The position numbers were made by a program, and so were the translations under genes. 64,000 bases of DNA from an uncultured Paracoccaceae bacterium. Its GTDB lineage: Bacteria; Pseudomonadota; Alphaproteobacteria; Rhodobacterales; Rhodobacteraceae. The stretch spans positions 62,001-126,000 of the forward strand of contig CANKYO010000009.1 of NCBI GenBank assembly GCA_947488175.1, read 5' to 3'. The notes under the pieces were generated by a model. That model saw only the letters and a program-made list of their open reading frames with translations. It made no database searches and was not told where the DNA came from. Every line of letters begins with the position of its first letter. Position 1 is the first letter of the stretch. This document shows, one piece after another, positions 1-64,000 of the stretch.

Positions 1-1173
1 CATGGCGAGGCAGTCGGTGCGGATATCGCGCGTGCCGCCGCTATGGGCAATCGTGATGCTTTCAAGCGCATGGCGTCCCTTGGTGGCTGTCACGGTGCCA
101 CCAGTATAGATCGGGAAATCCCCATTGATCTGCACATCGTCGCGGCTGTCGATCAGGGCCGCGATGCGGATACCGGCCGCGGCCAGATCATGGGCTGTCC
201 GGTGCGCATCGTCATTGTTGGCAAAGATCGTCACCGATTTGCCCGGGGCCACGCCCCAGCGATTGACATAAGCCCGCACAGCGCTGGCCATCATGATGCC
301 GGGGCGGTCGTTGTCGGGAAAGGCGATGGGGCGTTCGAGCGCGCCAGCACACAGGATCGACCGCTTGGCCACGATCCGCCAGAAGCATTCCAGCGGTTTG
401 TCAGCGCGGCGCGGGCCAGCGATCCGCTCCAATGCGCCAAAAGTCCCTTGATCATAGGCGCCGGTCACGGTCGTGCGGGTCATCAGCCGCACATTGTCCA
501 TGGCGGACAGTTCCACCACGGCATCCGCGGCCCATTCCGCTCCGGGCTGGCCGTCGATATCCTCAACTTCGCGCAAAAGCCGCCCGCCCATGGCGGTATC
601 TTCGTCGGTGAGGATGACATCGGCTCCGGCCCGCCCCGCAGTCAGTGCCGCCATCAGCCCGGCAGGCCCGCCGCCGATGATCAGCACATCGCAAAAGGCG
701 AATGCCTTTTCGTAGTGGTCTTCGTTGCTTTTCCCGCTGAGGCCGCCAAGCCCTGCTGCGCGGCGGATCACGGGTTCATAAAGCTTTTCCCAGAAGGATT
801 TCGGCCACATGAAGGTTTTGTAGTAGAACCCGGCCCCCAGAAAGGGTGAGATCAGGTCGTTCACCGCCATCACATCGTATTTCAGACTGGGCCAGGCGTT
901 CTGGCTGAACACCTCCAGCCCTTCTGACACCTCGAGCGTGGTCGCCCGTATGTTGGGTTCGGTTTGTGCACCGCGCCCCACCGTCACCAGCGCGTTCTGC
1001 TCTTCCGATCCGGCGGACATGATCCCGCGGGGGCGGTGGTATTTGAAAGACCGGGCGACCAGTTTGACACCGTTGGCGAGCAGGGCTGCAGATACAGGCT
1101 CGCCCGGCACGCCCTGATAGCGCTGGCCGTCAAAAGTGAAATACACCGTCTTTTCAGGGGATTGCAGCCTCAT
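1..1173 (-). CDS. soxA: Sarcosine oxidase subunit alpha (partial, C-terminus beyond window)
   Basis: Large subunit of heterotetrameric sarcosine oxidase, which oxidatively demethylates sarcosine in the cytoplasm and passes the one-carbon unit to tetrahydrofolate. The visible 391 residues start with the small ferredoxin-like fold typical of the family (motif RSFKYHRPRG near residues 41-50). A dinucleotide-binding GGGPAG loop follows at 167-172 and the rest continues as the NAD-binding domain. The ATG overlaps the soxD stop by 4 bp, so translation is probably coupled. The reading frame is open to base 1, so the folate-binding C-terminal half and any soxG lie outside the window. Family assignment is secure from the B-D-A order and motifs. 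Confidence 0.95.
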   Translation of the reverse strand, partial: MRLQSPEKTVYFTFDGQRYQGVPGEPVSAALLANGVKLVARSFKYHRPRGIMSAGSEEQNALVTVGRGAQTEPNIRATTLEVSEGLEVFSQNAWPSLKYDVMAVNDLISPFLGAGFYYKTFMWPKSFWEKLYEPVIRRAAGLGGLSGKSNEDHYEKAFAFCDVLIIGGGPAGLMAALTAGRAGADVILTDEDTAMGGRLLREVEDIDGQPGAEWAADAVVELSAMDNVRLMTRTTVTGAYDQGTFGALERIAGPRRADKPLECFWRIVAKRSILCAGALERPIAFPDNDRPGIMMASAVRAYVNRWGVAPGKSVTIFANNDDAHRTAHDLAAAGIRIAALIDSRDDVQINGDFPIYTGGTVTATKGRHALESITIAHSGGTRDIRTDCLAM

Positions 1174-1433
1174 CTTTTGACCTTGTGGGCCAGTGTTGTG
1201 CCGTGAACTGCATGAGTCACCGTGTTGCGTTCAACCACGATCCAGGCCCCGCAGCCGCCTTCGTGAAACCAAAGGTCTTTGGTGTCGCCTGCGGGGTTAT
1301 CGCGATTGTGCAGATAATCATTCCAGGCAAGAGGTCCCGCATCAGGTGCGGGACGGGTGAGCGCGAGGGCGTCCCCTTGGTAATAAAACTCGCGCCGGTC
1401 CCGTTCGCCGCAATTGGGGCAGTTGATCCGCAT
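1170..1433 (-). CDS. soxD: Sarcosine oxidase subunit delta
   Basis: Small zinc-binding subunit of heterotetrameric sarcosine oxidase, 87 residues, the usual length. The expected zinc ligands are visible as Cys5 and Cys8 (motif CPNC) and His57 and Cys61 (HEGGC). It lies between soxB and soxA, 9 bp after soxB and overlapping soxA by 4 bp, which is the standard soxBDA order. It has no catalytic role of its own in the family and stabilises the complex. Confidence 0.95.
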   Translation of the reverse strand: MRINCPNCGERDRREFYYQGDALALTRPAPDAGPLAWNDYLHNRDNPAGDTKDLWFHEGGCGAWIVVERNTVTHAVHGTTLAHKVKR

Positions 1434-1442
1434 ATCCGTCCC

Positions 1443-2696
1443 TTAGTGCAAGTTATGCTGAGAGCCGGTGCCCTCTTCATCCATCAGCCCCACCCCATCG
1501 CGGAACCGGTCCAGCCGGAACTTGGCTGCCGGTTCGTGGTGGTTGCCCGTCGCCATCAAATGGGCAAAGCTGAAGCCGGACCCGGGCACGGCCTTGAAGC
1601 CGCCGTAGCACCAGCCGCAATCGATAAAGAGCCCTTCTGTCGGAGTCTTGTCGATGATGGGCGAGCCATCCGGCGTCATGTCCATGATCCCACCCCATGA
1701 TCGCAGCACGCGGGCTTTACCTATCATGGGCATCAGGGTCATGGCTGCGTCCATCACGTGTTCCTTCATCGGCAGGTTTCCCCGCGCCGCGTAAGAGCTG
1801 TAGAAATCCAGATCACCGCCAAAGACCAGCCCGCCCTTGTCGGACTGGCTGATATAGAAATGCCCCATGCCAAAGCTGACAACATGGTTGATCACCGGTT
1901 TCAGCCCTTCGGTGACAAAGGCCTGCAGGATGTGGCTTTCGATAGGCAGGCGCATGCCCGCCATGGCGGCGACCTGACCTGACCGACCGGCCACCACGAT
2001 CCCGACCTTGCCGGCCTTGATCGCGCCGCGCGTGGTCTGCACGCCCTTGACGACGCCGCCTTCGATATCGATGCCTGTGACCTCGCAGTTCTGGATGATA
2101 TCGACACCGCGCTGATCGGCCCCACGCGCATAGCCCCAGGCTACGGCATCATGCCGCGCGGTGCCGCCGCGTGGATGGTAGAGGCCGCCATAGATCGGAA
2201 AGCGCACGTTGTCGAAATCCAGGTAAGGCAAGTGCTTCCGGACACCCTCAGTGTCCAGCAGGATCGCATCATCACCCTGATTGATCATCGCATTGCCGCG
2301 CCGCGCGAAGGCATCGCGCTGCCCGTCTGAATGGAACAGGTTGATCAGGCCGCGCTGCGAATGCATGACATTGTAGTTCAGGTCCTGCTCCATCCCTTCC
2401 CATAATTTCAGCGAATGGGAATAGAACTCGGAATTGCCCGGCAGGAAATAGTTGGCACGCACGATGGTTGTGTTCCGGCCCACATTGCCGCCGCCGATAT
2501 AGCCCTTTTCGAGGACCGCGATATTGGTCAGCCCGTGTTCCTTGGCGAGGTAATAGGCGGTGGACAACCCGTGCCCGCCACCGCCAATGATGACGGCGTC
2601 ATATTCCGCCTTCGGCTCTGGATCGCGCCAGACCGGTTTCCAGCCCTTTTGGCCGAAAAGCCCTTCTTTGATGACCTGAAATCCCGAATATCCCAT
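1443..2696 (-). CDS. soxB: Sarcosine oxidase subunit beta
   Basis: FAD/FMN subunit that carries the sarcosine-oxidising site of heterotetrameric sarcosine oxidase; 417 residues, normal length. A DAO-type FAD-binding loop GGGGHG is at residues 38-43. His174 in HPRGGTARHD sits where the family attaches FMN covalently. It is the first gene of soxB-D-A. The ATG at 2696 is preceded by AAGGG, which forms one arm of a 10-bp inverted repeat (separate entry), so initiation may be modulated. The upstream TadG-like gene is on the same strand 93 bp away but functionally unrelated. Confidence 0.95.
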   Translation of the reverse strand: MGYSGFQVIKEGLFGQKGWKPVWRDPEPKAEYDAVIIGGGGHGLSTAYYLAKEHGLTNIAVLEKGYIGGGNVGRNTTIVRANYFLPGNSEFYSHSLKLWEGMEQDLNYNVMHSQRGLINLFHSDGQRDAFARRGNAMINQGDDAILLDTEGVRKHLPYLDFDNVRFPIYGGLYHPRGGTARHDAVAWGYARGADQRGVDIIQNCEVTGIDIEGGVVKGVQTTRGAIKAGKVGIVVAGRSGQVAAMAGMRLPIESHILQAFVTEGLKPVINHVVSFGMGHFYISQSDKGGLVFGGDLDFYSSYAARGNLPMKEHVMDAAMTLMPMIGKARVLRSWGGIMDMTPDGSPIIDKTPTEGLFIDCGWCYGGFKAVPGSGFSFAHLMATGNHHEPAAKFRLDRFRDGVGLMDEEGTGSQHNLH

Positions 2697-2700
2697 GCGT

Positions 2701-2738
2701 CAACCCTTGCCAGCATCATCAGACACTAGCAAGGGTTG
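2701..2738 (-). promoter_or_regulatory. Inverted repeat in the soxB leader
   Basis: CAACCCTTGC (2701-2710) is perfectly complementary to GCAAGGGTTG (2729-2738), with an 18-base spacer. The repeat ends 5 bp from the soxB ATG, and its proximal arm contains the AAGGG that would act as ribosome-binding site. It could be an operator for a dimeric regulator or an RNA hairpin controlling soxB translation. There is no T-run after it, so a simple terminator is less likely. Confidence 0.5.
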
Positions 2739-2750
2739 GGGCGGGGTCAT

Positions 2751-2775
2751 GTCCTCTTTTCGACAAACAGAGGAC
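2751..2775 (-). terminator. Hairpin downstream of the TadG-like gene
   Basis: GTCCTCT (2751-2757) pairs with AGAGGAC (2769-2775) around an 11-base loop, 15 bp after the stop codon of the minus-strand TadG-like gene. No clear T-run follows, so termination here is only plausible. Confidence 0.4.
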
Positions 2776-2789
2776 GAGTGGCGACCGGA

Positions 2790-4133
2790 TCAGTAGGCGA
2801 GGCGGAAGTAGTCGATTTCGAAATTGTCTTCCTGGCCGGAACCACAGAAGCCCATATCCATATTGGATGTGCCATCAATCGTTCCGCCGGCAATCATCGA
2901 CGCACCCTGGATGCCGTTGGCGTTGGCCGCAAACTCGATATCGCCTTTCGCGATGAGTTGGCCGCCATACAAGCGCAGGTCAGAGGCAAAACTCATGCCG
3001 CCAAGGGTTACCAGCTGCGCGCCGCCACCGGTTGCGCAATTGTCATTGCGACCAACCTGCAGGCCTGAAGGGGCGTTGATCGAGTCCGCAGCGGTGTCTT
3101 TTGAGATGACAATCACATCCTCCAGCACACTTCCGGCAGAGAATTTGATTTCGCAGGGTGACACGATGACAACCTCGCGCAATGTGGGCGTTGCATCAAT
3201 GGTCAACCGTGGTCCGGCGCAGTTAATGTGATGAATACGGCCTTTCGTCAGGTCTGCGGCCTGGACCGTGCGTTCGGTCATTGTGACGACCTCTGGATCA
3301 GTGATGTAGTCAGGCAGTTCGGGAATGTCCGGTCCGGCGATATAGGCCAGCGGCTGTTCAAAGCGGGCGATGATCCCGTCGACACGCGACAGAACGCGGA
3401 TGTTCTGCTTGGACGCGCGCAAAGCCGCACTTAACCCTTCGTTGGTTTCAAATCCGGATTTTGGCAGATCAAGGCTGGCCAGATCCGGCATGGACACAAC
3501 GGTGCCCGGTTCAAAGAAGTTGTTGCTGTTCAAGGATACATGGGTGTTGGAGTGGATGCAGAACCCGTTGCGGAACCCGTTATTTGATTGGATATCGACA
3601 ATCCCTTCGGCCACGAAACCTTCGCGCAGACAGGCGGGCCGGTAGGTGGTGTAGATCGCGCTGGTGCTGACATCAAAGGAGTCGTGCCCAACGAGCTTGA
3701 ACAGATAGGTGGCGACCGGATTGGAATTCTCTTCCAGAAAGCTGGTACGCACATGGACTGCGCTGGTAGAGTCCGCATCGGGCGTGAATGTCTGATTGGT
3801 CCGGTCAAACACACCAAATTCAATATCGTTGACAGTGAGCGTAACGCCGTAATTCTCCGATGGCAGCGTTGCATTCACGATCTCGAGCGCGCGTTGCTTG
3901 GCACCGTCGGCGTCCATCCGGTTGCGATTGTAGAGTGCCGCATGGGCGGCCTGATCCGCCGCAATCTGCAAATGCGTACGGGCCGCGTAAAGGTTGCTGA
4001 CATCCAGCGCGATGGAGCCGACGGCGGCAAAGCCGACAAACATGACCACCCCAAAGGCGCTGACGCTGCCTGTTTCATCGCGGCCAAAACTGCCTGCTGC
4101 CTTGATGGATCGGGACAAGGTACTGAAAACCAT
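2790..4133 (-). CDS. TadG-like minor pilin protein with beta-helical C-terminal half
   Basis: 447 residues. The N-terminus (about 1-60) is TadE/TadG-like: a short basic stretch, RDETGSVSAF, then one membrane helix (about 26-46). The following region resembles the ectodomain of Flp-pilus-associated TadG proteins. From about residue 170 onward the sequence becomes rich in Asn, Gly and short repeating beta-strand patterns, suggestive of a right-handed beta-helix. It has no VWA MIDAS motif, unlike the TadG-like protein encoded at 6835. The start lies 2 bp after the stop of the TadE-like gene, with a GGAG site inside that gene. Likely anchored in the inner membrane and exposed to the periplasm. 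The beta-helix call is inference from composition. Confidence 0.8.
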   Translation of the reverse strand: MVFSTLSRSIKAAGSFGRDETGSVSAFGVVMFVGFAAVGSIALDVSNLYAARTHLQIAADQAAHAALYNRNRMDADGAKQRALEIVNATLPSENYGVTLTVNDIEFGVFDRTNQTFTPDADSTSAVHVRTSFLEENSNPVATYLFKLVGHDSFDVSTSAIYTTYRPACLREGFVAEGIVDIQSNNGFRNGFCIHSNTHVSLNSNNFFEPGTVVSMPDLASLDLPKSGFETNEGLSAALRASKQNIRVLSRVDGIIARFEQPLAYIAGPDIPELPDYITDPEVVTMTERTVQAADLTKGRIHHINCAGPRLTIDATPTLREVVIVSPCEIKFSAGSVLEDVIVISKDTAADSINAPSGLQVGRNDNCATGGGAQLVTLGGMSFASDLRLYGGQLIAKGDIEFAANANGIQGASMIAGGTIDGTSNMDMGFCGSGQEDNFEIDYFRLAY

Positions 4134-4135
4134 TC

Positions 4136-4543
4136 TTACTGCTCCAGAAAGTGTTGTGCGGTGACGACGACGTCGATGTTGTTGATGCCGGGGATGCTGC
4201 CGACTGCCATCAGATCAGTGGTCGGGATTTTTGCGGTGCTGGTGACCACGCCGTCTTGGACGGTTGTGGTGACAACGACATTTTCGGAAAAAGGCTGCAA
4301 GGCGACGGCGATGAAATCCTGCGTGCTTTCGGTGTCGTTGAACCGCCCCACCGACAGGGCGCGGTTACCATCCTGGATCACACGCAATGCCTGTGCTTTG
4401 CCAAAAAAGATGAACGATACGTCCGCCACAAGAACAAGGATGAACATGAACAGTGGGAACCAGAACAGCGATTCAACGGTTGCCGATCCGTCTTCGCTTT
4501 TTGCGAAGCGTGATACCCATGAGCGGCTTTCTGCCTGTGGCAT
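4136..4543 (-). CDS. TadE-like pseudopilin
   Basis: 135-residue TadE-family protein of the tight-adherence pilus type. A short N-terminal leader precedes the motif GSATVESLFWFP, with the conserved Glu at residue 24 and a hydrophobic helix at about 25-48. Processing by a prepilin peptidase such as TadV is expected for the family. The ATG at 4543 is chosen because AAAGGA precedes it at good spacing; an upstream extension in the same frame has no protein-like character. It heads a two-gene operon with the downstream TadG-like gene. A perfect CtrA box lies about 125 bp upstream. Confidence 0.85.
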   Translation of the reverse strand: MPQAESRSWVSRFAKSEDGSATVESLFWFPLFMFILVLVADVSFIFFGKAQALRVIQDGNRALSVGRFNDTESTQDFIAVALQPFSENVVVTTTVQDGVVTSTAKIPTTDLMAVGSIPGINNIDVVVTAQHFLEQ

Positions 4544-4668
4544 ATTTTGTCCTTTTCCGCATTTCAGTGTCGTTGCGTCAAAGGTTGAGTGACAATGCGG
4601 CAAGATCGTGGCCGCCCGGCGGCTGATCAGCGGCCTAAGTGGCAAAAAAACGTAAAAAAACAAGTATG

Positions 4669-4683
4669 TTAATCGAATATTAA
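4669..4683 (-). promoter_or_regulatory. CtrA-binding box
   Basis: TTAA at 4669-4672, exactly seven bases, then TTAA at 4680-4683, with C following on both strands. This matches the TTAA-N7-TTAAC consensus of the alphaproteobacterial cell-cycle regulator CtrA in both orientations. It lies upstream of the minus-strand TadE/TadG-like operon. CtrA control of pili and motility is established in several alphaproteobacteria; occupancy here is inference. Confidence 0.75.
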
Positions 4684-4986
4684 CACAACCTAGACGCAAG
4701 GTTAACGGCCAGTTCAACGTCTGTTATTTTCGGGATTCTGGCTGGGGGAGCGAAAGATGATTCGTCGAGCCCACAACCCTTCCGAGTGACCAAGTTAGGT
4801 CAACTCTCCCGCTAAAGGGCTCATTCGCGGCGATCAGCGGCATCGCGATGTCGGTGCTCACCACGATATCATCACCATGAATGATGGGCGGCGGGCTGGT
4901 CACCGTTCCGCATTGGTGCGCCGCAACCATCGCGCGATCACTGCGCCGCGACGGACCGGGACGTACTATATAGTATATATCTGTCA

Positions 4987-5007
4987 CCGGACCCTGCGCG
5001 GGTCCGG
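4987..5007 (-). terminator. gdhA terminator hairpin
   Basis: CCGGACCC (4987-4994) pairs perfectly with GGGTCCGG (5000-5007) around a 5-base loop, 24 bp after the gdhA stop on the minus strand. The sequence after the stem is AT-rich (TGACAGATATATAC) rather than a pure T-run. Confidence 0.65.
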
Positions 5008-5031
5008 CTGTTTGGCGATATCGGTGAGCGG

Positions 5032-6471
5032 TTAAAGCCCTTTCGCCCGATAACTGTCAGCGACCTTGCGGATCGACACCAGATAGGCCGCCGTCCGCAG
5101 GTCGTGCACATCGTCGCGGCTGTGCCAAACCTCGCGCATGGCCTGATACGCCGCCCGCATGGTGTCATCGAGACCGGAACGGACCAGTTCCAGTTCACCC
5201 GCGCCGCGCAGATAGCGTTCCTTGAAGTTGGGGCTGATTTCCCACCCCAATCCTTTGTCTGCCGACAACCGCTCAAGCTCATCGACCACTAGCTGGTGGC
5301 GGCTTTCCTCTGCCCGCCGCTGCATCCGGCCAAAGCGGATATGGCTGAGGTTCTTGACCCATTCGAAATAGGATACGGTGACACCACCTGCATTGGCATA
5401 CATGTCGGGGATGATCACGCAGCCCTTTTCGCGCAGGATATCGTCAGCCCCGGCCGTGATAGGCCCGTTGGCGGCTTCGATGATCAACGGTGCCTTGATC
5501 CGGTCTGCGTTGCTGAGATTGATCACCCCTTCGAGGGCAGCGGGGATGAGGATATCGCATTCCGCTTCCAGCAATGTGGGTCCGTCCGCCTGATGGCTGG
5601 CGTCAGGATAGCCGGTGATGCCGCCGTGTTTGACGATCCAAGCGCGCACGGCCTCTACGTCCAGACCTTTTTCGTTATGCAGCGCCCCGTCGCGTTCGAT
5701 GATGCCGGTGATCAGTGCGCCGTCTTCCTCTGACAGGAACTTGGCCGCGTGAAAACCCACATTGCCTAGACCCTGCACAATGATCCGCTTACCCTTGAGA
5801 CTGCCGGAGAGGTTCGCCGCCGCCACATCCTCGGGGTAGCGAAAGAATTCCTGCAAGGCATATTGTACGCCGCGCCCGGTCGCCTCGACCCGGCCGGCAA
5901 TCCCGCCAGAGTTGGGCGGTTTGCCGGTGACGCAGGCGGCACCGTTGATATCCGTGGTATTCATGCGTTTGTACTGATCGGCCATCCAGGCCATTTCGCG
6001 TTCTCCCGTACCCATGTCCGGCGCAGGCACATTCTGGGCCGGGTTAATCAGGTCGCGCTTGATCAGTTCATAGGCAAAGCGGCGGGTGATCAGCTCCAGC
6101 TCGTGTTCGTCCCATTCACGCGGGTCGATACACAGTCCGCCCTTCGAACCGCCGAACGGCGCTTCTACCAATGCACATTTATATGTCATCAGCGCGGCAA
6201 GCGCCTCCACCTCGTCCTGATTGACGGCCAGCGCATAGCGAATGCCGCCTTTGACCGGCTCCATATGTTCAGAGTGAACCGACCGATACCCGGTGAAGGT
6301 GTGAATGGCCCCACGCAGGCGGACACCGAAGCGAACCGTGTATGTCGCATTACATACCCTGATCTTTTCCTCCAGGCCCGGACTAAGATCCATCAGGGCC
6401 ACCGCCCTGTTAAACATCAGGTCGACAGATTCACGAAAGCTGGGTTCTTTGATAGTGTCGTGGGCAGTCAT
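5032..6471 (-). CDS. gdhA: Glutamate dehydrogenase
   Basis: 479-residue Glu/Leu/Phe/Val dehydrogenase interconverting glutamate and 2-oxoglutarate plus ammonia in the cytoplasm. The substrate-site block KGGIRYA (74-80), Lys98 and the catalytic Lys110 in APFGGSKGG are intact. A Rossmann motif VQGLGNVG follows for the nicotinamide cofactor. The ATG at 6471 has GGGAGGG at ideal spacing, so I prefer it to an in-frame start 15 codons upstream. It is monocistronic, with a terminator hairpin downstream. It sits between two TadE/TadG-like loci. NAD versus NADP preference cannot be read from the sequence. Confidence 0.93.
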   Translation of the reverse strand: MTAHDTIKEPSFRESVDLMFNRAVALMDLSPGLEEKIRVCNATYTVRFGVRLRGAIHTFTGYRSVHSEHMEPVKGGIRYALAVNQDEVEALAALMTYKCALVEAPFGGSKGGLCIDPREWDEHELELITRRFAYELIKRDLINPAQNVPAPDMGTGEREMAWMADQYKRMNTTDINGAACVTGKPPNSGGIAGRVEATGRGVQYALQEFFRYPEDVAAANLSGSLKGKRIIVQGLGNVGFHAAKFLSEEDGALITGIIERDGALHNEKGLDVEAVRAWIVKHGGITGYPDASHQADGPTLLEAECDILIPAALEGVINLSNADRIKAPLIIEAANGPITAGADDILREKGCVIIPDMYANAGGVTVSYFEWVKNLSHIRFGRMQRRAEESRHQLVVDELERLSADKGLGWEISPNFKERYLRGAGELELVRSGLDDTMRAAYQAMREVWHSRDDVHDLRTAAYLVSIRKVADSYRAKGL

Positions 6472-6834
6472 TTGGATCCCTCCCGAAGCGGCTGTTCCGA
6501 TGGTGTTTTTTGGCACTTTACATGCCCTAGCGTCACCCTAAACCCGATTCGCCAAAATGCGCTCAAAAAGTGGGCAAATCTCGAAAAAAGGCAGATTTCC
6601 CGTGAGGTTAACCGAATATGAACGAAAATCCTGCCGTTTTTTGTTTCGCGGGACGGAACAGTGCGACGTTTAGATGGCAAATGTGGAATATTTGTCTAAA
6701 ACTGTAGGCGGAACCCTGCTGTCCTGCCCCAATTTTGCCACAGCAAGCTGATTAATATTCCCCTTGGGGATGTGCGTGTGCCACGTTTGTCGGCAAACGT
6801 CTTATAAAGCTGTAACGCCACCGGAGAGTTACTT
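6472..6834. other. Divergent regulatory region between gdhA and TadG-VWA gene
   Basis: 363 bp with no gene. Visible elements are a degenerate CtrA box (6608-6622), a loose dyad TAGA...CAAAT...ATTTG...TCTA between 6671 and 6698, and the short palindrome TCCCCTTGGGGA at 6759-6770. Both flanking genes are transcribed away from here, so it should carry at least two promoters. Confidence 0.6.
6608..6622 (+). promoter_or_regulatory. Degenerate CtrA-like box
   Basis: TTAA at 6608-6611, seven bases, then TGAAC in place of TTAAC. The spacer shares CGAATA with the perfect box at 4669. It is 213 bp upstream of the plus-strand TadG-VWA gene. One mismatch to consensus makes it a weak call alone; the parallel with the other TadE/TadG locus raises it. 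Confidence 0.4.
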
Positions 6835-8460
6835 ATGTCTGATTTGAAGTCTTTCGCGCACCGCGTAAAGAGCAAGAACGCAGAGTTACGCGCCGAGATA
6901 CTGCGAAAATTCGGCCGCGATGAAGATGCGGGAGTGCTCGTCCTGACGCTTATGTTGTTTATCATCATGCTCGTTTTGGGCGGTATGGCTGTTGATTTCA
7001 TGCGTTTTGAATCGCGTCGCGCAGCATTGCAGAGTGTTGCAGACCGGGCCGTTCTCGCGGCCGCAAATTTGAATCAGGACGCCGCCCCTGAGATTGTTCT
7101 GGACGAGTATTTCGAGAAGGCAGGCTTTGATGGTTCGATCGTCGGCACGCCCGAAATTGATACACGTGGCGGCACACGTTCTGTCGGGGTGAATGCGCAG
7201 CTTGACCTGAACACCTTTTATCTGAGGTTCATCGGCATCGACCAGTTGGCAGCTCCTGCATCATCCACAGCGATTGAGGGGTCTGGCGATGTCGAGATTT
7301 CTCTTGTTCTGGATATCTCGGGTTCGATGCGCCATGGCGTGTCCGGAACCGGAAAAACACGGATCGAGCTTATTCGAGAGGCGGCATCCGGTTTTGTCAC
7401 CGACCTGCTGAAACCCGAATACAAAGATCAGATATCGATCTCGCTCGTCACTTACTCGTCACAGGTTGCTCTCAGTGATGAGCTTTACGCGGCGATAAAC
7501 ACCAACAGCACGAATGTGTCTGATTTGACAATCCCGCTGGACGACAATCGGCTGGATCCTGACCACCCCGACTATAATCCATTGCTGCAGAAGGTGACGC
7601 TGCCTGACGGGACCGAGGAAGTCACTTTCCTGAACCCTGCGAGATGCATTGTCTTTCCAGAATCCGAATATGCCAAGGCAGCATTCGATACATCGCTAAC
7701 ATATGATCAGGTTGCGACCTTTCAGCGGCGGGTGTTCAGGGCGGGTCATTCCAACCAGAACGACGACGTGGCCGTATCGGATCAGCCGGATTGCCCCAAT
7801 TCATCATTCGAGCAGATCATCCCCGTATCGCAAAATCTAGGCGAGCTGACGACAGCGATTGGCAAGCTTGAGCCGCGCCAGTTTACGTCGATCTACCTTG
7901 GTATGAAGTGGGGTGTGACGCTGCTTGATCCGTCGATGCGTGATATCATCGGAAACCTATCCACCACAGACGCGAAATTCCAGAGCCGACCTTCTGACTA
8001 TGTCACCACGACGAATGACGTGAGTACGCAGAAATACCTGATTTTGATGACTGACGGCAGAAACCAGTCAGGCACGCGAGTGCGCGCGAACCATTATGAC
8101 ACGGTCGCTGAACAGCTGCGCTGGTGGGAGCAGAATTTCCCCTATGCGAACAAGTCCGAAAATCGGGGGACATGGCCCTCGCTGAATGAAAACGATGTTG
8201 TTCAGCCGCACTGGCCTGAGGCAGATGGTGATGATCGCCTGCAAGAAATCTGCAAGGCAGCAAGAGAACAAGGTATCACCATTTTCGCCATTGCTATGGG
8301 TGCCCCAACACACGGTGAGGGAGAAATGAAGGAGTGTGCAACGGCAACCCCAGACACGACAGAAACCGATGGTTACTATTTTGAAAATGACGGTGGCGAG
8401 ATTGATCTGATCTTCCAAAACATTGCCGAACAGATCACCGCGCTGAGGTTGAGCCTATGA
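6835..8460 (+). CDS. TadG-like protein with von Willebrand factor A domain
   Basis: 541 residues. A cytoplasmic N-terminus is followed by a TadG/Flp-like transmembrane helix (about 33-55). A VWA domain begins near residue 152 with an intact MIDAS start DISGS at 160-164 and continues to the C-terminus. Long insertions occur inside the VWA domain (about 220-330). Such proteins are inner-membrane-anchored, periplasmic components of Tad pilus loci. The ATG has GGAGAG upstream. It overlaps the next TadE-like gene by 4 bp, forming a three-gene operon. The core Tad machinery (ATPase, secretin, TadB/C) is not in the window. Confidence 0.85.
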   Translation: MSDLKSFAHRVKSKNAELRAEILRKFGRDEDAGVLVLTLMLFIIMLVLGGMAVDFMRFESRRAALQSVADRAVLAAANLNQDAAPEIVLDEYFEKAGFDGSIVGTPEIDTRGGTRSVGVNAQLDLNTFYLRFIGIDQLAAPASSTAIEGSGDVEISLVLDISGSMRHGVSGTGKTRIELIREAASGFVTDLLKPEYKDQISISLVTYSSQVALSDELYAAINTNSTNVSDLTIPLDDNRLDPDHPDYNPLLQKVTLPDGTEEVTFLNPARCIVFPESEYAKAAFDTSLTYDQVATFQRRVFRAGHSNQNDDVAVSDQPDCPNSSFEQIIPVSQNLGELTTAIGKLEPRQFTSIYLGMKWGVTLLDPSMRDIIGNLSTTDAKFQSRPSDYVTTTNDVSTQKYLILMTDGRNQSGTRVRANHYDTVAEQLRWWEQNFPYANKSENRGTWPSLNENDVVQPHWPEADGDDRLQEICKAAREQGITIFAIAMGAPTHGEGEMKECATATPDTTETDGYYFENDGGEIDLIFQNIAEQITALRLSL

Positions 8461-9047
8461 TGTTTAATCTTCGTTCTGTCGCAGACACTCTAAAGACGTT
8501 CGCGCGCGACGAAGACGGTACGGCGTCTCTCGAGTTTGTGCTCGCCTTCCCGATTTTCATGCTATTTTTTGGCATGACCTACGAGAATGGAATGATATCC
8601 CTTCGGCACGTTATGCTCGAACGCGGTGTTGACTTGGCCGTTCGGGATATCAGAATCGGCCGGGTAACAGACCCTTCGCGCGAGCGGATCAAGACGGATA
8701 TCTGCGACTATTCTCTCATCATTCCGGATTGCATGAACCAGCTTCAGCTTGAGGTGCTGGTCCGTGATCCCCATACTTGGGTTGCTGTCCCACCAGAAGT
8801 GACCTGCGTTGATCGGGGCGACCCGGAAGACGCTGATAACACTCCTAACGTCCTTGGGAATAACCAGCTCGTTTTTCTGAAAGCATGTGCTCGCTTTGAT
8901 CCGGTCATGCCCACAACCGGTATTGGTCGGGCCATCACGAAGGCAGCTGAGGGTGACACGGCCGCAGGGGGTTCTTACGCGCTGGTCACCAGAGCCAGTT
9001 TTGTGATTGAGCCCTTCAAAAGAGAAAACACCGGAGGTGGAACGTAA
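8457..9047 (+). CDS. TadE-like pseudopilin
   Basis: 196 residues. A short leader precedes GTASLEFVLAFPIF (21-34), with the conserved Glu26 and a single membrane helix. The Cys-containing ectodomain (about 80-190) is larger than that of the 135-residue TadE-like protein at 4136. It is the second gene of the TadG-VWA operon; the start overlaps the previous stop by 4 bp, and two adjacent ATGs (8457, 8460) are possible. It probably assembles with its neighbours as a minor pilin set. Confidence 0.82.
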   Translation: MMFNLRSVADTLKTFARDEDGTASLEFVLAFPIFMLFFGMTYENGMISLRHVMLERGVDLAVRDIRIGRVTDPSRERIKTDICDYSLIIPDCMNQLQLEVLVRDPHTWVAVPPEVTCVDRGDPEDADNTPNVLGNNQLVFLKACARFDPVMPTTGIGRAITKAAEGDTAAGGSYALVTRASFVIEPFKRENTGGGT

Positions 9048-9048
9048 A

Positions 9049-9645
9049 GTGCTGGGACTACTGCAAAAATTCTCCAAGGAGGAGTCGGGATCAGTGTCCG
9101 TCGAACTGCTGTTCGTGGTGCCTATCCTTTTCTGGACCTTGATGTCGACCTTCGTCTTTTTTGATGCTTATCGCGCTGAAGCGATCAGCACACGGGCCGG
9201 GCTGACAATTGCGGACATGTATAGCCGTGAAACGGACCCAATCACGCCTGCATATCTGAATGGAACGCGGCAATTGCTGAGATCATTGACCGAGGCAGAG
9301 GCTGATCCAGACTTTCGCGTGACGGCTTATCAGTATTTCGAAACTGATGACGAATACCGGGTCATATGGTCACGTAACCGTGGAATGACCCCAAACTATA
9401 ACGATGCGCGTTTCGCCAATATACGGAACCGTGTTCCGGATTTATCCGACGGCGAGGTTGCGATATTGGTTGAAACACGAACACAATATACTGCACCGTT
9501 CACGTCCGCGATTGCGCCCTTTGATGTGGACAGTTTGCGAGAGATCGAGTTCAACACGTTTGTGTTTATCAGCCCGCGCCCGATCCAAGTGTGCTGGCAA
9601 CAAACAAGTACCAGCGATCAACTTTGCGATAGGTTCAGCGGGTAG
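9049..9645 (+). CDS. TadE-like pseudopilin
   Basis: Third gene of the operon. I take the GTG at 9049, one base after the previous stop, with GGAGG about 11 bp upstream; an in-frame TTG at 9007 would add 14 residues. From the GTG the protein has 198 residues, with GSVSVELLFVVPILF at 14-28, conserved Glu19 and one membrane helix. The C-terminus contains two Cys (CWQ..., LCD) that may form a disulfide. Together with the neighbouring genes it gives two TadE-like and one TadG-like protein on the plus strand. Confidence 0.82.
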   Translation: MLGLLQKFSKEESGSVSVELLFVVPILFWTLMSTFVFFDAYRAEAISTRAGLTIADMYSRETDPITPAYLNGTRQLLRSLTEAEADPDFRVTAYQYFETDDEYRVIWSRNRGMTPNYNDARFANIRNRVPDLSDGEVAILVETRTQYTAPFTSAIAPFDVDSLREIEFNTFVFISPRPIQVCWQQTSTSDQLCDRFSG

Positions 9646-9653
9646 CAATCAAG

Positions 9654-10145
9654 TCAGTTGGTTTCTGATCGCGACGTCAGACGAAATGCAATCTGTTCGG
9701 CCATGAATTTGGCTTGGCCGGCTGATGTGACCCCGCCCACACCAACACGGCGGCCCATCCGCCACCAGAGCCCCGGTGCCCAGCCCCGGGGCTTTTTGCT
9801 GCGCAACACCAGCGTGAACCCGTTGGACGGCTTGAACGCAAAGACCCCCCGATCGACCAGCTCAATCTCGTCCATGTGTGCCAGAACGATGCCGGAACTA
9901 TCACGCACTTCGGTTTCGGTCAGCTCGATCACATTCGTGGTCGCCCGGCGCAGCATCTCGGCCCCCAAGAGTGCCGCAAGCCCCATACCCAGCATGACGA
10001 TGGTCCATAACAAGGATGGCGGCTGGACCAGTGGCAGATAGATCAGCAGCGCCCCCAGCACGAACAATACCGCATAGGCGAAAACCCGGCGTGCCGGTGA
10101 TGCATGTACCCGGGCGTAAACGCCATTTTCATCCGGCTTGAACAT
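9654..10145 (-). CDS. Conserved hypothetical membrane protein
   Basis: 163 residues from the ATG at 10145, chosen for its GGAAAG site. Two adjacent hydrophobic helices (about 20-37 and 42-62) are followed by a soluble domain with alternating beta-strand character (VIELTETEVRDSSG, VFAFKPSNGFTLVLRSKK). This resembles small PH-like or YcxB-like membrane-anchored domains, but I do not recognise a named family. It is convergent with the TadE-like gene, with an 8-bp gap. Confidence 0.7.
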   Translation of the reverse strand: MFKPDENGVYARVHASPARRVFAYAVLFVLGALLIYLPLVQPPSLLWTIVMLGMGLAALLGAEMLRRATTNVIELTETEVRDSSGIVLAHMDEIELVDRGVFAFKPSNGFTLVLRSKKPRGWAPGLWWRMGRRVGVGGVTSAGQAKFMAEQIAFRLTSRSETN

Positions 10146-10241
10146 GGGTCTTTCCTTTCGTGACGTCACCCTGCCCTACCCCAGTCAGACAGGGCTGACC
10201 AGAGCCGCCGGCTTGCCCCTGACAGCGGCCACACCAAGACA

Positions 10242-10829
10242 TCACACGCTGACGGATTTGCGTACCAGATCCCAATAGATCGTCTCAATCGTATTCATGT
10301 CGAGCCGGCCGCCTTCGCGGTACCAATGGCTGAGACCGGTGAGCATCGCAATGAGAGCCATCGTCGCCACGCGGGTATCCGGGACCGCAAAGAGGCCTTC
10401 GGCTTCACCGGCGCAAAGAATGTCTTCAAGCTCATCCTCGTACTCGCGGCGCAGGCCTTCGATGGTGGTAAAATTCTCGGGCAACAGGTTGCGCAGTTCC
10501 ATATAGGACACAAACACCTGATCAGACCGGGGCAAGTGGTACCGGATGTGAAAGCGGGTGAATGCCTCAAGCCGGGTCATGGCGTCGCCATTGATATCCT
10601 CAGCAGCCAGGGCCGCCAGAAGATCGGCCATATGGTCACGCATCAGATCGAACAGCAGGCTTTGCTTGTCAGAGGTGTAGTTATAAAGCGCCCCCGCCTG
10701 TACGCCCACATCCGCCGCGATCTGGCGCATGGACACGGCGGCATATCCGTGGCGCGCAATCAGCCGCAGCGCCGTATCCTGAACCCGCGGGCCGGTAATG
10801 TCGGAATGTGAACCTTGCTTGCGTGCCAT
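10242..10829 (-). CDS. TetR family transcriptional regulator
   Basis: About 195 residues from the ATG at 10829 (GGAAAA site); ATG 10838 and a TTG further upstream are alternatives. The N-terminal helix-turn-helix has the classic TetR pattern (ALRLIARHGYAAVSMRQIA, then GVQAGALYNYTSDKQ). The C-terminal helical ligand domain is unassigned. The divergent neighbour is a small lipoprotein gene. The ligand and targets are unknown. Confidence 0.85.
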   Translation of the reverse strand: MARKQGSHSDITGPRVQDTALRLIARHGYAAVSMRQIAADVGVQAGALYNYTSDKQSLLFDLMRDHMADLLAALAAEDINGDAMTRLEAFTRFHIRYHLPRSDQVFVSYMELRNLLPENFTTIEGLRREYEDELEDILCAGEAEGLFAVPDTRVATMALIAMLTGLSHWYREGGRLDMNTIETIYWDLVRKSVSV

Positions 10830-10915
10830 GTTTTCCATGTAACTGAACAAGCGTTCATTTGAAAAGCCCTGATGCGCCGCTTGCCCTGCTGCCGCTCCCC
10901 CGGATATAGCGAGGC

Positions 10916-11149
10916 ATGCGTTTGATCATCCTGCCACTTTTGCTGTCGGCCTGTGCCAGTTTCCCCGAATTGGACGGGACGATCAGCGATACGGCACGGC
11001 AGGCACCCTACCCCCGGCTGTCGCCTTTGCCTGATACCGTTGACGGGGCCATAGACAGCGATATCGAAACAGAACTGGCCGCCCGCATCGCCGCGCTCAA
11101 TGCCCGTGCCGAACGGCTGCGCCGCATAGACATCGCCGCGTTGCAGTGA
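10916..11149 (+). CDS. Small predicted lipoprotein
   Basis: 77 residues beginning MRLIILPLLLSACASF. The lipobox LSAC puts the lipidated Cys at residue 13. The mature part is short and ends in an Arg/Ala-rich amphipathic helix (about 45-70). No known family is recognised. It is divergent from the TetR gene and 54 bp upstream of hom. Confidence 0.6.
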   Translation: MRLIILPLLLSACASFPELDGTISDTARQAPYPRLSPLPDTVDGAIDSDIETELAARIAALNARAERLRRIDIAALQ

Positions 11150-11203
11150 CCGCGCCTATTCGCTAGTACCGGATCAAAGCTCACAACGGATGGATTGCCC
11201 CAC

Positions 11204-12490
11204 ATGACCGAACCACTGCGCCTTGGAATTGCGGGGCTTGGCACCGTTGGTGTGGGGATCGTACGGATCATCCAGAAAAATGCGGCCTTGCTTGAGGCCC
11301 GGTCGGGACGTCCGGTTGTGATCAGCGCCGTATCGGCCCGGTCGCGCACCAAGAACCGGGATGTGAACCTGTCAGATTATGACTGGGAGGATGACCCCGT
11401 AATGCTCGCCACACGCGAAGATATCGACGTGTTTGTCGAAGTGATGGGCGGCTCCGAAGGCCCGGCCAAAGACGCCACCGAAGCTGCGATCAGGGCAGGC
11501 AAGGATGTGGTTAGTGCCAACAAGGCCTTGCTGGCAATTCATGGGCAGGCGCTGGCCGAAGCGGCGGAAGAGGCGGGCCGCGTCATCCGGTTCGAGGCGG
11601 CTGTCGCTGGCGGCATCCCGGTGGTCAAGGCGCTGACAGAAGGACTGGCCGGAAACGAAATCACCCGCGTGATGGGCGTGATGAATGGCAGTTGCAATTA
11701 CATCCTGACCCGGATGGAGGATGCAGGCCTGAGTTACGAGGCCGTCTTTGATGAGGCCAACCAGCTTGGCTATCTGGAGGCGGATCCGGAACTCGATGTT
11801 GGCGGGATTGATGCGGCGCACAAACTGGCGTTGCTGTCCTCCATCGCATTCGGGACGCAGGTGGATTTCGACGCGGTCGAGTTGGAAGGGATCGGGGCGA
11901 TCACGATTGATGATATCCGGCAGGCGGCCGATATGGGGTTCAAGATCAAGCTTCTGGGTGTGGCCCAATTGACCGGGCGCGGGTTGGAGCAGCGCATGTC
12001 ACCCTGTCTTGTCCCTGACACGTCACCTTTGGGGCAATTGCAGGGGGGAACCAATATGGTTGTGCTGGAAGGGGACGCGGTCAGCCAGATCGTACTGCGC
12101 GGCCCCGGCGCGGGCGAAGGTCCAACCGCCAGCGCTGTAATGGGCGATGTGATGGATATTGCGCGTGGGATGCGCCTGTCGACCTTTGGACAGCCCGCCA
12201 AGACCCTGCGCAAGGCCCGCGCCGCACGCGCCGCCGTGCCTGCCCCTTACTATCTGCGGATGCAACTGCTGGACAAGCCCGGCGCGCTGGCCAAGGTCGC
12301 CCATGCCTTGGGTGAGGCCGGGATTTCGATCAACCGGATGCGACAGTATGAACATGGCGACGCGACCGCGCCGGTGCTGATCGTGACCCATAAGACAACA
12401 CAGACCGCATTGGACGAGGCCTTGGCCGATTTCCGGGCAACCGGTGTCGTCTCCGGCGATCCGGTAGCCATCCGGATCGAGGCGATCTGA
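11204..12490 (+). CDS. hom: Homoserine dehydrogenase
   Basis: 428 residues. Reduces aspartate semialdehyde to homoserine in the cytoplasm, the branch point to threonine and methionine. N-terminal Rossmann loop GLGTVG is at 11-16, the catalytic domain includes GVMNGSCNYILTRM, and a C-terminal ACT domain (from about 345; YYLRMQLLDKPGALAKVA) implies allosteric control by an amino acid. The ATG at 11204 is preferred over an in-frame TTG three codons upstream. It leads hom-glpX-recJ. Confidence 0.95.
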   Translation: MTEPLRLGIAGLGTVGVGIVRIIQKNAALLEARSGRPVVISAVSARSRTKNRDVNLSDYDWEDDPVMLATREDIDVFVEVMGGSEGPAKDATEAAIRAGKDVVSANKALLAIHGQALAEAAEEAGRVIRFEAAVAGGIPVVKALTEGLAGNEITRVMGVMNGSCNYILTRMEDAGLSYEAVFDEANQLGYLEADPELDVGGIDAAHKLALLSSIAFGTQVDFDAVELEGIGAITIDDIRQAADMGFKIKLLGVAQLTGRGLEQRMSPCLVPDTSPLGQLQGGTNMVVLEGDAVSQIVLRGPGAGEGPTASAVMGDVMDIARGMRLSTFGQPAKTLRKARAARAAVPAPYYLRMQLLDKPGALAKVAHALGEAGISINRMRQYEHGDATAPVLIVTHKTTQTALDEALADFRATGVVSGDPVAIRIEAI

Positions 12491-12567
12491 GCCTTTAGCG
12501 CAAACAGACTTGCCGCCGCGCTGTAGACAGGCTTTAGCTGACGTGATTGACCAAAGGACCTTATCTT

Positions 12568-13533
12568 ATGCACCAAGCCCCTGATTTTAATGACCGCATG
12601 CTTTCGCTGGGCCTTGCCCGCGTGTCTGAGGCCGCCGCCATTGCCTGCACGCCACTGATCGGGCGCGGCGATGAAAAGGCCGCCGATCAGGCCGCCGTTG
12701 ACGCGATGCGAACCGAGTTGAACAAGCTTGAAATCGCCGGCGTTGTTGTCATTGGTGAGGGCGAGCGGGACGAGGCGCCTATGCTTTACATCGGTGAGGA
12801 AGTGGGCACAGGCACAGGCCCCGGCGTGGATATCGCGCTGGACCCGCTGGAAGGCACCACGCTGACCGCCAAGGACATGCCCAACGCGCTGGCCGTGATT
12901 GCCATGGGCCCGCGCGGGTCCATGCTGCATGCGCCGGATGTCTATATGGACAAACTGGCCATTGGCCCCGGCTTTCGCACCGGTGTTGTGACCCTGGATA
13001 TGTCGCCTGCTGAACGGGTGTCAGCGCTTGCCGCCGCCCGCGGCTGTTCAACCAATGACATCACCGTCTGCGTGCTGGAACGCCCGCGACACAACGAGAT
13101 GATTGCAGAAATCCGCAGCACGGGCGCCGCCATCCGGCTGATCACCGATGGTGATGTGGCGGGCGTCATGCATTGCGCAGAACCCGATCTGACGGGCATT
13201 GACATGTATATGGGCTCTGGCGGCGCACCAGAGGGCGTGTTGGCCGCAGCCGCATTAAAATGCATGGGCGGACAGATTTTCGGGCGGCTGTTGTTCCGCA
13301 ATGACGACGAAAAAGGCCGCGCCAAAAAGGCTGGCATCACCAATTTCGACCGGGTCTATACCCGCGACGATATGGTCACCGGCGATGTGATCTTTGCCGC
13401 AACAGGGGTCACCGATGGGTCACTGGTGCCGGGCATCAAACGCGAGGTGGGGTTTGTCACCGCCGAGACGATCCTGATGCGCTCCAAAACCGGCTCCGTC
13501 CGGCGCATGGTTTATCGCAACCCCACAGGCTAG
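12568..13533 (+). CDS. glpX: Class II fructose-1,6-bisphosphatase
   Basis: 321-residue GlpX-type phosphatase hydrolysing fructose 1,6-bisphosphate in gluconeogenesis; some relatives also act on sedoheptulose 1,7-bisphosphate. Metal/phosphate motifs GEGERDEAPM (63-72) and DPLEGT (92-97) are intact. The ATG at 12568 follows AAAGGA. It lies between hom and recJ on the same strand with short gaps, so co-transcription is likely. Confidence 0.95.
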   Translation: MHQAPDFNDRMLSLGLARVSEAAAIACTPLIGRGDEKAADQAAVDAMRTELNKLEIAGVVVIGEGERDEAPMLYIGEEVGTGTGPGVDIALDPLEGTTLTAKDMPNALAVIAMGPRGSMLHAPDVYMDKLAIGPGFRTGVVTLDMSPAERVSALAAARGCSTNDITVCVLERPRHNEMIAEIRSTGAAIRLITDGDVAGVMHCAEPDLTGIDMYMGSGGAPEGVLAAAALKCMGGQIFGRLLFRNDDEKGRAKKAGITNFDRVYTRDDMVTGDVIFAATGVTDGSLVPGIKREVGFVTAETILMRSKTGSVRRMVYRNPTG

Positions 13534-13567
13534 CCAAGCGGCGCTATCCCGCATATTGTGGGCAGCG

Positions 13568-15331
13568 ATGAACGCCATACAAGATAAACCCGCATTTCTG
13601 AATGTCGCGACCTCGGCCACCGGGCGGCGCTGGATCGGCCCGTCGGTGGAAGAGGATCGGCTGTCAGAGGCGATGGCGCAGGAAACTGCCCTGCCCGCCC
13701 CGCTTTGCCGCACATTGGTGCAACGCGGTGTGACCGCGCAAGAGGCCGCGGGTTTCCTGACCCCCAAGCTGCGCGATCTGCTGCCGGACCCCCATGAAAT
13801 GCGCGATATGGAAAGGGCAGCAGAGCGGTTTCTCAGCGCCGTCACCAACACTGAAAAGATCGCCGTTTTTGCGGATTACGATGTCGATGGCGGATCATCT
13901 GCCGCACTGCTGATCACCTGGCTTCGCGATATGGGACAGACGGCGACACTCTACATTCCCGACCGGATCGACGAAGGCTACGGGCCGAATGATGAGGCGA
14001 TGGCCGCATTGGCGCGGGATCACGACCTGATTATCTGCGTTGATTGCGGCACGCTTTCGCATGGCCCGATTGCTGCAGCCAAGGGCGCCGATGTGATTGT
14101 GCTTGACCATCACCTTGGCGGCGAAACCCTGCCCCCCGCGCATGCGGTCGTGAACCCCAACCGGCAGGACGAAAGCGGCGATCTGGGCCATCTCTGCGCG
14201 GCGGCAGTCGTCTTCATGATGCTGGTCGAAGCCAACCGGCAATTGCGCGCCGCAAGCCAGACCGGGCCTGACCTGATGGCAATGCTTGATCTTGTGGCGC
14301 TCGCAACGGTGGCTGATGTCGCCCCCCTGATCGGGGTCAATCGGGCCTTTGTCCGGCAGGGGCTGGCGGTGATGGGCCGTCGCGCACGCATCGGGCTGAC
14401 CGCCCTTGCCGATGTGGCAGGGCTGGATCAGGCCCCGACCAGCTATCACCTTGGCTTTCTTCTGGGGCCACGCGTCAATGCTGGCGGCCGGATCGGCAAG
14501 GCGGATCTGGGCGCCCGTCTGCTGGCCACCAATGACCGGCACGAAGCCGAAGGCTTGGCCGCCAAATTGGATCACCTAAACACCGAGCGGCGCGAGGTCG
14601 AGGCGGCCGTACGCGACCTTGCCATGGAACAGGCCACCGCTAGGGGTCTGGACGGCCCTCTGGTCTGGGCCGCAGGCGAAGGCTGGCACCCCGGTGTCGT
14701 GGGTATTGTCGCAGCACGTTTGAAAGAGGCGACCAACCGGCCTGCCATCGTGATCGGGCTCGACGGGAACGAAGGCAAAGGATCCGGTCGTTCGGTCTCG
14801 GGCATTGATCTTGGGGCGGCGATCCAGCGCGCGGCCCATGAAGGGCTGCTGATCAAAGGCGGCGGGCACAAGATGGCAGCGGGTCTGACGGTGGCCCGCG
14901 ATCAGCTGGAACCAGCCATGGACCGGCTGGGTGCACTGCTTGCCAAACAGGGTGCAGCGGATATCGGCCCGGCTGATCTGCGGCTCGACGGGTTGCTGAT
15001 GCCGGGGGCTGCCACTGTCGAACTGATCCACCAGATCGAAAGCGCGGGTCCCTTTGGCGCGGGCGCCCCGGCCCCGCGTTTTGCGTTTCCCGACTGTCAG
15101 ATCCTTTTTGCCAAGCAGGTCGGCGCAAACCACCTCAAGATCAGTTTCGGCGATGGGATCGGGGCACGGATTGACGCCATCAGCTTTGGCGCGATGGACG
15201 GGCCACTTGGTCCGTTACTGATGGGTCACAACGGTGCGCGCTTCCATCTGGCCGGCCGGTTAGAGATCAACACATGGCAAGGACGACAGTCGGTCCAACT
15301 GCGGCTGGAGGACGCCGCGCCGGCCCATTGA
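13568..15331 (+). CDS. recJ: Single-stranded-DNA-specific exonuclease RecJ
   Basis: 587 residues from the ATG at 13568; a TTG four codons upstream is possible. 5'-3' ssDNA exonuclease of recombination and mismatch repair. DHH phosphoesterase motifs are present: DYDVDG (103-108) and DHH (180-182). The DHHA1 signature GGGHKMAAG lies further on, followed by the C-terminal OB-like domain. It is last in the hom-glpX-recJ run and 72 bp upstream of tRNA-Glu. Confidence 0.95.
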   Translation: MNAIQDKPAFLNVATSATGRRWIGPSVEEDRLSEAMAQETALPAPLCRTLVQRGVTAQEAAGFLTPKLRDLLPDPHEMRDMERAAERFLSAVTNTEKIAVFADYDVDGGSSAALLITWLRDMGQTATLYIPDRIDEGYGPNDEAMAALARDHDLIICVDCGTLSHGPIAAAKGADVIVLDHHLGGETLPPAHAVVNPNRQDESGDLGHLCAAAVVFMMLVEANRQLRAASQTGPDLMAMLDLVALATVADVAPLIGVNRAFVRQGLAVMGRRARIGLTALADVAGLDQAPTSYHLGFLLGPRVNAGGRIGKADLGARLLATNDRHEAEGLAAKLDHLNTERREVEAAVRDLAMEQATARGLDGPLVWAAGEGWHPGVVGIVAARLKEATNRPAIVIGLDGNEGKGSGRSVSGIDLGAAIQRAAHEGLLIKGGGHKMAAGLTVARDQLEPAMDRLGALLAKQGAADIGPADLRLDGLLMPGAATVELIHQIESAGPFGAGAPAPRFAFPDCQILFAKQVGANHLKISFGDGIGARIDAISFGAMDGPLGPLLMGHNGARFHLAGRLEINTWQGRQSVQLRLEDAAPAH

Positions 15332-15403
15332 TTTCGGTCGAAAAACGCAAAATACCCCCTTGCGCGCTGGCCGCGGTTTCCCTAAAAGCGGCGCACCAAG
15401 TGC

Positions 15404-15478
15404 GGTCCCTTCGTCTATCGGTTAGGACGCCAGGTTTTCAACCTGGAAAGAGGGGTTCGATTCCCCTAGGGACTGCCA
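15404..15478 (+). tRNA. tRNA-Glu (TTC)
   Basis: A full cloverleaf can be drawn: acceptor GGTCCCT (15404-15410) pairs with AGGGACT, anticodon stem CCAGG/CCTGG encloses loop TTTTCAA with anticodon TTC, and the T-arm carries GGTTCGATTCC. The discriminator G is at 15475 and an encoded CCA at 15476-15478. Confidence 0.97.
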
Positions 15479-15655
15479 TGGTAATTTCCCAAAATGTTGA
15501 TTTCAGTCGGAGATTTTATTCTCAACATGCTGGTAACCATGTCATGCCCCCAACTTTGAACGGGACGATGTCGAGCAACGGCGATCACCGCAAAGTTGGA
15601 GTTTGACCCACCAATACGTCACGATTCCATTTGGCGGCAATCGTCGCCAAAAGGT

Positions 15656-15696
15656 CCGACGCTTTGCCGACGCAAATCCGACGCGATGCCGACCGC
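15656..15696. repeat. Short tandem repeat, 11-bp period
   Basis: CCGACGC occurs at 15656, 15667 and 15678, each followed by a different 4-base spacer. A diverged copy CCGACCGC is at 15689. Role unknown. Confidence 0.6.
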
Positions 15697-15744
15697 TGAT
15701 GCCCCTGTAAAATAAGGTATTAACCTATGATTCGCCGTCAGCGC

Positions 15745-15764
15745 AAAAAACCACCGTACGGTGG
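15745..15764 (-). terminator. Rho-independent terminator of aldo/keto reductase gene
   Basis: On the minus strand CCACC-GTAC-GGTGG is followed directly by TTTTTT. It starts 28 bp after the stop codon of the aldo/keto reductase gene, a textbook intrinsic terminator. Confidence 0.85.
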
Positions 15765-15792
15765 GGACCACGCAACACCTGCGAACGGTGGG

Positions 15793-16836
15793 TCAGTAGG
15801 GCATTGGATGCGCCCGATTGAGGTTGTCAATTGCGCCCACCACCTCATCCGACAGCACCACATCCGCCCCGGCCAGAATGCGCTCCAGCTGTGTCGCGGT
15901 CGTCGCCCCGAAAATCGCCGATACCGCAAAGTGACGCGTCCGCTGCCAGGCCATCGCCATATGCACCGGGTCCAGCCCGTGAGCGGCGGCTAGGTCAAGA
16001 TAGGCCTGCGTCGCCTCGAACACGCGCGGCGATTTGCGCCCGCCCAGATCACCATTGATCGCCATGCGGCTGCCATCGGGCACCGCGCCGTTCTGATATT
16101 TGCCCGTCAGCAACCCGCAGGCCAATGGCGAGAACGACAGAAGCGTCACATCCTCATTCACCGCCATTTCGGCCATATCGGTATCGTAGAGACGGCAAAG
16201 CAGCGAATATTCGTTCTGCACCGACGCCATGCGCGGCAGGTCTGCAGCCTCGGCCTGGTCGATCCATTTTATCATGCCCCAGGCGCTTTCGTTGGACATG
16301 CCTATCGCCTTGATTTTCCCCGCTTTTACGCAATCGTCCAGCGCTGTAAGAACATCCATCATGTGGTCCAGCGTTTCCTGCCGGTTCTGCCCCGAAGGAT
16401 CATAAGTCCAGTTCTGGCGGAACATATAGGACCCGCGCAGCGGCCAGTGCATCTGATAAAGGTCGATCACATCAGTCTGCAGCCGTTTGAGCGATGTATC
16501 CACCGCCTCGCGGATCACCGCACCATCATAGCCACGCCCCTCGCGGACCCAACCCGGATTGTCGCCAGAGACCTTGGTGGCGATCACGATATCATCCCGC
16601 CGCCCCGTCTTGGCGATCCAGTTGCCGATGACCTGCTCGGACAGGCCCACGGTTTCGGCCCGGATCGGATTGACCGGATACATCTCAGCCGTATCCAGAA
16701 AATTGATCCCAGCATCCACGGCCATATCAATCTGTGTATGGGCGTCATCCTGAGGCGTCTGATTGCCATAAGTCATTGTGCCCAAACACCAATCACTCAC
16801 CATGATATCGGTGCGGCCAAGGGGGATCATTTTCAT
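15793..16836 (-). CDS. Aldo/keto reductase
   Basis: 347-residue NADPH-dependent aldo/keto reductase of the Tas/YajO-like branch. The catalytic tetrad is visible as Asp48, Tyr53, Lys88 and His130. The C-terminal NADPH-binding segment includes SAIFGATTATQLE. Substrate unknown; this group reduces aldehydes or ketones. It is monocistronic with its own terminator. Two start codons (residues 1 and 3) are equally possible. Confidence 0.9.
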   Translation of the reverse strand: MKMIPLGRTDIMVSDWCLGTMTYGNQTPQDDAHTQIDMAVDAGINFLDTAEMYPVNPIRAETVGLSEQVIGNWIAKTGRRDDIVIATKVSGDNPGWVREGRGYDGAVIREAVDTSLKRLQTDVIDLYQMHWPLRGSYMFRQNWTYDPSGQNRQETLDHMMDVLTALDDCVKAGKIKAIGMSNESAWGMIKWIDQAEAADLPRMASVQNEYSLLCRLYDTDMAEMAVNEDVTLLSFSPLACGLLTGKYQNGAVPDGSRMAINGDLGGRKSPRVFEATQAYLDLAAAHGLDPVHMAMAWQRTRHFAVSAIFGATTATQLERILAGADVVLSDEVVGAIDNLNRAHPMPY

Positions 16837-17052
16837 CGCGCAAGCCTCTGTTCTGAGTTCCGCGCTGACCCTAATACGCCAACCGGCAGTGGCAAGGGCG
16901 CATTGCAGATCATTAAGGCGAACCCCATATCAACTGTATGAGATTGATAAGCAAAGCATTTCAGCCAACGCATTGCGGTTGTTGTCCCCCTGCCTTCATC
17001 GGAAGATGCCATTCCAGCTTCGCGATGGACGTCGCATCGGGACGAACCGCCA

Positions 17053-17430
17053 GTGACTGATCTCAACAAGAAACTGGATCGGCTGCAAAGGGGCGAGCAG
17101 CTCAAGTTCTGGTCAATCGTCTGCGCGGTTCCGCTGGCCCTTGCCCTGATCGCGCATTTCGTCTTTGCACCTGCTGACACCGCGTTCCGGTTTGCCGAAG
17201 TCACCGGCGCCCAATTCGATGCAGATGATACCGGTCCAATCTGGCGCGTCGAAGTGGATTGGGACGGAGTCCAACGCCATATTCGCAGCGAGGCACGGCC
17301 CGCTGCCCTGCAACATGGCGGCTATGTTTGCGTCAACTATTCGATGACTAGGAACGGCGAGGCGATCCGCCTTTCTATCCTTCCCGCTGGAATATGCCGC
17401 CAGAATGGCGTTTTCGAACCGTCAAGGTAG
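17053..17430 (+). CDS. Hypothetical single-pass membrane protein
   Basis: 125 residues from a GTG start. A charged N-terminus is followed by one transmembrane helix (about 18-38), then a small domain of about 85 residues with beta-like character and two Cys (YVCVNYS, AGICRQ). No family recognised. It lies in the 640-bp gap between the aldo/keto reductase gene and the MFS gene, upstream of the latter on the same strand. Confidence 0.55.
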   Translation: MTDLNKKLDRLQRGEQLKFWSIVCAVPLALALIAHFVFAPADTAFRFAEVTGAQFDADDTGPIWRVEVDWDGVQRHIRSEARPAALQHGGYVCVNYSMTRNGEAIRLSILPAGICRQNGVFEPSR

Positions 17431-17479
17431 CAATACGACATCGACCGTCGTCAACCAGCTTGTCCGCAACTGATTTGCC

Positions 17480-18727
17480 ATGCATGCAAGCCTCATGCGC
17501 ATGCTCCTCTCCTTCGCGTCATTGTTCCTGTCCGTTGCTTTGCTGCAGCTGTCCTCGGGCGGTGTCGGGCCATTGGACGCGCTGACCGGGCTGGAGGCCG
17601 GGTTTTCCAAGGCAGAGGTGGGCTTTCTGGGATCCGCCCATTTCTTTGGCTTTTTCATCGGCTGCTGGTGGGCGCCGCGCCTGATGGGCAGTGTCGGCCA
17701 CAGCCGTGCCTATGCCACATTCACAGCGATGGGGGCGATCGGGCTGGCGGCACATGTGGTGGTGGCAGATCCTTATTTCTGGGCTTTGTTCCGGGTGGCA
17801 TCCGGTATCTGCGTGGCCGGATGCTATACCGTGATCGAGGCTTGGTTGCAGGCCAAGGTCACCAATGAAACCCGCGGGCGGGCCATGGGCAGTTATCGCA
17901 TCGCGGATATGGGCGCATCCTTTGTCGCGCAGTTCATGATCGGGGCGCTGGCCAATCTGGAAACCTATATCGCCTACAATATCCTGACGATCCTGTGCTG
18001 TGCCTCGCTTTTGCCGCTGGCGCTGACCCGCATCGCGCAACCCGTGACGCCCGCGGCCACGCGGCTGCGCCCCGCACTTGCCTGGGCCTGTTCACCGCTC
18101 GGGGTTGCTGCCGTGCTGGTCGCGGCCTTGTCGAGCGCGTCTTTCCGAATGGTTGGGCCGATCTATGGGCAAGAGGTTGGGCTGGGCGCGGACCAGATCG
18201 GTTATTTCCTGGCTGCCTTTGTCGCAGGCGGCGCGCTGGCGCAATATCCAGTGGGCTGGCTGGCCGATAAATATGACCGGCGCTGGGTGATGATCTGGTT
18301 GTCGGTCGCCGCCGTGATTGCCTGTGCATTCACGGTCGCCACGTCAAACAACGGCACCATCACCGTTCTGTTTGCTGCCGGTTTTTTCGGGCTGACCACC
18401 TTTCCGATCTATTCGGTCGCCACCGCCCATGCCCATGATTTTGCCACGTCAGATCAACGGGTTGAACTGTCGGCGGCGCTGATGTTTTTCTACGCGGTCG
18501 GTGCCATTGCGGCCCCTTATACCACATCAGCCCTGATCGCGGCGTTCGGGCCTGCGGCGCTATTCTATTTCATCTCAGCCGGGCATATCCTCTTGATCAT
18601 CTTCGGCCTTGGCCGGATGCGCGTGCGTGGCACACCAGAGGACAGGACGCGCTATGTCTACGCGCCCCGCACCAGCTTTGGCATCGGTAGGCTGCTGGGC
18701 CGCGTCCGGGATCAGAAGAAACGGTAG
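17480..18727 (+). CDS. MFS transporter
   Basis: 415 residues with about 12 hydrophobic helices and the internal duplication of the major facilitator superfamily. The loop 2-3 region carries GSVGHSRAY and the matching loop in the second half is WLADKYDRRWVM. It resembles the YcaD/CsbX-like branch. Substrate unknown. The start could also be a Met five codons downstream. Its 3' end overlaps the convergent outer-membrane-protein gene by 16 bp. Confidence 0.88.
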   Translation: MHASLMRMLLSFASLFLSVALLQLSSGGVGPLDALTGLEAGFSKAEVGFLGSAHFFGFFIGCWWAPRLMGSVGHSRAYATFTAMGAIGLAAHVVVADPYFWALFRVASGICVAGCYTVIEAWLQAKVTNETRGRAMGSYRIADMGASFVAQFMIGALANLETYIAYNILTILCCASLLPLALTRIAQPVTPAATRLRPALAWACSPLGVAAVLVAALSSASFRMVGPIYGQEVGLGADQIGYFLAAFVAGGALAQYPVGWLADKYDRRWVMIWLSVAAVIACAFTVATSNNGTITVLFAAGFFGLTTFPIYSVATAHAHDFATSDQRVELSAALMFFYAVGAIAAPYTTSALIAAFGPAALFYFISAGHILLIIFGLGRMRVRGTPEDRTRYVYAPRTSFGIGRLLGRVRDQKKR

Positions 18728-19188
18728 ATCATCGCAATGCGGGTGGTTGTCACCGCGTCGGTAAAGCCGCCGAAGTCCTCGTCCAGGAAATCGCGGATGA
18801 ATTCGCCACGCAGGCTCCACCGGTCCGAGAAGTCACGTTCCACACCGATACCGAAATTGGAGCCGTCATTATCCTCATCACCAAACTGATAGCGCGTGAC
18901 CCCGACCGCACCAAGAATGGTGTAGTCGCCGATGTCATACATACCAATCAGGCGCAGGCGGTTTGTGTCATAATCGGTGTTGCCATTCAGCGGCATACCG
19001 ATATCCAGTTCAACCCCGTAGCGGAGTGTCGGGCCGCCAAACGTCACGCCGCCGAGCCAGGAAAATCCGGCCTGATCTTCGCCCGAATGCGGTTTGCCGT
19101 AATCAAGGCCAAGGCCGCCATGGAACTCTTGCGCTGTTGCCGCCGACCCGATGCAAAGGGCGCAAAGCGCTGCCAGAATGGTTTTCAT
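18712..19188 (-). CDS. Predicted outer-membrane beta-barrel protein
   Basis: 158 residues from the ATG at 19188 (GAGGG upstream). A clear signal peptide ends near ATAQ-EF (residues 19-22). The mature part consists of alternating polar/hydrophobic strands ending in the C-terminal aromatic IYRFF, typical of small outer-membrane barrels assembled by BAM. Function unknown. Confidence 0.75.
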   Translation of the reverse strand: MKTILAALCALCIGSAATAQEFHGGLGLDYGKPHSGEDQAGFSWLGGVTFGGPTLRYGVELDIGMPLNGNTDYDTNRLRLIGMYDIGDYTILGAVGVTRYQFGDEDNDGSNFGIGVERDFSDRWSLRGEFIRDFLDEDFGGFTDAVTTTRIAMIYRFF

Positions 19189-19324
19189 CAAAAGTCCCTC
19201 CGGTTGATGTGCCTTTGCGGCAAACTAACCATGCATATGCAGAATGACCAGCACCCGCGCGCAACATCTGGCATCTGCCGCACGCCCCCGCTAGAACGGC
19301 GCAAACGCATGGGACCGCACCGCT

Positions 19325-21091
19325 ATGGCACGTCATCTGATTACATCCGCAATTCCCTATATCAACGGGATCAAACATCTGGGAAACCTGATCGGCAGCC
19401 AGTTGCCTGCCGACCTTTATGCCCGCTACCTGCGCCAGCGCGGTCATGAGGTGTTGTTTCTGTGTGCGACAGACGAACACGGCACCCCCGCCGAACTGGC
19501 CGCTGCCAAGGCGGGCAAACCGGTGGCCGAATACTGCGCCGAAATGCACACCGTCCAGTCGCAGATCGCTGACGGGTTCCGATTGTCGTTCGATCATTTC
19601 GGCCGGTCATCCAGCCCGCAGAACCACAAGCTGACGCAAGCATTCGCAGGCCGTCTGGCCGAGGTTGGCCTTATCAAGGAAGTGACCGAGAAGCAGGTTT
19701 ATTCGGTAGCTGACGGTCGGTTCCTGCCGGATCGGTATATTGAGGGCACATGCCCCAATTGCGGGTTTGAAAGCGCGCGGGGCGACCAGTGCGACAATTG
19801 TACCAAGCAGTTGGACCCGACCGACCTGATCAACCCGCATTCGACCATTTCGGGCGCGACCGATCTGGAAGTCCGCGAAACCAAGCATCTGTATCTGCGC
19901 CAGTCCGAACTGAAGGAAGACCTACACAGATGGATACTTAGCAAAATCAGACCAACCGTATTGAGGGTCGACGGTGTCAAGCAGGAGACCGAAGCAAAGG
20001 ACTATTGGCCAGTTCTCACCACCTCCATCGCACTTAAGTGGCTCAATGACGGCGACGGCTTGCAGGATCGCGGCATCACCCGCGATTTGGACTGGGGTAT
20101 CCCGGTAAAAAAGGGCGACCAGACATGGCCCGGCATGGAAGGCAAGGTGTTCTATGTCTGGTTCGACGCCCCCATCGAATACATCGCCTGCGCGCAGGAA
20201 TGGGAAGATGCAGGCAAAGGCACCGGTTGGGAACGCTGGTGGCGGACCGACAAAGGGGCCGATGACGTGACCTATACGCAGTTCATGGGCAAGGATAACG
20301 TGCCGTTCCATACGCTTAGTTTTCCTGCCACCATTCTTGGCAGTCAGGAACCGTGGAAGCTGGTCGATTACATCAAATCGTTCAACTACCTCAACTATGA
20401 TGGCGGCCAGTTCAGCACATCGCGAGGGCGCGGTGTCTTCATGGATCAGGCCCTGGAAATCCTGCCGCCGGATTACTGGCGCTGGTGGCTGCTCAGCCAT
20501 GCACCGGAATCCTCCGATGCGGAGTTCACGTGGGAAACGTTCCAGACGGACGTGAACAAAGACCTTGCCGATGTGCTGGGTAATTTCGTCAGCCGGATTA
20601 CCAAGTTCTGCCGCTCCAAATTCTCCGAGGCGGTGCCGGACGGGGGCGAATACGGCCCGGCAGAGGAAAAACTGATCGTCGATCTGACCGCGCGCATCCG
20701 CGCCTATGAAAAGCACATGGATGCGATTGAGGTCCGTAAGGCTGCATCGGAATTGCGGGCGATCTGGGTGCTGGGGAACGAATATCTGCAGGCCAACGCG
20801 CCATGGACCACATTCAAGACGGACCCTGACACAGCCGCCATGCAGGTGCGGCTGGCGCTGAACCTGATCCGCATCTACGCCGTGCTGTCAGCGGCCTTTA
20901 TCCCCGATGCAAGCGCCGACTTGCTGGCCGCCATGCAGACCGAAGATGACAGTTGGCCCGACGATGTGCAGGCCGCCCTCACCGCCCTGCCCGCAGGTCA
21001 TGTTTTCACGGTGCCAGACAATCAGTTCCGAAAAATTACGGATGAAGAACGTGAAGACTGGGCCGAAAGGTTCGCAGGCAAGCGGGATTAA
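19325..21091 (+). CDS. metG: Methionyl-tRNA synthetase
   Basis: 588-residue class I aminoacyl-tRNA synthetase. The HIGH-type motif is [11 protein letters not shown] (11-21). Four zinc-type Cys are at 143, 146, 156 and 159. The KMSKS position reads QFSTSRG (362-368). Residues about 207-229 look like an in-frame insertion of lower G+C relative to relatives I recall. No C-terminal dimerisation domain is present. It is convergent with phyR, overlapping by 4 bp. Confidence 0.95.
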
Positions 21092-21894
21092 TTGTGCAGC
21101 TCCGCAGTGCTGCGAAAGAACATGGCCTGGCTGATTGCCGACTGAACCTGTTCTTCTGCATAGGGCTTGGTGATGACAAAGGCGGGTTCACGCCGCTCGC
21201 CTGTCAGCAACCGTTCGGGGAAGGCGGTGATGAAGATCACCGGAATACCCCTTGCCGCACGCAGGATATCATCAACAGCGTCAATGCCCGAAGTCCCATC
21301 GGCCAGCTGGATATCGGACAGGATCAGATCAGGTTTGTGATCCGCTGCCAGCGCCACGGCCTGCCCATGGGTGGCCGCGGCCCCTGTCACTTCATGACCC
21401 ATCGACTCCACAATATCCTGCAGATCCATGGCGATCATTGATTCATCCTCGATCACCATGACGCGGCCACGGATGCTTTTCTTCATTTCGCGGCGGGCTG
21501 TGCTGATCAGATTCTCGATCTCGGGCAAGGTCTTGTCCATGATCTCCGCAATCTGCCGGAATGACAGCTCTTCAATAGCATGCAGCAGCAGGGCCTGCCG
21601 GGAATGCGGGGTCAGTTCCTGAAGATAAAGCTGCGCCTGGGCGACCAGCCCGTCCTCGGCCACCATGCCAAAGCTGCCACGATTCCAGACCTGAAAGAAG
21701 GCGCGAAATAACCCGACCTTAAGTGATGAGGCGGATAATACGGTTGATGGATCATCCAGCACAATTTGCAGCGCGCCCAGCGCATATTCGTCGCCCAGCG
21801 ACTGGTCACCGCTCAGCGCGCGGGCATGCCGCCGCAGATGGGGCAGGGCGGCCGCCAGGCGGACAGATAGGGGCTGTGACACATCGTCTTGCAT
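21088..21894 (-). CDS. phyR: General stress response regulator PhyR
   Basis: 268 residues. The N-terminal half (about 10-140) is a degenerate ECF-sigma-like domain ([26 protein letters not shown]); the C-terminal half is a receiver with phospho-acceptor Asp194 in [10 protein letters not shown]. In the known mechanism, phosphorylated PhyR binds the anti-sigma factor NepR and frees EcfG. It is divergent from nepR-ecfG with a 104-bp spacer. No cognate HWE/HisKA2 kinase is present in the window. Confidence 0.97.
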
Positions 21895-21925
21895 AATGAA
21901 AATAGTACCCTGTGGCGTGAGCTAT

Positions 21926-21951
21926 GGAACACAATACAACCCTGTGGCGTT
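21926..21951 (+). promoter_or_regulatory. EcfG-type promoter of nepR-ecfG
   Basis: GGAAC (21926-21930), a 17-bp spacer, then CGTT (21948-21951), the published alphaproteobacterial EcfG consensus GGAAC-N16/17-CGTT. It points at nepR, whose ATG is 48 bp beyond the -10 element, implying autoregulation. A 12-bp direct repeat ACCCTGTGGCGT (21907 and 21939, 32-bp period) overlaps the region. Confidence 0.8.
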
Positions 21952-21998
21952 TATGGAATAGTCAGTTAGAATAAATTGCACCCCAATGAGTACCTTAA

Positions 21999-22163
21999 AT
22001 GCCAAAACACCCGAAAAGATCGAAGGTCGAACGCGATATCGACGAAAACCTGCGCAAGGTCTACCAGCGCATGGTGGAACAAGAGGTGCCGGATCGTTTC
22101 AAGGAGCTGCTCGACCGCCTCAAACAATCCGAAGACGATCAGGACCCGGGGCAAAACATATGA
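21999..22163 (+). CDS. nepR: Anti-sigma factor NepR
   Basis: 54-residue protein, easily missed because of its size. Its core IDENLRKVYQRMVEQEVPDR followed by FKELLDRLKQ matches the two-helix NepR motif that binds EcfG and phosphorylated PhyR. A TAA stop sits directly before the ATG, so the start is fixed. It overlaps ecfG by 4 bp (ATGA) and faces phyR across a shared spacer, the canonical general-stress arrangement. Confidence 0.92.
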   Translation: MPKHPKRSKVERDIDENLRKVYQRMVEQEVPDRFKELLDRLKQSEDDQDPGQNI

Positions 22164-22681
22164 GCCCAGCGTTAGATCAAGCCGATCCACGCGACGAAAT
22201 TGTTGAATTTCTGCCCGAGATGCGCGCCTTTGCGCTCAGCCTGACGCGAAACCCATCGCAGGCTGACGATCTTGTGCAGGATGCGATCATCAAGGCCTGG
22301 AAGAGCTTTCATCAGTTCGAAGCCAGTACCAATCTGCGGGCCTGGCTGTTCACGATTGTACGAAACACCTTTTATTCCGACCTGCGCCGCAAGCGGCGCG
22401 AAGTTGCCCATATCGAAACCACGCTGACCGAGATGATCAGTGACGGGCAAACACCGGACACCCGGATCGAATTGATGGATTTTGAAAAAGCGCTGGTGTT
22501 ACTGCCGGACGAACAACGCGAGGCGCTTATTCTCGTCGGTGCCAGTGGGATGTCTTATGAAGAGGCTGCCGAAACCTGCAACGTCGCCATTGGTACGATC
22601 AAAAGCCGGATCAACCGCGGCCGCAAACGGCTGGCCGAACTACTTGAATACAAAAACGAAACAGACCAGAACGATGACTGA
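22160..22681 (+). CDS. ecfG: RNA polymerase sigma factor EcfG (general stress)
   Basis: 173-residue ECF sigma factor. Region 2 (about 28-80) contains DLVQDAIIKAWKSFHQF and region 4 (about 108-160) contains LPDEQREALILVG plus the helix-turn-helix SYEEAAETCNVAIGTIKSR. The start at 22160 overlaps the nepR stop. Adjacency to nepR and phyR makes it EcfG rather than another ECF group. It probably drives its own operon from the promoter at 21926. Confidence 0.96.
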   Translation: MSPALDQADPRDEIVEFLPEMRAFALSLTRNPSQADDLVQDAIIKAWKSFHQFEASTNLRAWLFTIVRNTFYSDLRRKRREVAHIETTLTEMISDGQTPDTRIELMDFEKALVLLPDEQREALILVGASGMSYEEAAETCNVAIGTIKSRINRGRKRLAELLEYKNETDQNDD

Positions 22682-22702
22682 TCAGGGTCAGGTGCGTTTG
22701 AA

Positions 22703-23299
22703 ATGCCCAAAAAACCGCTTAGCGATGCCCCAGAGGTCGCGGTCACCAGCACCGCCGCATTGCGCGACTGGCTGACCGAGAATCACACCCGCACCGATGG
22801 CGTGTGGATCGTCACTTACAAGAAATCGCATGCCGACAAACACATCCCCGCCGGCACCATCGTGGATACGTGTCTTTGTTTTGGCTGGGTCGACAGCCTG
22901 CCGCGCGCCAAGGATGACGCGCGCACGATGCTCTATATCAGCCCGCGCAAACCCGGTTCGAACTGGAGCCGGGTGAACAAGGACAAGGTCACGCGGCTTG
23001 AGGCCGAAGATCTGATGCATCCCGCCGGACAGGCCGTGGTTTCGCGCGCCATGGCGGACGGCAGCTGGACCGCCCTTGATGACGTCGAAAACCTTGTCAT
23101 CCCGCCCGACCTGCAGGCGCGCTTCGATGCCACACCGGGCGCTCAGGCGAACTGGGACAGTTTTCCGCGCTCCGTCAAACGCGGTGCGCTGGAAATCCTG
23201 CTGAATGCAAAACGGGCAGCAACCCGCGCCGCACGGGTTGATCAGATCGTCAGCGAAAGCGCAGAAAACAGGCGCCCCTTCCAGTGGCGCAAGCGTTGA
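22703..23299 (+). CDS. YdeI/OmpD-associated family protein
   Basis: 198 residues with the family blocks GVWIVTYKKSH, DTCLCFGWVDSLPRAKD and YISPRKPGSNWSRVNK, and a basic C-terminus ending RPFQWRKR. The family is widespread; proposed roles in peptide or stress resistance are weakly supported. It is 21 bp downstream of ecfG on the same strand, so it could belong to the general stress operon. Confidence 0.85.
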   Translation: MPKKPLSDAPEVAVTSTAALRDWLTENHTRTDGVWIVTYKKSHADKHIPAGTIVDTCLCFGWVDSLPRAKDDARTMLYISPRKPGSNWSRVNKDKVTRLEAEDLMHPAGQAVVSRAMADGSWTALDDVENLVIPPDLQARFDATPGAQANWDSFPRSVKRGALEILLNAKRAATRAARVDQIVSESAENRRPFQWRKR

Positions 23300-23360
23300 C
23301 CTTGGCGGCTTGCTCAAATCTGCTAGGCTCTGCCAAAATCCAACTTGCGCGAGCGTCCTT

Positions 23361-24149
23361 ATGTTCAAATCCGTCGTTCTGATCACCGCCCTTCTCGCCT
23401 CTCCCGCTCTGGCGGCGCAATGCGGCAATGACGCCAGCGGGTTCACGGCATGGAAACAGCAATTCGCCCGCGAAGCAGCCAGCGCAGGCGTCGGTCAACG
23501 GGGCCTGCAGGCCCTTGCGCAGACCACCTATGCCACCCGCACGATTAATGCGGACCGCAATCAGCGGTCATTCCGCTATGATCTTGACGATTTCATGCGC
23601 ATTCGCGGGGCCGACACGATTGTCGCACAGGGCAAGCGGCGCATCGCCCGCAACCCGGCATTCTACGATTCCATCGAACGTGCATTCGGCGTGCCTGCAG
23701 CGGTTGTTGTCGCCATCCACGGCATGGAAACCGGATTCGGCAACTTCATGGGCGACGCGAATGTCGTGTCAGCCATCACCACGTTGGCCTATGATTGCAG
23801 ACGCTCCGAATTCTTTACCGGTCACGCGCTAGCAGCGCTGAAGCTGGTCGATCAGGGCAGCCTGTCATCGAACACCCTTGGAGCGATGCATGGCGAACTG
23901 GGCCACACCCAGTTCCTGCCCGGCAATGTGATCGCCTATGGCTATGACGGTGATGGCAACGGGGTCATCGACCTGACTAACCTGACCGACAGCCTGGCAT
24001 CAACCGCGAATTTCCTGCGCCAGAAAGGCTGGCGACCTGGCGCGGGCTATCAGGAAGGCCAGCCCAACTTTGCCGTGATCCAGCAGTGGAATGCTGCCGG
24101 GGTCTATCAAAAGGCGATTGCGATCATGGCCGCGCGGATCGAAGGGTAG
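23361..24149 (+). CDS. Lytic murein transglycosylase (MltB-like)
   Basis: 262 residues from the ATG at 23361. A signal peptide ends near ALAA-QC (18-20). The GH103-like catalytic domain follows, with the predicted catalytic Glu in GMETGFGNFMG and later family motifs GELGHTQFLPGNV and DLTDSLASTANFL. It cleaves peptidoglycan glycan strands in the periplasm. There is no lipobox at the cleavage site, so it is likely soluble. It is convergent with the cox operon. Confidence 0.9.
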   Translation: MFKSVVLITALLASPALAAQCGNDASGFTAWKQQFAREAASAGVGQRGLQALAQTTYATRTINADRNQRSFRYDLDDFMRIRGADTIVAQGKRRIARNPAFYDSIERAFGVPAAVVVAIHGMETGFGNFMGDANVVSAITTLAYDCRRSEFFTGHALAALKLVDQGSLSSNTLGAMHGELGHTQFLPGNVIAYGYDGDGNGVIDLTNLTDSLASTANFLRQKGWRPGAGYQEGQPNFAVIQQWNAAGVYQKAIAIMAARIEG

Positions 24150-24195
24150 GCACGCAGCGTGTGCGTTGGCTACGCGCAAACTGCCCCAATCGCGA

Positions 24196-24651
24196 TTAAC
24201 TTGCAGCCTGAGCCTCGGTCACCCGTTCGGCAAAACTGGTAAAGAACTTACCTGCCAGTTTCTTGGCAGTCCCCTGCACCAACCGGCTGCCCAATTGCGC
24301 CAGCTTGCCACCGATCTGCGCGTTGGCGTTATAAGCCAGCAGCGTGCCGCCATCCTGTTCGGTCAAGGTGACATCGGCACCACCTTTGGCGAACCCGGCG
24401 GCTCCGCCATTGCCTTCGCCCGTCAGTGAAAAATGTTCTGGCGGGTTTTCAGGGTTCAATGTGACATTGCCACTGAACTTGGCCTTCACAGGTCCGATTT
24501 TCAGGACAACCTTGGCCTCAAGCTCGGTATCGGAATGCTTGATCAACTCTTCGCAGCCCGGGATGCAATCCTTCAATATTTCGGGGTCGTTCAATGCTGC
24601 GTACACAACATCGCGTGGCGCCTCGATCAGGATTTCGTCTTTGAGTTCCAT
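24196..24651 (-). CDS. coxG: Carbon monoxide dehydrogenase accessory protein CoxG
   Basis: 151-residue SRPBCC-fold protein of the CoxG family (start MELKDEILIEAP, core GEGNGGAAGFAKGGADVTL). It is implicated in membrane recruitment of CO dehydrogenase in related systems. It is the last gene of the coxMSLDEFG run. The C-terminus is amphipathic (about 118-148), consistent with membrane or quinone association. Confidence 0.9.
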   Translation of the reverse strand: MELKDEILIEAPRDVVYAALNDPEILKDCIPGCEELIKHSDTELEAKVVLKIGPVKAKFSGNVTLNPENPPEHFSLTGEGNGGAAGFAKGGADVTLTEQDGGTLLAYNANAQIGGKLAQLGSRLVQGTAKKLAGKFFTSFAERVTEAQAAS

Positions 24652-24664
24652 TTCTTGAAGTCCT

Positions 24665-24760
24665 TCAACAACAGGGAAATTTGATGCGAGCCAGCACCTC
24701 TGTCTGCTGGGCCGTCAGTTTTGGGGCCAGTCGGCGGATCAGTTTTCGAACGGTATTCAA
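24665..24760 (-). CDS. Possible 31-codon small ORF between coxF and coxG
   Basis: A TTG at 24760 has AGAGGAA 7-8 bp upstream and opens a short frame: LNTVRKLIRRLAPKLTAQQT, then EVLARIKFPCC, then stop. It is basic and amphipathic with a CC terminus. It fills the only sizeable gap in coxD-E-F-G, which are otherwise tightly packed. It could be a real microprotein or chance; no homologue is known to me. Confidence 0.3.
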   Translation of the reverse strand: MNTVRKLIRRLAPKLTAQQTEVLARIKFPCC

Positions 24761-24779
24761 TTGCCGGTTCCTCTTCAAC

Positions 24780-25604
24780 CTAGACCAAAGCGTTACGACG
24801 AAAGGATGTGATCTGCGCCAGAACGGACAGCGCGATTTCTTCGGGCGTGATGGCATGGATATGCAGACCGGCGGGCGCATGGACACGGTTTAGATCGGCG
24901 GGGGCCACACCTTCGCCGATCAGCTTTTCACGCAAGGCCGCAAATTTCCGGCGGCTGCCGACAAACGCGACAAATCGTGTGGGGGCGGACAGCGCCTGCA
25001 TCAGCGCGGCCGCATCGCCCTGCCCTTGCGTAGCCACCACGACGAATGGGGTCCCTTCCCAGATGGTCGGATCATCAAAGCTGTCCGCGACCTGATCGAC
25101 GGCAGGTAGCGCCGTTTCGGCAGCGGCGCCCAGACAGATCGTACGCCGGAAATCGAACTTTTCGGCCAGTTCGGCCAGCGCAATGGCCACGGCGGACCCG
25201 CCGCAAATGACCAGCCGCTGACGTGGCAGGACTGGCTCGACAAAGATATCCAGCGATCCCCGGCTGGGGCAGCCATTCCGGGCATAAACGATACCGTCAC
25301 GCGCCTCTCCCGCGGCGATCCCTTCCGCCTCCAGCAATTCCTGCGGTTTGAGAGAGACGAGTTGCGGCGCGCCCTTCGATATCGCCGCAAGTGTGGCACG
25401 CCGCACCGCACCACGCACGCAATCACCCCCCAGAAACCCGGTGATCAGTGTGCCGTTTTCGTCCAGCAGCGCCTTGTCGCCCGGTTTTGCAGCTGTTGAC
25501 GATACGGTCCGCACAACCGTCGCAATCGCCACCGGGCGCCCTTCCGCTTGGCGGCGGGCCAGTTCGTCAGCGATCATCTTGTCCTGTGTCATGTGGATTG
25601 TCAT
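24780..25604 (-). CDS. coxF: CO dehydrogenase maturation protein CoxF (XdhC/CoxI family)
   Basis: 274 residues with both XdhC-type parts: an N-terminal domain (VAIATVVRTVSSTAAKPGDK, later FLGGDCVRGAVRRA) and a Rossmann-like C-terminal domain (RLVICGGSAVAIALAELA; FVAFVGSRRKFAAL). XdhC-like proteins handle molybdenum-cofactor insertion or sulfuration; CoxF is tied to assembling the Cu-S-Mo site. Its position between coxE and coxG argues for coxF rather than coxI. It overlaps coxE by 4 bp. Confidence 0.87.
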   Translation of the reverse strand: MTIHMTQDKMIADELARRQAEGRPVAIATVVRTVSSTAAKPGDKALLDENGTLITGFLGGDCVRGAVRRATLAAISKGAPQLVSLKPQELLEAEGIAAGEARDGIVYARNGCPSRGSLDIFVEPVLPRQRLVICGGSAVAIALAELAEKFDFRRTICLGAAAETALPAVDQVADSFDDPTIWEGTPFVVVATQGQGDAAALMQALSAPTRFVAFVGSRRKFAALREKLIGEGVAPADLNRVHAPAGLHIHAITPEEIALSVLAQITSFRRNALV

Positions 25605-26785
25605 AGCCTTGCCAGATGATGTTCCAGTGCCGCAATGCTGTCCAACGTGTTGGCTGCGCTGAACAAATCCAGATGTGGCAGGGCCGCTTCCATACCCCCT
25701 GCGATCGGCGCGTAATCCGCCCAGCCTTTCAACGGGTTCAACCAGATCACCTTGCAGCCCCGCTTTTTCAGTTGTTCCAACGCCGCCCCAATAATGGCCG
25801 GCGGATCGCTGTCATAACCATCAGACAGAATGATTACGACACTGCGCCCATTGACGAATTTGCGCGCATAGCTGCCTGCGAATTTCTGCAGATTGACCCC
25901 GATCTTTGACCCGCCGCCCATGCCATCGGCCAGCAATGTCACCCGGTTCAGCGCCCGCAGCGGATCAGGATCGCGCAGCGCATCGGCAATCCGCACCAGA
26001 CGGGTATGAAACACATAGGCGTCCGACGCCCCGTCTGCCCGCATCAGCCCGGCCAGAAACGCCAGAAACGGGCGCGCATACAGCATCATGGACCCGGACA
26101 CATCGCACAGCGCCACAATCTTGACAGGCCGGTCCGGGCGCGCCCGATGGGCAAGGTGCAACGGCTCACCCCCGGTGCCAAGCGACCGGCGGATCGTGCG
26201 GCGAAAATCAATCTGGCGGCCCTTACGTGCCGCCTTCCGGCGCCGAGACCGCCGGTCGCGCAGGGCGCGCCCCAGCCGGATCGCAACCTGTTCCGCCGCG
26301 CGGATATCATCGGCATCCACCAGTTCACGCAGGTCCTTTTTCATCAGGTTGCGCAAATCGGCGGCGACCAGTCTGCCGGTGCCATCGGTATATGCGTCGC
26401 CTTCGGCCTTGTCGTCCGGCGCCTGCGCAACACCGCGTTCGCCCGTCTGCGCCCCATCGCCCTTGGCGGTCGTCCTTGTGTTTTGGTGGGTCGCCCCGCT
26501 TTCGCTTGGCACGATCTTTTCGCGCACCCGGCCTTGGTTCAGCCAATAGCTGTCAAACAGCGTATCAAAGCTACCGATATCCTCTGCATTGCCCGCGCAG
26601 ACGGCCTTCAGCGCCAGCCGGACCATGTGCCGGTCGCAAGCGTTGATCTGCGTCAGCGCGGCCAGCGCCGCCGCCGTTTCGGACACGCCCAGACGAAACC
26701 CGTGCAGGCGCAGATGACCCATGAAACCCGCCACCCGTGCCGCCGGTCCCGGGTCGCGCCCGGCAAAGCGGGTCACCTTGGTCAT
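25601..26785 (-). CDS. coxE: CoxE, VWA-domain CO dehydrogenase maturation protein
   Basis: 394 residues. A C-terminal VWA domain carries the MIDAS motif DVSGS (ALCDVSGSMMLYARPF). The N-terminal half is helical and Arg-rich, with a basic block RDRRSRRRKAARKGRQ. CoxE works with the AAA+ ATPase CoxD in placing sulfur and copper in the CO dehydrogenase active site. Start and stop overlap coxD and coxF by 4 bp each. Confidence 0.92.
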   Translation of the reverse strand: MTKVTRFAGRDPGPAARVAGFMGHLRLHGFRLGVSETAAALAALTQINACDRHMVRLALKAVCAGNAEDIGSFDTLFDSYWLNQGRVREKIVPSESGATHQNTRTTAKGDGAQTGERGVAQAPDDKAEGDAYTDGTGRLVAADLRNLMKKDLRELVDADDIRAAEQVAIRLGRALRDRRSRRRKAARKGRQIDFRRTIRRSLGTGGEPLHLAHRARPDRPVKIVALCDVSGSMMLYARPFLAFLAGLMRADGASDAYVFHTRLVRIADALRDPDPLRALNRVTLLADGMGGGSKIGVNLQKFAGSYARKFVNGRSVVIILSDGYDSDPPAIIGAALEQLKKRGCKVIWLNPLKGWADYAPIAGGMEAALPHLDLFSAANTLDSIAALEHHLARL

Positions 26786-27651
26786 GCCGCGCGCCCCGCC
26801 AGCCGTGCCGCCACTTCCAGCGGCACATTTGCCCTGTCGCTTTCGGTTTTCAGCAATGTCGCCAGCGTTGCCATCAACACCGCCGGATCATCGGTCAAGT
26901 CGTTGATCCCTAACCCTGACAGGGCGGCCGCGAAATCCAGCATCTCCGCTACGCCCGGTTTCTTTTCCAGTTCTTCCTTGCGCAGCGATTGCACGAACCC
27001 CACGATCTGCCCGGCCAGTTGCGCCTGCACATCCGGGCAGCGGGCGCGCAGGATCGCCAGTTCGGTCTTGCGATCCGGGTAATCCACATGGGCATACAAA
27101 CAGCGACGGCGCAGCGCGTCAGACAGATCGCGCGTACCGTTAGCAGTCAGGATAACGATCGGGCGGGTCGTGGCCGTGATCGTCCCCAACTCTGGCACGG
27201 TGATCTGGAATTCAGACAGAATTTCAAGCAGATACGCCTCAAACTCTTCATCCGCGCGGTCGATCTCATCGATTAGCAGTACAGGCGGCACATCCTGCTG
27301 GATCGCCTGCAACAGCGGACGTTCCAGCAAGTATTCGCGCAAAAATATCCGATCTTCCACGGCCTTGCCCGTCTCGCCCGATGCCCGAATTGCCAGCAAT
27401 TGGCGCTGGTAGTTCCATTCGTAAATCGCCTGCGCGGAGTCCAACCCTTCATAGCATTGCAGCCGGATCAGCTTTGTGTCGCGGGCCGCGGCCAGCGACC
27501 GGGCGATATCAGTCTTGCCCACGCCCGCGGCCCCCTCCAGAAGAAGAGGCCGGCCCAGCGTGATCGCCAGATGCAACGCCATGGCCAGATCATCAGGCGC
27601 TATATAGCCCTGCTGGCCCAAGGCAGATTGGAGCGTTTCATAATCCGACAT
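26782..27651 (-). CDS. coxD: CoxD, MoxR-type AAA+ ATPase for CO dehydrogenase maturation
   Basis: 289 residues from the ATG at 27651. Walker A GAAGVGKT (40-47), Walker B VLLIDEID and a sensor I region (ILTANGTRDLSDALRRR) are intact. CoxD is the membrane-bound chaperone needed to build the [CuSMoO2] site. A longer frame starts at an ATG at 27681 inside the 26-bp palindrome; I prefer 27651 because it fits the usual family N-terminus. Confidence 0.93.
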   Translation of the reverse strand: MSDYETLQSALGQQGYIAPDDLAMALHLAITLGRPLLLEGAAGVGKTDIARSLAAARDTKLIRLQCYEGLDSAQAIYEWNYQRQLLAIRASGETGKAVEDRIFLREYLLERPLLQAIQQDVPPVLLIDEIDRADEEFEAYLLEILSEFQITVPELGTITATTRPIVILTANGTRDLSDALRRRCLYAHVDYPDRKTELAILRARCPDVQAQLAGQIVGFVQSLRKEELEKKPGVAEMLDFAAALSGLGINDLTDDPAVLMATLATLLKTESDRANVPLEVAARLAGRAA

Positions 27652-27660
27652 TGCGACACC

Positions 27661-27686
27661 GTAAGATGGGTTTAAACCCATCTTAC
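27661..27686. repeat. 26-bp perfect palindrome between coxL and coxD
   Basis: The left arm GTAAGATGGGTTT (27661-27673) is followed directly by its exact reverse complement (27674-27686). It lies in the 42-bp gap between the coxL stop and the preferred coxD start. It could form an RNA hairpin that tunes expression of the maturation genes relative to the structural genes, or be a protein site. Confidence 0.8.
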
Positions 27687-27693
27687 CCTTTGC

Positions 27694-30108
27694 TCAGTCA
27701 TGCAAACCAAGACCGTTTGCGATTTTCCAGATCCGCCAGTGATCATGCGGCATGTGGCTTTGCCGTAACCCGAACGGGCGGAACGCATCATGCACCGCGT
27801 TCGAAAACGCGGGCACCCCGCCCACATTCGGGCTTTCACCCACACCCTTGGCCCCGATCGGATGATGCGGTGACGGGGTGACCGTGTGGTCGGTGGTGTA
27901 ATGCGGCGTTTCCCACGCGGTCGGGATAAAGAAATCCATCAGCGTCGATGTCTTGTGGTTACCCATCTCGTCATAGGCAATCTCCTGCCCCATCGCGATC
28001 GCCAGCGCCTCGGTCAGGCCACCATGGACCTGGCCTTCGATCACCATCGGATTGATCCGGGTGCCGCAATCATCCAGCGCATAGAACTGGCGGATATCGG
28101 CGGTGCCGGTATCCACATCCACATCCATCACACAGATATAGGCGCCAAACGGATAGGTCATATTGGGCGGGTCGTAATAGCTGACCGCCTCCAACCCCGG
28201 TTCGACGCCCGGGATCGCCTGATTATAGGACGCATAGGCGATTTCCTTCATCGTCTTGAACCGCTCGGGCGCGCCCTTGACGACAAACCGGTCCACGTCG
28301 AATTCCACGTCATCGTCGTGGACCTCCAACAGATAGGCCGCGATCATTTGGGCCTTGGCACGGATCTTGCGTCCGGCCAAGGCCGTAGCGGCCCCCGCGA
28401 CAGGTGTCGAGCGGGAGCCGTAGGTCCCCAACCCATAAGGGGCAGTGTCCGTATCGCCTTCCTCAATCGTGATGCTATCGGCGGGAATGCCGATCTCGGA
28501 TGCGAGGATTTGGGCGAAAGTGGTGGCGTGACCCTGCCCCTGACTTATGGTGCCGAGCCGCGCAATCGCGGACCCGGTGGGGTGTATGCGGATTTCGCAA
28601 CTGTCGAACATGCCCATCCCAAGGATATCGCAGTTCTTGACGGGCCCTGCGCCGACAATCTCGGTAAAGAATGTCAGGCCGATGCCCATCAGCTTGCGCG
28701 TCTCGCCGCGTTTGAACGCCTCAAGCCGTTCGGTCTGTTCGGCGCGCAGCCCTTTGTAATCCACAGCCTCCAGCGCCTTATCCCAGGCAGTGTGGTAATC
28801 ACCGCTGTCATATTCCCAGCCGAGGGCAGAGTTATAGGGGAACTGCTCCTTCTTGATGAAGTTGATCCGGCGCAGCTCTGCCGCGTCCATGTTTAATTCA
28901 ATCGCCAGCACCTCGATCATCCGTTCGATGAAATAGGCGGCTTCGGTCACCCGGAACGAACAGCGATAGGCAACGCCCCCGGGGGCCTTGTTGGTGTAGA
29001 CCCCGTCGACGCCCAGATAGGCGACAGGGATGTCATAGGACCCTGTGCAGATGCTCATGAAGCCCGCCGGATATTTGGTGGGGTCAGCGCAGGCGTCAAA
29101 GGCCCCGTGATCAGCGGTCGTGTGACACCAAAGACCGGTGATCTTTCCCTCTTTGGTCGCCGAAATTTTCCCGTGCATGTGATAGTCGCGGGCAAAGGCC
29201 GTGGACATCAGGTTGTCCATACGGTCCTCGATCCATTTCACGGGCACGCCGGTGACGATGGACGCCACGATGGAACAGACATAGCCGGGATAAACGCCGA
29301 CCTTGTTGCCAAAACCGCCGCCGATGTCAGGGGACACCACCCGGATGTTGTGCTCCTCGATCCCCGACAGCAGCGATGCCACCGTGCGCACCACATGCGG
29401 CGCCTGGAACGTGCCGTAAAGCGTCAGCTTGCCATTGACCTTATCCATGCTGGCGACGGACCCGCAGGGTTCCAGCGGGCACGGGTGGGTGCGGTGGTAA
29501 TAGACCATCTCCTCGGCCACCACATCAGCCTCGTCCAGCACAGCCTCGGTCGCGGATTTGTCGCCGACTTCCCACAGAAAGATGTGGTTGGGGTGCTTGC
29601 GGGGACCATGGGCACCATCGGCGCCCGGTTCCAGATCCTCGCGCAACACCACATCGCTTTGCAGCGATTTGAACGGATCCACGATAACCGGCAGTTCCTC
29701 GTATTCCACCTCGACCAGTTCGACGGCATCGGCCGCGATATAGCGGTCCTTGGCTACGACGAACGCAACCTCCTGCCCCTGAAACAGCACTTTGCCATCG
29801 GCCAGCACCATCTGCTTGTCCCCCGCCAGCGTCGGCATCCAATGCAGCGACAGCGGTTCAAGATCCTTCGCCGTCAGCACGGCCACCACACCCGGCAGCG
29901 CCATGGCGGCATCGATATTGATCGATTTCACCCGGGCATGTGCATAGGGCGAGCGTACAAAATCGCCGTGCAGCATGCCGGGCAGGTTGATGTCGTCGAT
30001 ATAGTTGCCCTTGCCTTGGGTAAAGCGCGCATCTTCGACCCGTTTGCGGGCGCAGCCCATCCCCTTGAGGTTGGCAACCCGTTCGTCGCGTGTGACTTCG
30101 TCCTTCAT
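27694..30108 (-). CDS. coxL: Form I aerobic CO dehydrogenase large subunit
   Basis: 804-residue molybdenum-copper catalytic subunit oxidising CO to CO2 with electrons passed towards the quinone pool. The diagnostic active-site loop reads AYRCSFR (380-386) with the copper-binding Cys383; this matches form I and not form II (AYRGAGR). The Mo-cofactor motif [11 protein letters not shown] (261-271) and the catalytic-Glu motif GVGES near the C-terminus are intact. The 4-bp overlap with coxS and the order M-S-L also fit form I. This is strong evidence for true CO oxidation capacity. Confidence 0.98.
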
Positions 30109-30596
30109 TGGGCCGCCTCCTTGGCTGCGTTCAACTCACTGGCAGCCGCCAGTACCGATTTGACGATGTTCTGATAGCCGGTGCAGCGGCACAGATTGCC
30201 CGACAGACCAAACCGCACGTCCTCTTCGGTCGGATTGGGGTTTTCCTGCAGCAACCGATGCGCGCGGGTGATCATGCCGGGCGTGCAATAGCCACATTGC
30301 AGCCCGTGATGCTCGCGAAAGCTTTCCTGCAGCACATGCAGCGCATCAGGATTGCCCAGACCTTCGATGGTGGTGATGTCCTTGCCAGCGGCCTGAACGG
30401 TGAACATGGTGCAGGCCTTGACCGATTTGCCGTCCAGATCGACGGTGCAGGCCCCGCAATGGGATGTCTCGCACCCCACATGCGGACCTTTGAGGTCAAG
30501 TTGGTCGCGCAGCGTGTGGATCAGCAATTCGCGCGGTTCGACAAGGATGTCCCGGTCCTCGCCATTCACGGTCATTTTGACATGGTGCTTTGTCAT
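30105..30596 (-). CDS. coxS: CO dehydrogenase small (iron-sulfur) subunit
   Basis: 163 residues with two [2Fe-2S] clusters. Plant-ferredoxin-type Cys occur in CETSHCGAC with a further Cys in KAC. The C-terminal cluster ligands are in CGYCTPGM and CRCTGYQ. It relays electrons from the Mo-Cu site of CoxL to the FAD of CoxM. AGGAG precedes the ATG. Confidence 0.97.
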
Positions 30597-30607
30597 TCTG
30601 CTTCTCC

Positions 30608-31462
30608 TTAGCTGCGCGACCAGGCGCGCGCGATGGCGCGACCCAGGATCACGCCGGCAACGTGACGTTTGAATGCGACAGGGCCGCGATTGTCTTCATT
30701 GGGGTCGATATCGTCCAGCATTGCAGCGACTGCCGCCTTGACCGCGTCGGCGTCGCAGGCAGTGCCAACCAGTGCTGCGCCAGCGGCTTTGGAAAACACC
30801 GGCACATCGCTGAGATTAGTCATGGCGACAGAGGCCGACGAAACCTTGTCGCCGTCCTTTTTCAACAACACGGCAGCGGCAGCGGTCGCGTAATCACCAA
30901 TCTTGCGTTTCTGCTTTTCGTAGGCATAGCCCGCATCGGTTCCAGCAAAACTGACCCGCGTCAGGATCTCATCATCCTCGCGCGCGGTCATGTACGCAGC
31001 TTCGTAAAACTCACGCGCCGCCACATCGCGGCTGCCGTCCGGCCCAGCCAATGTGAATGTCGCGTCGAGGCACTGCATAAGACCGGGCAGGTCATTTCCC
31101 GGATCACCATTGGCGATATTCCCGCCGACCGTACCCATGTAGCGGACCTGCGGATCGGCGATCTGCAGCGCGGCCTCGTGCAGGATCGGGGCAGCCTTGG
31201 CGATGTCCGCACTGGCGATCAGCTCTGCCTGCGTTGTCATGGCGCCTATGCTGACGGTGCCATCCTGCACGCTGATCCCGCGCAGATCGGCCACATCCTG
31301 CAGATCGACCAGATGCGGAATGTCGGCCATGCGCAGCTTCATCATCGGGATCAGGCTGTGGCCGCCCGCCAGCACACGCGCGTCATCACCATGGTCCTGC
31401 AGGATGGCAAGTGCCGCACTGATGCTGTCTGGCCGGTGATATTCGAATGCCGCCGGTATCAT
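30608..31462 (-). CDS. coxM: CO dehydrogenase medium (FAD) subunit
   Basis: 284 residues. FAD-binding motifs [15 protein letters not shown] (32-46) and [17 protein letters not shown] are present. It transfers electrons from the iron-sulfur clusters to the respiratory acceptor. It is the first structural gene of coxMSL, with GGGAGG before the ATG. The 176-bp gap upstream should contain the operon promoter. Confidence 0.97.
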
Positions 31463-31569
31463 TGAAATCCTCCCTGTCTGTGCGGACCGTCAGAGCAGCC
31501 GCCTTGCACGAGATCGAGCAGTAGAGGCAGCCACTTGGCCAGCGCCGCATCCTGAGCGGAGCGCGCTTT

Positions 31570-31602
31570 TGCATGAAATGCGCGATGCCTGCACGAAATG
31601 CG
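31570..31602 (-). promoter_or_regulatory. Direct repeats upstream of coxM, candidate CoxC site
   Basis: On the minus strand CGCATTTCGTGCA (31602-31590) and CGCATTTCATGCA (31582-31570) match at 12 of 13 positions with a period of exactly 20 bp. Paired direct repeats about two helical turns apart are the usual LytTR target layout. The adjacent coxC encodes a LytTR protein. Confidence 0.5.
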
Positions 31603-31638
31603 TACGCAGATGCAGCACGTTCTTTCGCAGCTGCAGCG

Positions 31639-32769
31639 TTACATATTCAGCTTTTCGCGCACTTCGGCTAATCGCGAACGGGCAACCGGCACCTTGCCAA
31701 GCGACGGAGTGTTTTCAAAATAGCAGACGCCATTGTCTTTCTTGCGCTCAAAGCTGGTCACATGCGAGGCGTTCAAAAGATAGCTGCGATGCGCGCGCAC
31801 AAAAGCCTCATCCGCGATCCGGTTTTCGGCCTCTGTAATCGACCACGGGCAGAACAGCTTGTTATCTCCGGCGTAAAGAACAGTGTAATGCCCCTCGGCC
31901 CGGATTGCCGCCACAGAACTGGTGTCTATGAAATGGGTCTTTGCGTTCGCCTCGTAAGGGATGCGCTGTATGTCGGAACTCACCGGTCCCGGAACGGTCG
32001 GTTCTATTTCGGCTGCTTGTTCCACGGCGAAGGTCGCGCCGGTCAACAAGAAGGCTCCCGACAGAACGAAAACCGACAGCGCCACCCCAAATGCCAGCAA
32101 TTCATTACTAAGCGCGGGGCCGGTCGGCGTTGGACCTGAGACAAGAACAAATCCGGTGCCCGCCATGGCGATGAAGTGAACGGCGAACACGGCCACAGCG
32201 AAACCAAGCGTTCCAAGCAGAATGTTCTTGGCCCGTCGTTCACCATAGGAAATCAGAAAGGACATTACGCTAAGACCAATGGACGCCGCCAACGCCACGA
32301 TGATGCCGAAAGCCGAATAGACCGGCTGGCAAATCTGCATCCCCGACATGCCGATGTAATGCATGGCCGGAATGCCAATACCCAGGATCACACCGGCCAC
32401 AATGCGTTTGCGCAAGGTCCGCTGCCCGAAATGCACCACCAGAAGGGCGGCACCTGTCATCAAAATGGCGATCAATGCCGAGATCAGGGTGATCAGCGGG
32501 TCATAGAAAAACATCACCGGCAGTTGCAGGCCCAGCATTGCAACAAAATGCATCGACCAGATGCCCCAGCCCAGAATGATCGCCGAGCCGGTCACCACAA
32601 CCTTGCGCATCGTGGGTGCCATGCGTGACGCGCCGCGTGTCAGCGATAAACCAGCAAAGCCCGCCATCAGCGCAATGGCCAAAGAAGCAATGACAAACAG
32701 GCCGTTATGCGTGTAGTCCAGCAAGATCCCCTCGACACGTGGTGGCTTGGCATCCTCCCGACCCGCCAC
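31639..32769 (-). CDS. coxC: CoxC: MHYT membrane sensor with LytTR DNA-binding domain
   Basis: 376 residues from a GTG; a later start such as the TTG before LLDYTHNGL is possible. The N-terminal two-thirds form seven or so hydrophobic helices with the MHYT-type repeats WSMHFVAM, AMHYIGMSGMQ and AVHFIAMAG, whose Met/His residues are proposed to bind copper and sense CO, O2 or NO. The C-terminal LytTR domain (about 270-376; YTVLYAGDNKLFCPWSI, AFVRAHRSYLLNASHV) binds DNA. This architecture is that of CoxC/CoxH in carboxidotrophs. It lies directly upstream of coxM. Confidence 0.9.
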   Translation of the reverse strand: MAGREDAKPPRVEGILLDYTHNGLFVIASLAIALMAGFAGLSLTRGASRMAPTMRKVVVTGSAIILGWGIWSMHFVAMLGLQLPVMFFYDPLITLISALIAILMTGAALLVVHFGQRTLRKRIVAGVILGIGIPAMHYIGMSGMQICQPVYSAFGIIVALAASIGLSVMSFLISYGERRAKNILLGTLGFAVAVFAVHFIAMAGTGFVLVSGPTPTGPALSNELLAFGVALSVFVLSGAFLLTGATFAVEQAAEIEPTVPGPVSSDIQRIPYEANAKTHFIDTSSVAAIRAEGHYTVLYAGDNKLFCPWSITEAENRIADEAFVRAHRSYLLNASHVTSFERKKDNGVCYFENTPSLGKVPVARSRLAEVREKLNM

Positions 32770-32993
32770 TCAATCTCCGACAGTAGTCAGCAAGGTGGGT
32801 GACGCCAAGTTGTATCTTGGCAAGGGCCGATTTGGGTCAATCGGGCGCAGGCAGAATTCCGCACCATTTTTCGGTTGGGCGAAATCAAACGTTTCAAACC
32901 TCTGGAATCTGGCAAGTTCCCGCCTTACGTATGCGTCGTTGTTACGTCTGCGGTGCATATTTTTTGGCACCTCAACCAATAAGGAATACCAAG

Positions 32994-34133
32994 ATGGCGA
33001 AGGATAGTGCGCCAGACCTGACCGGCCAGCTCAGATTTGAGAGTGATAAGGGCGCCGGTGCTTCAAAATGGATCGCGATATTTCTGGGGCTGGTCCTGAT
33101 CGGCTGGATGGGCAGCGGATATATCATCCCGACAGAAACAGCCGATGAGGTGACCGAGGAGCCAACCGTGCGCCCTGTGGCCGTCGCGGTGATCGACTCT
33201 GCCGCCCGGGACATTGAACTGGTGCTGACAGCCGAGGGTCAATCGACCCCGGACCGGTCAACAGGCATTCAAGCCAAGGCATCGGGGCAGATGACCTCTG
33301 TTCTGGTGGCGCGGGGTGATCTGGTCGCCGCCGGACAGGAATTGGGGCGCATTGATTCCCGGACAATCGAGGCACAATTGGCCCAGGCGCAAGCCCAGCT
33401 TGTGCAGGCGACCGAGGATTATGACCGCGCCGTCACCCTGCAGGGACGTGGCATCGCCACCGAAAACCAGGTGACGCAGACACGAGCGGCCAAAGTCGCC
33501 GCCGAAGCCGCTGTGACGGCTGCGCAGGAACAGTTGGACAACACCATCATTCGCGCCCCCTTTGCCGGCCGCCTGAATGAGATGACGCTCGACGTCGGCG
33601 AATTCGTCAATGATGGCGATGTCGTCGCCGAAGTGCTGGACAACGACCCGCTGACGGTTGTGGTGCAGGTGCCGCAGCAAGCCCTTTCGCGGCTGGAAAA
33701 GGGGCAAGAGGCGCAGGTATCGTTCATCACCGGCGAGATCCGCACCGGAACCGTAGGTTTTATCGGCAGCAACGCCGACAGCCAGACCCGGACATTCCGT
33801 GTCGAAGTTACCGTGGATAACCCCGACAGCCAGATGCCTGCAGGCCTGAGCGCCCGGATTGTCATTCCGACCGGGCAAGCAAGGGGCCATTTCATCTCTC
33901 CCGCTATTTTGTCGCTTAGCCCGACCGGTGAGTTAGGTATCAAGACGGTATTGCCTGATGACACAGTTGCTTTCCGCCCAATCATGATTGTTCGGGCCCA
34001 GCCTGACGGGATCTGGGTGACCGGTCTGGAAGACGAGACGCGGATCATCACCGTCGGCCAGGGGTTTGTGAATGCCGGGGATGTTGTTGATCCCCGCCCG
34101 GCCGCACAGCAAGCCGTCGCGGTGAGCCAATGA
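32994..34133 (+). CDS. RND efflux periplasmic adaptor (membrane fusion protein), pair 1
   Basis: 379 residues from the ATG at 32994 (AAGGAA upstream). An N-terminal membrane anchor (about 25-45) is followed by lipoyl half-motifs around a coiled-coil hairpin (TIEAQLAQAQAQLVQATEDY through AAVTAAQEQL), then beta-barrel and membrane-proximal domains. It bridges the inner-membrane pump to an outer-membrane channel, not encoded here. It overlaps the permease gene by 4 bp and is divergent from coxC. Substrate unknown. Confidence 0.92.
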   Translation: MAKDSAPDLTGQLRFESDKGAGASKWIAIFLGLVLIGWMGSGYIIPTETADEVTEEPTVRPVAVAVIDSAARDIELVLTAEGQSTPDRSTGIQAKASGQMTSVLVARGDLVAAGQELGRIDSRTIEAQLAQAQAQLVQATEDYDRAVTLQGRGIATENQVTQTRAAKVAAEAAVTAAQEQLDNTIIRAPFAGRLNEMTLDVGEFVNDGDVVAEVLDNDPLTVVVQVPQQALSRLEKGQEAQVSFITGEIRTGTVGFIGSNADSQTRTFRVEVTVDNPDSQMPAGLSARIVIPTGQARGHFISPAILSLSPTGELGIKTVLPDDTVAFRPIMIVRAQPDGIWVTGLEDETRIITVGQGFVNAGDVVDPRPAAQQAVAVSQ

Positions 34134-37100
34134 AAGCCCTGATTGATGCCGCCTTCAGCCGCAGCAAGGTGGCCCAGCTTTTGCTGGTCTTCCTGTTGGC
34201 GCTCGGGGCGTTTTCCTATGTGGCGATCCCCAAGGAAAGTAACCCCGAAATCCCGATCCCGATCATCTATGTCTCGACCAGCCTTGACGGGATTTCGCCG
34301 CAGGATTCCGAGGATGTCCTGGTCAGGCCGATGGAGACCGAGTTTGCGTCATTAACCGGGCTGAAATCCATGACCGGCCGCGCCAGTGAAGGCCACGCAT
34401 CTGTTCAGCTTGAATTCGAACCCGGGTTCGACGCCGATGCGGCCCTCGACAAGGTGCGAGAGGCATCTGATCGCGCCGAAAACGATCTGCCTCAGGACGC
34501 ACAACTGACCGTGACAGAGATCAATACAGCGTTGTTCCCGATCCTAAATGTCATCCTGTCCGGCCCGGTGCCCGAACGAACCCTTAACTCGCTCGCCGAT
34601 GCACTCAAAGACGACATTGAGGCGGTTGGCGGTGTTTTGGAGGTCGAGATTGGCGGCCAGCGCACTGAGCTGATGGAGGTCCTGATCGACCCCACAGTGT
34701 TCGAAACCTACAATATCACCTTCGATGAAATCATCGGTTCGATCACCCGCAACAACCAACTGATCGCCGCCGGGGCCATCGAAAGCGAAGCGGGGCGTCT
34801 GGTGCTGAAGGTGCCGGGTCTGATCGAAAACCTCGAAGACGTGATGGAACTGCCAGTGCTGGTGCGCGGTCAGACGGTTGTGACGTTCGCAGATGTGGCC
34901 ACGATCCGGCGTACGTTTGAGGACCCGACCGGCTTTGCCCGGATCGACGGACAGCCAGCGCTGGCTTTGGAGGTCAAGAAACGGGTCGGGGCGAACATCA
35001 TCGAAACCGTCGCCGAGGTGCGCGAGGTGATTGATCTTGCCCGCGTGGACTGGCCCGACAGCGTGCATGTTAGTTTCACGCTGGACGAAAGCGAACAGGT
35101 CAAAACGATGCTGTCCGACCTGGAGGCGAACGTGATCGCCGCCATCATTCTGGTGATGATCGTTGTAGTCTACGCACTTGGCCTGCGGTCATCGCTGCTG
35201 GTCGGTCTGGCGATCCCCGGCGCGTTTCTGACCGGGGTGGCCGGTCTATATTTCATGGGCTTCACGATGAATATCGTGGTTCTGTTCTCGCTCATCCTTG
35301 TGGTGGGGATGCTGGTTGACGGGGCCATTGTGACGGTCGAACTGGCCGACCGATATCTGCATGACGGCCACGATGCGAAAGAGGCCTATGCCATGGCGGC
35401 CAAGCGTATGGCATGGCCCATCATCGCCTCCACCGCGACGACGCTTTGTGTGTTTTTCCCCCTGCTCTTCTGGGAAGGCGTGGTTGGCGAATTCATGAAA
35501 TTCCTGCCGATCACCGTGATTATCACACTTGCCGCATCGCTATTCATGGCACTGATCTTCATCCCCGTCATGGGCGGTCTGATCGGTAAACGCCAGCGCC
35601 AGTCAGCGAAATCCAAGGCCCAGCTTTACGCAGCCGAACGGGGCGACCCCCGCCGCATGACCGGTTTCATGGGTGGCTATATCCGGTTGCTCGAGTGGTC
35701 GATCCTGCGGCCCGGTATCACGCTAAGCTTTGCGGTGATCGCGCTTATCGGGTCCTTTGTGGCATATGGCAGCCTGGGAAACGGCCTGACCTTTTTTCCA
35801 GATGTGGAACCTGAATATGCTCAGGTCGAAGTGCTGGCGAAAGACAATTTCTCGGTCTACGAGCAGGATGATCTTGTCCGTCAGGTCGAGGCGAAACTGG
35901 CCGGATATTCCGAGATTGCCAGCATCTATGCACGTTCCGGCGGGTCTGCTGAAAGTGGCGACGCCATTGGTTTTCTGCAACTGGAACTGACCGAGTGGGA
36001 TACCCGCAGGCCCGTCGTCCTGATCGCCGAGGATATTCGCGCCGATATGGCCGAGATTCCGGGCATCGATGTTCAGGTTCAGACTGATTCCGGCGGCCCC
36101 GGCGGCGGCAAGCCGATCAATCTTGAAGTGCTGGCAAAGAACACTGAAGAACAGGCAGCCGCCGTACAGACGATCATCGACACGATGGATCGGCTGGGCG
36201 GATTCATAGACGTGATCGAAAGCCGCCCCTCCCCCGGCGTCGAATGGCAGATTACTGTTGACCGCTCGGAAGCCGCGCGCAGTGGGGCCGATGTGGCCCT
36301 GCTGGGACAGGCCGTGCAACTGCTGACCCGCGGGATCACAGTGGCCGATTATCGCCCCGATGACAGTGACAGCGAGGTTGATATCGTCGTGCGTTTCCCC
36401 GCGGTTGACCGGACACTGGCAGAACTGGAAAGCCTGCGTGTTCCGACTAATGCCGGGCTTGTGCCAATCTCTAACTTTGTGTCCTTTGAACCGGCCCCGC
36501 GCAGCGGTATCATCACCCGGATCGATCAGGCGCGGGTTGTGTCGATCTCGGCCGATGTGGCCCCGGATATGCTGCCCAACGACCAGATCCTTGCCTTGCA
36601 GTCGGCCATTGACGATCTGGACCTGCCGCCCAGCGTCAGGGTGAAGTTCGGCGGCGAGGCCGAAGAACAGGCCGAGGCGATGACATTCCTGATCGGGGCC
36701 TTCGTGTCCGCCATCGGTCTGATGTTCCTGATCCTGCTGACCCAGTTCAACAGCTTCTGGCAGGCCTTCGTTGTGATGTCGGCCATCATCTTTTCCATCG
36801 CGGGTGTGCTTTTGGGCCTGATGGTCACAGGCCGCCCGTTTGGCGTGGTCATGGGCGGGATCGGGGTCATCGCCCTGGCCGGGATCGTGGTGAACAACAA
36901 CATCGTGTTGATCGACACCTACAACAATCTCAAACATGCGGGCCTGTCCCCGCTGGAGGCCGCGTTGCGTACAGGTGCCCAACGTCTGCGCCCCGTGGTG
37001 CTAACATCGGTGACGACCGCGCTGGGGCTCATGCCGATGGTGATCGGTCTGAACATCAACTTCTTCACCCGCGAAATCGTCTATGGCGCACCATCCACCC

Positions 37101-37249
37101 AATGGTGGACCGAACTGTCCAGCGCCATTGCAGGTGGACTGGTCTTTGCCACGGTCCTGACCTTGCTGGTCACGCCCGCCATGCTGATGCTGGGTGAAAA
37201 ACGGGCGAAACGCGCGGTGGGCAGTGGCGTCGCCGTGCCCGCTGAATAA
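34130..37249 (+). CDS. RND efflux permease, pair 1
   Basis: 1039-residue AcrB-type inner-membrane proton antiporter with the expected 12-helix, two-loop layout. The N-terminal segment PKESNPEIPIPI is typical of the family. TM4 reads GMLVDGAIVTVE, keeping one of the two relay Asp residues found in AcrB. The C-terminal half repeats the pattern (GIVVNNNIVLID). Substrate range unknown. Confidence 0.93.
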   Translation: MKALIDAAFSRSKVAQLLLVFLLALGAFSYVAIPKESNPEIPIPIIYVSTSLDGISPQDSEDVLVRPMETEFASLTGLKSMTGRASEGHASVQLEFEPGFDADAALDKVREASDRAENDLPQDAQLTVTEINTALFPILNVILSGPVPERTLNSLADALKDDIEAVGGVLEVEIGGQRTELMEVLIDPTVFETYNITFDEIIGSITRNNQLIAAGAIESEAGRLVLKVPGLIENLEDVMELPVLVRGQTVVTFADVATIRRTFEDPTGFARIDGQPALALEVKKRVGANIIETVAEVREVIDLARVDWPDSVHVSFTLDESEQVKTMLSDLEANVIAAIILVMIVVVYALGLRSSLLVGLAIPGAFLTGVAGLYFMGFTMNIVVLFSLILVVGMLVDGAIVTVELADRYLHDGHDAKEAYAMAAKRMAWPIIASTATTLCVFFPLLFWEGVVGEFMKFLPITVIITLAASLFMALIFIPVMGGLIGKRQRQSAKSKAQLYAAERGDPRRMTGFMGGYIRLLEWSILRPGITLSFAVIALIGSFVAYGSLGNGLTFFPDVEPEYAQVEVLAKDNFSVYEQDDLVRQVEAKLAGYSEIASIYARSGGSAESGDAIGFLQLELTEWDTRRPVVLIAEDIRADMAEIPGIDVQVQTDSGGPGGGKPINLEVLAKNTEEQAAAVQTIIDTMDRLGGFIDVIESRPSPGVEWQITVDRSEAARSGADVALLGQAVQLLTRGITVADYRPDDSDSEVDIVVRFPAVDRTLAELESLRVPTNAGLVPISNFVSFEPAPRSGIITRIDQARVVSISADVAPDMLPNDQILALQSAIDDLDLPPSVRVKFGGEAEEQAEAMTFLIGAFVSAIGLMFLILLTQFNSFWQAFVVMSAIIFSIAGVLLGLMVTGRPFGVVMGGIGVIALAGIVVNNNIVLIDTYNNLKHAGLSPLEAALRTGAQRLRPVVLTSVTTALGLMPMVIGLNINFFTREIVYGAPSTQWWTELSSAIAGGLVFATVLTLLVTPAMLMLGEKRAKRAVGSGVAVPAE

Positions 37250-37251
37250 CC

Positions 37252-38079
37252 TCAGACCCGCAGGCCCAGAATTTCGCGGGCCTGCGCGGTTGTGGCCACA
37301 GGCCGGTCGTAACGTGCACAAATCTCTGCCGCGCGGGTGACAAGCGCGGCATTGGACGGGGCAAGCGTATGCTTGTCCCAGCGCACATTGTCTTCCAGCC
37401 CGGTGCGGGTATGGCCGCCCGCCGCGATGGACCATTCATTGACCATGACCTGCCCGGCACCCACCCCTGCCGCACACCATTGCGCATCCGGGGCCAGCCG
37501 GTTCACCGTCTTGACGTAATAATCAAACACATCCTTGTCGACCGGCATGGCGTTCTTCACACCCATCACGAACTGCACATACAGCTGGCCGGGAATGCGT
37601 CCGTCGCGGTTCATCGTCACAGCCTGATGGATATGGGACAGATCGAACGCCTCGATCTCCGGCTTGACCTGATATTTGCGCATCTCGGACGCCAGCCAAT
37701 TCACCAGATCAGGCGGGTTTTCATAGACGCGTGACGGAAAATTGTTCGACCCCACCGACAACGATGCCATATCCGGGCGCAAGGGCAACATCCCGCCCCG
37801 TTCCTTGCCCGCACCCGACCGGCCCCCGGTGGACAATTGAATGATCATACCCGGGCAATGTTTCTGCACACCTTCCATCAGTGCTGCGAATTTATCGGGG
37901 TCCGATGACGGGGTCTGATCGTCATTGCGCACATGGGCATGGCAGATCGCGGCCCCGGCCTCGAACGCGGCATGGGTGGATTCCACCTGCTCTGATATCG
38001 TGACCGGCACCGCCGGATTATCCTCTTTCCGCGGGACAGATCCGGTGATGGCCACACAGACGATACAAGGTTTGGTCAT
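37252..38079 (-). CDS. Beta-keto acid cleavage enzyme (BKACE, DUF849)
   Basis: 275-residue TIM-barrel enzyme of the BKACE family. Members condense a beta-keto acid with acetyl-CoA, releasing acetoacetate and a new acyl-CoA; the founder is 3-keto-5-aminohexanoate cleavage enzyme of lysine fermentation. Zinc ligands His47 and His49 (CHAHVRN) and the motif EIEAFDLSH are present. Start at 38079. It is the last gene of the 37-46 kb block, 10 bp after the aminotransferase gene. The true substrate cannot be inferred from sequence alone. Confidence 0.9.
   Translation of the reverse strand: MTKPCIVCVAITGSVPRKEDNPAVPVTISEQVESTHAAFEAGAAICHAHVRNDDQTPSSDPDKFAALMEGVQKHCPGMIIQLSTGGRSGAGKERGGMLPLRPDMASLSVGSNNFPSRVYENPPDLVNWLASEMRKYQVKPEIEAFDLSHIHQAVTMNRDGRIPGQLYVQFVMGVKNAMPVDKDVFDYYVKTVNRLAPDAQWCAAGVGAGQVMVNEWSIAAGGHTRTGLEDNVRWDKHTLAPSNAALVTRAAEICARYDRPVATTAQAREILGLRV
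37259..37286 (-). terminator. Hairpin at the end of the BKACE gene
   Basis: CGCAGGCCC (37259-37267) pairs perfectly with GGGCCTGCG (37278-37286), 10-base loop, inside the last codons of the BKACE gene and 9 bp from the convergent RND permease stop. It may help end transcription from both sides. No T-run. Confidence 0.35.
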
Positions 38080-38089
38080 GGTCAGGCCT

Positions 38090-39415
38090 TCAAGGGGTAA
38101 GGGCGGTCTCAACCGCGCCGGACAGCTTTTGCACCAGTTCGTCAATCTGGGCATCTTCGATGATGAATGGCGGGGCCAGCAGCACATGATCACCGGATTG
38201 CCCGTCGATTGTCCCGCTCATCGGGTAACAAATCATCCCGGCCTCGAACGCTGCCTTCTTGATCTTGGCGGCAATCTTGCGCGACGGGTCGAACGGCGCC
38301 TTGGTCTCGCGGTCCGCAACCAGCTCGACCCCCTGAAACAGGCCCCTGCCCCGGATATCGCCCACATGGGAATGCTGGCCAAATGCGGCCTGCAATGCCG
38401 CCATCAGTTTCTCGCCTTGGGTCTTCACACGCGGAATCAGATCACGCTCCAGCATCGCATTCACCACGGCCACACCAGCCGCCGCAGCCGTCGGATGACC
38501 CAGATAGGTATGCCCGTGCTGGAAAAATCCGGTACCGTCTTCGATTGTCTGGTAAATTTGACGGCTGCACAGCATCGCCCCGATCGGCTGATACCCCGCA
38601 CCCAACCCTTTGGCGATACACAGGATATCCGGGGCCACCCCATCCTGTTCGCAGGCAAACAACGTCCCCGTCCGGCCCATCCCGCACATGACCTCATCCA
38701 GGATCAGCAGAATGCCGTATTGGTCGCAAATCTCGCGGATACGCTTGAAATACCCCGGCGCGGGGGTCAGCGCCCCGGCGGTCGCACCGACAACCGGCTC
38801 GGCAGCAAAGGCCATCACGTTTTCCGGGCCGACGCGCAGCAGCTCTTCCTCCAGCAGGTTCGCCGCACGCAACCCGTACTCTTCCAGCGTCTCATCATCG
38901 CGCTTCAGGCGATATTCATAGCACGGATCAATATGGCTCATGTCGATCAACAGCGGACCAAACTGCGCGCGCCGCCAAGCGTTACCCCCTGCCGACAGCG
39001 CGCCCATCGTATTGCCGTGATAGCTTTGCCTGCGGGCGATCAGGCGGCCGCGCTGCGGCTCACCTTTTTCGACAAAATACTGCCGGGCCAGTTTCAATGC
39101 CGCTTCCATCGCCTCTGATCCACCTGACACCAGATAAACCCGGTCCAGATCACCCGGCGCATGGGCGATCAGCAGATCGGCCAGCGTTTCGGCAGGTTCC
39201 GACGTGAAAAACCCGGTATGGGCATAGGCCAGATTGTCCAACTGCGCCTTGACCGCATCAATGATCGTGCGGTCACCATGGCCAAGGCATGACACAGCCG
39301 CTCCACCGGACGCATCCAGATACTGCTTGCCGCTTTCATCATACAGATAACAGCCTTCGCCGCGCACCGCGACAGGCGGCAACTGCTTGGTATGTCTTGG
39401 AAAAATATGCGACAT
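38090..39415 (-). CDS. Class III (omega-type) aminotransferase
   Basis: 441-residue PLP enzyme, fold type I. Lys269 (CIAKGLGAGYQPIGA) is the Schiff-base lysine and Asp240 (LILDEVMCGMGRTG) contacts the cofactor nitrogen. This class acts on omega- or beta-amino groups and amines. It is flanked by the C45 hydrolase and BKACE genes with 10-bp gaps. A beta- or omega-amino acid substrate yielding a keto acid for BKACE is a reasonable inference. AGGAGG precedes the ATG at 39415. Confidence 0.93.
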   Translation of the reverse strand: MSHIFPRHTKQLPPVAVRGEGCYLYDESGKQYLDASGGAAVSCLGHGDRTIIDAVKAQLDNLAYAHTGFFTSEPAETLADLLIAHAPGDLDRVYLVSGGSEAMEAALKLARQYFVEKGEPQRGRLIARRQSYHGNTMGALSAGGNAWRRAQFGPLLIDMSHIDPCYEYRLKRDDETLEEYGLRAANLLEEELLRVGPENVMAFAAEPVVGATAGALTPAPGYFKRIREICDQYGILLILDEVMCGMGRTGTLFACEQDGVAPDILCIAKGLGAGYQPIGAMLCSRQIYQTIEDGTGFFQHGHTYLGHPTAAAAGVAVVNAMLERDLIPRVKTQGEKLMAALQAAFGQHSHVGDIRGRGLFQGVELVADRETKAPFDPSRKIAAKIKKAAFEAGMICYPMSGTIDGQSGDHVLLAPPFIIEDAQIDELVQKLSGAVETALTP

Positions 39416-39425
39416 CCGCACCTCC

Positions 39426-40397
39426 TCAGGCGGCACCGGGGATTTGCACCCGGCGCCCGCCTTCCTGAAAATCATCCAGCCCCAGCGCCCAGACCGTGCC
39501 TGGCCAACGCACCTCCATCTGCCGCAGGCGCGGGCGATAGACCGCCGTATAAAGCGTACCGAACCCCGCATCGAACGCCGTCGAGTAAAGCGGCGGACGC
39601 AGGAAAGCACCGATGAACTTTTCCTCGGGATCGCGGTGCAGGGTCAGGCGCTGCAACAGGAACCGTTCGCGTTCGACCGTGGCAGTAAACCGGGCATGGC
39701 TGATCCATTCCACGTTTTCCTGATGGTTGGTCGCAACAGCGGCATGGGTGATGACAGCAGGCCGGTCGGGGGCCATCATCGCTGTCAGATACTTGCGCTT
39801 GGCGTCCAGGACGGTGACGTTATAGCTCATATGCGTGGGCACCCGCGCCAGCACCTCGCCCGCCTCTTCTGTCGTCTCGCAGGTCTGCAGCACATAGCGG
39901 AGTATCAGCGGCACACCGAAACCATCGCCAACCACACGCCTGCCGCCAAAGGTCAACGATATCGCCAGACCCGCATCATTCATGCCATCGACCAGACCCC
40001 ACAGCCCGTCAGACGTGCCCATCACACGCCTGCCCTGCCATTTCGTGCGCAGGATCAGGCTGTCGAATGCGTTCGGATTATAGTCATAATTGCGTACCAG
40101 TACCGGCTCTTCGCCCGGCCAGACCGCCTGACTGCAGCCTGTCAGATAAGGCGGCGGGCAATAAAAGCTCAGAAACCGCGCCGCCTGATCACCGCCACCC
40201 GCCAGATCGCACAGCTCTTCGTACAGCGGTATGATCTCTGGCATATGCTGGGTCAGCGCGCGTCTACTTTCCAGATAGCTCGCGCGCGCCGCGTCGCCCT
40301 CTTTCAGCCACCAGCGTTTGTAATCCGGCCAGTATTCGGCGAAAAGCCCGGCCCATTTCGGGCCGGGCAAATCTTCGCTGAGGGCGCGCCAAAGCAT
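39426..40397 (-). CDS. C45-family Ntn-hydrolase (acyltransferase/amidohydrolase)
   Basis: 323 residues similar to the acyl-CoA:6-aminopenicillanate acyltransferase / peptidase C45 family. The predicted autocatalytic nucleophile is Cys88 in YLTGCSQAVW, followed by VRNYDYNP and GLWGLVDGMNDAGLA typical of these Ntn hydrolases. They self-cleave and then hydrolyse or form amide bonds. In this cluster an N-acyl or peptide-like conjugate is the likely substrate (inference). Confidence 0.85.
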   Translation of the reverse strand: MLWRALSEDLPGPKWAGLFAEYWPDYKRWWLKEGDAARASYLESRRALTQHMPEIIPLYEELCDLAGGGDQAARFLSFYCPPPYLTGCSQAVWPGEEPVLVRNYDYNPNAFDSLILRTKWQGRRVMGTSDGLWGLVDGMNDAGLAISLTFGGRRVVGDGFGVPLILRYVLQTCETTEEAGEVLARVPTHMSYNVTVLDAKRKYLTAMMAPDRPAVITHAAVATNHQENVEWISHARFTATVERERFLLQRLTLHRDPEEKFIGAFLRPPLYSTAFDAGFGTLYTAVYRPRLRQMEVRWPGTVWALGLDDFQEGGRRVQIPGAA

Positions 40398-40406
40398 AGG
40401 TTTTCC

Positions 40407-41864
40407 TTACATGATCTTGAACGCAGGATCAGCCAGCGCCGGGCCCGCATTGGCCACCGGCAGCGGCTTGCCCGACACCGATTGTTTGATGCCGTGGATC
40501 CACTTTTTCGCCCGTTCATTCAACTGGAAACTCTTGGTCATCGACCGGCCACGGGTCACCAGAATACCGATATCGGCGCCTTCATACCGGTAATCACCCG
40601 GCTGCAGGATCCGCAGGAAAAACGCCTCGTTCTCGCTTTCAACAGCACGGCGGTGATAATCGAACCGGTCAAAGACCACACGCCCGTCTTCCAGCATCTT
40701 GTAGATACCCGTTTCCGGCGCTTCGGTGCAGATATCAACGCTGTCCTCGGTATGCTTGATCACCATCTGCGACCAGCTGTCGATCATGTCCGGGTCAGCC
40801 CAGCGGCTGTTCAACTCATCCACATCCAGATCGAATTTCTTCTTCGAAAATTCCAGCAGATGGAACAGGAACAGCGGGGCATCAGCATGGGCAAAGGCCG
40901 CATGATTGGTCATCGACGATGCACCGGTAATACGCGGATTCAATTCACCCAGCCACAGATCGCCGGTCTTCTTGTCGATCAGGAAATCAAGCTCGAAATA
41001 CCCGCGATAGCCTTCCTTGCGCAGCTGCTCGCCAAACTTGAACGTCAGATCACGGGCCTTTTCACGCACCTTGGGGGGGAATGCGGTGGACAGGATTTCA
41101 TTACCGCACCAGCCGCCGCGATAGGGGGTTAGCTCCTTGAACCCCACCAGTTCGGTCATCAGCGGACCAACGATGGTGCCTTCCTTGGTGGCACAGGCCT
41201 CAATCGCGGAACCGCGGCAATCGATCCGCTTCATGATCTTGATCTCGCCTTCGCCGACGATCTCGTGCTCGTGACGCCGGAAATCGGCCTCAGACTTGAT
41301 AAAGAACGTGGTGTGACCGCTGTCGCCAAAGGCCGATTGCAGGACCAGATCATTGCCCAGCTTGGCCTCTTTGCAGACCTCCTGTAGATGGGCGTAGTCC
41401 TTGACCTCTGACAGCGTGTTGGGGACAGACGGCACACCGGCCTTGTTCCCGATCCGCACCGTTTCGATCTTGTTGTCCATCGACGTGCGCAGCTTGGCCT
41501 TGGGGAACCAGACATCCGCGCCCAGTTCCTTTGACAACCGTTCCGTTTCCTCATCGAACATCAGGAACACGAACTTCGGCTTGCCGCCGCGGCGCTTGAT
41601 GAAATCAATCACCTCTTTGTGCTGCAGCAGATAGTTGTTGATATCCTCGATCGACTGGAACTCCGCATGCGGCTGTTCGGACGGGCAGAATACGTTCGGA
41701 TGCTTGCCACCATAACAGTCGATATAGCAGATATATTTGAAGTTCTTGACCCATTCATCGAGGCCCAGAAGGTTGAAATTCGTCGCCGAAATGAAATAGA
41801 TCGGGTCCTCATTGCGGTGAAAGAACCGCCGGATTTCTGAGATATTCTTGAGCATGGTTGCCAT
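40407..41864 (-). CDS. ATP-grasp ligase
   Basis: 485 residues with an ATP-grasp core: LVLQSAFGDSGHTTFFIKS (nucleotide loop), then GYFELDFLIDKKTGDLWLGE and ELNPRITGASSMTNHAAF (metal site). It resembles carbamoyl-phosphate/biotin-carboxylase-like folds but has no biotin carboxyl carrier partner. Such enzymes usually join a carboxylate to an amine through an acyl phosphate. The unusual C-terminal region (about 385-485) is unassigned. Tightly linked to the decarboxylase gene (15 bp). Confidence 0.85.
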   Translation of the reverse strand: MATMLKNISEIRRFFHRNEDPIYFISATNFNLLGLDEWVKNFKYICYIDCYGGKHPNVFCPSEQPHAEFQSIEDINNYLLQHKEVIDFIKRRGGKPKFVFLMFDEETERLSKELGADVWFPKAKLRTSMDNKIETVRIGNKAGVPSVPNTLSEVKDYAHLQEVCKEAKLGNDLVLQSAFGDSGHTTFFIKSEADFRRHEHEIVGEGEIKIMKRIDCRGSAIEACATKEGTIVGPLMTELVGFKELTPYRGGWCGNEILSTAFPPKVREKARDLTFKFGEQLRKEGYRGYFELDFLIDKKTGDLWLGELNPRITGASSMTNHAAFAHADAPLFLFHLLEFSKKKFDLDVDELNSRWADPDMIDSWSQMVIKHTEDSVDICTEAPETGIYKMLEDGRVVFDRFDYHRRAVESENEAFFLRILQPGDYRYEGADIGILVTRGRSMTKSFQLNERAKKWIHGIKQSVSGKPLPVANAGPALADPAFKIM

Positions 41865-41879
41865 GGTCTTGTCCTTTTC

Positions 41880-44621
41880 TTACTCGGCGGCTGTTTGGAT
41901 AGCTTTGGGTTTTGGCAAGGCGGCCAGCGCTTCGGCCGTGAAGACGCGCAACCCCAGATCGGCGCGGTACCCGTGGATCTCGTTGACATCGAGCGCGCGC
42001 ATGAATGACAGGATTTCCTGGCTGATCACCTGACCGGGCACGAGAATGGGAAAACCCGGCGGGTAGGGGATGATGAAGCTGGCCGATACGACCTCCTGCC
42101 CGGCATCCATCGCCTCCTTCAGCGATCCATTCAGTTCCAGATAATCGCAGTTCGCCTCATCATAACTGAGGTAATAGGCGGTCCGAATGTCCCCTTCCGG
42201 GGTCAGGTCGTCAGGGCGAAACGCATCATGGAACCGGCTGAAATCGGGCAGTGGCGGATAATTTTCCGTCAGGTTCTTCACCCGGCGATCAAATGACAGA
42301 CGCTCCATCTTGGATGCATCATCAAGCAGATCGTCCAGTTCATTCGCGATCTCGACCAGCACCTCGATCAGATAGGCAACAGATGACCGTGTGGTCCCGA
42401 TATTGGTCATGAACAGGACAGTGTTGCGGGATGTCTTGTTGATCTGGATGCCGTATTTATCCATCAACACGTCATTCTTGAATGTATCGCCGTCCCAACC
42501 TGTCCCGCCAACGGCAAGGGTCACACGGGTGGCATCCAGCACGAAATCGTCCTGTTCCCAGCAATCCCACATATCGGTCCAGCCCTGATCGACGTCGAAA
42601 TAGCTTTTGACGCCGCTTTGCCGGTATGCCTCGGGGATCATGTCGCCGGCGGTCAGCACGCGGAAATACTTCTGCAGCAACGGATGGCTGGTGATCGCCT
42701 TGCGCATTGCCATCGCCGCCTCGATCTGGCGCTGGACAAATTCGAACCCTTCCAGTTCGACCTGTCGTCGGCCCACATCCAGCGACGCGATGATCTGATA
42801 ATTGGGCGAGGTCGAGGTATGGGTCATATACGCCTCGTGAAACGACTGTTCGACTTCACCTTTGAAGTCCTGATCGTTCACATGGATCATCGAACCCTGC
42901 CGCAACGAGGTCAGCGTCTTATGGGTCGATTGGGTCGCGTAGACCCTGATCCGCGCATCCGGGGGTGCGATCAGGCGAGTGTCGATCAGTTCCTCATCGG
43001 ACGCATCATCCAGATCGGCCTGCTGTTCATCATAGGCGCGCTGATGCGCCTCGGTCCGCAGCCGCTTGCGCAGGTTGTTGGCGGTGCGCATCGCCGTCCG
43101 CTGGCGATAGGTCGGACTGAACCGGGCAAAGGCGAACCACGCCTCGTCCCACAGGAAAATCAGGTCTTTCTTGATCGCCAGGCATTCTTCCATCACCCGT
43201 TCAACGTTGTAAACCAGCCCGTCAAAAGTGCAGTTCGTCAAAAGCAGCATCCGCACGCGGTCCAGCTTCCCCGCAGCCTTCAGAGCCAGTAGCTGATGTT
43301 TGATTTCTTTCAGCGGGACAGCACCATACATCGAATATTCGTTCAGCGGGTAGCTATCGAGATAGACCACCTCGGCCCCGGCCAGCACCATGCCGTAATG
43401 GTGTGATTTGTGGCAATCGCGGTCCACCAGCACGATATCGCCGGGGCGGACGAGTGCCTGCACCACGATTTTGTTACAGGTCGATGTACCGTTGGTTGCA
43501 AAGAAGGTCTGTTTGGATCCAAAGGCCCGACTGGCTAGTTCCTGCGCCTCCTTGATTGGCCCGTGCGGTTCCAGCAGACTGTCCAGTCCACCAGACGTTG
43601 CCGAGGTTTCGGCCAAAAAGATATTCGGTCCGTAAAAGGCGCCCATATCTTGAATCCAGTGTGACCGGGTGATCGACTTGCCGCGGCTGATTGGCATCGC
43701 ATGGAAAACACCGGTTGGCTGTTTGGAATAGTTAACCAGTGCGGTGAAGAACGGCGTCTTATGACGCGCCGCCACCCCGCGCAGGATATTCAGGTGCAAC
43801 TCCATAAAGTCTTCCTGATTGTAGAAAACGCGCCGGCAGATCCCCAGATCAAGCCCCGCGATATCCTCGACCGACCGTTCCGTCACCAGATAAGCATCCA
43901 ACTCGGGGCGCACGCGCGCGATCAGACGGCAGAGCTCCGGTCCGTAATCCTCTGGCAGCATCGCCTCGATTGCTTCGGAGTCGCTGGCGTTACTGACATA
44001 TTTGCTCAGAATTTCGTTCGCGTTTTTCGATTTCAGAACCAGCCCGGGGCGAACCACAATGGCCTGGATATTGTGGTTGAACAAAACCGCGATCAAAGCA
44101 TCTTCAAGGCTGGGCACGACCACAGCCTCGTAATTGTATGGATCCTCCGGGCGGCGCATCCGCGACACGTTGCTTTTCAGCCAGCGTTCCTGATGGTCGT
44201 TCACGTTGTCGACGATCAACACCTCAAAATAGGGGCGTGTCATTGCGCGCGCTTCGGGCGACAGCATCGCCTCATCGTTATGTTCTTCGTCATCGGTGCT
44301 GTCACGGTCCAGCGGGATGGTCCGCCTGCGATAGGCCCCGGTCGTTAGGGCGCGCGTCACACGGTTGGTGGTAAAGGACAAATCCTCGAAATTGCCATGT
44401 TCGAACTGGCGGCGCATGTGATCAAAGGCCGCCATGCCCGGAAACGCCCAATAGGGTTCGATCAGCGCAAGCGACTCGAAAAGGTCTGCGATCCGTATCT
44501 TTAGCGCCGCCGCCTTCTTGCCGTTCGGCTCACGACAGATGGATGTCGTCGCCTCGCGCAGCGCGCTCCATCTGTCTGCCCGCAATTGTGTGGCGGAATA
44601 GTATTCGCTGACGGAATCCAT
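41880..44621 (-). CDS. Large Orn/Lys/Arg-type PLP decarboxylase
   Basis: 913 residues from the ATG at 44621. PLP fold type I core of the ornithine/lysine/arginine decarboxylase family: LDSLLEPHGPIKEAQ, NGTSTCNK, DRDCHKSHHYG, WDEAWFAFARF (491-501) and the Schiff-base Lys568 in QSTHKTL. It is clearly longer than enterobacterial members (about 710-755), with about 330 residues before the PLP domain and a charged insert of about 45 residues between 503 and 558. The exact amino acid substrate is not predictable. Confidence 0.88.
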   Translation of the reverse strand: MDSVSEYYSATQLRADRWSALREATTSICREPNGKKAAALKIRIADLFESLALIEPYWAFPGMAAFDHMRRQFEHGNFEDLSFTTNRVTRALTTGAYRRRTIPLDRDSTDDEEHNDEAMLSPEARAMTRPYFEVLIVDNVNDHQERWLKSNVSRMRRPEDPYNYEAVVVPSLEDALIAVLFNHNIQAIVVRPGLVLKSKNANEILSKYVSNASDSEAIEAMLPEDYGPELCRLIARVRPELDAYLVTERSVEDIAGLDLGICRRVFYNQEDFMELHLNILRGVAARHKTPFFTALVNYSKQPTGVFHAMPISRGKSITRSHWIQDMGAFYGPNIFLAETSATSGGLDSLLEPHGPIKEAQELASRAFGSKQTFFATNGTSTCNKIVVQALVRPGDIVLVDRDCHKSHHYGMVLAGAEVVYLDSYPLNEYSMYGAVPLKEIKHQLLALKAAGKLDRVRMLLLTNCTFDGLVYNVERVMEECLAIKKDLIFLWDEAWFAFARFSPTYRQRTAMRTANNLRKRLRTEAHQRAYDEQQADLDDASDEELIDTRLIAPPDARIRVYATQSTHKTLTSLRQGSMIHVNDQDFKGEVEQSFHEAYMTHTSTSPNYQIIASLDVGRRQVELEGFEFVQRQIEAAMAMRKAITSHPLLQKYFRVLTAGDMIPEAYRQSGVKSYFDVDQGWTDMWDCWEQDDFVLDATRVTLAVGGTGWDGDTFKNDVLMDKYGIQINKTSRNTVLFMTNIGTTRSSVAYLIEVLVEIANELDDLLDDASKMERLSFDRRVKNLTENYPPLPDFSRFHDAFRPDDLTPEGDIRTAYYLSYDEANCDYLELNGSLKEAMDAGQEVVSASFIIPYPPGFPILVPGQVISQEILSFMRALDVNEIHGYRADLGLRVFTAEALAALPKPKAIQTAAE

Positions 44622-44693
44622 CGGTCGTTCTCCCATTTGGGGCGACGACGCTGGGATGGATACGCGGCCTGGCAAGCCGCGTGTCAGCCTGCG

Positions 44694-45668
44694 TCAGCCA
44701 CCTGATGTCTTGCCCACAAAGGGCGAAATTCCATAGCCCAGCTTCGGCTGGCGGTCCTGTGCCTCAGCCTCCGCATCCGCTTGTACATCGACATGCAGTC
44801 CGGCCCGTGATCCTTGCTGGGGTATCTCGAGCGGCCCGAGTGTCTGCAGATAGGCATCGGTGCCACTGCTGCGATCATAAACCGAAAAATCGGCAGAGCG
44901 GTCACGGAAGCTTTTCAGAACCTGACCCAGGCCCTTCATTCCCGTTTCGCGCTGACGGCGAACCATGGACAGATCAACCTCGATCGGGAACATGTCCTCC
45001 TGCCCCGCCGACTGGTGCAGCACCAGCGATGTCGGATCAACCACAAGCGATTTGCCCACGCCACCGGCCCCCAGCCCGTTCACATCAATCACATAGCACT
45101 GGAACTGGGCCGCCGTCGCCCGGGCAATCGCCAGTTCAGCGTCACGGTCGGTGGTCCCAGTCAGGACAGGGTGCAACAGCACCTCGACCCCCTGACTGGT
45201 CAATTGGCGGGTCGTTTCCGGAAACCACATGTCATAACAGATCGACAGGCCGAACCGGCCCACATCCGGCACGTCGAAGACGCAGAATTCGGTGCCCGCG
45301 GCGATGCCAGCCTCATAAGGCAGGAACGGGAACATCTTGGCATAACGGCGAACGACATTGCCATCGGGGTCGATCACAAGTGACGTGTTGTAAACACGAC
45401 CATCTTCGGGATGTGTCAGAAACATCGACCCGGGGATCAGCCAGATCTTGTGCCGCCTTGCTGCATCGCAAAACCGGTCAATTACTTCGTTCTCGGGTGG
45501 CAGCTTATACTTTTCCAAGGGACCGAACGGGGCAAGTTCGCTGAACAGCACCATCTGGGTCCAAGGAAACCGCATCATCAGCACGTCAAGCCGATGCAGC
45601 ATGCCATCGACATTGGGTTGCAGGGCGTTGACGTACATTTGCACGCCAGCAATCGCGAAAGGGGTCAT
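44694..45668 (-). CDS. Carbon-nitrogen hydrolase (nitrilase superfamily)
   Basis: 324 residues with the catalytic triad Glu44 (FSELAPFG), Lys111 (YAKMFPF) and Cys144 (SICYDMWFPE). The family includes N-carbamoylputrescine amidase, beta-ureidopropionase and amide hydrolases; the branch here is uncertain. The C-terminal tail of about 50 residues is non-conserved. It is 72 bp upstream of the decarboxylase gene. Its GGAGAA ribosome site lies in one arm of a TCTCCG/CGGAGA hairpin (45678-45695). Confidence 0.9.
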   Translation of the reverse strand: MTPFAIAGVQMYVNALQPNVDGMLHRLDVLMMRFPWTQMVLFSELAPFGPLEKYKLPPENEVIDRFCDAARRHKIWLIPGSMFLTHPEDGRVYNTSLVIDPDGNVVRRYAKMFPFLPYEAGIAAGTEFCVFDVPDVGRFGLSICYDMWFPETTRQLTSQGVEVLLHPVLTGTTDRDAELAIARATAAQFQCYVIDVNGLGAGGVGKSLVVDPTSLVLHQSAGQEDMFPIEVDLSMVRRQRETGMKGLGQVLKSFRDRSADFSVYDRSSGTDAYLQTLGPLEIPQQGSRAGLHVDVQADAEAEAQDRQPKLGYGISPFVGKTSGG

Positions 45669-45736
45669 GTCTCGAATTCTCCGTGAAGGCGGAGACGGGC
45701 CACATCGGCCATCAGAATCTCCGCGTCACGCACCCT

Positions 45737-46168
45737 TTACGCCCTTACGACCAGAACTGAAACCGGTGACCTGCGGACAACACGGTCCGCATTCGATCCG
45801 ACAAGGAATTCACGGACCCGGTCCGGCTTGTGCGAGGCCATAACTACAAGGTCGCATTCAACCTCACCGATGGTTTTCAGGATCTTCTTGTGGATCTTGC
45901 CAAAGGCCAGATGCTGTTTGACCTGCACGTCCTCTGGTATCTCCTTTTCCACCAGATCATTCAGTGCCTTGTTGGCGGCAGCCACGGCCTTCTCCTCAAA
46001 ATCGTCGGGAAAGAACCCTTCGACCAAGGGCGTGCCCATATCAGGCACCACGGACATGATATGCAGCGTTCCGCTTGATGCGCGCACAAGCTCCACCGCC
46101 TGCGGTAGCGCCTTTTTCCAGGACGCAGGGTGGTTCAGATCGACGGTCAGCAAAACAGTATTGAACAT
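45737..46168 (-). CDS. Universal stress protein (UspA family)
   Basis: 143 residues, single Usp domain. The usual nucleotide loop is degenerate: ASHKPDRVREFLVGSNADRV lacks the first glycines, so ATP binding is doubtful. It is directly downstream of the TRAP permease gene (12 bp). UspA proteins linked to TRAP operons, such as TeaD, modulate transporter activity; a similar role is inferred. Confidence 0.88.
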   Translation of the reverse strand: MFNTVLLTVDLNHPASWKKALPQAVELVRASSGTLHIMSVVPDMGTPLVEGFFPDDFEEKAVAAANKALNDLVEKEIPEDVQVKQHLAFGKIHKKILKTIGEVECDLVVMASHKPDRVREFLVGSNADRVVRRSPVSVLVVRA

Positions 46169-46180
46169 GGTCCGTCCTTT

Positions 46181-48952
46181 CTATGCCGCAGCAGGTTTGC
46201 GGGCCGCGTTGGCACTGCGCCCGCGTTGCAGAAACACGATGAGTGCCAGCACCAACAGTGCGGGCAGGAACATCAGGTACTTGGTGGGCTGATCCACCGG
46301 GCGCAGCACACGTAGCACCTCTTGATCCCAATCCAGCCCGGCATCGGCTGCGGCACTGCCAAAGCTCACATCGTCGATGAACAGCGTCTCACCTTCGTTG
46401 CGGAAAAGCAGGCCCGCGTTTTCCAGCCGTTCGTCACCTGTCGCCCCCTCTTCAATCGGCAGGATCGCCACAAATTCGATGGGATCACCAAGGTCATTCA
46501 TGCCCGCAACCCGCAGCCTGAGGTCTTCACCAACAGGCGTGGCCAAGGCCGCATCAGCGATTTCAACCGGATCAACCTCGTTATAGGGGGGATAGATCAT
46601 GTCCATCCAGAACCCGGGTCGGAAAAGGGTGAAAGCGATCAAAAGCAGGGCAATGGTTTCGTAGAACCGGTTTTTGGCCATGAACCAGCCTTGCGTCGCC
46701 GCGGCAAACAGCAGCATCGCTATGGTCGCGACAATGAACACGAAGATACCCTGCGCCCACCCAACGCCGATCAACAACAATTCGGTGTTGAAGATAAATA
46801 GGAACGGCAGGGCCGCCGTGCGCAAGCTATAGAAGAAAGCAACGACCCCGGTCTTGATCGGATCGCCGCCCGAAACAGCAGCCGCCGCAAAACTGGCAAG
46901 CCCCACCGGCGGCGTCACATCGGCCATGATCCCGAAGTAGAACACGAAGAGGTGGACCGCGATCAGTGGCACGATCAGCCCGTTCTGCTGGCCAAGGGTT
47001 ACAATCACCGGGGCCAACAGGGCCGACACAACGATATAGTTTGCCGTTGTCGGCAGACCCATTCCGAGGATCAGCGACAGGATCGCCGTCAGGAACAGGA
47101 TCGCCAGAATGTTGCCGCCCGAAAGCACCTCAACCACGTCAGCCAGCGCCGAACCCACGCCGGTCTGGCTGACCGCGCCGACAATGATACCTGCAGTTGC
47201 GGTCGCAATGCCGATCCCGATCATGTTGCGCGCACCGGTTTCCAGCCCGTCGATCAGGTCTTTCACCCCCTGCACAACTGCACCGCCGAACGCCGTATCA
47301 CCCCGCATCAGCGCCATCAGTGGGCGTTGGGTGACAAGGATGAACACCATATAGGCCGTTGCCCAGAAAGCCGACAGACCGGGCGAAAGGCGATCCACCA
47401 TCAGCGCCCAGACCAGCACGACAACCGGCAAGATGAAGTGAAGGCCTGACCGGACAGTCGGTCCGGGCAACGGCAGCGTCGTGACCGGGGCATTCGGATC
47501 GTCAAGTTCCAGCGGCTCTTCCTTCGATGCCACGAACAACAGCCCGATATAAACGAGCGTCAGGAAAGCAAAGATGATGTAACCCGCTGTCTCGGGGAAG
47601 GCCGGGCGAATCCAGCCCATGCCGTAATAGACGATAAAGGAAATCGCGCAGATCGCGGCGATAGTGAACGCGATTCCGATCAGGCGGCGCACAATCGGCT
47701 TGGGCTCATAGGCGCGCGGCAGGCCTTCCATACCAGCCTTCAGCGCTTCCAGATGCACGATATAGACCAGCGCGATGTAGGAAATCACCGCAGGCAAAAA
47801 GGCGTGTTTGACCACGTCGAAATAGGGGATGCCCACATATTCGACCATCAAAAAGGCCGCAGCCCCCATCACCGGCGGCATGATCTGTCCGTTGACGGAA
47901 CTTGCCACCTCGACCGCGCCCGCCTTTTCGGAGTTAAAGCCGACCTTTTTCATGAGCGGGATCGTAAACGTTCCGGTTGTCACCACGTTGGCGATGGAAG
48001 ATCCCGAAATCAGCCCGGTCATCGCGGATGAGACCACAGCCGCCTTTGCGGGCCCGCCCTTGAGGTGGCCCATCAGACTGAACGCCACCTGAATGAAATA
48101 GTTACCGGCCCCGGCGCGGTCCAGCAGCGAACCGAACAAGACAAACAGGAACACGAAAGAAGTCGAAACACCCAAGGCGATGCCAAACACACCTTCGGTG
48201 GTGATCCACTGGTGATTGACGATCTCGGACAGGCTGTTGCCCTTATGGGCGATGATGCTGGGCATATATGGCCCCAACACCGTGTAGATCAGGAACACAG
48301 ATGCGACGATCATCAAGGCCGGCCCCAATGCCCGGCGTGTCGCCTCAAGCAGCAGCATCAGGCCGATCACTGCGACCACGAAATCCTGCATGATGGGCGC
48401 GCCGACACGGCCCGAGATCTCGCGGTAGTAAACAAAGAGATAAAGGGCGGCCAACGCCCCCACAACCGCCAACGCCCATTCCCAGATGGGAACGCGATCT
48501 TTGGGAGACCCCAGAACGATGGTGGCCACAACGGCCAAGGCAACTATCGGAATCCACCAGGTCGCTGTTTGTTCCTTGGCCCCCGTCATGAACAGGAACG
48601 CGAGAATCAACGGGACAGCAACGCCCAGTCCCAACTGAAATTTTGTGCGGGCGGCAGGAAAGGCCGCAAAAGCAAGGAATAGGGCGAAAGCCAGATGGAT
48701 GGATCGGCTTTCAGTATCATTGAAAACGCCAAAACCGACCATGAACGGGATGGGCGAGGCAATCCAAAGCTGGAACAATGACCATGCCAGCGCGGTGCAT
48801 GTCAGAAAAATCCCGACCGCACCTGCTGCCCCACGTCCGCCAGTGTCGGATGACGCAACCAGCGCATCCAGCTCTTCTTGGCTTAATCCGCCGCGCCCGT
48901 CTGCAGCATTTTCGACCGCAGCGGCCTGCTGTTGGTTTGGATTGTCAGACAT
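46181..48952 (-). CDS. TRAP transporter fused permease (4TM + 12TM, DctQM-type)
   Basis: 923 residues from the ATG at 48952. A soluble N-terminus precedes about 16-17 hydrophobic helices that combine the small DctQ-like and large DctM-like subunits (signature GLISGSSIANVVTTGTFTIP and QIMPPVMGAAAFLM). The C-terminal periplasmic part (about 780-900) resembles DUF3394, with a PDZ-like stretch (VSFGSAAADAGLDW) before a last helix. Such fused permeases pair with TAXI binding proteins and use a sodium or proton gradient. Confidence 0.92.
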   Translation of the reverse strand: MSDNPNQQQAAAVENAADGRGGLSQEELDALVASSDTGGRGAAGAVGIFLTCTALAWSLFQLWIASPIPFMVGFGVFNDTESRSIHLAFALFLAFAAFPAARTKFQLGLGVAVPLILAFLFMTGAKEQTATWWIPIVALAVVATIVLGSPKDRVPIWEWALAVVGALAALYLFVYYREISGRVGAPIMQDFVVAVIGLMLLLEATRRALGPALMIVASVFLIYTVLGPYMPSIIAHKGNSLSEIVNHQWITTEGVFGIALGVSTSFVFLFVLFGSLLDRAGAGNYFIQVAFSLMGHLKGGPAKAAVVSSAMTGLISGSSIANVVTTGTFTIPLMKKVGFNSEKAGAVEVASSVNGQIMPPVMGAAAFLMVEYVGIPYFDVVKHAFLPAVISYIALVYIVHLEALKAGMEGLPRAYEPKPIVRRLIGIAFTIAAICAISFIVYYGMGWIRPAFPETAGYIIFAFLTLVYIGLLFVASKEEPLELDDPNAPVTTLPLPGPTVRSGLHFILPVVVLVWALMVDRLSPGLSAFWATAYMVFILVTQRPLMALMRGDTAFGGAVVQGVKDLIDGLETGARNMIGIGIATATAGIIVGAVSQTGVGSALADVVEVLSGGNILAILFLTAILSLILGMGLPTTANYIVVSALLAPVIVTLGQQNGLIVPLIAVHLFVFYFGIMADVTPPVGLASFAAAAVSGGDPIKTGVVAFFYSLRTAALPFLFIFNTELLLIGVGWAQGIFVFIVATIAMLLFAAATQGWFMAKNRFYETIALLLIAFTLFRPGFWMDMIYPPYNEVDPVEIADAALATPVGEDLRLRVAGMNDLGDPIEFVAILPIEEGATGDERLENAGLLFRNEGETLFIDDVSFGSAAADAGLDWDQEVLRVLRPVDQPTKYLMFLPALLVLALIVFLQRGRSANAARKPAAA

Positions 48953-49057
48953 GTCATCCCCCTGCGGCCCAATTCGTGGGCGCGTCGTCAATTGTCCCTG
49001 CTATCCGGTGCGCCAGGCAGGGCCCGCCGCACCGTTTGTCCTTACGAAACGTCCGGC

Positions 49058-50014
49058 TTACATCCAGCCGCGTTCCTTGTAGTAACGCTCTGCGCCGGGG
49101 TGCAGCGGGGCAGACAGACCATCCTGGATCATCTGCTCTTCGGTTAAATTTTCAAACGCAGGGTGAAGACGCTTGAACCGGTCGAAATTGTCGAAAACGG
49201 CTTTGACGGTCTGATAGACAACGTCGTCATCCACGTCGGCAGAGGTGACAAATGTCGCCTTCACGCCAAAGGTCTGCACGTCATCAGGCGATCCTTCATA
49301 CATACCGCCCGGCACTGTGGCAGCGGCATAATAGGGATTGTCAGCGATCAGCTGATCAATCTCGGGGCCGGTGACCGGCACCAGAACCGCATCGACAGTT
49401 GATACGGCTTCCTGAATAGACCCATTGGGATGACCAACGGTATAGATGATCGCATCGACCTTGTTGTCACCAAGTGCGGCTGCCTGTTCGGCCGGCTTCA
49501 ATTCGGATGCCAGGGCAAAATCATCCATAGTCCAGCCAAGCGCATCCATCACGACCTGCATGGTCGCATACTGACCGGAACCGGGGTTGCCGATATTGAC
49601 CCGCTTGCCTTTGAGGTCCTCGAATGTGGTGATCCCGGCATCGGCACGAGCAATCACCGTAAATGGCTCACCATGAACGGAAAATACGGCGCGCGCGCCG
49701 TCGAACTGGTTGCCTTCGAATTCGGATGTGCCGTTATATGCGTGATACTGCCAGTCGGACTGGGCCACGCCCATATCCATGTCACCTGCCATGATCGCAT
49801 TGATATTGGCGATAGACCCGCCAGTGGACGGGGCCGTGCATTTCAGGTTGTGATCAGCAGTGCCACGGTTCACAAGCCGGCAGATCGACTGACCCACCAC
49901 AAAGTAAACCCCTGTCTGGCCACCTGTGCCAATGGTGATGAATTGCTCCTGCGCTGATGATGCGGACCCGGCCATCATGGCCCCCGCAAAGGCAAGGTAC
50001 TTAAAAACTTTCAT
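49058..50014 (-). CDS. TAXI-family TRAP solute-binding protein
   Basis: 318 residues with a signal peptide (MKVFKYLAFAGAMMAGSASS, cleavage near AQ-EQ). TAXI motifs are present: TIGTGGQTGVYFVVGQSICR and GMAQSD-like GVAQSDWQYHAYNG. It captures the substrate in the periplasm for the fused permease downstream (105-bp gap). Known TAXI ligands are glutamate and 2-oxoglutarate-type acids, but the ligand here is unknown. It leads the minus-strand block. Confidence 0.92.
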   Translation of the reverse strand: MKVFKYLAFAGAMMAGSASSAQEQFITIGTGGQTGVYFVVGQSICRLVNRGTADHNLKCTAPSTGGSIANINAIMAGDMDMGVAQSDWQYHAYNGTSEFEGNQFDGARAVFSVHGEPFTVIARADAGITTFEDLKGKRVNIGNPGSGQYATMQVVMDALGWTMDDFALASELKPAEQAAALGDNKVDAIIYTVGHPNGSIQEAVSTVDAVLVPVTGPEIDQLIADNPYYAAATVPGGMYEGSPDDVQTFGVKATFVTSADVDDDVVYQTVKAVFDNFDRFKRLHPAFENLTEEQMIQDGLSAPLHPGAERYYKERGWM

Positions 50015-50445
50015 GATTTACTCCCAGTTTCATAATCGTGATACGCCCTCGTTGAGCGAGGATCAGTTTCCGGCGTGGGCTGAGGATGTTTGAACGCCCC
50101 TGCCCAACTTGGCGCAAATTACTGGCGTTGTCTTATGATCAACACATCGCCGTAAAAGCGGCTGGCCTTGTATGAGACTGACAAGGCGTTGCGATTCCTG
50201 CAACCAAATTCCTTACGCGACGGCAGTATTGTTTAATATTTTGAACAATTCGGTGGTGAATCGCGTGAAATCGCACCGAAATCACCGGGCCAGTCGATCT
50301 CTGAACGCTTACGGCCATGTGGAAAAATGAATGGCCGATCCCAGCGGAAGGTCGATGTTTCAGATGATTAGTCCGGGATCAGATTGCAACATAACGAAAA
50401 AGGGCGGGTCGCTGGACCCGCCCTTTCCAAAGGTTTCAAAGGCAA
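50015..50445. other. Gene-free leader upstream of the TAXI gene
   Basis: 431 bp with no supported gene. It contains the promoter region of the TAXI-TRAP block, an AT-rich dyad ATTGTT (50228-50233)/AACAAT (50244-50249) that could be an operator, and the terminator of the upstream aminotransferase gene (50402-50423). Confidence 0.55.
50402..50423 (-). terminator. Rho-independent terminator of gabT
   Basis: GGGCGGGTC (50402-50410) pairs with GACCCGCCC (50415-50423), 4-base loop. On the minus strand the stem is followed by TTTTT (50401-50397). It lies 22 bp after the gabT stop and separates gabT from the TAXI-TRAP block. Confidence 0.9.
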
Positions 50446-51831
50446 TCAGCCTTGCAATTCTGCGACCGCTGCCGCCAGCGCATCCTCAAAGATCCCGAGG
50501 CCTTCGTCGATGATCGCGTCTGATGCCGTCAGCGGCACCATGATCCGCAATGCATTGCCATGCATCCCACAGGCCAACAGGATCAGACCACGCTGCAGCG
50601 CATGGGCGACGACTGCCTTGGTCAAAGCCGCATCAGGCGTTGCCGTTTCGAAATCCGTCACGAACTCAACCGCCAGCATCGCGCCAAGGCCGCGAATATC
50701 CCACATGCGGTAAGGGGCGACGCGCGCGCCAATCTCGGCAAATCGGGCGCGGAAATGCTCACCCAAGGCTGTCGAGCGGGCCAGCAGCCCCTCTTCCTCG
50801 ATCGCGTCAATCGCGGCCAACGCAGCCGCGCACGCGACAGGATTGCCGCCATATGTGCCACCAAGGCCACCGGGAATGACGGCATCCATCACCTCGGCCC
50901 GGCCAATCACACCGGCAATCGGATAGCCACCTGCCATGGATTTGGCGACGGTGATCAGATCAGGCACGACACCCGAATGCTCAATCGCAAACCATGTGCC
51001 AGTCCGGCCAAAGCCTGCCTGAATTTCGTCAGCGATCAACAGGATGCCATGGGTGTCGCAAATCTCGCGCAACGCCTGCATCATCTCGAACGGCACAGGG
51101 GTATACCCCCCCTCACCCAGCACAGGTTCGATGATAATCGCCGCAACCCGCTCTGGCTGCGCATCGGTCAGAAACAGGTTTTGCAAACCGGTCAGCGCGT
51201 CCTGCACCGTGATCCCGTCACGCACACTAGGGAACGGCGCGCGGTAGATGTCCGACGGGAACGGGCCCACGTCTTTCTTGTAGGGGGAAATCTTGCCTGT
51301 CATGCCCAAGGTCAGCAATGTGCGGCCGTGATAACCTCCGGTAAACGCGATGACTCCCGGACGCCCTGTCGCAGCCCGCGCGATCTTGACGGCGTTTTCG
51401 ACAGCCTCGGCCCCTGTGGTGACCAGAAGCGACTTCTTGGCGTGATCACCGGGGGCCAGCGCGTTCAGCTTTTCGGCCAGCGCAACATAGGGCTCGTAAG
51501 GCACAACCTGGAAACTGGTATGGGTATAGTGATCCTCTTGCGCCTTGGCGGCGGCAACCACCTTGGGGTGGCGATGACCAGTGTTCAGCACCGCAATTCC
51601 GCCAGCAAAGTCGATATACCGCGTACCTTCGACATCCCAAAGCTCTGAATTCTCTGCGTGATCCGCGAAAATCGGCGCTGCCGAAGCCACGCCGCGTGCC
51701 ACTGCGGCCTCGCGACGGGCCAGCAGATCGGCATTCGTCTTCGTCTCCGCAACCACATCCGGCACAACCGAGATGTTGGGCTTGCGTTTCGCGGCAGACT
51801 TGCGGGGTTTCTTTTTTACGGTGCTGGTCAT
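50446..51831 (-). CDS. gabT: GABA-type aminotransferase (class III)
   Basis: 461-residue PLP aminotransferase of the 4-aminobutyrate transaminase group, producing succinate semialdehyde. Schiff-base Lys297 ([16 protein letters not shown]), Asp268 ([14 protein letters not shown]) and [15 protein letters not shown] are typical. An unusual N-terminal extension of about 32 residues is Lys/Arg/Pro-rich ([13 protein letters not shown]) and absent from usual GabT proteins. It has its own terminator and faces a PuuR-like regulator gene. No succinate-semialdehyde dehydrogenase lies adjacent. Confidence 0.88.
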
Positions 51832-51859
51832 GTCTGGGATATCCTAGCAAAGGGAAATA

Positions 51860-51960
51860 CGGCTCAACAGGTGTTTAAAATTCTCATACTTCGTTTATTT
51901 TATCTGTCAATGGGAATTGATCGCGCCAGAACCACCTGTTCTTTCGGTCCAGTTGAGCCG
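51860..51960. promoter_or_regulatory. Nested inverted repeats in gabT/regulator spacer
   Basis: CGGCTCAA (51860-51867) matches TTGAGCCG (51953-51960), and the inner AACAGGTG (51866-51873) matches CACCTGTT (51933-51940). A third AACAGGT lies at 51978. These 8-bp dyads between two divergent genes are plausible operators for the XRE-cupin regulator. Confidence 0.5.
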
Positions 51961-52053
51961 CGCTGTTTGCATCATCAAACAGGTTTCGGCATGGATCAGG
52001 TTGTACTAGCTTGATCTGACGACATAAAAACCAAACTGGCAGAGGGATCGCGG

Positions 52054-52608
52054 GTGGATATCGGAAAACGACTGCAGGATTTACGCAAGGCGCACGGTCT
52101 GTCCCAGCGGGAACTTGCCGCGCGGGCCGGTCTGACCAACGGTACCGTTTCGTTGATCGAACAGAACAAAACCAGCCCCTCGGTTGCCTCTCTCAAAAGC
52201 CTGCTCGACGCAATCCCGATGAGCATTGCCGAATTCTTTGCCACCATCGAAGAGGCGGAACCGACCAAATACTTCTATACGGTTGATGAGTTCACCGAAA
52301 TCGCCCCCCAGTCCGGGCAAACAGCGGTGTCACTGCGCCAGCTTGGCAATGCCAGCAGCCATACGCTGCAAATCCTTGACGAAACTTATCCCCCCGATGC
52401 CGACACTGGCCCGGAATTGCTGACCCATGCCGGTGAAGAAGCCGGGATCGTGACAGAGGGTGAGATTGAGGTGACCGTCGGTGATCAGATCAGGGTGCTG
52501 CGCGCGGGTGAAGGTTACCTTTTTGACAGCCGCCTGCCCCACCGGTTTCGCAACACCGGCAAGACACCCTGCCGGATCATCAGCGCCTGTACACCGCCGA
52601 CATTTTGA
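52054..52608 (+). CDS. XRE-family regulator with cupin sensor domain (PuuR-like)
   Basis: 184 residues from a GTG with GAGGGA upstream. N-terminal XRE helix-turn-helix (LRKAHGLSQRELAARAGLTN, then SLIEQNKTSPSVASL) is joined to a C-terminal cupin (LTHAGEEAGIVTEGEIEVTV; GYLFDSRLPHRFRNTG). This architecture matches PuuR and related regulators of putrescine/GABA catabolism. It is divergent from gabT and probably represses it. The ligand is unproven. Confidence 0.88.
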   Translation: MDIGKRLQDLRKAHGLSQRELAARAGLTNGTVSLIEQNKTSPSVASLKSLLDAIPMSIAEFFATIEEAEPTKYFYTVDEFTEIAPQSGQTAVSLRQLGNASSHTLQILDETYPPDADTGPELLTHAGEEAGIVTEGEIEVTVGDQIRVLRAGEGYLFDSRLPHRFRNTGKTPCRIISACTPPTF

Positions 52609-52654
52609 TCAGGGCGGCAGGCATCAGAAGCCGTACGCGACCTTGAGGCAGAGC

Positions 52655-54502
52655 TCACAACCCGCCGTCAAGCGCACCTGCCCCAACAAGCCTCTGATAC
52701 TTGTCACGATCAAACCACCAGAAATCGACACCCCTGTTGAAATCATAAGGAGCGGGTTCGTCAGGGATGCCAAACACATCCCAGATCGCGACACGATGGG
52801 TACCCAGATACCAGGTGCTGATCCAGATATGTTTTGACCGCAAAACCCGATCAAGCGAGCGGGTCGCCGCCACAAGGTCATCGCGTGTCTCAGCCGCGAC
52901 CACCTGTTCGATCAGCGCGTCGACAACCGGGTCCGCCAACCCTGTCAGGTTGTTACTTCCTCTCGCGGCAGCCGCTCTGGACCCATAGAATGCCCGCAAT
53001 TCTGCCCCCGGCGTGACTTTGACACCCCATGCGGTGAATGACAGGTCAAAGTCATAACTCTCTCGCCGTTCGCTCCAGGCACTGGGATCAATCAGTTCAA
53101 GTTCAACGTCGATACCCAGACTTTGCAGGTTTTCGATAAACGGAACGAGGATCCGTTCAAGGCTGCGACTGTCATCTGGAAATTCGAGCGACAGTAGCTG
53201 ACCGGCGGCATTCCGGCGCATCCCGTCATCGCCAGCAAGCCAGCCTGCCTCGTCAAGCAATCTCGACGCCTCGCGCAATGCCTCACGGTCGCGCGGGCTC
53301 GGGCCGCCATCATAGGGAACATGTGCTGGCTCGGTGAAAATCTCTGACGGCAGTTGATCACGGAATTCTTCGAGGATCGCCAACTCGGCGCCTTCCGGCA
53401 CGCCAGATGCCTGCATTTCGGTATTTTCGAAGAAACTGTCGCTACGCTTGTATGTGCCGTAAAACAGCGTTTCATTCGTCCACTGGAAATTGAAGGCATA
53501 TTCCAGCGCCTGACGCACCCGGATATCCTGCAAGACCGGACGGCGCATGTTGAACCAGATGCCCTGCGCACTTGAGGGTCGCCCATCGGGCAGCAAAACC
53601 TGCCTGACCCGGCCGCTTTGTGCCGCCGGAAAATCATAAGCTGTTGCCCAGGACGCCGCGCGATTTTCAACCCGCATCAGATATTCACCGGCGGCAAACG
53701 CCTCCAACCCCACGGTATCATCCGCGAAGTATTCATAGGCGAAGCAATCAAAATTGTTCCGCCCGGCATTCACCGGCAGGTCGGCAGCCCAATAATCGGG
53801 ATCCTTACAGAACGTGATCGTGCGGGGCGCATCGAGTGTATCAACCTCGTAAGGACCGGACCCAAGCGGGCGCGTGATCCACGTCTCATCAAACGGGTTT
53901 TCATCATAGAAATGCTCTGGCAGTACAGGTAACTCAGCGATTTCCGCAGGAAAGGCGCCAGCACCAGGGGCCAGGTCAAACCGGACACGCAGGTCGGTTT
54001 CAGCTTCAACCAATAGCACATCAGACAGCAAGTTGCGGTAATAGGGATGGCCCTCGGTCTTGAGAGCATTGATGGTGAAAACAACATCCTGCGCCGTGAC
54101 AGGCTCACCGTCATGAAAACGCGCCTCGGGGCGCATATTGAACGCGACGTAGGACAGGTCATCGGGATACTCAATGGTCTCGGCGATTAAACCGTAGATC
54201 GCGTCAGGTTCGTCATAAGCACGGACCATCAGACCATCGTAGACATGGTGACCAATCTCAGGCGCTGAATCGCCCTTGATGATAAAGATATTCAAACTGT
54301 CGAATGTCGGCGTACCGTAAAGCTGACGCTGGCTCATCGTCCCACCTTGCGGCGCGTCGGGATTGGCATAGTCAAAATGGGTGAAATCCGGGCCATATTT
54401 CAGATCGCCAAAGGCGGAGTAACCATGGCTGATCGTCACCTCTGCAAACGCAGGCGCGGCACACGCGACCATCGCCAGAAATGTAGAAATGTGCAATTTC
54501 AT
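52655..54502 (-). CDS. Extracellular solute-binding protein family 5 (YejA/oligopeptide type)
   Basis: 615 residues from the ATG at 54502 (GGGGG upstream). A signal peptide ends at AFA-EV (about 19-22). The mature protein is an SBP_bac_5 protein close to YejA (FDSLNIFIIKGDSAPEIGHHV; WFNMRRPVLQDIRVRQALEY; RGVDFWWFD). It delivers peptides or similar ligands to an ABC permease. The usual permease and ATPase genes (yejBEF) are absent next to it. Confidence 0.9.
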   Translation of the reverse strand: MKLHISTFLAMVACAAPAFAEVTISHGYSAFGDLKYGPDFTHFDYANPDAPQGGTMSQRQLYGTPTFDSLNIFIIKGDSAPEIGHHVYDGLMVRAYDEPDAIYGLIAETIEYPDDLSYVAFNMRPEARFHDGEPVTAQDVVFTINALKTEGHPYYRNLLSDVLLVEAETDLRVRFDLAPGAGAFPAEIAELPVLPEHFYDENPFDETWITRPLGSGPYEVDTLDAPRTITFCKDPDYWAADLPVNAGRNNFDCFAYEYFADDTVGLEAFAAGEYLMRVENRAASWATAYDFPAAQSGRVRQVLLPDGRPSSAQGIWFNMRRPVLQDIRVRQALEYAFNFQWTNETLFYGTYKRSDSFFENTEMQASGVPEGAELAILEEFRDQLPSEIFTEPAHVPYDGGPSPRDREALREASRLLDEAGWLAGDDGMRRNAAGQLLSLEFPDDSRSLERILVPFIENLQSLGIDVELELIDPSAWSERRESYDFDLSFTAWGVKVTPGAELRAFYGSRAAAARGSNNLTGLADPVVDALIEQVVAAETRDDLVAATRSLDRVLRSKHIWISTWYLGTHRVAIWDVFGIPDEPAPYDFNRGVDFWWFDRDKYQRLVGAGALDGGL

Positions 54503-54633
54503 CTTGTACCCCCTCACTGGCTTCATCCCAATTCTGCAAGTGGAGCATTTGCACGGATCAAGGTCCAGCCGTCAAATTGCTGCACGGGCACCGAACGGTC
54601 GGTGATCCATCGGCGCTCGACGAATTTGCAGAT

Positions 54634-54651
54634 TGCGCTTGTTCAAGCGCA
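54634..54651. terminator. Stem-loop between TetR and solute-binding-protein genes
   Basis: TGCGCTTG (54634-54641) and CAAGCGCA (54644-54651) form an almost loopless dyad, 48 bp after the TetR stop on the minus strand. A second dyad GCACAGG/CCTGTGC overlaps it. No T-run; it may be an operator instead. Confidence 0.35.
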
Positions 54652-54698
54652 CAGGATGACTCGACCTGTGCCATCCAATCGACCGGTTTCCCGCCGCT

Positions 54699-55337
54699 TC
54701 AGTCGGACAGCACCCGCTCGGCAATGTCGGCCAGCAATCCATCCAGATCAACGCCGCCGCCCATCTCGGTCATGTCCTTGTCATAAAGGATGAACGACAG
54801 GCCGTGGACAAAGCTCCACAGCATGAAACCACGCTTGCGAACCTCCTGCGTGATGTCATCCTCGCCCAGACAAAGCGCGACCTCTTGCAGCACAATCCCA
54901 AAGGTCTGCTCGCCCGCGGCCTTCAATCGCTCATCGTTCAGGCCGTCGGTAAATCCGCCGAATTTGAGCCGGAAAACACCCGGCTCGCGCAGCGCGAATG
55001 TGACATATTCCTTGCCCAGCGCCTGAACCCTTTGCGGCGATCCCGGCGGGATTCCTTCGAGCGCGGCGAACATGTTTTCGCGGTGTCGCACCATCCCCTC
55101 CAGCACCATGGCAACAAGCATTTCATCCTTGTTTTTGAAATGCTTGTAAGGCGCGGCAGTTGATACGCCCGCCAGTCTGCACGCATCAGACACCGAAAAA
55201 CCATCCGGTCCCTTCTCCTCGACCAGACGGCGCGTTGCCTCGATCAGACCGGCCCGCAAATCACCATGGTGATAGCGGGCCTTCTGCAGTGGTTCTTTGC
55301 CGGTTGCCTCAACCGTCTTTGCCATCATTTTTTCCAT
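54699..55337 (-). CDS. TetR family regulator of RND pair 2
   Basis: About 212 residues; Met at 55337, 55328 or 55325 could be the start. The N-terminal helix-turn-helix follows the TetR pattern (GFSVSDACRLAGVSTAAPYK, then HFKNKDEM), with a WHG-type C-terminal domain. It is divergent from the RND adaptor gene with a 97-bp spacer carrying a strong palindrome, so it very likely represses that efflux operon. Confidence 0.88.
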   Translation of the reverse strand: MEKMMAKTVEATGKEPLQKARYHHGDLRAGLIEATRRLVEEKGPDGFSVSDACRLAGVSTAAPYKHFKNKDEMLVAMVLEGMVRHRENMFAALEGIPPGSPQRVQALGKEYVTFALREPGVFRLKFGGFTDGLNDERLKAAGEQTFGIVLQEVALCLGEDDITQEVRKRGFMLWSFVHGLSFILYDKDMTEMGGGVDLDGLLADIAERVLSD

Positions 55338-55393
55338 TCTTTTGCTGATCTGAATTTTCTCAGATCACGTACCACTTGTCAAAGTAAGAACTT

Positions 55394-55417
55394 CTAACAT
55401 ATGTTAGTCACACTAAC
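55394..55417. promoter_or_regulatory. Candidate TetR operator
   Basis: A perfect 14-bp palindrome CTAACATATGTTAG (55394-55407) is followed by a further CTAAC (55413-55417), giving overlapping dyads of the same half-site. It lies 18 bp upstream of the RND adaptor ATG and 56 bp from the TetR start. Confidence 0.65.
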
Positions 55418-55434
55418 TTTGCAGCGATTCAGCA

Positions 55435-56595
55435 ATGGGAAATGATCAGATGCAGAATGAAAGACGCAGCGTCATAGGAAAGATCTGGGGCGGTGTCCGC
55501 CTGATTGGCCGGGTTGCTCTGACGCTCCTCGTTATTGCAGGCGCAGTGTTTGCGGTGCAATTCGGATCCTCTGAACTGGCGCAACGCGCCGATGCCGCCC
55601 CTGCACCGGATGCAGCACCGCTGATCCCTGTCTCAACCTCCCCCTTGATCGTGGAAAACGGCTATGATGTGACGCGCGCCTTTGTCGGACAGGTCGAGCC
55701 GCAAAAAACTGTTTCACTCTCCTTCGAACTGCCGGGACGGCTAAGCGAGATCACCGCCGACGAAGGTGATTGGATCGAAAAGGGCCAGATCCTCGCCAGC
55801 CAGGATTTGTCCTTGCTGATCTCAGAGCGGACACGCCTGACAGCGTCGCGCAACGCAGCTGAGGCGCAGTTGCGCTTTGCCGAACAGACCGTGGCGCGAA
55901 ACGCTGAATTGAACCAGCGCGGCTTTGCCAGCCAGGCCGGTCTTGATGAGGCGCTGTCGCGGCAGGACGAACTGCGCGCCCGGATCGCCGAAATTGACGC
56001 CTCTCTTGAAAACGTCGCGATCCGCATTGCAAAATCGCAGATCACCGCGCCGTTTGATGGGCGCGTGACCGAGCGTCTGGTTGATGGCGGCGAGACACTC
56101 GGCGCCGGGCAGCGCGTTTTTGGCCTTGTCGCGTTGCGCAAGCCACAAGTACGCATCGGTGTTCCGCTTGATCTGACCAACGCCAGACTCGGCAATGCAA
56201 CGATTGAGGTTGATGGCACCGCCCACCCTGCCACCCTCGTCACCCTCCGCCCGGATATTGATCCGGTGACGCGCACCAGAACAGCGGTTTTTGAAATCGA
56301 CACCGACACGCAACTTGCGTTCGGCCAGACCGCCCGCCTGATCGTGACCGAAACGATTGATGCCGCGGGCTTGTGGCTGCCAACCACCAGCCTGAAGGAA
56401 GGGGTGCGCGGCCAATGGACCATCCTGACCGTGGACCCCGATGATATCGTTCGCGCCGCATCGGTAGAGATCCTGCACGCCGAAAGCGACCGCGTCTTTG
56501 TTCGGGGCGCATTCCCGGACGGCACACAACTCATCGACGCAGGCCCGCAGCGGGTCACCGTCGGTCAGCAAGTCACTACCAAAGACACGCTTTGA
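55435..56595 (+). CDS. RND efflux periplasmic adaptor, pair 2
   Basis: 386 residues. An N-terminal anchor (about 22-44) is followed by lipoyl and coiled-coil segments (RTRLTASRNAAEAQLRFAEQ; LDEALSRQDELRARIAEIDA) and beta-barrel domains (VTRTRTAVFEIDTDTQLAFG). It forms an operon with the permease gene 13 bp downstream. The outer-membrane channel is not encoded here. Confidence 0.92.
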   Translation: MGNDQMQNERRSVIGKIWGGVRLIGRVALTLLVIAGAVFAVQFGSSELAQRADAAPAPDAAPLIPVSTSPLIVENGYDVTRAFVGQVEPQKTVSLSFELPGRLSEITADEGDWIEKGQILASQDLSLLISERTRLTASRNAAEAQLRFAEQTVARNAELNQRGFASQAGLDEALSRQDELRARIAEIDASLENVAIRIAKSQITAPFDGRVTERLVDGGETLGAGQRVFGLVALRKPQVRIGVPLDLTNARLGNATIEVDGTAHPATLVTLRPDIDPVTRTRTAVFEIDTDTQLAFGQTARLIVTETIDAAGLWLPTTSLKEGVRGQWTILTVDPDDIVRAASVEILHAESDRVFVRGAFPDGTQLIDAGPQRVTVGQQVTTKDTL

Positions 56596-56608
56596 AGGGG
56601 CCGGGATC

Positions 56609-59600
56609 ATGGAAACGCTCACCTTCCGCCAACCACGCCTTGTTGCCCTGATCATTCTGGTTCTGGTCTCGGCGGGGATGTCATCGCTTCTATCGCTTGG
56701 GCGGCAAGAGGACCCAACAATCACCAACCTTTTCGCCACCGTCACCACCCAGTTTCCCGGCGCTGACCCGGAACGGGTGGAGGCGCTGGTCACAGCGGAA
56801 ATCGAAGAGGAGTTGAGGACGATTGCCGAGGTCGACACCGTGTCTTCCGTGTCGCGTTCGGGCGTGTCGGTCGTATCGGTCGAGCTTCAGGAAACACTGG
56901 ATGAAGCCACAATTGAACAGGTCTGGTCAGAAGCCCGCGATGCCGTCGAAGACGCGCGGCGGAACTTCCCCGCCGGGGTTCTGGCGCCTGATTTCAACGC
57001 GGAAGGTATCTCGGCCTATTCTGCGGTCATCTCTGTGACCGCGTCAGAACCCGACTTGCCCCTGACGGTATTGTCGCGGCATGCGGATGCGCTAGGGGAC
57101 AGGCTGCGGTCCATCCCGTCGACCCGCGCTGTTGATTTCTTCGGTGTTCCGGAAGAAGAGGTCCTGATCAGTGTTGATCCAACCAAAGCGGCCGCCCTTG
57201 GCCTCACCGCTGCCGAAATTTCCAGTCGCATTGCAGAGGCGGATGGCAAGGTGCAATCAGGTCGCCTGCAAGGTGATGTGGATCTGACAATCAACGTCAC
57301 CGGCGAAATCGAAACGCTCGACCGGCTGCGCCAAGTGGTGCTGCGCGAAAACAGCGTCGGCAGCACCGTCACACTTGGCGATATCGCCCGGATTGACCGC
57401 GGCCCGCGCAGCCCGGCGTCCGAAATTGCCATTGCGAACGGCAAACCGGCCATTCTTGTCGGTGTGCTGGCGCAGGACGGCGTACAGATCGACCGCTGGA
57501 TGACTTTCGTGCGCGACGAACTCGCCGCCGGGGCCGATCAAATCCCGCTCGGGATCGAGGAAACGCTTCTCTTTGATCAAAGCGTCTACACGCTTGACCG
57601 CCTGGCAAGTGTCGGGACGAACATGGCGATCGGCGTCGGTCTCGTGGTGATGGTTCTGCTGATCACGCTGGGCATTCGGGCAGCAGCGATCGTTGCTCTG
57701 GTCCTGCCTGTCGTGTCCCTTGCCACGCTGGCCACCATGAATTTCATCGGGCTGCCAATCCACCAGATGTCGGTCACAGGCCTGATCGTGGCGCTCGGCC
57801 TGCTTGTCGACGCAGCGATCGTGATGACAGACGAAGTCCGGCGCCGCCTGCAAGCTGGCATGGAACGGGCGCAGGCCGTACGCGACGCGGTCAGACGTCT
57901 ATCCGCACCATTGCTTGCCTCTACCGTGACAACCGCGCTCGCCTTCACCCCGATGATCCTGCTGCCTGGTCCTGCCGGTGATTTTGTCGGATCAATCGCC
58001 ATTGCGGTGGTTCTGATGCTGGTTTGGTCCTTTCTCATCGCGCTGACAGTCACGCCGGCCCTTGCTGGATGGATTCTGCCCACTGCGGAAAAAGGTAATT
58101 TCTTCAGCCGTGGCATCTCATTTCCCGCGCTTGGCCGGTTGTTCGAAAGTTCAATCCGACTGGCGGTCAAAAACCCGCTGCGGGCCATCGCTGTTTCGCT
58201 GATCCTGCCGGTCATGGGCTTTGCAGCCTTCCCCACACTGACCGCCCAATTCTTCCCGGGCGTTGAGCGCAACCAGTTCTACATCGAAATCGACATGGCC
58301 TCCGGCTCCGCCATTGCGAACACGCAAGAGACGGCACAGCAAATGGATGCACTGATCCGCGCCGATGAGGGTGTCGAAAGCATCTACTGGACCATCGGGC
58401 AATCCGGGCCGGCCTTCTACTATAACATCGTGGGCAACCGGTCGCAGGAACCCGGCTTTGGTCAGGCGATGGTCACCACAAAGACTGATGCCGATGCGGC
58501 CCGTCTGGTCAGCCAGCTACAAGTCGAGTTCGACGCGCAATTCCCTGATGCACAAGTCATCGTGCGCGGGCTGGTTCAGGGCCCGCCTGTCGATGCCCCC
58601 GTTGAAATCACCATCAAAGGACAGGACATTGCGACCCTGCGGCGGCTTGGTGACGAGGTTCGCGGGATCATGGCGGACCTTGATCTTGTGACTCAGGCCC
58701 GTGCGGGTGTGAATGGCGGCGCGCCTCAGGTGCGGTTCCAGATTGATGAGGTCAAGGCGCGTCTGCTAGGCCTTGATGTGGCGGATATCGCAGGCCAGAT
58801 GAACACCGCCCTGGTCGGGCTGACGGGCGGGTCACTTGTCGAAGGGACCGAACAATCGCCGGTCCGCGTGCGCATGGGCGACGGGCTGCGGGGCGATCTG
58901 CAGGCGATCTCTGACATGCCGATCCTGTTGCCAAATGCAGCGGCTGTATCTGCAACCGGTGCTTTTCCGGCGGTCCCCCTGTCCGAACTGGCAACGCCCG
59001 TAGTAGAGCCATCCGAAAGTGTCATCACCCGCAGCGACGGAATTCGCGAAAACACGATTCAGGCCTTTATCGTGCGGGGTGTGTTGCCCGAAGAAGCACT
59101 GCAGGATGTTCTCACCGCTCTGGATGAGCGCGGGTTCGAGCTACCGTCTGGTTACACGCTTGAACTTGGCGGCGATAGCGACGCGCGGTCCAATACCGTG
59201 GGCAATCTGCTGGCCTCTGTGGGCCTGATCGTGACCCTGACCATTGCCACCATCGCGCTGACCTTCAATTCCTTCCGTCTGACGGTGGTCGCGCTGATCG
59301 TCTGCGTTCTGTCTGCGGGCCTGTCGATGCTGTCGCTTGCCATCATGCAATACCCGTTTGGCATCCAGGCGATCATCGGGGTCATCGGCTCTATCGGGGT
59401 GTCGATCAACGCGGCCATCATCATCCTGACGGCGTTGCAGCAGGATGAAGACGCCAGCGCAGGCGACCGTGACGCGATGGCCCGCGTTGTGACGGGATCC
59501 AGCCGGCATATCGTTTCGACCACGATCACAACCTTTGGGGGGTTCCTGCCCTTGATCCTCGGGGGCGGTGCCTTTTGGCCGCCCTTCGCAGTAGCGATCG

Positions 59601-59752
59601 CAGGTGGGGTGCTGTTGTCGACAGTGGTGTCATTCTACTTCACACCACCGGTTTTCGCCCTCATCCACCGGCGGCAAAAGGTAAAGGAAGAGGTTCAAAG
59701 CACCGATTGGGAACTCGGCACAGCCGCATCATTGAGGATCGCTGCCGAGTAA
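56609..59752 (+). CDS. RND efflux permease, pair 2
   Basis: 1047 residues from the ATG at 56609. AcrB-like topology with two large periplasmic loops. TM4 reads GLLVDAAIVMTDE and the C-terminal half carries GVSINAAIIILTALQQD at the matching position. It is only distantly similar to permease 1, so the two pumps are not a recent duplication. Regulated, by inference, by the divergent TetR. Confidence 0.93.
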   Translation: METLTFRQPRLVALIILVLVSAGMSSLLSLGRQEDPTITNLFATVTTQFPGADPERVEALVTAEIEEELRTIAEVDTVSSVSRSGVSVVSVELQETLDEATIEQVWSEARDAVEDARRNFPAGVLAPDFNAEGISAYSAVISVTASEPDLPLTVLSRHADALGDRLRSIPSTRAVDFFGVPEEEVLISVDPTKAAALGLTAAEISSRIAEADGKVQSGRLQGDVDLTINVTGEIETLDRLRQVVLRENSVGSTVTLGDIARIDRGPRSPASEIAIANGKPAILVGVLAQDGVQIDRWMTFVRDELAAGADQIPLGIEETLLFDQSVYTLDRLASVGTNMAIGVGLVVMVLLITLGIRAAAIVALVLPVVSLATLATMNFIGLPIHQMSVTGLIVALGLLVDAAIVMTDEVRRRLQAGMERAQAVRDAVRRLSAPLLASTVTTALAFTPMILLPGPAGDFVGSIAIAVVLMLVWSFLIALTVTPALAGWILPTAEKGNFFSRGISFPALGRLFESSIRLAVKNPLRAIAVSLILPVMGFAAFPTLTAQFFPGVERNQFYIEIDMASGSAIANTQETAQQMDALIRADEGVESIYWTIGQSGPAFYYNIVGNRSQEPGFGQAMVTTKTDADAARLVSQLQVEFDAQFPDAQVIVRGLVQGPPVDAPVEITIKGQDIATLRRLGDEVRGIMADLDLVTQARAGVNGGAPQVRFQIDEVKARLLGLDVADIAGQMNTALVGLTGGSLVEGTEQSPVRVRMGDGLRGDLQAISDMPILLPNAAAVSATGAFPAVPLSELATPVVEPSESVITRSDGIRENTIQAFIVRGVLPEEALQDVLTALDERGFELPSGYTLELGGDSDARSNTVGNLLASVGLIVTLTIATIALTFNSFRLTVVALIVCVLSAGLSMLSLAIMQYPFGIQAIIGVIGSIGVSINAAIIILTALQQDEDASAGDRDAMARVVTGSSRHIVSTTITTFGGFLPLILGGGAFWPPFAVAIAGGVLLSTVVSFYFTPPVFALIHRRQKVKEEVQSTDWELGTAASLRIAAE

Positions 59753-60001
59753 TGGAATGGTGCCTGAACCAGCGAACACGGCCGCGCTGAGACCCAATTG
59801 GAAAAGATCAGGCTCGGCGTGGCCGGCGTAGCTAATCGCCGATACCCGCACTCCGGCCTCTCTGACATGGCACCGGCGGGATATGCGGACCACTCATCAT
59901 CGCCAAAAGCAAAATAGCGTCTGAGACGCTTCACAATGAGGATTGTCGGAAATGACGGTGATGAGAAGGAGCTCTAGCTGTTTGTATATTTGCGAAATCA
60001 T

Positions 60002-60037
60002 GCCAATGGCCAACCTGCCTGTGCGTTTGGCCATGGC
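60002..60037 (-). terminator. Hairpin downstream of KDG kinase gene
   Basis: GCCAATGGCCAA (60002-60013) pairs with TTGGCCATGGC (60027-60037) with one bulged A and a 13-base loop, 12 bp after the kdgK stop on the minus strand. The sequence after it is ATGATTT, a weak T-tract. The rest of the 59753-60049 gap shows no gene. Confidence 0.5.
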
Positions 60038-60049
60038 CACAGCATGCGG

Positions 60050-60943
60050 CTAGAGCGATACCAACGCACCGCGCCCCTTGATCACATGCCGGGCGACATT
60101 TGATGCTTGCACGATCGCATCCTCGATCGGCGCCCCTTCGACGAAGGCCGTCAGGAAACCAGCGTTAAAGCTGTCACCGGCTGCGGTTGTATCCACCACA
60201 TCGGACACGATGGCGGGCTGCACGATGCCTTTGTCATCGCCGCTTTGGTAGTGGATCGCTCCGGGACCGTTTTTGACCACTACGATCCCAGCACCCAAGG
60301 CTGCATAACGATCGCGCGTCGCCTCGGGGCTTTTGTCGCCGAAATGCACGGCCTCATCATCATGCGAAGGCAACATGATATCGGCCAGTGACGCGGCCTT
60401 GGTCACCCATGCGCGCATATGATCATCGCTTTCCCAAAGGGACGGGCGCAGATTGCTGTCAAACACCACAAGCCCCTTTGCCGATTGGGCGCGCTGCACC
60501 GCGTCAAGCAGCTTGGCCCGGCCCCGCCCATCCTGAATGGCGAGTGTGATACCCGAAAAATAGATGATATCACCTTCCGCCAAAGCGGCATCTAGCACAT
60601 CGACATCCGCCGCCAGCATCCGCGCTGCCGACTGACCGCGCCAATAGGAAAACTGGCGTTCGCCGTCGACAAGCGAAATCAGATAGAGACCCATCGCCCG
60701 GTCGCCCAGGCGCTGCACATGCGCGCGCCCGATCCGGGCGTCATCCAGAAACTGCAGCATCTGGTCAGAAATGCGATCCGTCCCGACGGCGGTGACATAA
60801 TCAACGTCCCAACGCGGCTTTAACGCCCGCGCATACCACGCAGTGTTCAGCGTATCGCCTGCAAATGACATCTGAAACTGGCCGGGCGCCGCCAGTGGAG
60901 CCATTTCAACCATAGCTTCACCGATGGAAATGAATCGTGTCAT
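60050..60943 (-). CDS. kdgK: PfkB-family sugar kinase, probable 2-keto-3-deoxygluconate kinase
   Basis: 297 residues. PfkB signatures: N-terminal FAGDTLNTAWYARAL with the substrate-binding Asp and Asn, and C-terminal DTTAAGDSFNAGFL carrying the catalytic Asp and anion hole. It phosphorylates KDG for the Entner-Doudoroff pathway if the specific call is right. It stands alone, without eda or dehydratase genes nearby, so specificity is less certain than the family. Confidence 0.82.
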   Translation of the reverse strand: MTRFISIGEAMVEMAPLAAPGQFQMSFAGDTLNTAWYARALKPRWDVDYVTAVGTDRISDQMLQFLDDARIGRAHVQRLGDRAMGLYLISLVDGERQFSYWRGQSAARMLAADVDVLDAALAEGDIIYFSGITLAIQDGRGRAKLLDAVQRAQSAKGLVVFDSNLRPSLWESDDHMRAWVTKAASLADIMLPSHDDEAVHFGDKSPEATRDRYAALGAGIVVVKNGPGAIHYQSGDDKGIVQPAIVSDVVDTTAAGDSFNAGFLTAFVEGAPIEDAIVQASNVARHVIKGRGALVSL

Positions 60944-61159
60944 TCGATGCCCTTTTTACAAATATTCTCATGACTTAGCACAGCCTGCACATAAGTCTCA
61001 ATTCATCTCGCCGCATTCATGCTGCATTGCAGCAAAAAGATTTTCTGAGTGGCATGACTACCCGACTTGCATGCGCCGCGGCCTTTGTCGGCATTTGACA
61101 TTGGCCAAGCTGACCACAGCCGCTAGGTTTTGAGCCAGCAAAGCCGGAAAGGATTCCCA

Positions 61160-61588
61160 ATGTCGCTGAAATATCTCCACACGATGGTCCGCGTCAAAGA
61201 TCTCGATAAGTCGATGGCCTTCTACGCCCTGCTGGGCCTCAAGGAAACCCGGCGTTTCGAAAACGAAGGCGGGCGCTTTACCCTTGTTTTCATGGCACCT
61301 CCGGGGCAAGAGGACTGCCCCGTCGAACTGACCTACAACTGGGACGGTGATGATGGTTTACCATCGGACAGCCGCCATTTCGGCCATCTCGCCTACCGGG
61401 TCGACAATATCTACGACACTTGCCAGCATCTGATGGACAATGGTGTCACCATCAACCGCCCGCCGCGCGATGGGCATATGGCTTTTGTCCGGTCCCCCGA
61501 CAACATCTCGATCGAACTGCTGCAGGCCGGCGACAATCTACCCCCGGCAGAGCCTTGGGCCAGCATGGAAAACACCGGCCATTGGTAA
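61160..61588 (+). CDS. gloA: Glyoxalase I (lactoylglutathione lyase)
   Basis: 142 residues from the ATG at 61160 (GGAAAGGA site). VOC-fold metalloenzyme that isomerises the methylglyoxal-glutathione hemithioacetal. Family blocks LKYLHTMVRVKDLDKSMAFY, VELTYNWD and GHLAYRVDN are present, and the metal ligands include His7 and the Glu of SIELLQAG. The next gene starts within its last codons. Confidence 0.9.
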   Translation: MSLKYLHTMVRVKDLDKSMAFYALLGLKETRRFENEGGRFTLVFMAPPGQEDCPVELTYNWDGDDGLPSDSRHFGHLAYRVDNIYDTCQHLMDNGVTINRPPRDGHMAFVRSPDNISIELLQAGDNLPPAEPWASMENTGHW

Positions 61589-62286
61589 AGGCGCTTCTGT
61601 TTGCCGGGGTCTGCCTCACCGCAACCCCGGCGGCCGCCTGCCGGTTGGCGCTTGTTCTCGCCATGGATGTGTCATCATCGGTCGATGCCGATGAAGACAG
61701 GTTGCAGCGGGGCGGTTTGGCCGCCGCACTGATAGCACCCGACGTGCAGGAAGCGTTTTTCGCCAGCCCCGATCCTGTCGCGCTGTTGGTTTTCGAGTGG
61801 AGCGGGCGATACAATCAGGAAGATCTGACTGACTGGGTCTTGATCGACAGCCCCGCCGACCTGCTGGGTGTTTCGGAAACCATCGCCTTCAGTAAACGCA
61901 GCCATAATGATTTCCCGACAGCCATGGGCCATGCGCTGGCCCATGCCGCCACCCGGCTGGCTGACGCGCCTGATTGCCTGTTTCAAACCGTCGATGTCGC
62001 AGGTGATGGTGAAAACAACGATGGTTTCGGCCCGGCAGAGGCCTATGCCAATCATCCGTTCGACAATGTCACGGTAAATGGGCTTGTGATCAACGCAGCC
62101 GAATTTGAGGCCGAAACCGAGTTGATCCCGTTTTACCGCGATCAGGTCATCCGCGGGCCGGGATCATTCATCGAAATTGCCAATGGTTTTGCCGACTACG
62201 AACGCGCCATGCAGCGCAAGCTGGTGCGCGAACTGTCCGCACAGATTATGGGACAATCGCCGTCGTTGCCGGAGCCCCGCGGATGA
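61582..62286 (+). CDS. DUF1194 secreted VWA-like protein (copy 1)
   Basis: 234 residues from a TTG at 61582 that overlaps the gloA stop. No in-frame ATG lies close upstream, and the signal peptide (KALLFAGVCLTATPAAA) begins right there. The domain has a VWA-like start, AMDVSSSVDADED, and GDGENNDG. The DUF1194 family is common in Rhodobacteraceae and its function is unknown. It overlaps the second copy by 4 bp. Confidence 0.8.
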   Translation: MVKALLFAGVCLTATPAAACRLALVLAMDVSSSVDADEDRLQRGGLAAALIAPDVQEAFFASPDPVALLVFEWSGRYNQEDLTDWVLIDSPADLLGVSETIAFSKRSHNDFPTAMGHALAHAATRLADAPDCLFQTVDVAGDGENNDGFGPAEAYANHPFDNVTVNGLVINAAEFEAETELIPFYRDQVIRGPGSFIEIANGFADYERAMQRKLVRELSAQIMGQSPSLPEPRG

Positions 62287-62996
62287 TACGGGCCGCATGT
62301 TTCCTGATGCTTCTGCCAGTCACGGCCGATGCGGCCTGCCGACAGGCGCTGGCCCTTGGTCTTGATGTGTCAGGCTCCGTCGATGCTGCCGAGTACCGTC
62401 TGCAACTGGAAGGTCTGGCCACGGCACTCAACAGCGACAGGGTACAACAGGTGCTCTTCGCGCAACCCGAAGCCCCGATCCGCATCAGCGTCTATGAATG
62501 GAGCGGGCCGGAGAACCAGACAATCATCCTGCCTTGGACCACAATTGTGACCACCGATGATCTGGACCGCGCAACAGATACGTTGCTGTCCCACCAACGC
62601 GGCACAGCTGCACCCACGACCGCGATCGGGTCTGCAATGCTGGCCGGTTTCGCGTTGCTGCGGGACCAGACAGATTGCTGGAAACGCACCCTTGATCTGT
62701 CTGGCGATGGCCCCGCCAACACCGGTCCGCGACCGCAAGATATTGGACCTGCGGAGCAACCGCCGGGCGTCATCGTCAACGGACTGGTGATCGGTTCGGG
62801 CAACCAATCCGGCGATGATCAGCGGATTGCAGATATCAAAGAATTGTCGGCCTACTACCGCAGTTACGTGATCCGGGGGGCCGATGCCTTTGTCGAAAGT
62901 GCCCTCGGGTTTGAAGACTATTCAGCAGCGATGGAGCGCAAATTGTTAAGGGAACTGCAAAGCCTCGCCCTCGGGCAAGCTGATGTCACACGCTGA
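62283..62996 (+). CDS. DUF1194 secreted VWA-like protein (copy 2)
   Basis: 237 residues, a diverged tandem paralogue of the preceding protein with the same layout: signal peptide (MIRAACFLMLLPVTADA), GLDVSGSVDAAEY, YEWSGPENQ, DLSGDGPANTG, and a C-terminus ending in the matching MERKLLREL (MQRKLVREL in copy 1). The MIDAS-like DVSGS is complete here and DVSSS in copy 1. Periplasmic; function unknown. Confidence 0.82.
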   Translation: MIRAACFLMLLPVTADAACRQALALGLDVSGSVDAAEYRLQLEGLATALNSDRVQQVLFAQPEAPIRISVYEWSGPENQTIILPWTTIVTTDDLDRATDTLLSHQRGTAAPTTAIGSAMLAGFALLRDQTDCWKRTLDLSGDGPANTGPRPQDIGPAEQPPGVIVNGLVIGSGNQSGDDQRIADIKELSAYYRSYVIRGADAFVESALGFEDYSAAMERKLLRELQSLALGQADVTR

Positions 62997-63090
62997 TCTT
63001 GGCACGAAATCCTGAGCACAGCCCGCCCTTGCAAAACCGACCCCTTAACCCTCTACAAACGCAATCACCGTCACAAGCCAAGGATACACG

Positions 63091-63330
63091 GTGCCACGAA
63101 TTGACGGGCACACCACTGGGCAAGCGACCAGCAATTTGAACTCTTCAGACTATCCAAGGAATATCGACGCCTCAGCGTTTTACGGGAATCTGAAATACCG
63201 ATCTCCGGGCGACACCCTCCGGTTCAAATCCCCCAAGTATTTCCCCGCAATCGGTGGTGTCTGGACAAAGGCGAAACGCATCAACCAATGCCTGACAAAT
63301 GCAGTTGCGGGCCAATGCATCCGGCATTGA
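63091..63330 (+). CDS. Possible small hypothetical protein
   Basis: 79 codons from a GTG with AAGGA about 7 bp upstream. The product is basic and soluble-looking (SPGDTLRFKSPKYFPAIGG) with two Cys near the end; no family recognised. Its last codons form the 5' arm of a hairpin. It may be chance. Confidence 0.3.
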   Translation: MPRIDGHTTGQATSNLNSSDYPRNIDASAFYGNLKYRSPGDTLRFKSPKYFPAIGGVWTKAKRINQCLTNAVAGQCIRH

Positions 63331-63335
63331 CCCGC
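63307..63335 (+). terminator. Strong hairpin at 63.3 kb
   Basis: GCGGG and CAATGC (63307-63318, one intervening C) pair with GCATTG and CCCGC (63324-63335) around a 5-base loop, 11 bp plus one mismatch. It could end the transcript of the small frame or be part of a structured RNA. No T-run. Confidence 0.4.
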
Positions 63336-63480
63336 GCTTAACCCAACCCTCGTTACCAACCCCATCACTCAGATGCGGTGGGACCGCAGTCACATTCCTA
63401 GATGTCCGAAAGCACCCCGATGGGTTTCGCTCGATCGTGTGCGCACCACGCCCGCCGCAACTATCCGGCCAAAACCACCA

Positions 63481-63960
63481 TCAGTAGATATAGCGGATCT
63501 GTTCGGTCCAGTACCGTTCCACCCGGCGCAATGACGCGGTGATGCTATCGATACCTTCCTGGTCCAGCACACCACGATCGACCAACCCATTGGCATGTGT
63601 GGCAAACAGCTTGCCCACCACCTGCCGCACGCCGCGCCCCTTTTCTGTCAGGCGGACCCGGACCGATCTGCGGTCAATCTCGCTGCGTTCATGGTGCATG
63701 TAGCCCATTTCAACCAGTTTCTTGAGGTTGTAAGACACGTTGGACCCCTGATAATAACCGCGGGTCTTCAATTCACCGGCAGTCACCTCATTGTCGCCGA
63801 CATTGAACAGCAACAGGGCCTGCACCGCGTTGATTTCCAGCACGCCGACACGCTCAAATTCATCCTTGATCACATCCAGCAACAGGCGATGCAGCCGTTC
63901 CACCAATGTCAGGGACTCTAGATAGGACGCCATAAAGGTCGCGCTGCGCGCCTGGGCCAT
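63481..63960 (-). CDS. MarR-family winged-helix regulator (LdtR/PetP-like)
   Basis: 159 residues. The winged helix is clear: VLEINAVQALLLFNVGDNEV, recognition helix GSNVSYNLKKLVEMGYM, and wing HERSEIDRRSVRVRLTEKG. It resembles alphaproteobacterial LdtR and PetP regulators, but the subgroup is uncertain. The frame is open a little upstream of the ATG at 63960 to the window edge with no better start seen. Confidence 0.85.
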   Translation of the reverse strand: MAQARSATFMASYLESLTLVERLHRLLLDVIKDEFERVGVLEINAVQALLLFNVGDNEVTAGELKTRGYYQGSNVSYNLKKLVEMGYMHHERSEIDRRSVRVRLTEKGRGVRQVVGKLFATHANGLVDRGVLDQEGIDSITASLRRVERYWTEQIRYIY

Positions 63961-64000
63961 GCCATCCGTTTCGGGGCCATCAAGGTCCGTATGAATACTC

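What the first reader, a model, noticed from the sequence alone, without database searches (positions are those of the whole stretch)
37252..45668. Candidate uncharacterised pathway: decarboxylase, ATP-grasp ligase, Ntn-hydrolase, aminotransferase, BKACE and nitrilase in one run
Six minus-strand genes with gaps of 9-72 bp encode a PLP amino-acid decarboxylase (makes an amine), an ATP-grasp ligase (can make an amide), two amide-bond hydrolases of unrelated folds (C45 Ntn-hydrolase and nitrilase), a class III aminotransferase and a beta-keto acid cleavage enzyme. Each family is known, but I know of no described pathway with this set. The logic resembles gamma-glutamylated polyamine catabolism with an ATP-grasp enzyme replacing the glutamine-synthetase-like ligase: protect an amine as an amide, transaminate the free end, release the acyl group, and cleave a beta-keto product with acetyl-CoA. 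A biosynthetic role (N-acylated amino acid or osmolyte) is an equal alternative.
Basis: partly seen in the sequence, partly recalled or inferred. Interest (0 to 1): 0.85.

Follow-up and report, generated by a model that had tools for sequence, protein, structure and literature searches.

The report
Uncharacterised four-enzyme amide-cycle gene module
Four enzymes (a decarboxylase, an ATP-driven ligase and two amide-cutting enzymes) stay together in distantly related bacteria and sit beside different nitrogen-rich nutrient pathways; what they convert is unknown, but the sequence argues against the polyamine-type substrate that the annotation suggests.

Summary
The six genes are present as described, but they are not one six-gene pathway. 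A core of four, nitrilase-like amidase (NIT), decarboxylase (DC), ATP-grasp ligase and C45 Ntn-hydrolase, is conserved: in this order on one strand in 76 of 80 alphaproteobacterial loci. In 25 genomes of 14 other families, C45 lies near the ligase in 25 of 25, DC in 23, NIT in 17. Aminotransferase (28 of 75) and BKACE (5 of 75) are optional. The core lies inside ectoine operons in four genera of one family, beside agmatinase or arginine genes elsewhere, and near gabT here. DC belongs to the Rv2531c family, activity unknown. Its 105 sequences (100 distinct) lack acidic positions that Lys/Orn/Arg decarboxylases keep (N526 in 105, Q663 in 104 of 104). The ligase, annotated 'biotin carboxylase', lacks K238 and E296 of that enzyme in 19 of 19. 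Best reading: DC makes an omega-amino acid (GABA or beta-alanine) from an acidic or acylated amino acid; ligase and C45 make and break an amide around it. Substrates and step order are inferred; nothing has been assayed. New variant of a known kind.

The parts
37252..38079 (-). BKACE (beta-keto acid cleavage enzyme, 3-oxoadipate:acetyl-CoA type); accessory. The ORF is open to 38193
   Evidence: PF05853; NF053568 495 bits vs cut-off 350; nearest solved 3chv, 3fa5, 3no5; ATG at 38079, start inferred
38090..39415 (-). Class III aminotransferase AT3 (PRK07483 family); accessory. The ORF is open to 39610
   Evidence: PF00202; NF005685 770.5 bits vs 485; ATG at 39415, start inferred
39426..40397 (-). 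C45 (AAT-family) autoproteolytic Ntn-hydrolase; core
   Evidence: PF03417, NF040521; C88, R102, N103, D105 invariant in 13 sequences
40407..41864 (-). ATP-grasp ligase, named biotin carboxylase (PRK06524) in databases; core
   Evidence: NF005096 759.6 bits vs 684; lacks AccC K238 and E296 in 19 of 19 and R338 in 18 of 19, keeps K116, E288, N290, R292 in 19 of 19
41880..44675 (-). PLP fold-type I decarboxylase of the Rv2531c family (start more likely 44636 or 44621); core
   Evidence: PF01276; nearest solved 9n0n, 9n0o, 9n0p, E about 4e-248; 9N0O is Rv2531c in PMC12910592
44694..45668 (-). NIT, carbon-nitrogen hydrolase (nitrilase superfamily); core, less universal
   Evidence: PF00795; E44, K111, C144 invariant in 15 sequences
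45737..46168 (-). Universal stress protein
   Evidence: PF00582; in 26 of 80 loci
46181..48991 (-). Fused TRAP permease
   Evidence: TIGR02123 647.8 bits; in 42 of 72 loci with enough flank
49058..50014 (-). TAXI-type TRAP solute receptor (predicted importer, ligand unknown)
   Evidence: TIGR02122; solved relatives 8s4j, 9ibo, 9oz4 and more distantly 1us4/1us5 'putative GluR0 ligand binding core'
50446..51831 (-). gabT, 4-aminobutyrate transaminase; frequent neighbour
   Evidence: TIGR00700 551.9 bits vs 506.65; in 34 of 80 loci
52054..52608 (+). HTH-cupin regulator of PuuR-like architecture (likeness recalled), divergent from gabT
   Evidence: HTH_3 and Cupin_2

Best explanation
The finding is a conserved catabolic module of four enzymes, NIT-DC-ligase-C45, with AT3 and BKACE as lineage-specific additions. 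DC removes the alpha-carboxylate of an amino acid whose far end is not a free ammonium or guanidinium group: most likely glutamate or aspartate, giving GABA or beta-alanine, or else an omega-N-acylated diamino acid. The ATP-grasp enzyme then joins an amine and a carboxylate as an amide through an acyl phosphate, with the omega-amino acid as one partner. C45 later hydrolyses that amide and frees the omega-amino acid, which gabT (or AT3) transaminates into central metabolism. This is a make-and-break amide cycle of the protect/deprotect type. NIT removes an amide nitrogen, perhaps from a deaminated by-product, as its Nit1/omega-amidase relatives do. Shown: gene linkage, intact catalytic residues, lost acidic positions in DC, lost biotin-carboxylase residues in the ligase. 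Inferred: every substrate, the amide itself, the order of steps and the NIT role.
For: Linkage: four in order in 76 of 80 loci; C45 in 25 of 25 and DC in 23 of 25 loci outside the family, gene order varying. In 23 genomes of the window's genus, ligase, NIT and full-length close C45 occur in the same five. DC pocket: of 9 columns acidic in 7 basic-type decarboxylases, 7 stay acidic, while E663 becomes Q (104 of 104) and D/E211 becomes K/R in 99 of 105; E526, E in 6 of the 7, is N in 105 of 105 and R530 is gained in 104 of 105. [quoted passage not shown] Neighbours: gabT in 34 of 80 loci; aspT antiporters beside two 47-49% identical DC paralogues; ectoine genes, whose end product is aspartate, around the module in four loci. 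Two DC orthologues (81-82%) occur in genomes with no ligase, NIT or C45 match, so DC can work without the ligase.
Against: No enzyme here has been assayed. Agmatinase in three loci and arginine-type genes in Shinella, Roseateles XES5 and Sinorhizobium RAC02 fit a basic substrate or a GABA product equally well. A plain Glu-to-GABA route needs neither ligase nor C45. The symporter next to the Cupriavidus oxalaticus core matches DctA better than GltP, both under cut-off, so it does not show an amino-acid substrate. Positions 211, 526, 530 and 663 come from sequence alignment only; contact with substrate was not shown, the role of E526 is recalled, and AdiA has T there. Rv2531c shares N and Q but has I at 530. 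Bicarbonate as the ligase's acid is not excluded: its nearest solved relatives are bicarbonate users. C45 and NIT relatives also occur without the ligase. Within the genus doeA is in 2 of 5 module genomes and 10 of 18 others, with no match in the window's genome.
Confidence: 0.37

Rival explanations
1. One reading: an analogue of the gamma-glutamylated putrescine (Puu) pathway. DC makes putrescine, agmatine or 1,3-diaminopropane; the ligase protects the amine as an amide; AT3 or another transaminase and a dehydrogenase oxidise the free end; C45 releases GABA or beta-alanine.
For: PuuR-like regulator and gabT near the window cluster; agmatinase upstream of the core in L119, L141 and L142, all one genus; DC followed by doeC-like dehydrogenase and doeD-like transaminase in ectoine loci; AruI-like decarboxylase plus aldehyde dehydrogenase with ligase and C45 in four plasmid loci without adjacent DC.
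Against: DC family lacks acidic positions kept by basic amino-acid decarboxylases; an aldehyde dehydrogenase was recognised in only 4 of 80 loci (DoeC-like 3, other 1, similarity to my reference set only); AT3 optional.
Confidence: 0.23
2. Salvage of omega-N-acylated diamino acids, for example N-gamma-acetyl-diaminobutyrate formed by the ectoine hydrolase: DC decarboxylates the acylated amino acid, DoeD/DoeC oxidise it to N-acetyl-beta-alanine and C45 deacetylates.
For: Module lies between doeX and doeC in L123, L125, L136 and L137. PMC5924519 and PMC3187862 (passages): DoeA gave alpha- and gamma-acetyl-DABA 2:1 in E. coli, gamma does not seem to be a DoeB substrate, and its role is unclear. 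Loss of acidic positions suits an acylated side chain.
Against: Gives no job to the ligase. No doeA match in the window's genome, and no positive association within the genus. The four loci come from one family.
Confidence: 0.1
3. Conjugation cycle like Drosophila black-ebony-tan (recalled): DC makes beta-alanine or GABA, the ligase attaches it to a foreign or toxic amine, and C45 (the family recalled for Tan) cuts the conjugate.
For: The same three reaction types in one gene run; C45 near the ligase in 25 of 25 loci outside the family.
Against: No amine acceptor is indicated by any neighbour; importers and gabT suggest growth on the compound rather than detoxification; the Tan relationship is recalled, not tested.
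Confidence: 0.13
4. Biosynthesis of a small amide or dipeptide (osmolyte or signal), with C45 and NIT for turnover.
For: An ATP-dependent ligase is in the core; one Rhizobium copy lies about 10 kb from nifA/nifB.
Against: Importer genes (TAXI-TRAP, oligopeptide-type ABC, amino-acid permease) and catabolic genes surround many copies.
Confidence: 0.1

Closest known systems
Gamma-glutamylated putrescine (Puu) pathway of E. coli (recalled)
   Same: Amide made with ATP and later hydrolysed (inferred here); GABA transaminase and HTH-cupin regulator nearby
   Different: Ligase is ATP-grasp, not glutamine-synthetase-like; hydrolase is C45, not PuuD type; a decarboxylase with an unusual pocket is part of the core
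Ectoine/hydroxyectoine catabolism (doeABXCD, eutBC)
   Same: In four genera of one family the core is embedded in this operon
   Different: The passages I read of PMC13188858, PMC5924519 and PMC3187862 do not mention the core genes; 'decarboxylase' occurs 0 times in the main texts of the first two
Rv2531c-type amino acid decarboxylase (PDB 9n0n, 9n0o, 9n0p)
   Same: Same family over nearly full length, E 4e-248; N at 526 and Q at 663 as here
   Different: Activity of the solved protein not clarified (PMC12910592, passages); I at 530 in the printed alignment, R in 104 of 105 here
Arginine catabolic cluster with AruI-like decarboxylase (Shinella, Roseateles XES5, Sinorhizobium RAC02)
   Same: NIT, ligase and C45 relatives lie in the same cluster
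   Different: DC is not adjacent; in Roseateles XES5 it lies elsewhere on the same plasmid. Racemase, D-amino-acid dehydrogenase and the AruI-like enzyme take its place

Membership tests
Biotin carboxylase | Lys238, Glu296 and biotin-binding Arg338 (AccC numbering, roles recalled) | tested here: not met
   K238 is W and E296 is A or I in 19 of 19; R338 column is T in 18 and R in 1, alignment weak there
ATP-grasp superfamily | ATP/Mg residues (K116, E288, N290, R292; roles recalled) | tested here: met
   19 of 19; weak profile hits to biotin carboxylase, CPS and PurK chains
Basic amino acid decarboxylase (Lys/Orn/Arg) of the OKR fold | PLP lysine, Asp330, His245, Trp333 | tested here: met
   105 of 105
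Basic amino acid decarboxylase (Lys/Orn/Arg) of the OKR fold | Acidic residues at 526 and 663 for the basic side chain (role recalled; acidic channel per PMC4832331) | tested here: not met
   N in 105 of 105 and Q in 104 of 104; AdiA itself has T at 526
C45 (AAT-type) Ntn-hydrolase | Nucleophile Cys and RNxD motif | tested here: met
   C88, R102, N103, D105 in 13 of 13; self-processing not testable
Nitrilase superfamily amidase | Glu-Lys-Cys triad | tested here: met
   E44, K111, C144 in 15 of 15
BKACE | PF05853 full-length match and equivalog score | tested here: met
   it belongs to its family, but not to the conserved module (5 of 75)
Puu-type amide protection pathway | Ligase forms gamma-glutamyl amide of a diamine, hydrolase removes it | not testable with these tools
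   Needs enzyme assays
Ectoine catabolism | Co-occurrence with ectoine hydrolase doeA | tested here: not met
   doeA in 2 of 5 module genomes and 10 of 18 others of the genus, no match in the window genome; yet inside doe operons in 4 of 25 outside loci, one family

The most novel reading that the evidence does not exclude
A new catabolic strategy: an amide-protection cycle built on an ATP-grasp ligase and a C45 Ntn-hydrolase around GABA or beta-alanine, fed by a PLP decarboxylase of the OKR fold that has switched from basic to acidic or acylated amino acids, and placed as a unit into ectoine, arginine and GABA pathways.
Probability: 0.33. Interest if true: 0.75.

Novelty: new variant of a known kind. 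Interest (0 to 1): 0.57.

Why it matters
It would assign four poorly named proteins ('biotin carboxylase', 'Orn/Lys/Arg decarboxylase', 'peptidase C45', 'nitrilase') to one pathway in marine, rhizobial and soil bacteria, give a testable substrate class for a decarboxylase family with solved structures but no known activity, and may bear on the unclear fate of a by-product of ectoine degradation.

Tried and rejected
Biotin carboxylase for the ligase: rejected by missing residues. DC as a replacement for PanD: PF02261 has no match in any of 23 same-genus genomes, with or without DC, so uninformative. Ectoine as the general substrate: doeA does not track the module within the genus and has no match in the window's genome. 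AlphaFold model of the ligase: mean pLDDT 38.6, not used for a fold search. S. meliloti locus tags SMa0677-0684 were searched and passages of PMC7268258, PMC13327599 and PMC10385936 read; I could not tie them to the cluster in L015, so nothing rests on them. C45: only two weak hits among solved structures, E 0.015 and 0.009. Mirror-tree correlations among the four proteins are 0.87-0.96 in 39 selected loci, but the shared ancestry of the hosts was not removed, so this is weak support.

Results against a tight module. C45 relatives occur in 102 plasmid records at E 1e-20 and the ligase in only 32; the C45 of Sulfitobacter pontiacus (46%) has no ligase beside it. NIT relatives of 48-51% or less occur without it too. 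Two of 25 outside loci lack DC (L121, with a shortened ligase gene, and L139), and neither shows an AruI-like gene within the stretch. Some rhizobial copies look broken (DC in two annotated pieces in L016, ligase fragments in S. medicae).

Limits of the samples. The 80 loci are the best 80 of 459 relatives found, 89-95% identical in the ligase; the named ones are Rhodobacterales (placement recalled), two are titled only Alphaproteobacteria. The 25 outside loci come from 14 families; seven are one family (five of one genus) and four another. The 105 DC sequences hold 100 distinct ones, 26 of them under 75% identical to the window. The three extra control decarboxylases (L010-L012) are presumed, not annotated. 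The partial SpeC row was aligned but not counted there. Loci without enough flank were left out of the denominators. For the solo DC in L147 I searched six neighbours, five with a family; those of L148 were not searched.
Full report
What is there. The six genes are present. On the minus strand, in order of transcription: gabT, TAXI receptor, fused TRAP permease, USP, NIT, DC, ligase, C45, AT3, BKACE, with a divergent HTH-cupin regulator beyond gabT. gabT is about 430 bp from the receptor gene, so it may be a separate unit.

Which genes belong together. I took the best 80 of 459 genome contigs relatives of the ligase and located the window proteins in them. Where the contig is long enough, NIT is present in 76 of 76, DC in 77 of 77 and C45 in 77 of 77; the four stand in the same order on one strand in 76 of 80. 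AT3 is present in 28 of 75, BKACE in 5 of 75, TRAP permease and TAXI receptor in 42 of 72 each. In whole genomes (23 of the genus, 14 of other families), the ligase is in 5 of 37, NIT in the same 5 plus one 51% match, C45 in the same 5 plus a 48% relative and a contig-end fragment. DC is in the same 5 and in two genomes without the rest, at 81-82% identity (where 60 genomes were searched and 9 had DC at 81% or more). In one of those two I searched six neighbours: MYG1, CobW, ZinT, DUF2254 and AI-2E families and one without a match, none suggestive. AT3 at 85% or more is in the 5 module genomes and G020, and at E up to 1e-100 in 14 of 37. BKACE at E up to 1e-60 is in 17 of 37; it sits directly after AT3 in G000, G013, G017 and G020.

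Outside the family. Searches of 289, 398, 43 and 341 genomes with the ligase profile gave 8, 11, 7 and 10 hits (some genomes recur and the E limits differ). In 25 loci from 14 other families, within 8 kb of the ligase: C45 25 of 25, DC 23, NIT 17 (two of the eight absences are contig ends), AT3-like 3, BKACE 0. Gene order changes (NIT-DC-ligase-C45, NIT-ligase-C45-DC, DC-ligase-C45) while the genes stay together, which is good evidence of a shared function. Ligase identity to the window falls to 40-46% in six loci.

Contexts. In L123, L125, L136 and L137 (four genera of one family, another class) the order is doeA-doeB-doeX-NIT-ligase-C45-DC-doeC-doeD, with eutB-eutC following in L123 and L136. 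For L123 the names rest on NCBIfam: DoeA 670 vs 613 bits, DoeB 491 vs 403, EutB 466 vs 413, a cyclodeaminase matching PRK08291 (443 vs 408), a dehydrogenase just below the SSADH cut-off (608 vs 646) and a transaminase matching PRK07482 (806 vs 687); doeX is named by position and Lrp similarity only. The other three rest on 75-89% identity to L123. In one genome of the window's genus (G013, seen also as L085) the core with AT3 and BKACE abuts doeD-, doeB- and doeA-like genes at 54-60%. In Shinella, Roseateles XES5 and Sinorhizobium RAC02, ligase and C45 lie among an agmatinase-family gene, AruI-like decarboxylase, aldehyde dehydrogenase, D-amino-acid dehydrogenase, racemase and RidA, with NIT a few kilobases off on the other strand and no adjacent DC. 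Cupriavidus necator N-1 has NIT-ligase-C45 without DC, with an AruI-like protein (37%) and a PuuC-like dehydrogenase (no DC match on that plasmid at E 1e-100). In Cupriavidus oxalaticus a MocR/GabR-type regulator and a dicarboxylate-symporter-family gene flank the core; the symporter's best names, DctA then GltP, are under cut-off. Agmatinase lies upstream of the core in L119, L141 and L142, one genus. Rhizobium and Sinorhizobium plasmids carry DC-ligase-C45, one of them about 10 kb from nifA/nifB. In L127 and L128 a urea-transporter/M23 fusion protein is encoded upstream of DC.

The decarboxylase. The nearest solved relatives are 9n0n, 9n0o and 9n0p. A review lists 9N0O as Rv2531c and says its activity was not clarified (PMC12910592, passages; the structure paper itself was not held). 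In an alignment of 105 family members (100 distinct) with E. coli CadA, LdcC, SpeF and AdiA, the PLP lysine, Asp330, His245 and Trp333 are kept, but E526 (E in three, T in AdiA) is N in 105 of 105, R530 is gained in 104 of 105 and E663 is Q in 104 of 104 with a residue. With three more presumed basic-type enzymes from related genomes, nine columns are acidic in all seven; seven stay acidic in the family and two change, 663 and 211 (K/R in 99 of 105). PMC4832331 (passages) cites a negatively charged patch in the active-site channel as the potential substrate site of LdcI and AdiA. I therefore think a free basic amino acid is unlikely. Two paralogues of 47-49% identity sit beside genes annotated as aspartate-alanine antiporters, which favours an acidic substrate for that branch. 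That these columns touch the substrate was not shown.

The ligase, C45 and NIT. The ligase keeps the ATP/Mg residues but lacks K238 and E296 of biotin carboxylase in 19 of 19, so the database name is probably wrong in function. Its profile reaches biotin carboxylase, carbamoyl phosphate synthetase and PurK chains only weakly; which acid it activates cannot be read from sequence, and bicarbonate is not excluded. C45 and NIT have complete catalytic sets.

Mechanism. The most economical reading is an amide cycle around an omega-amino acid: DC supplies GABA or beta-alanine (or acts on an acylated diamino acid), the ligase forms an amide, C45 opens it and gabT or AT3 drains the product. In the four plasmid loci without adjacent DC, an AruI-like decarboxylase with a dehydrogenase, which could also lead to GABA or guanidinobutyrate, stands near the ligase; the two outside-family loci without DC (L121, L139) do not show this. 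This partial replacement is what makes me favour GABA-type products. The amide partner is unknown and the step order is inferred.

Known or new. Of my ten paper searches, four were aimed at the core or its setting; none of their listed titles describes it, in an open-licence library only. The other six looked up locus tags, family and PDB codes, Rv2531c and decarboxylase residues. The passages read from a 2026 survey of ectoine clusters (PMC13188858) do not mention it; its main text has no 'decarboxylase', 'peptidase' or 'carbon-nitrogen'. Each enzyme family is known. The combination, and probably the decarboxylase specificity, appear to be new.

Noticed in passing
window 32799-37249: Two overlapping plus-strand genes, the second a 1039-aa protein that reads to me like an RND-type efflux pump, end two bases short of the BKACE stop on the opposite strand. 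Families were not searched.
   Followed up: no
window 52655-55337: A solute-binding protein of ABC family 5 (SBP_bac_5) and a TetR regulator lie beyond gabT; a 75% relative of the binding protein is also near the cluster in L029.
   Followed up: partly
L113 8031-10757 and L114 7983-10724: A second branch of the same decarboxylase family sits between or beside two genes annotated aspT (aspartate-alanine antiporter) in Ensifer and Rhodobacter, suggesting an acidic amino-acid decarboxylation/antiport system.
   Followed up: partly
L119 3549-4982: A ~477-494 aa frame between agmatinase and NIT, with relatives in L142 and L143, has no Pfam or NCBIfam match at the limits used.
   Followed up: partly
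L127 3483-5657 and L128 14371-16542: A urea-transporter domain fused to an M23 peptidase domain is encoded upstream of DC-ligase-C45.
   Followed up: no
L121 9517-10170: Ligase gene reduced to its C-terminal part next to a C45 gene and an AT3 relative (63%), with no DC: perhaps a decaying copy of the module.
   Followed up: no
L147 and L148: Solo DC orthologues (81-82%) in two genomes of the window's genus; neighbours in L147 include MYG1, CobW and ZinT families.
   Followed up: partly
G000 and 22 same-genus genomes: No PanD (PF02261) match in any of 23 genomes, so the source of beta-alanine for pantothenate in this genus is unclear.
   Followed up: no
L112 9989-11083: Sulfitobacter pontiacus plasmid: a C45 relative (46%) beside a PHB-depolymerase-family esterase, without the ligase.
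   Followed up: no
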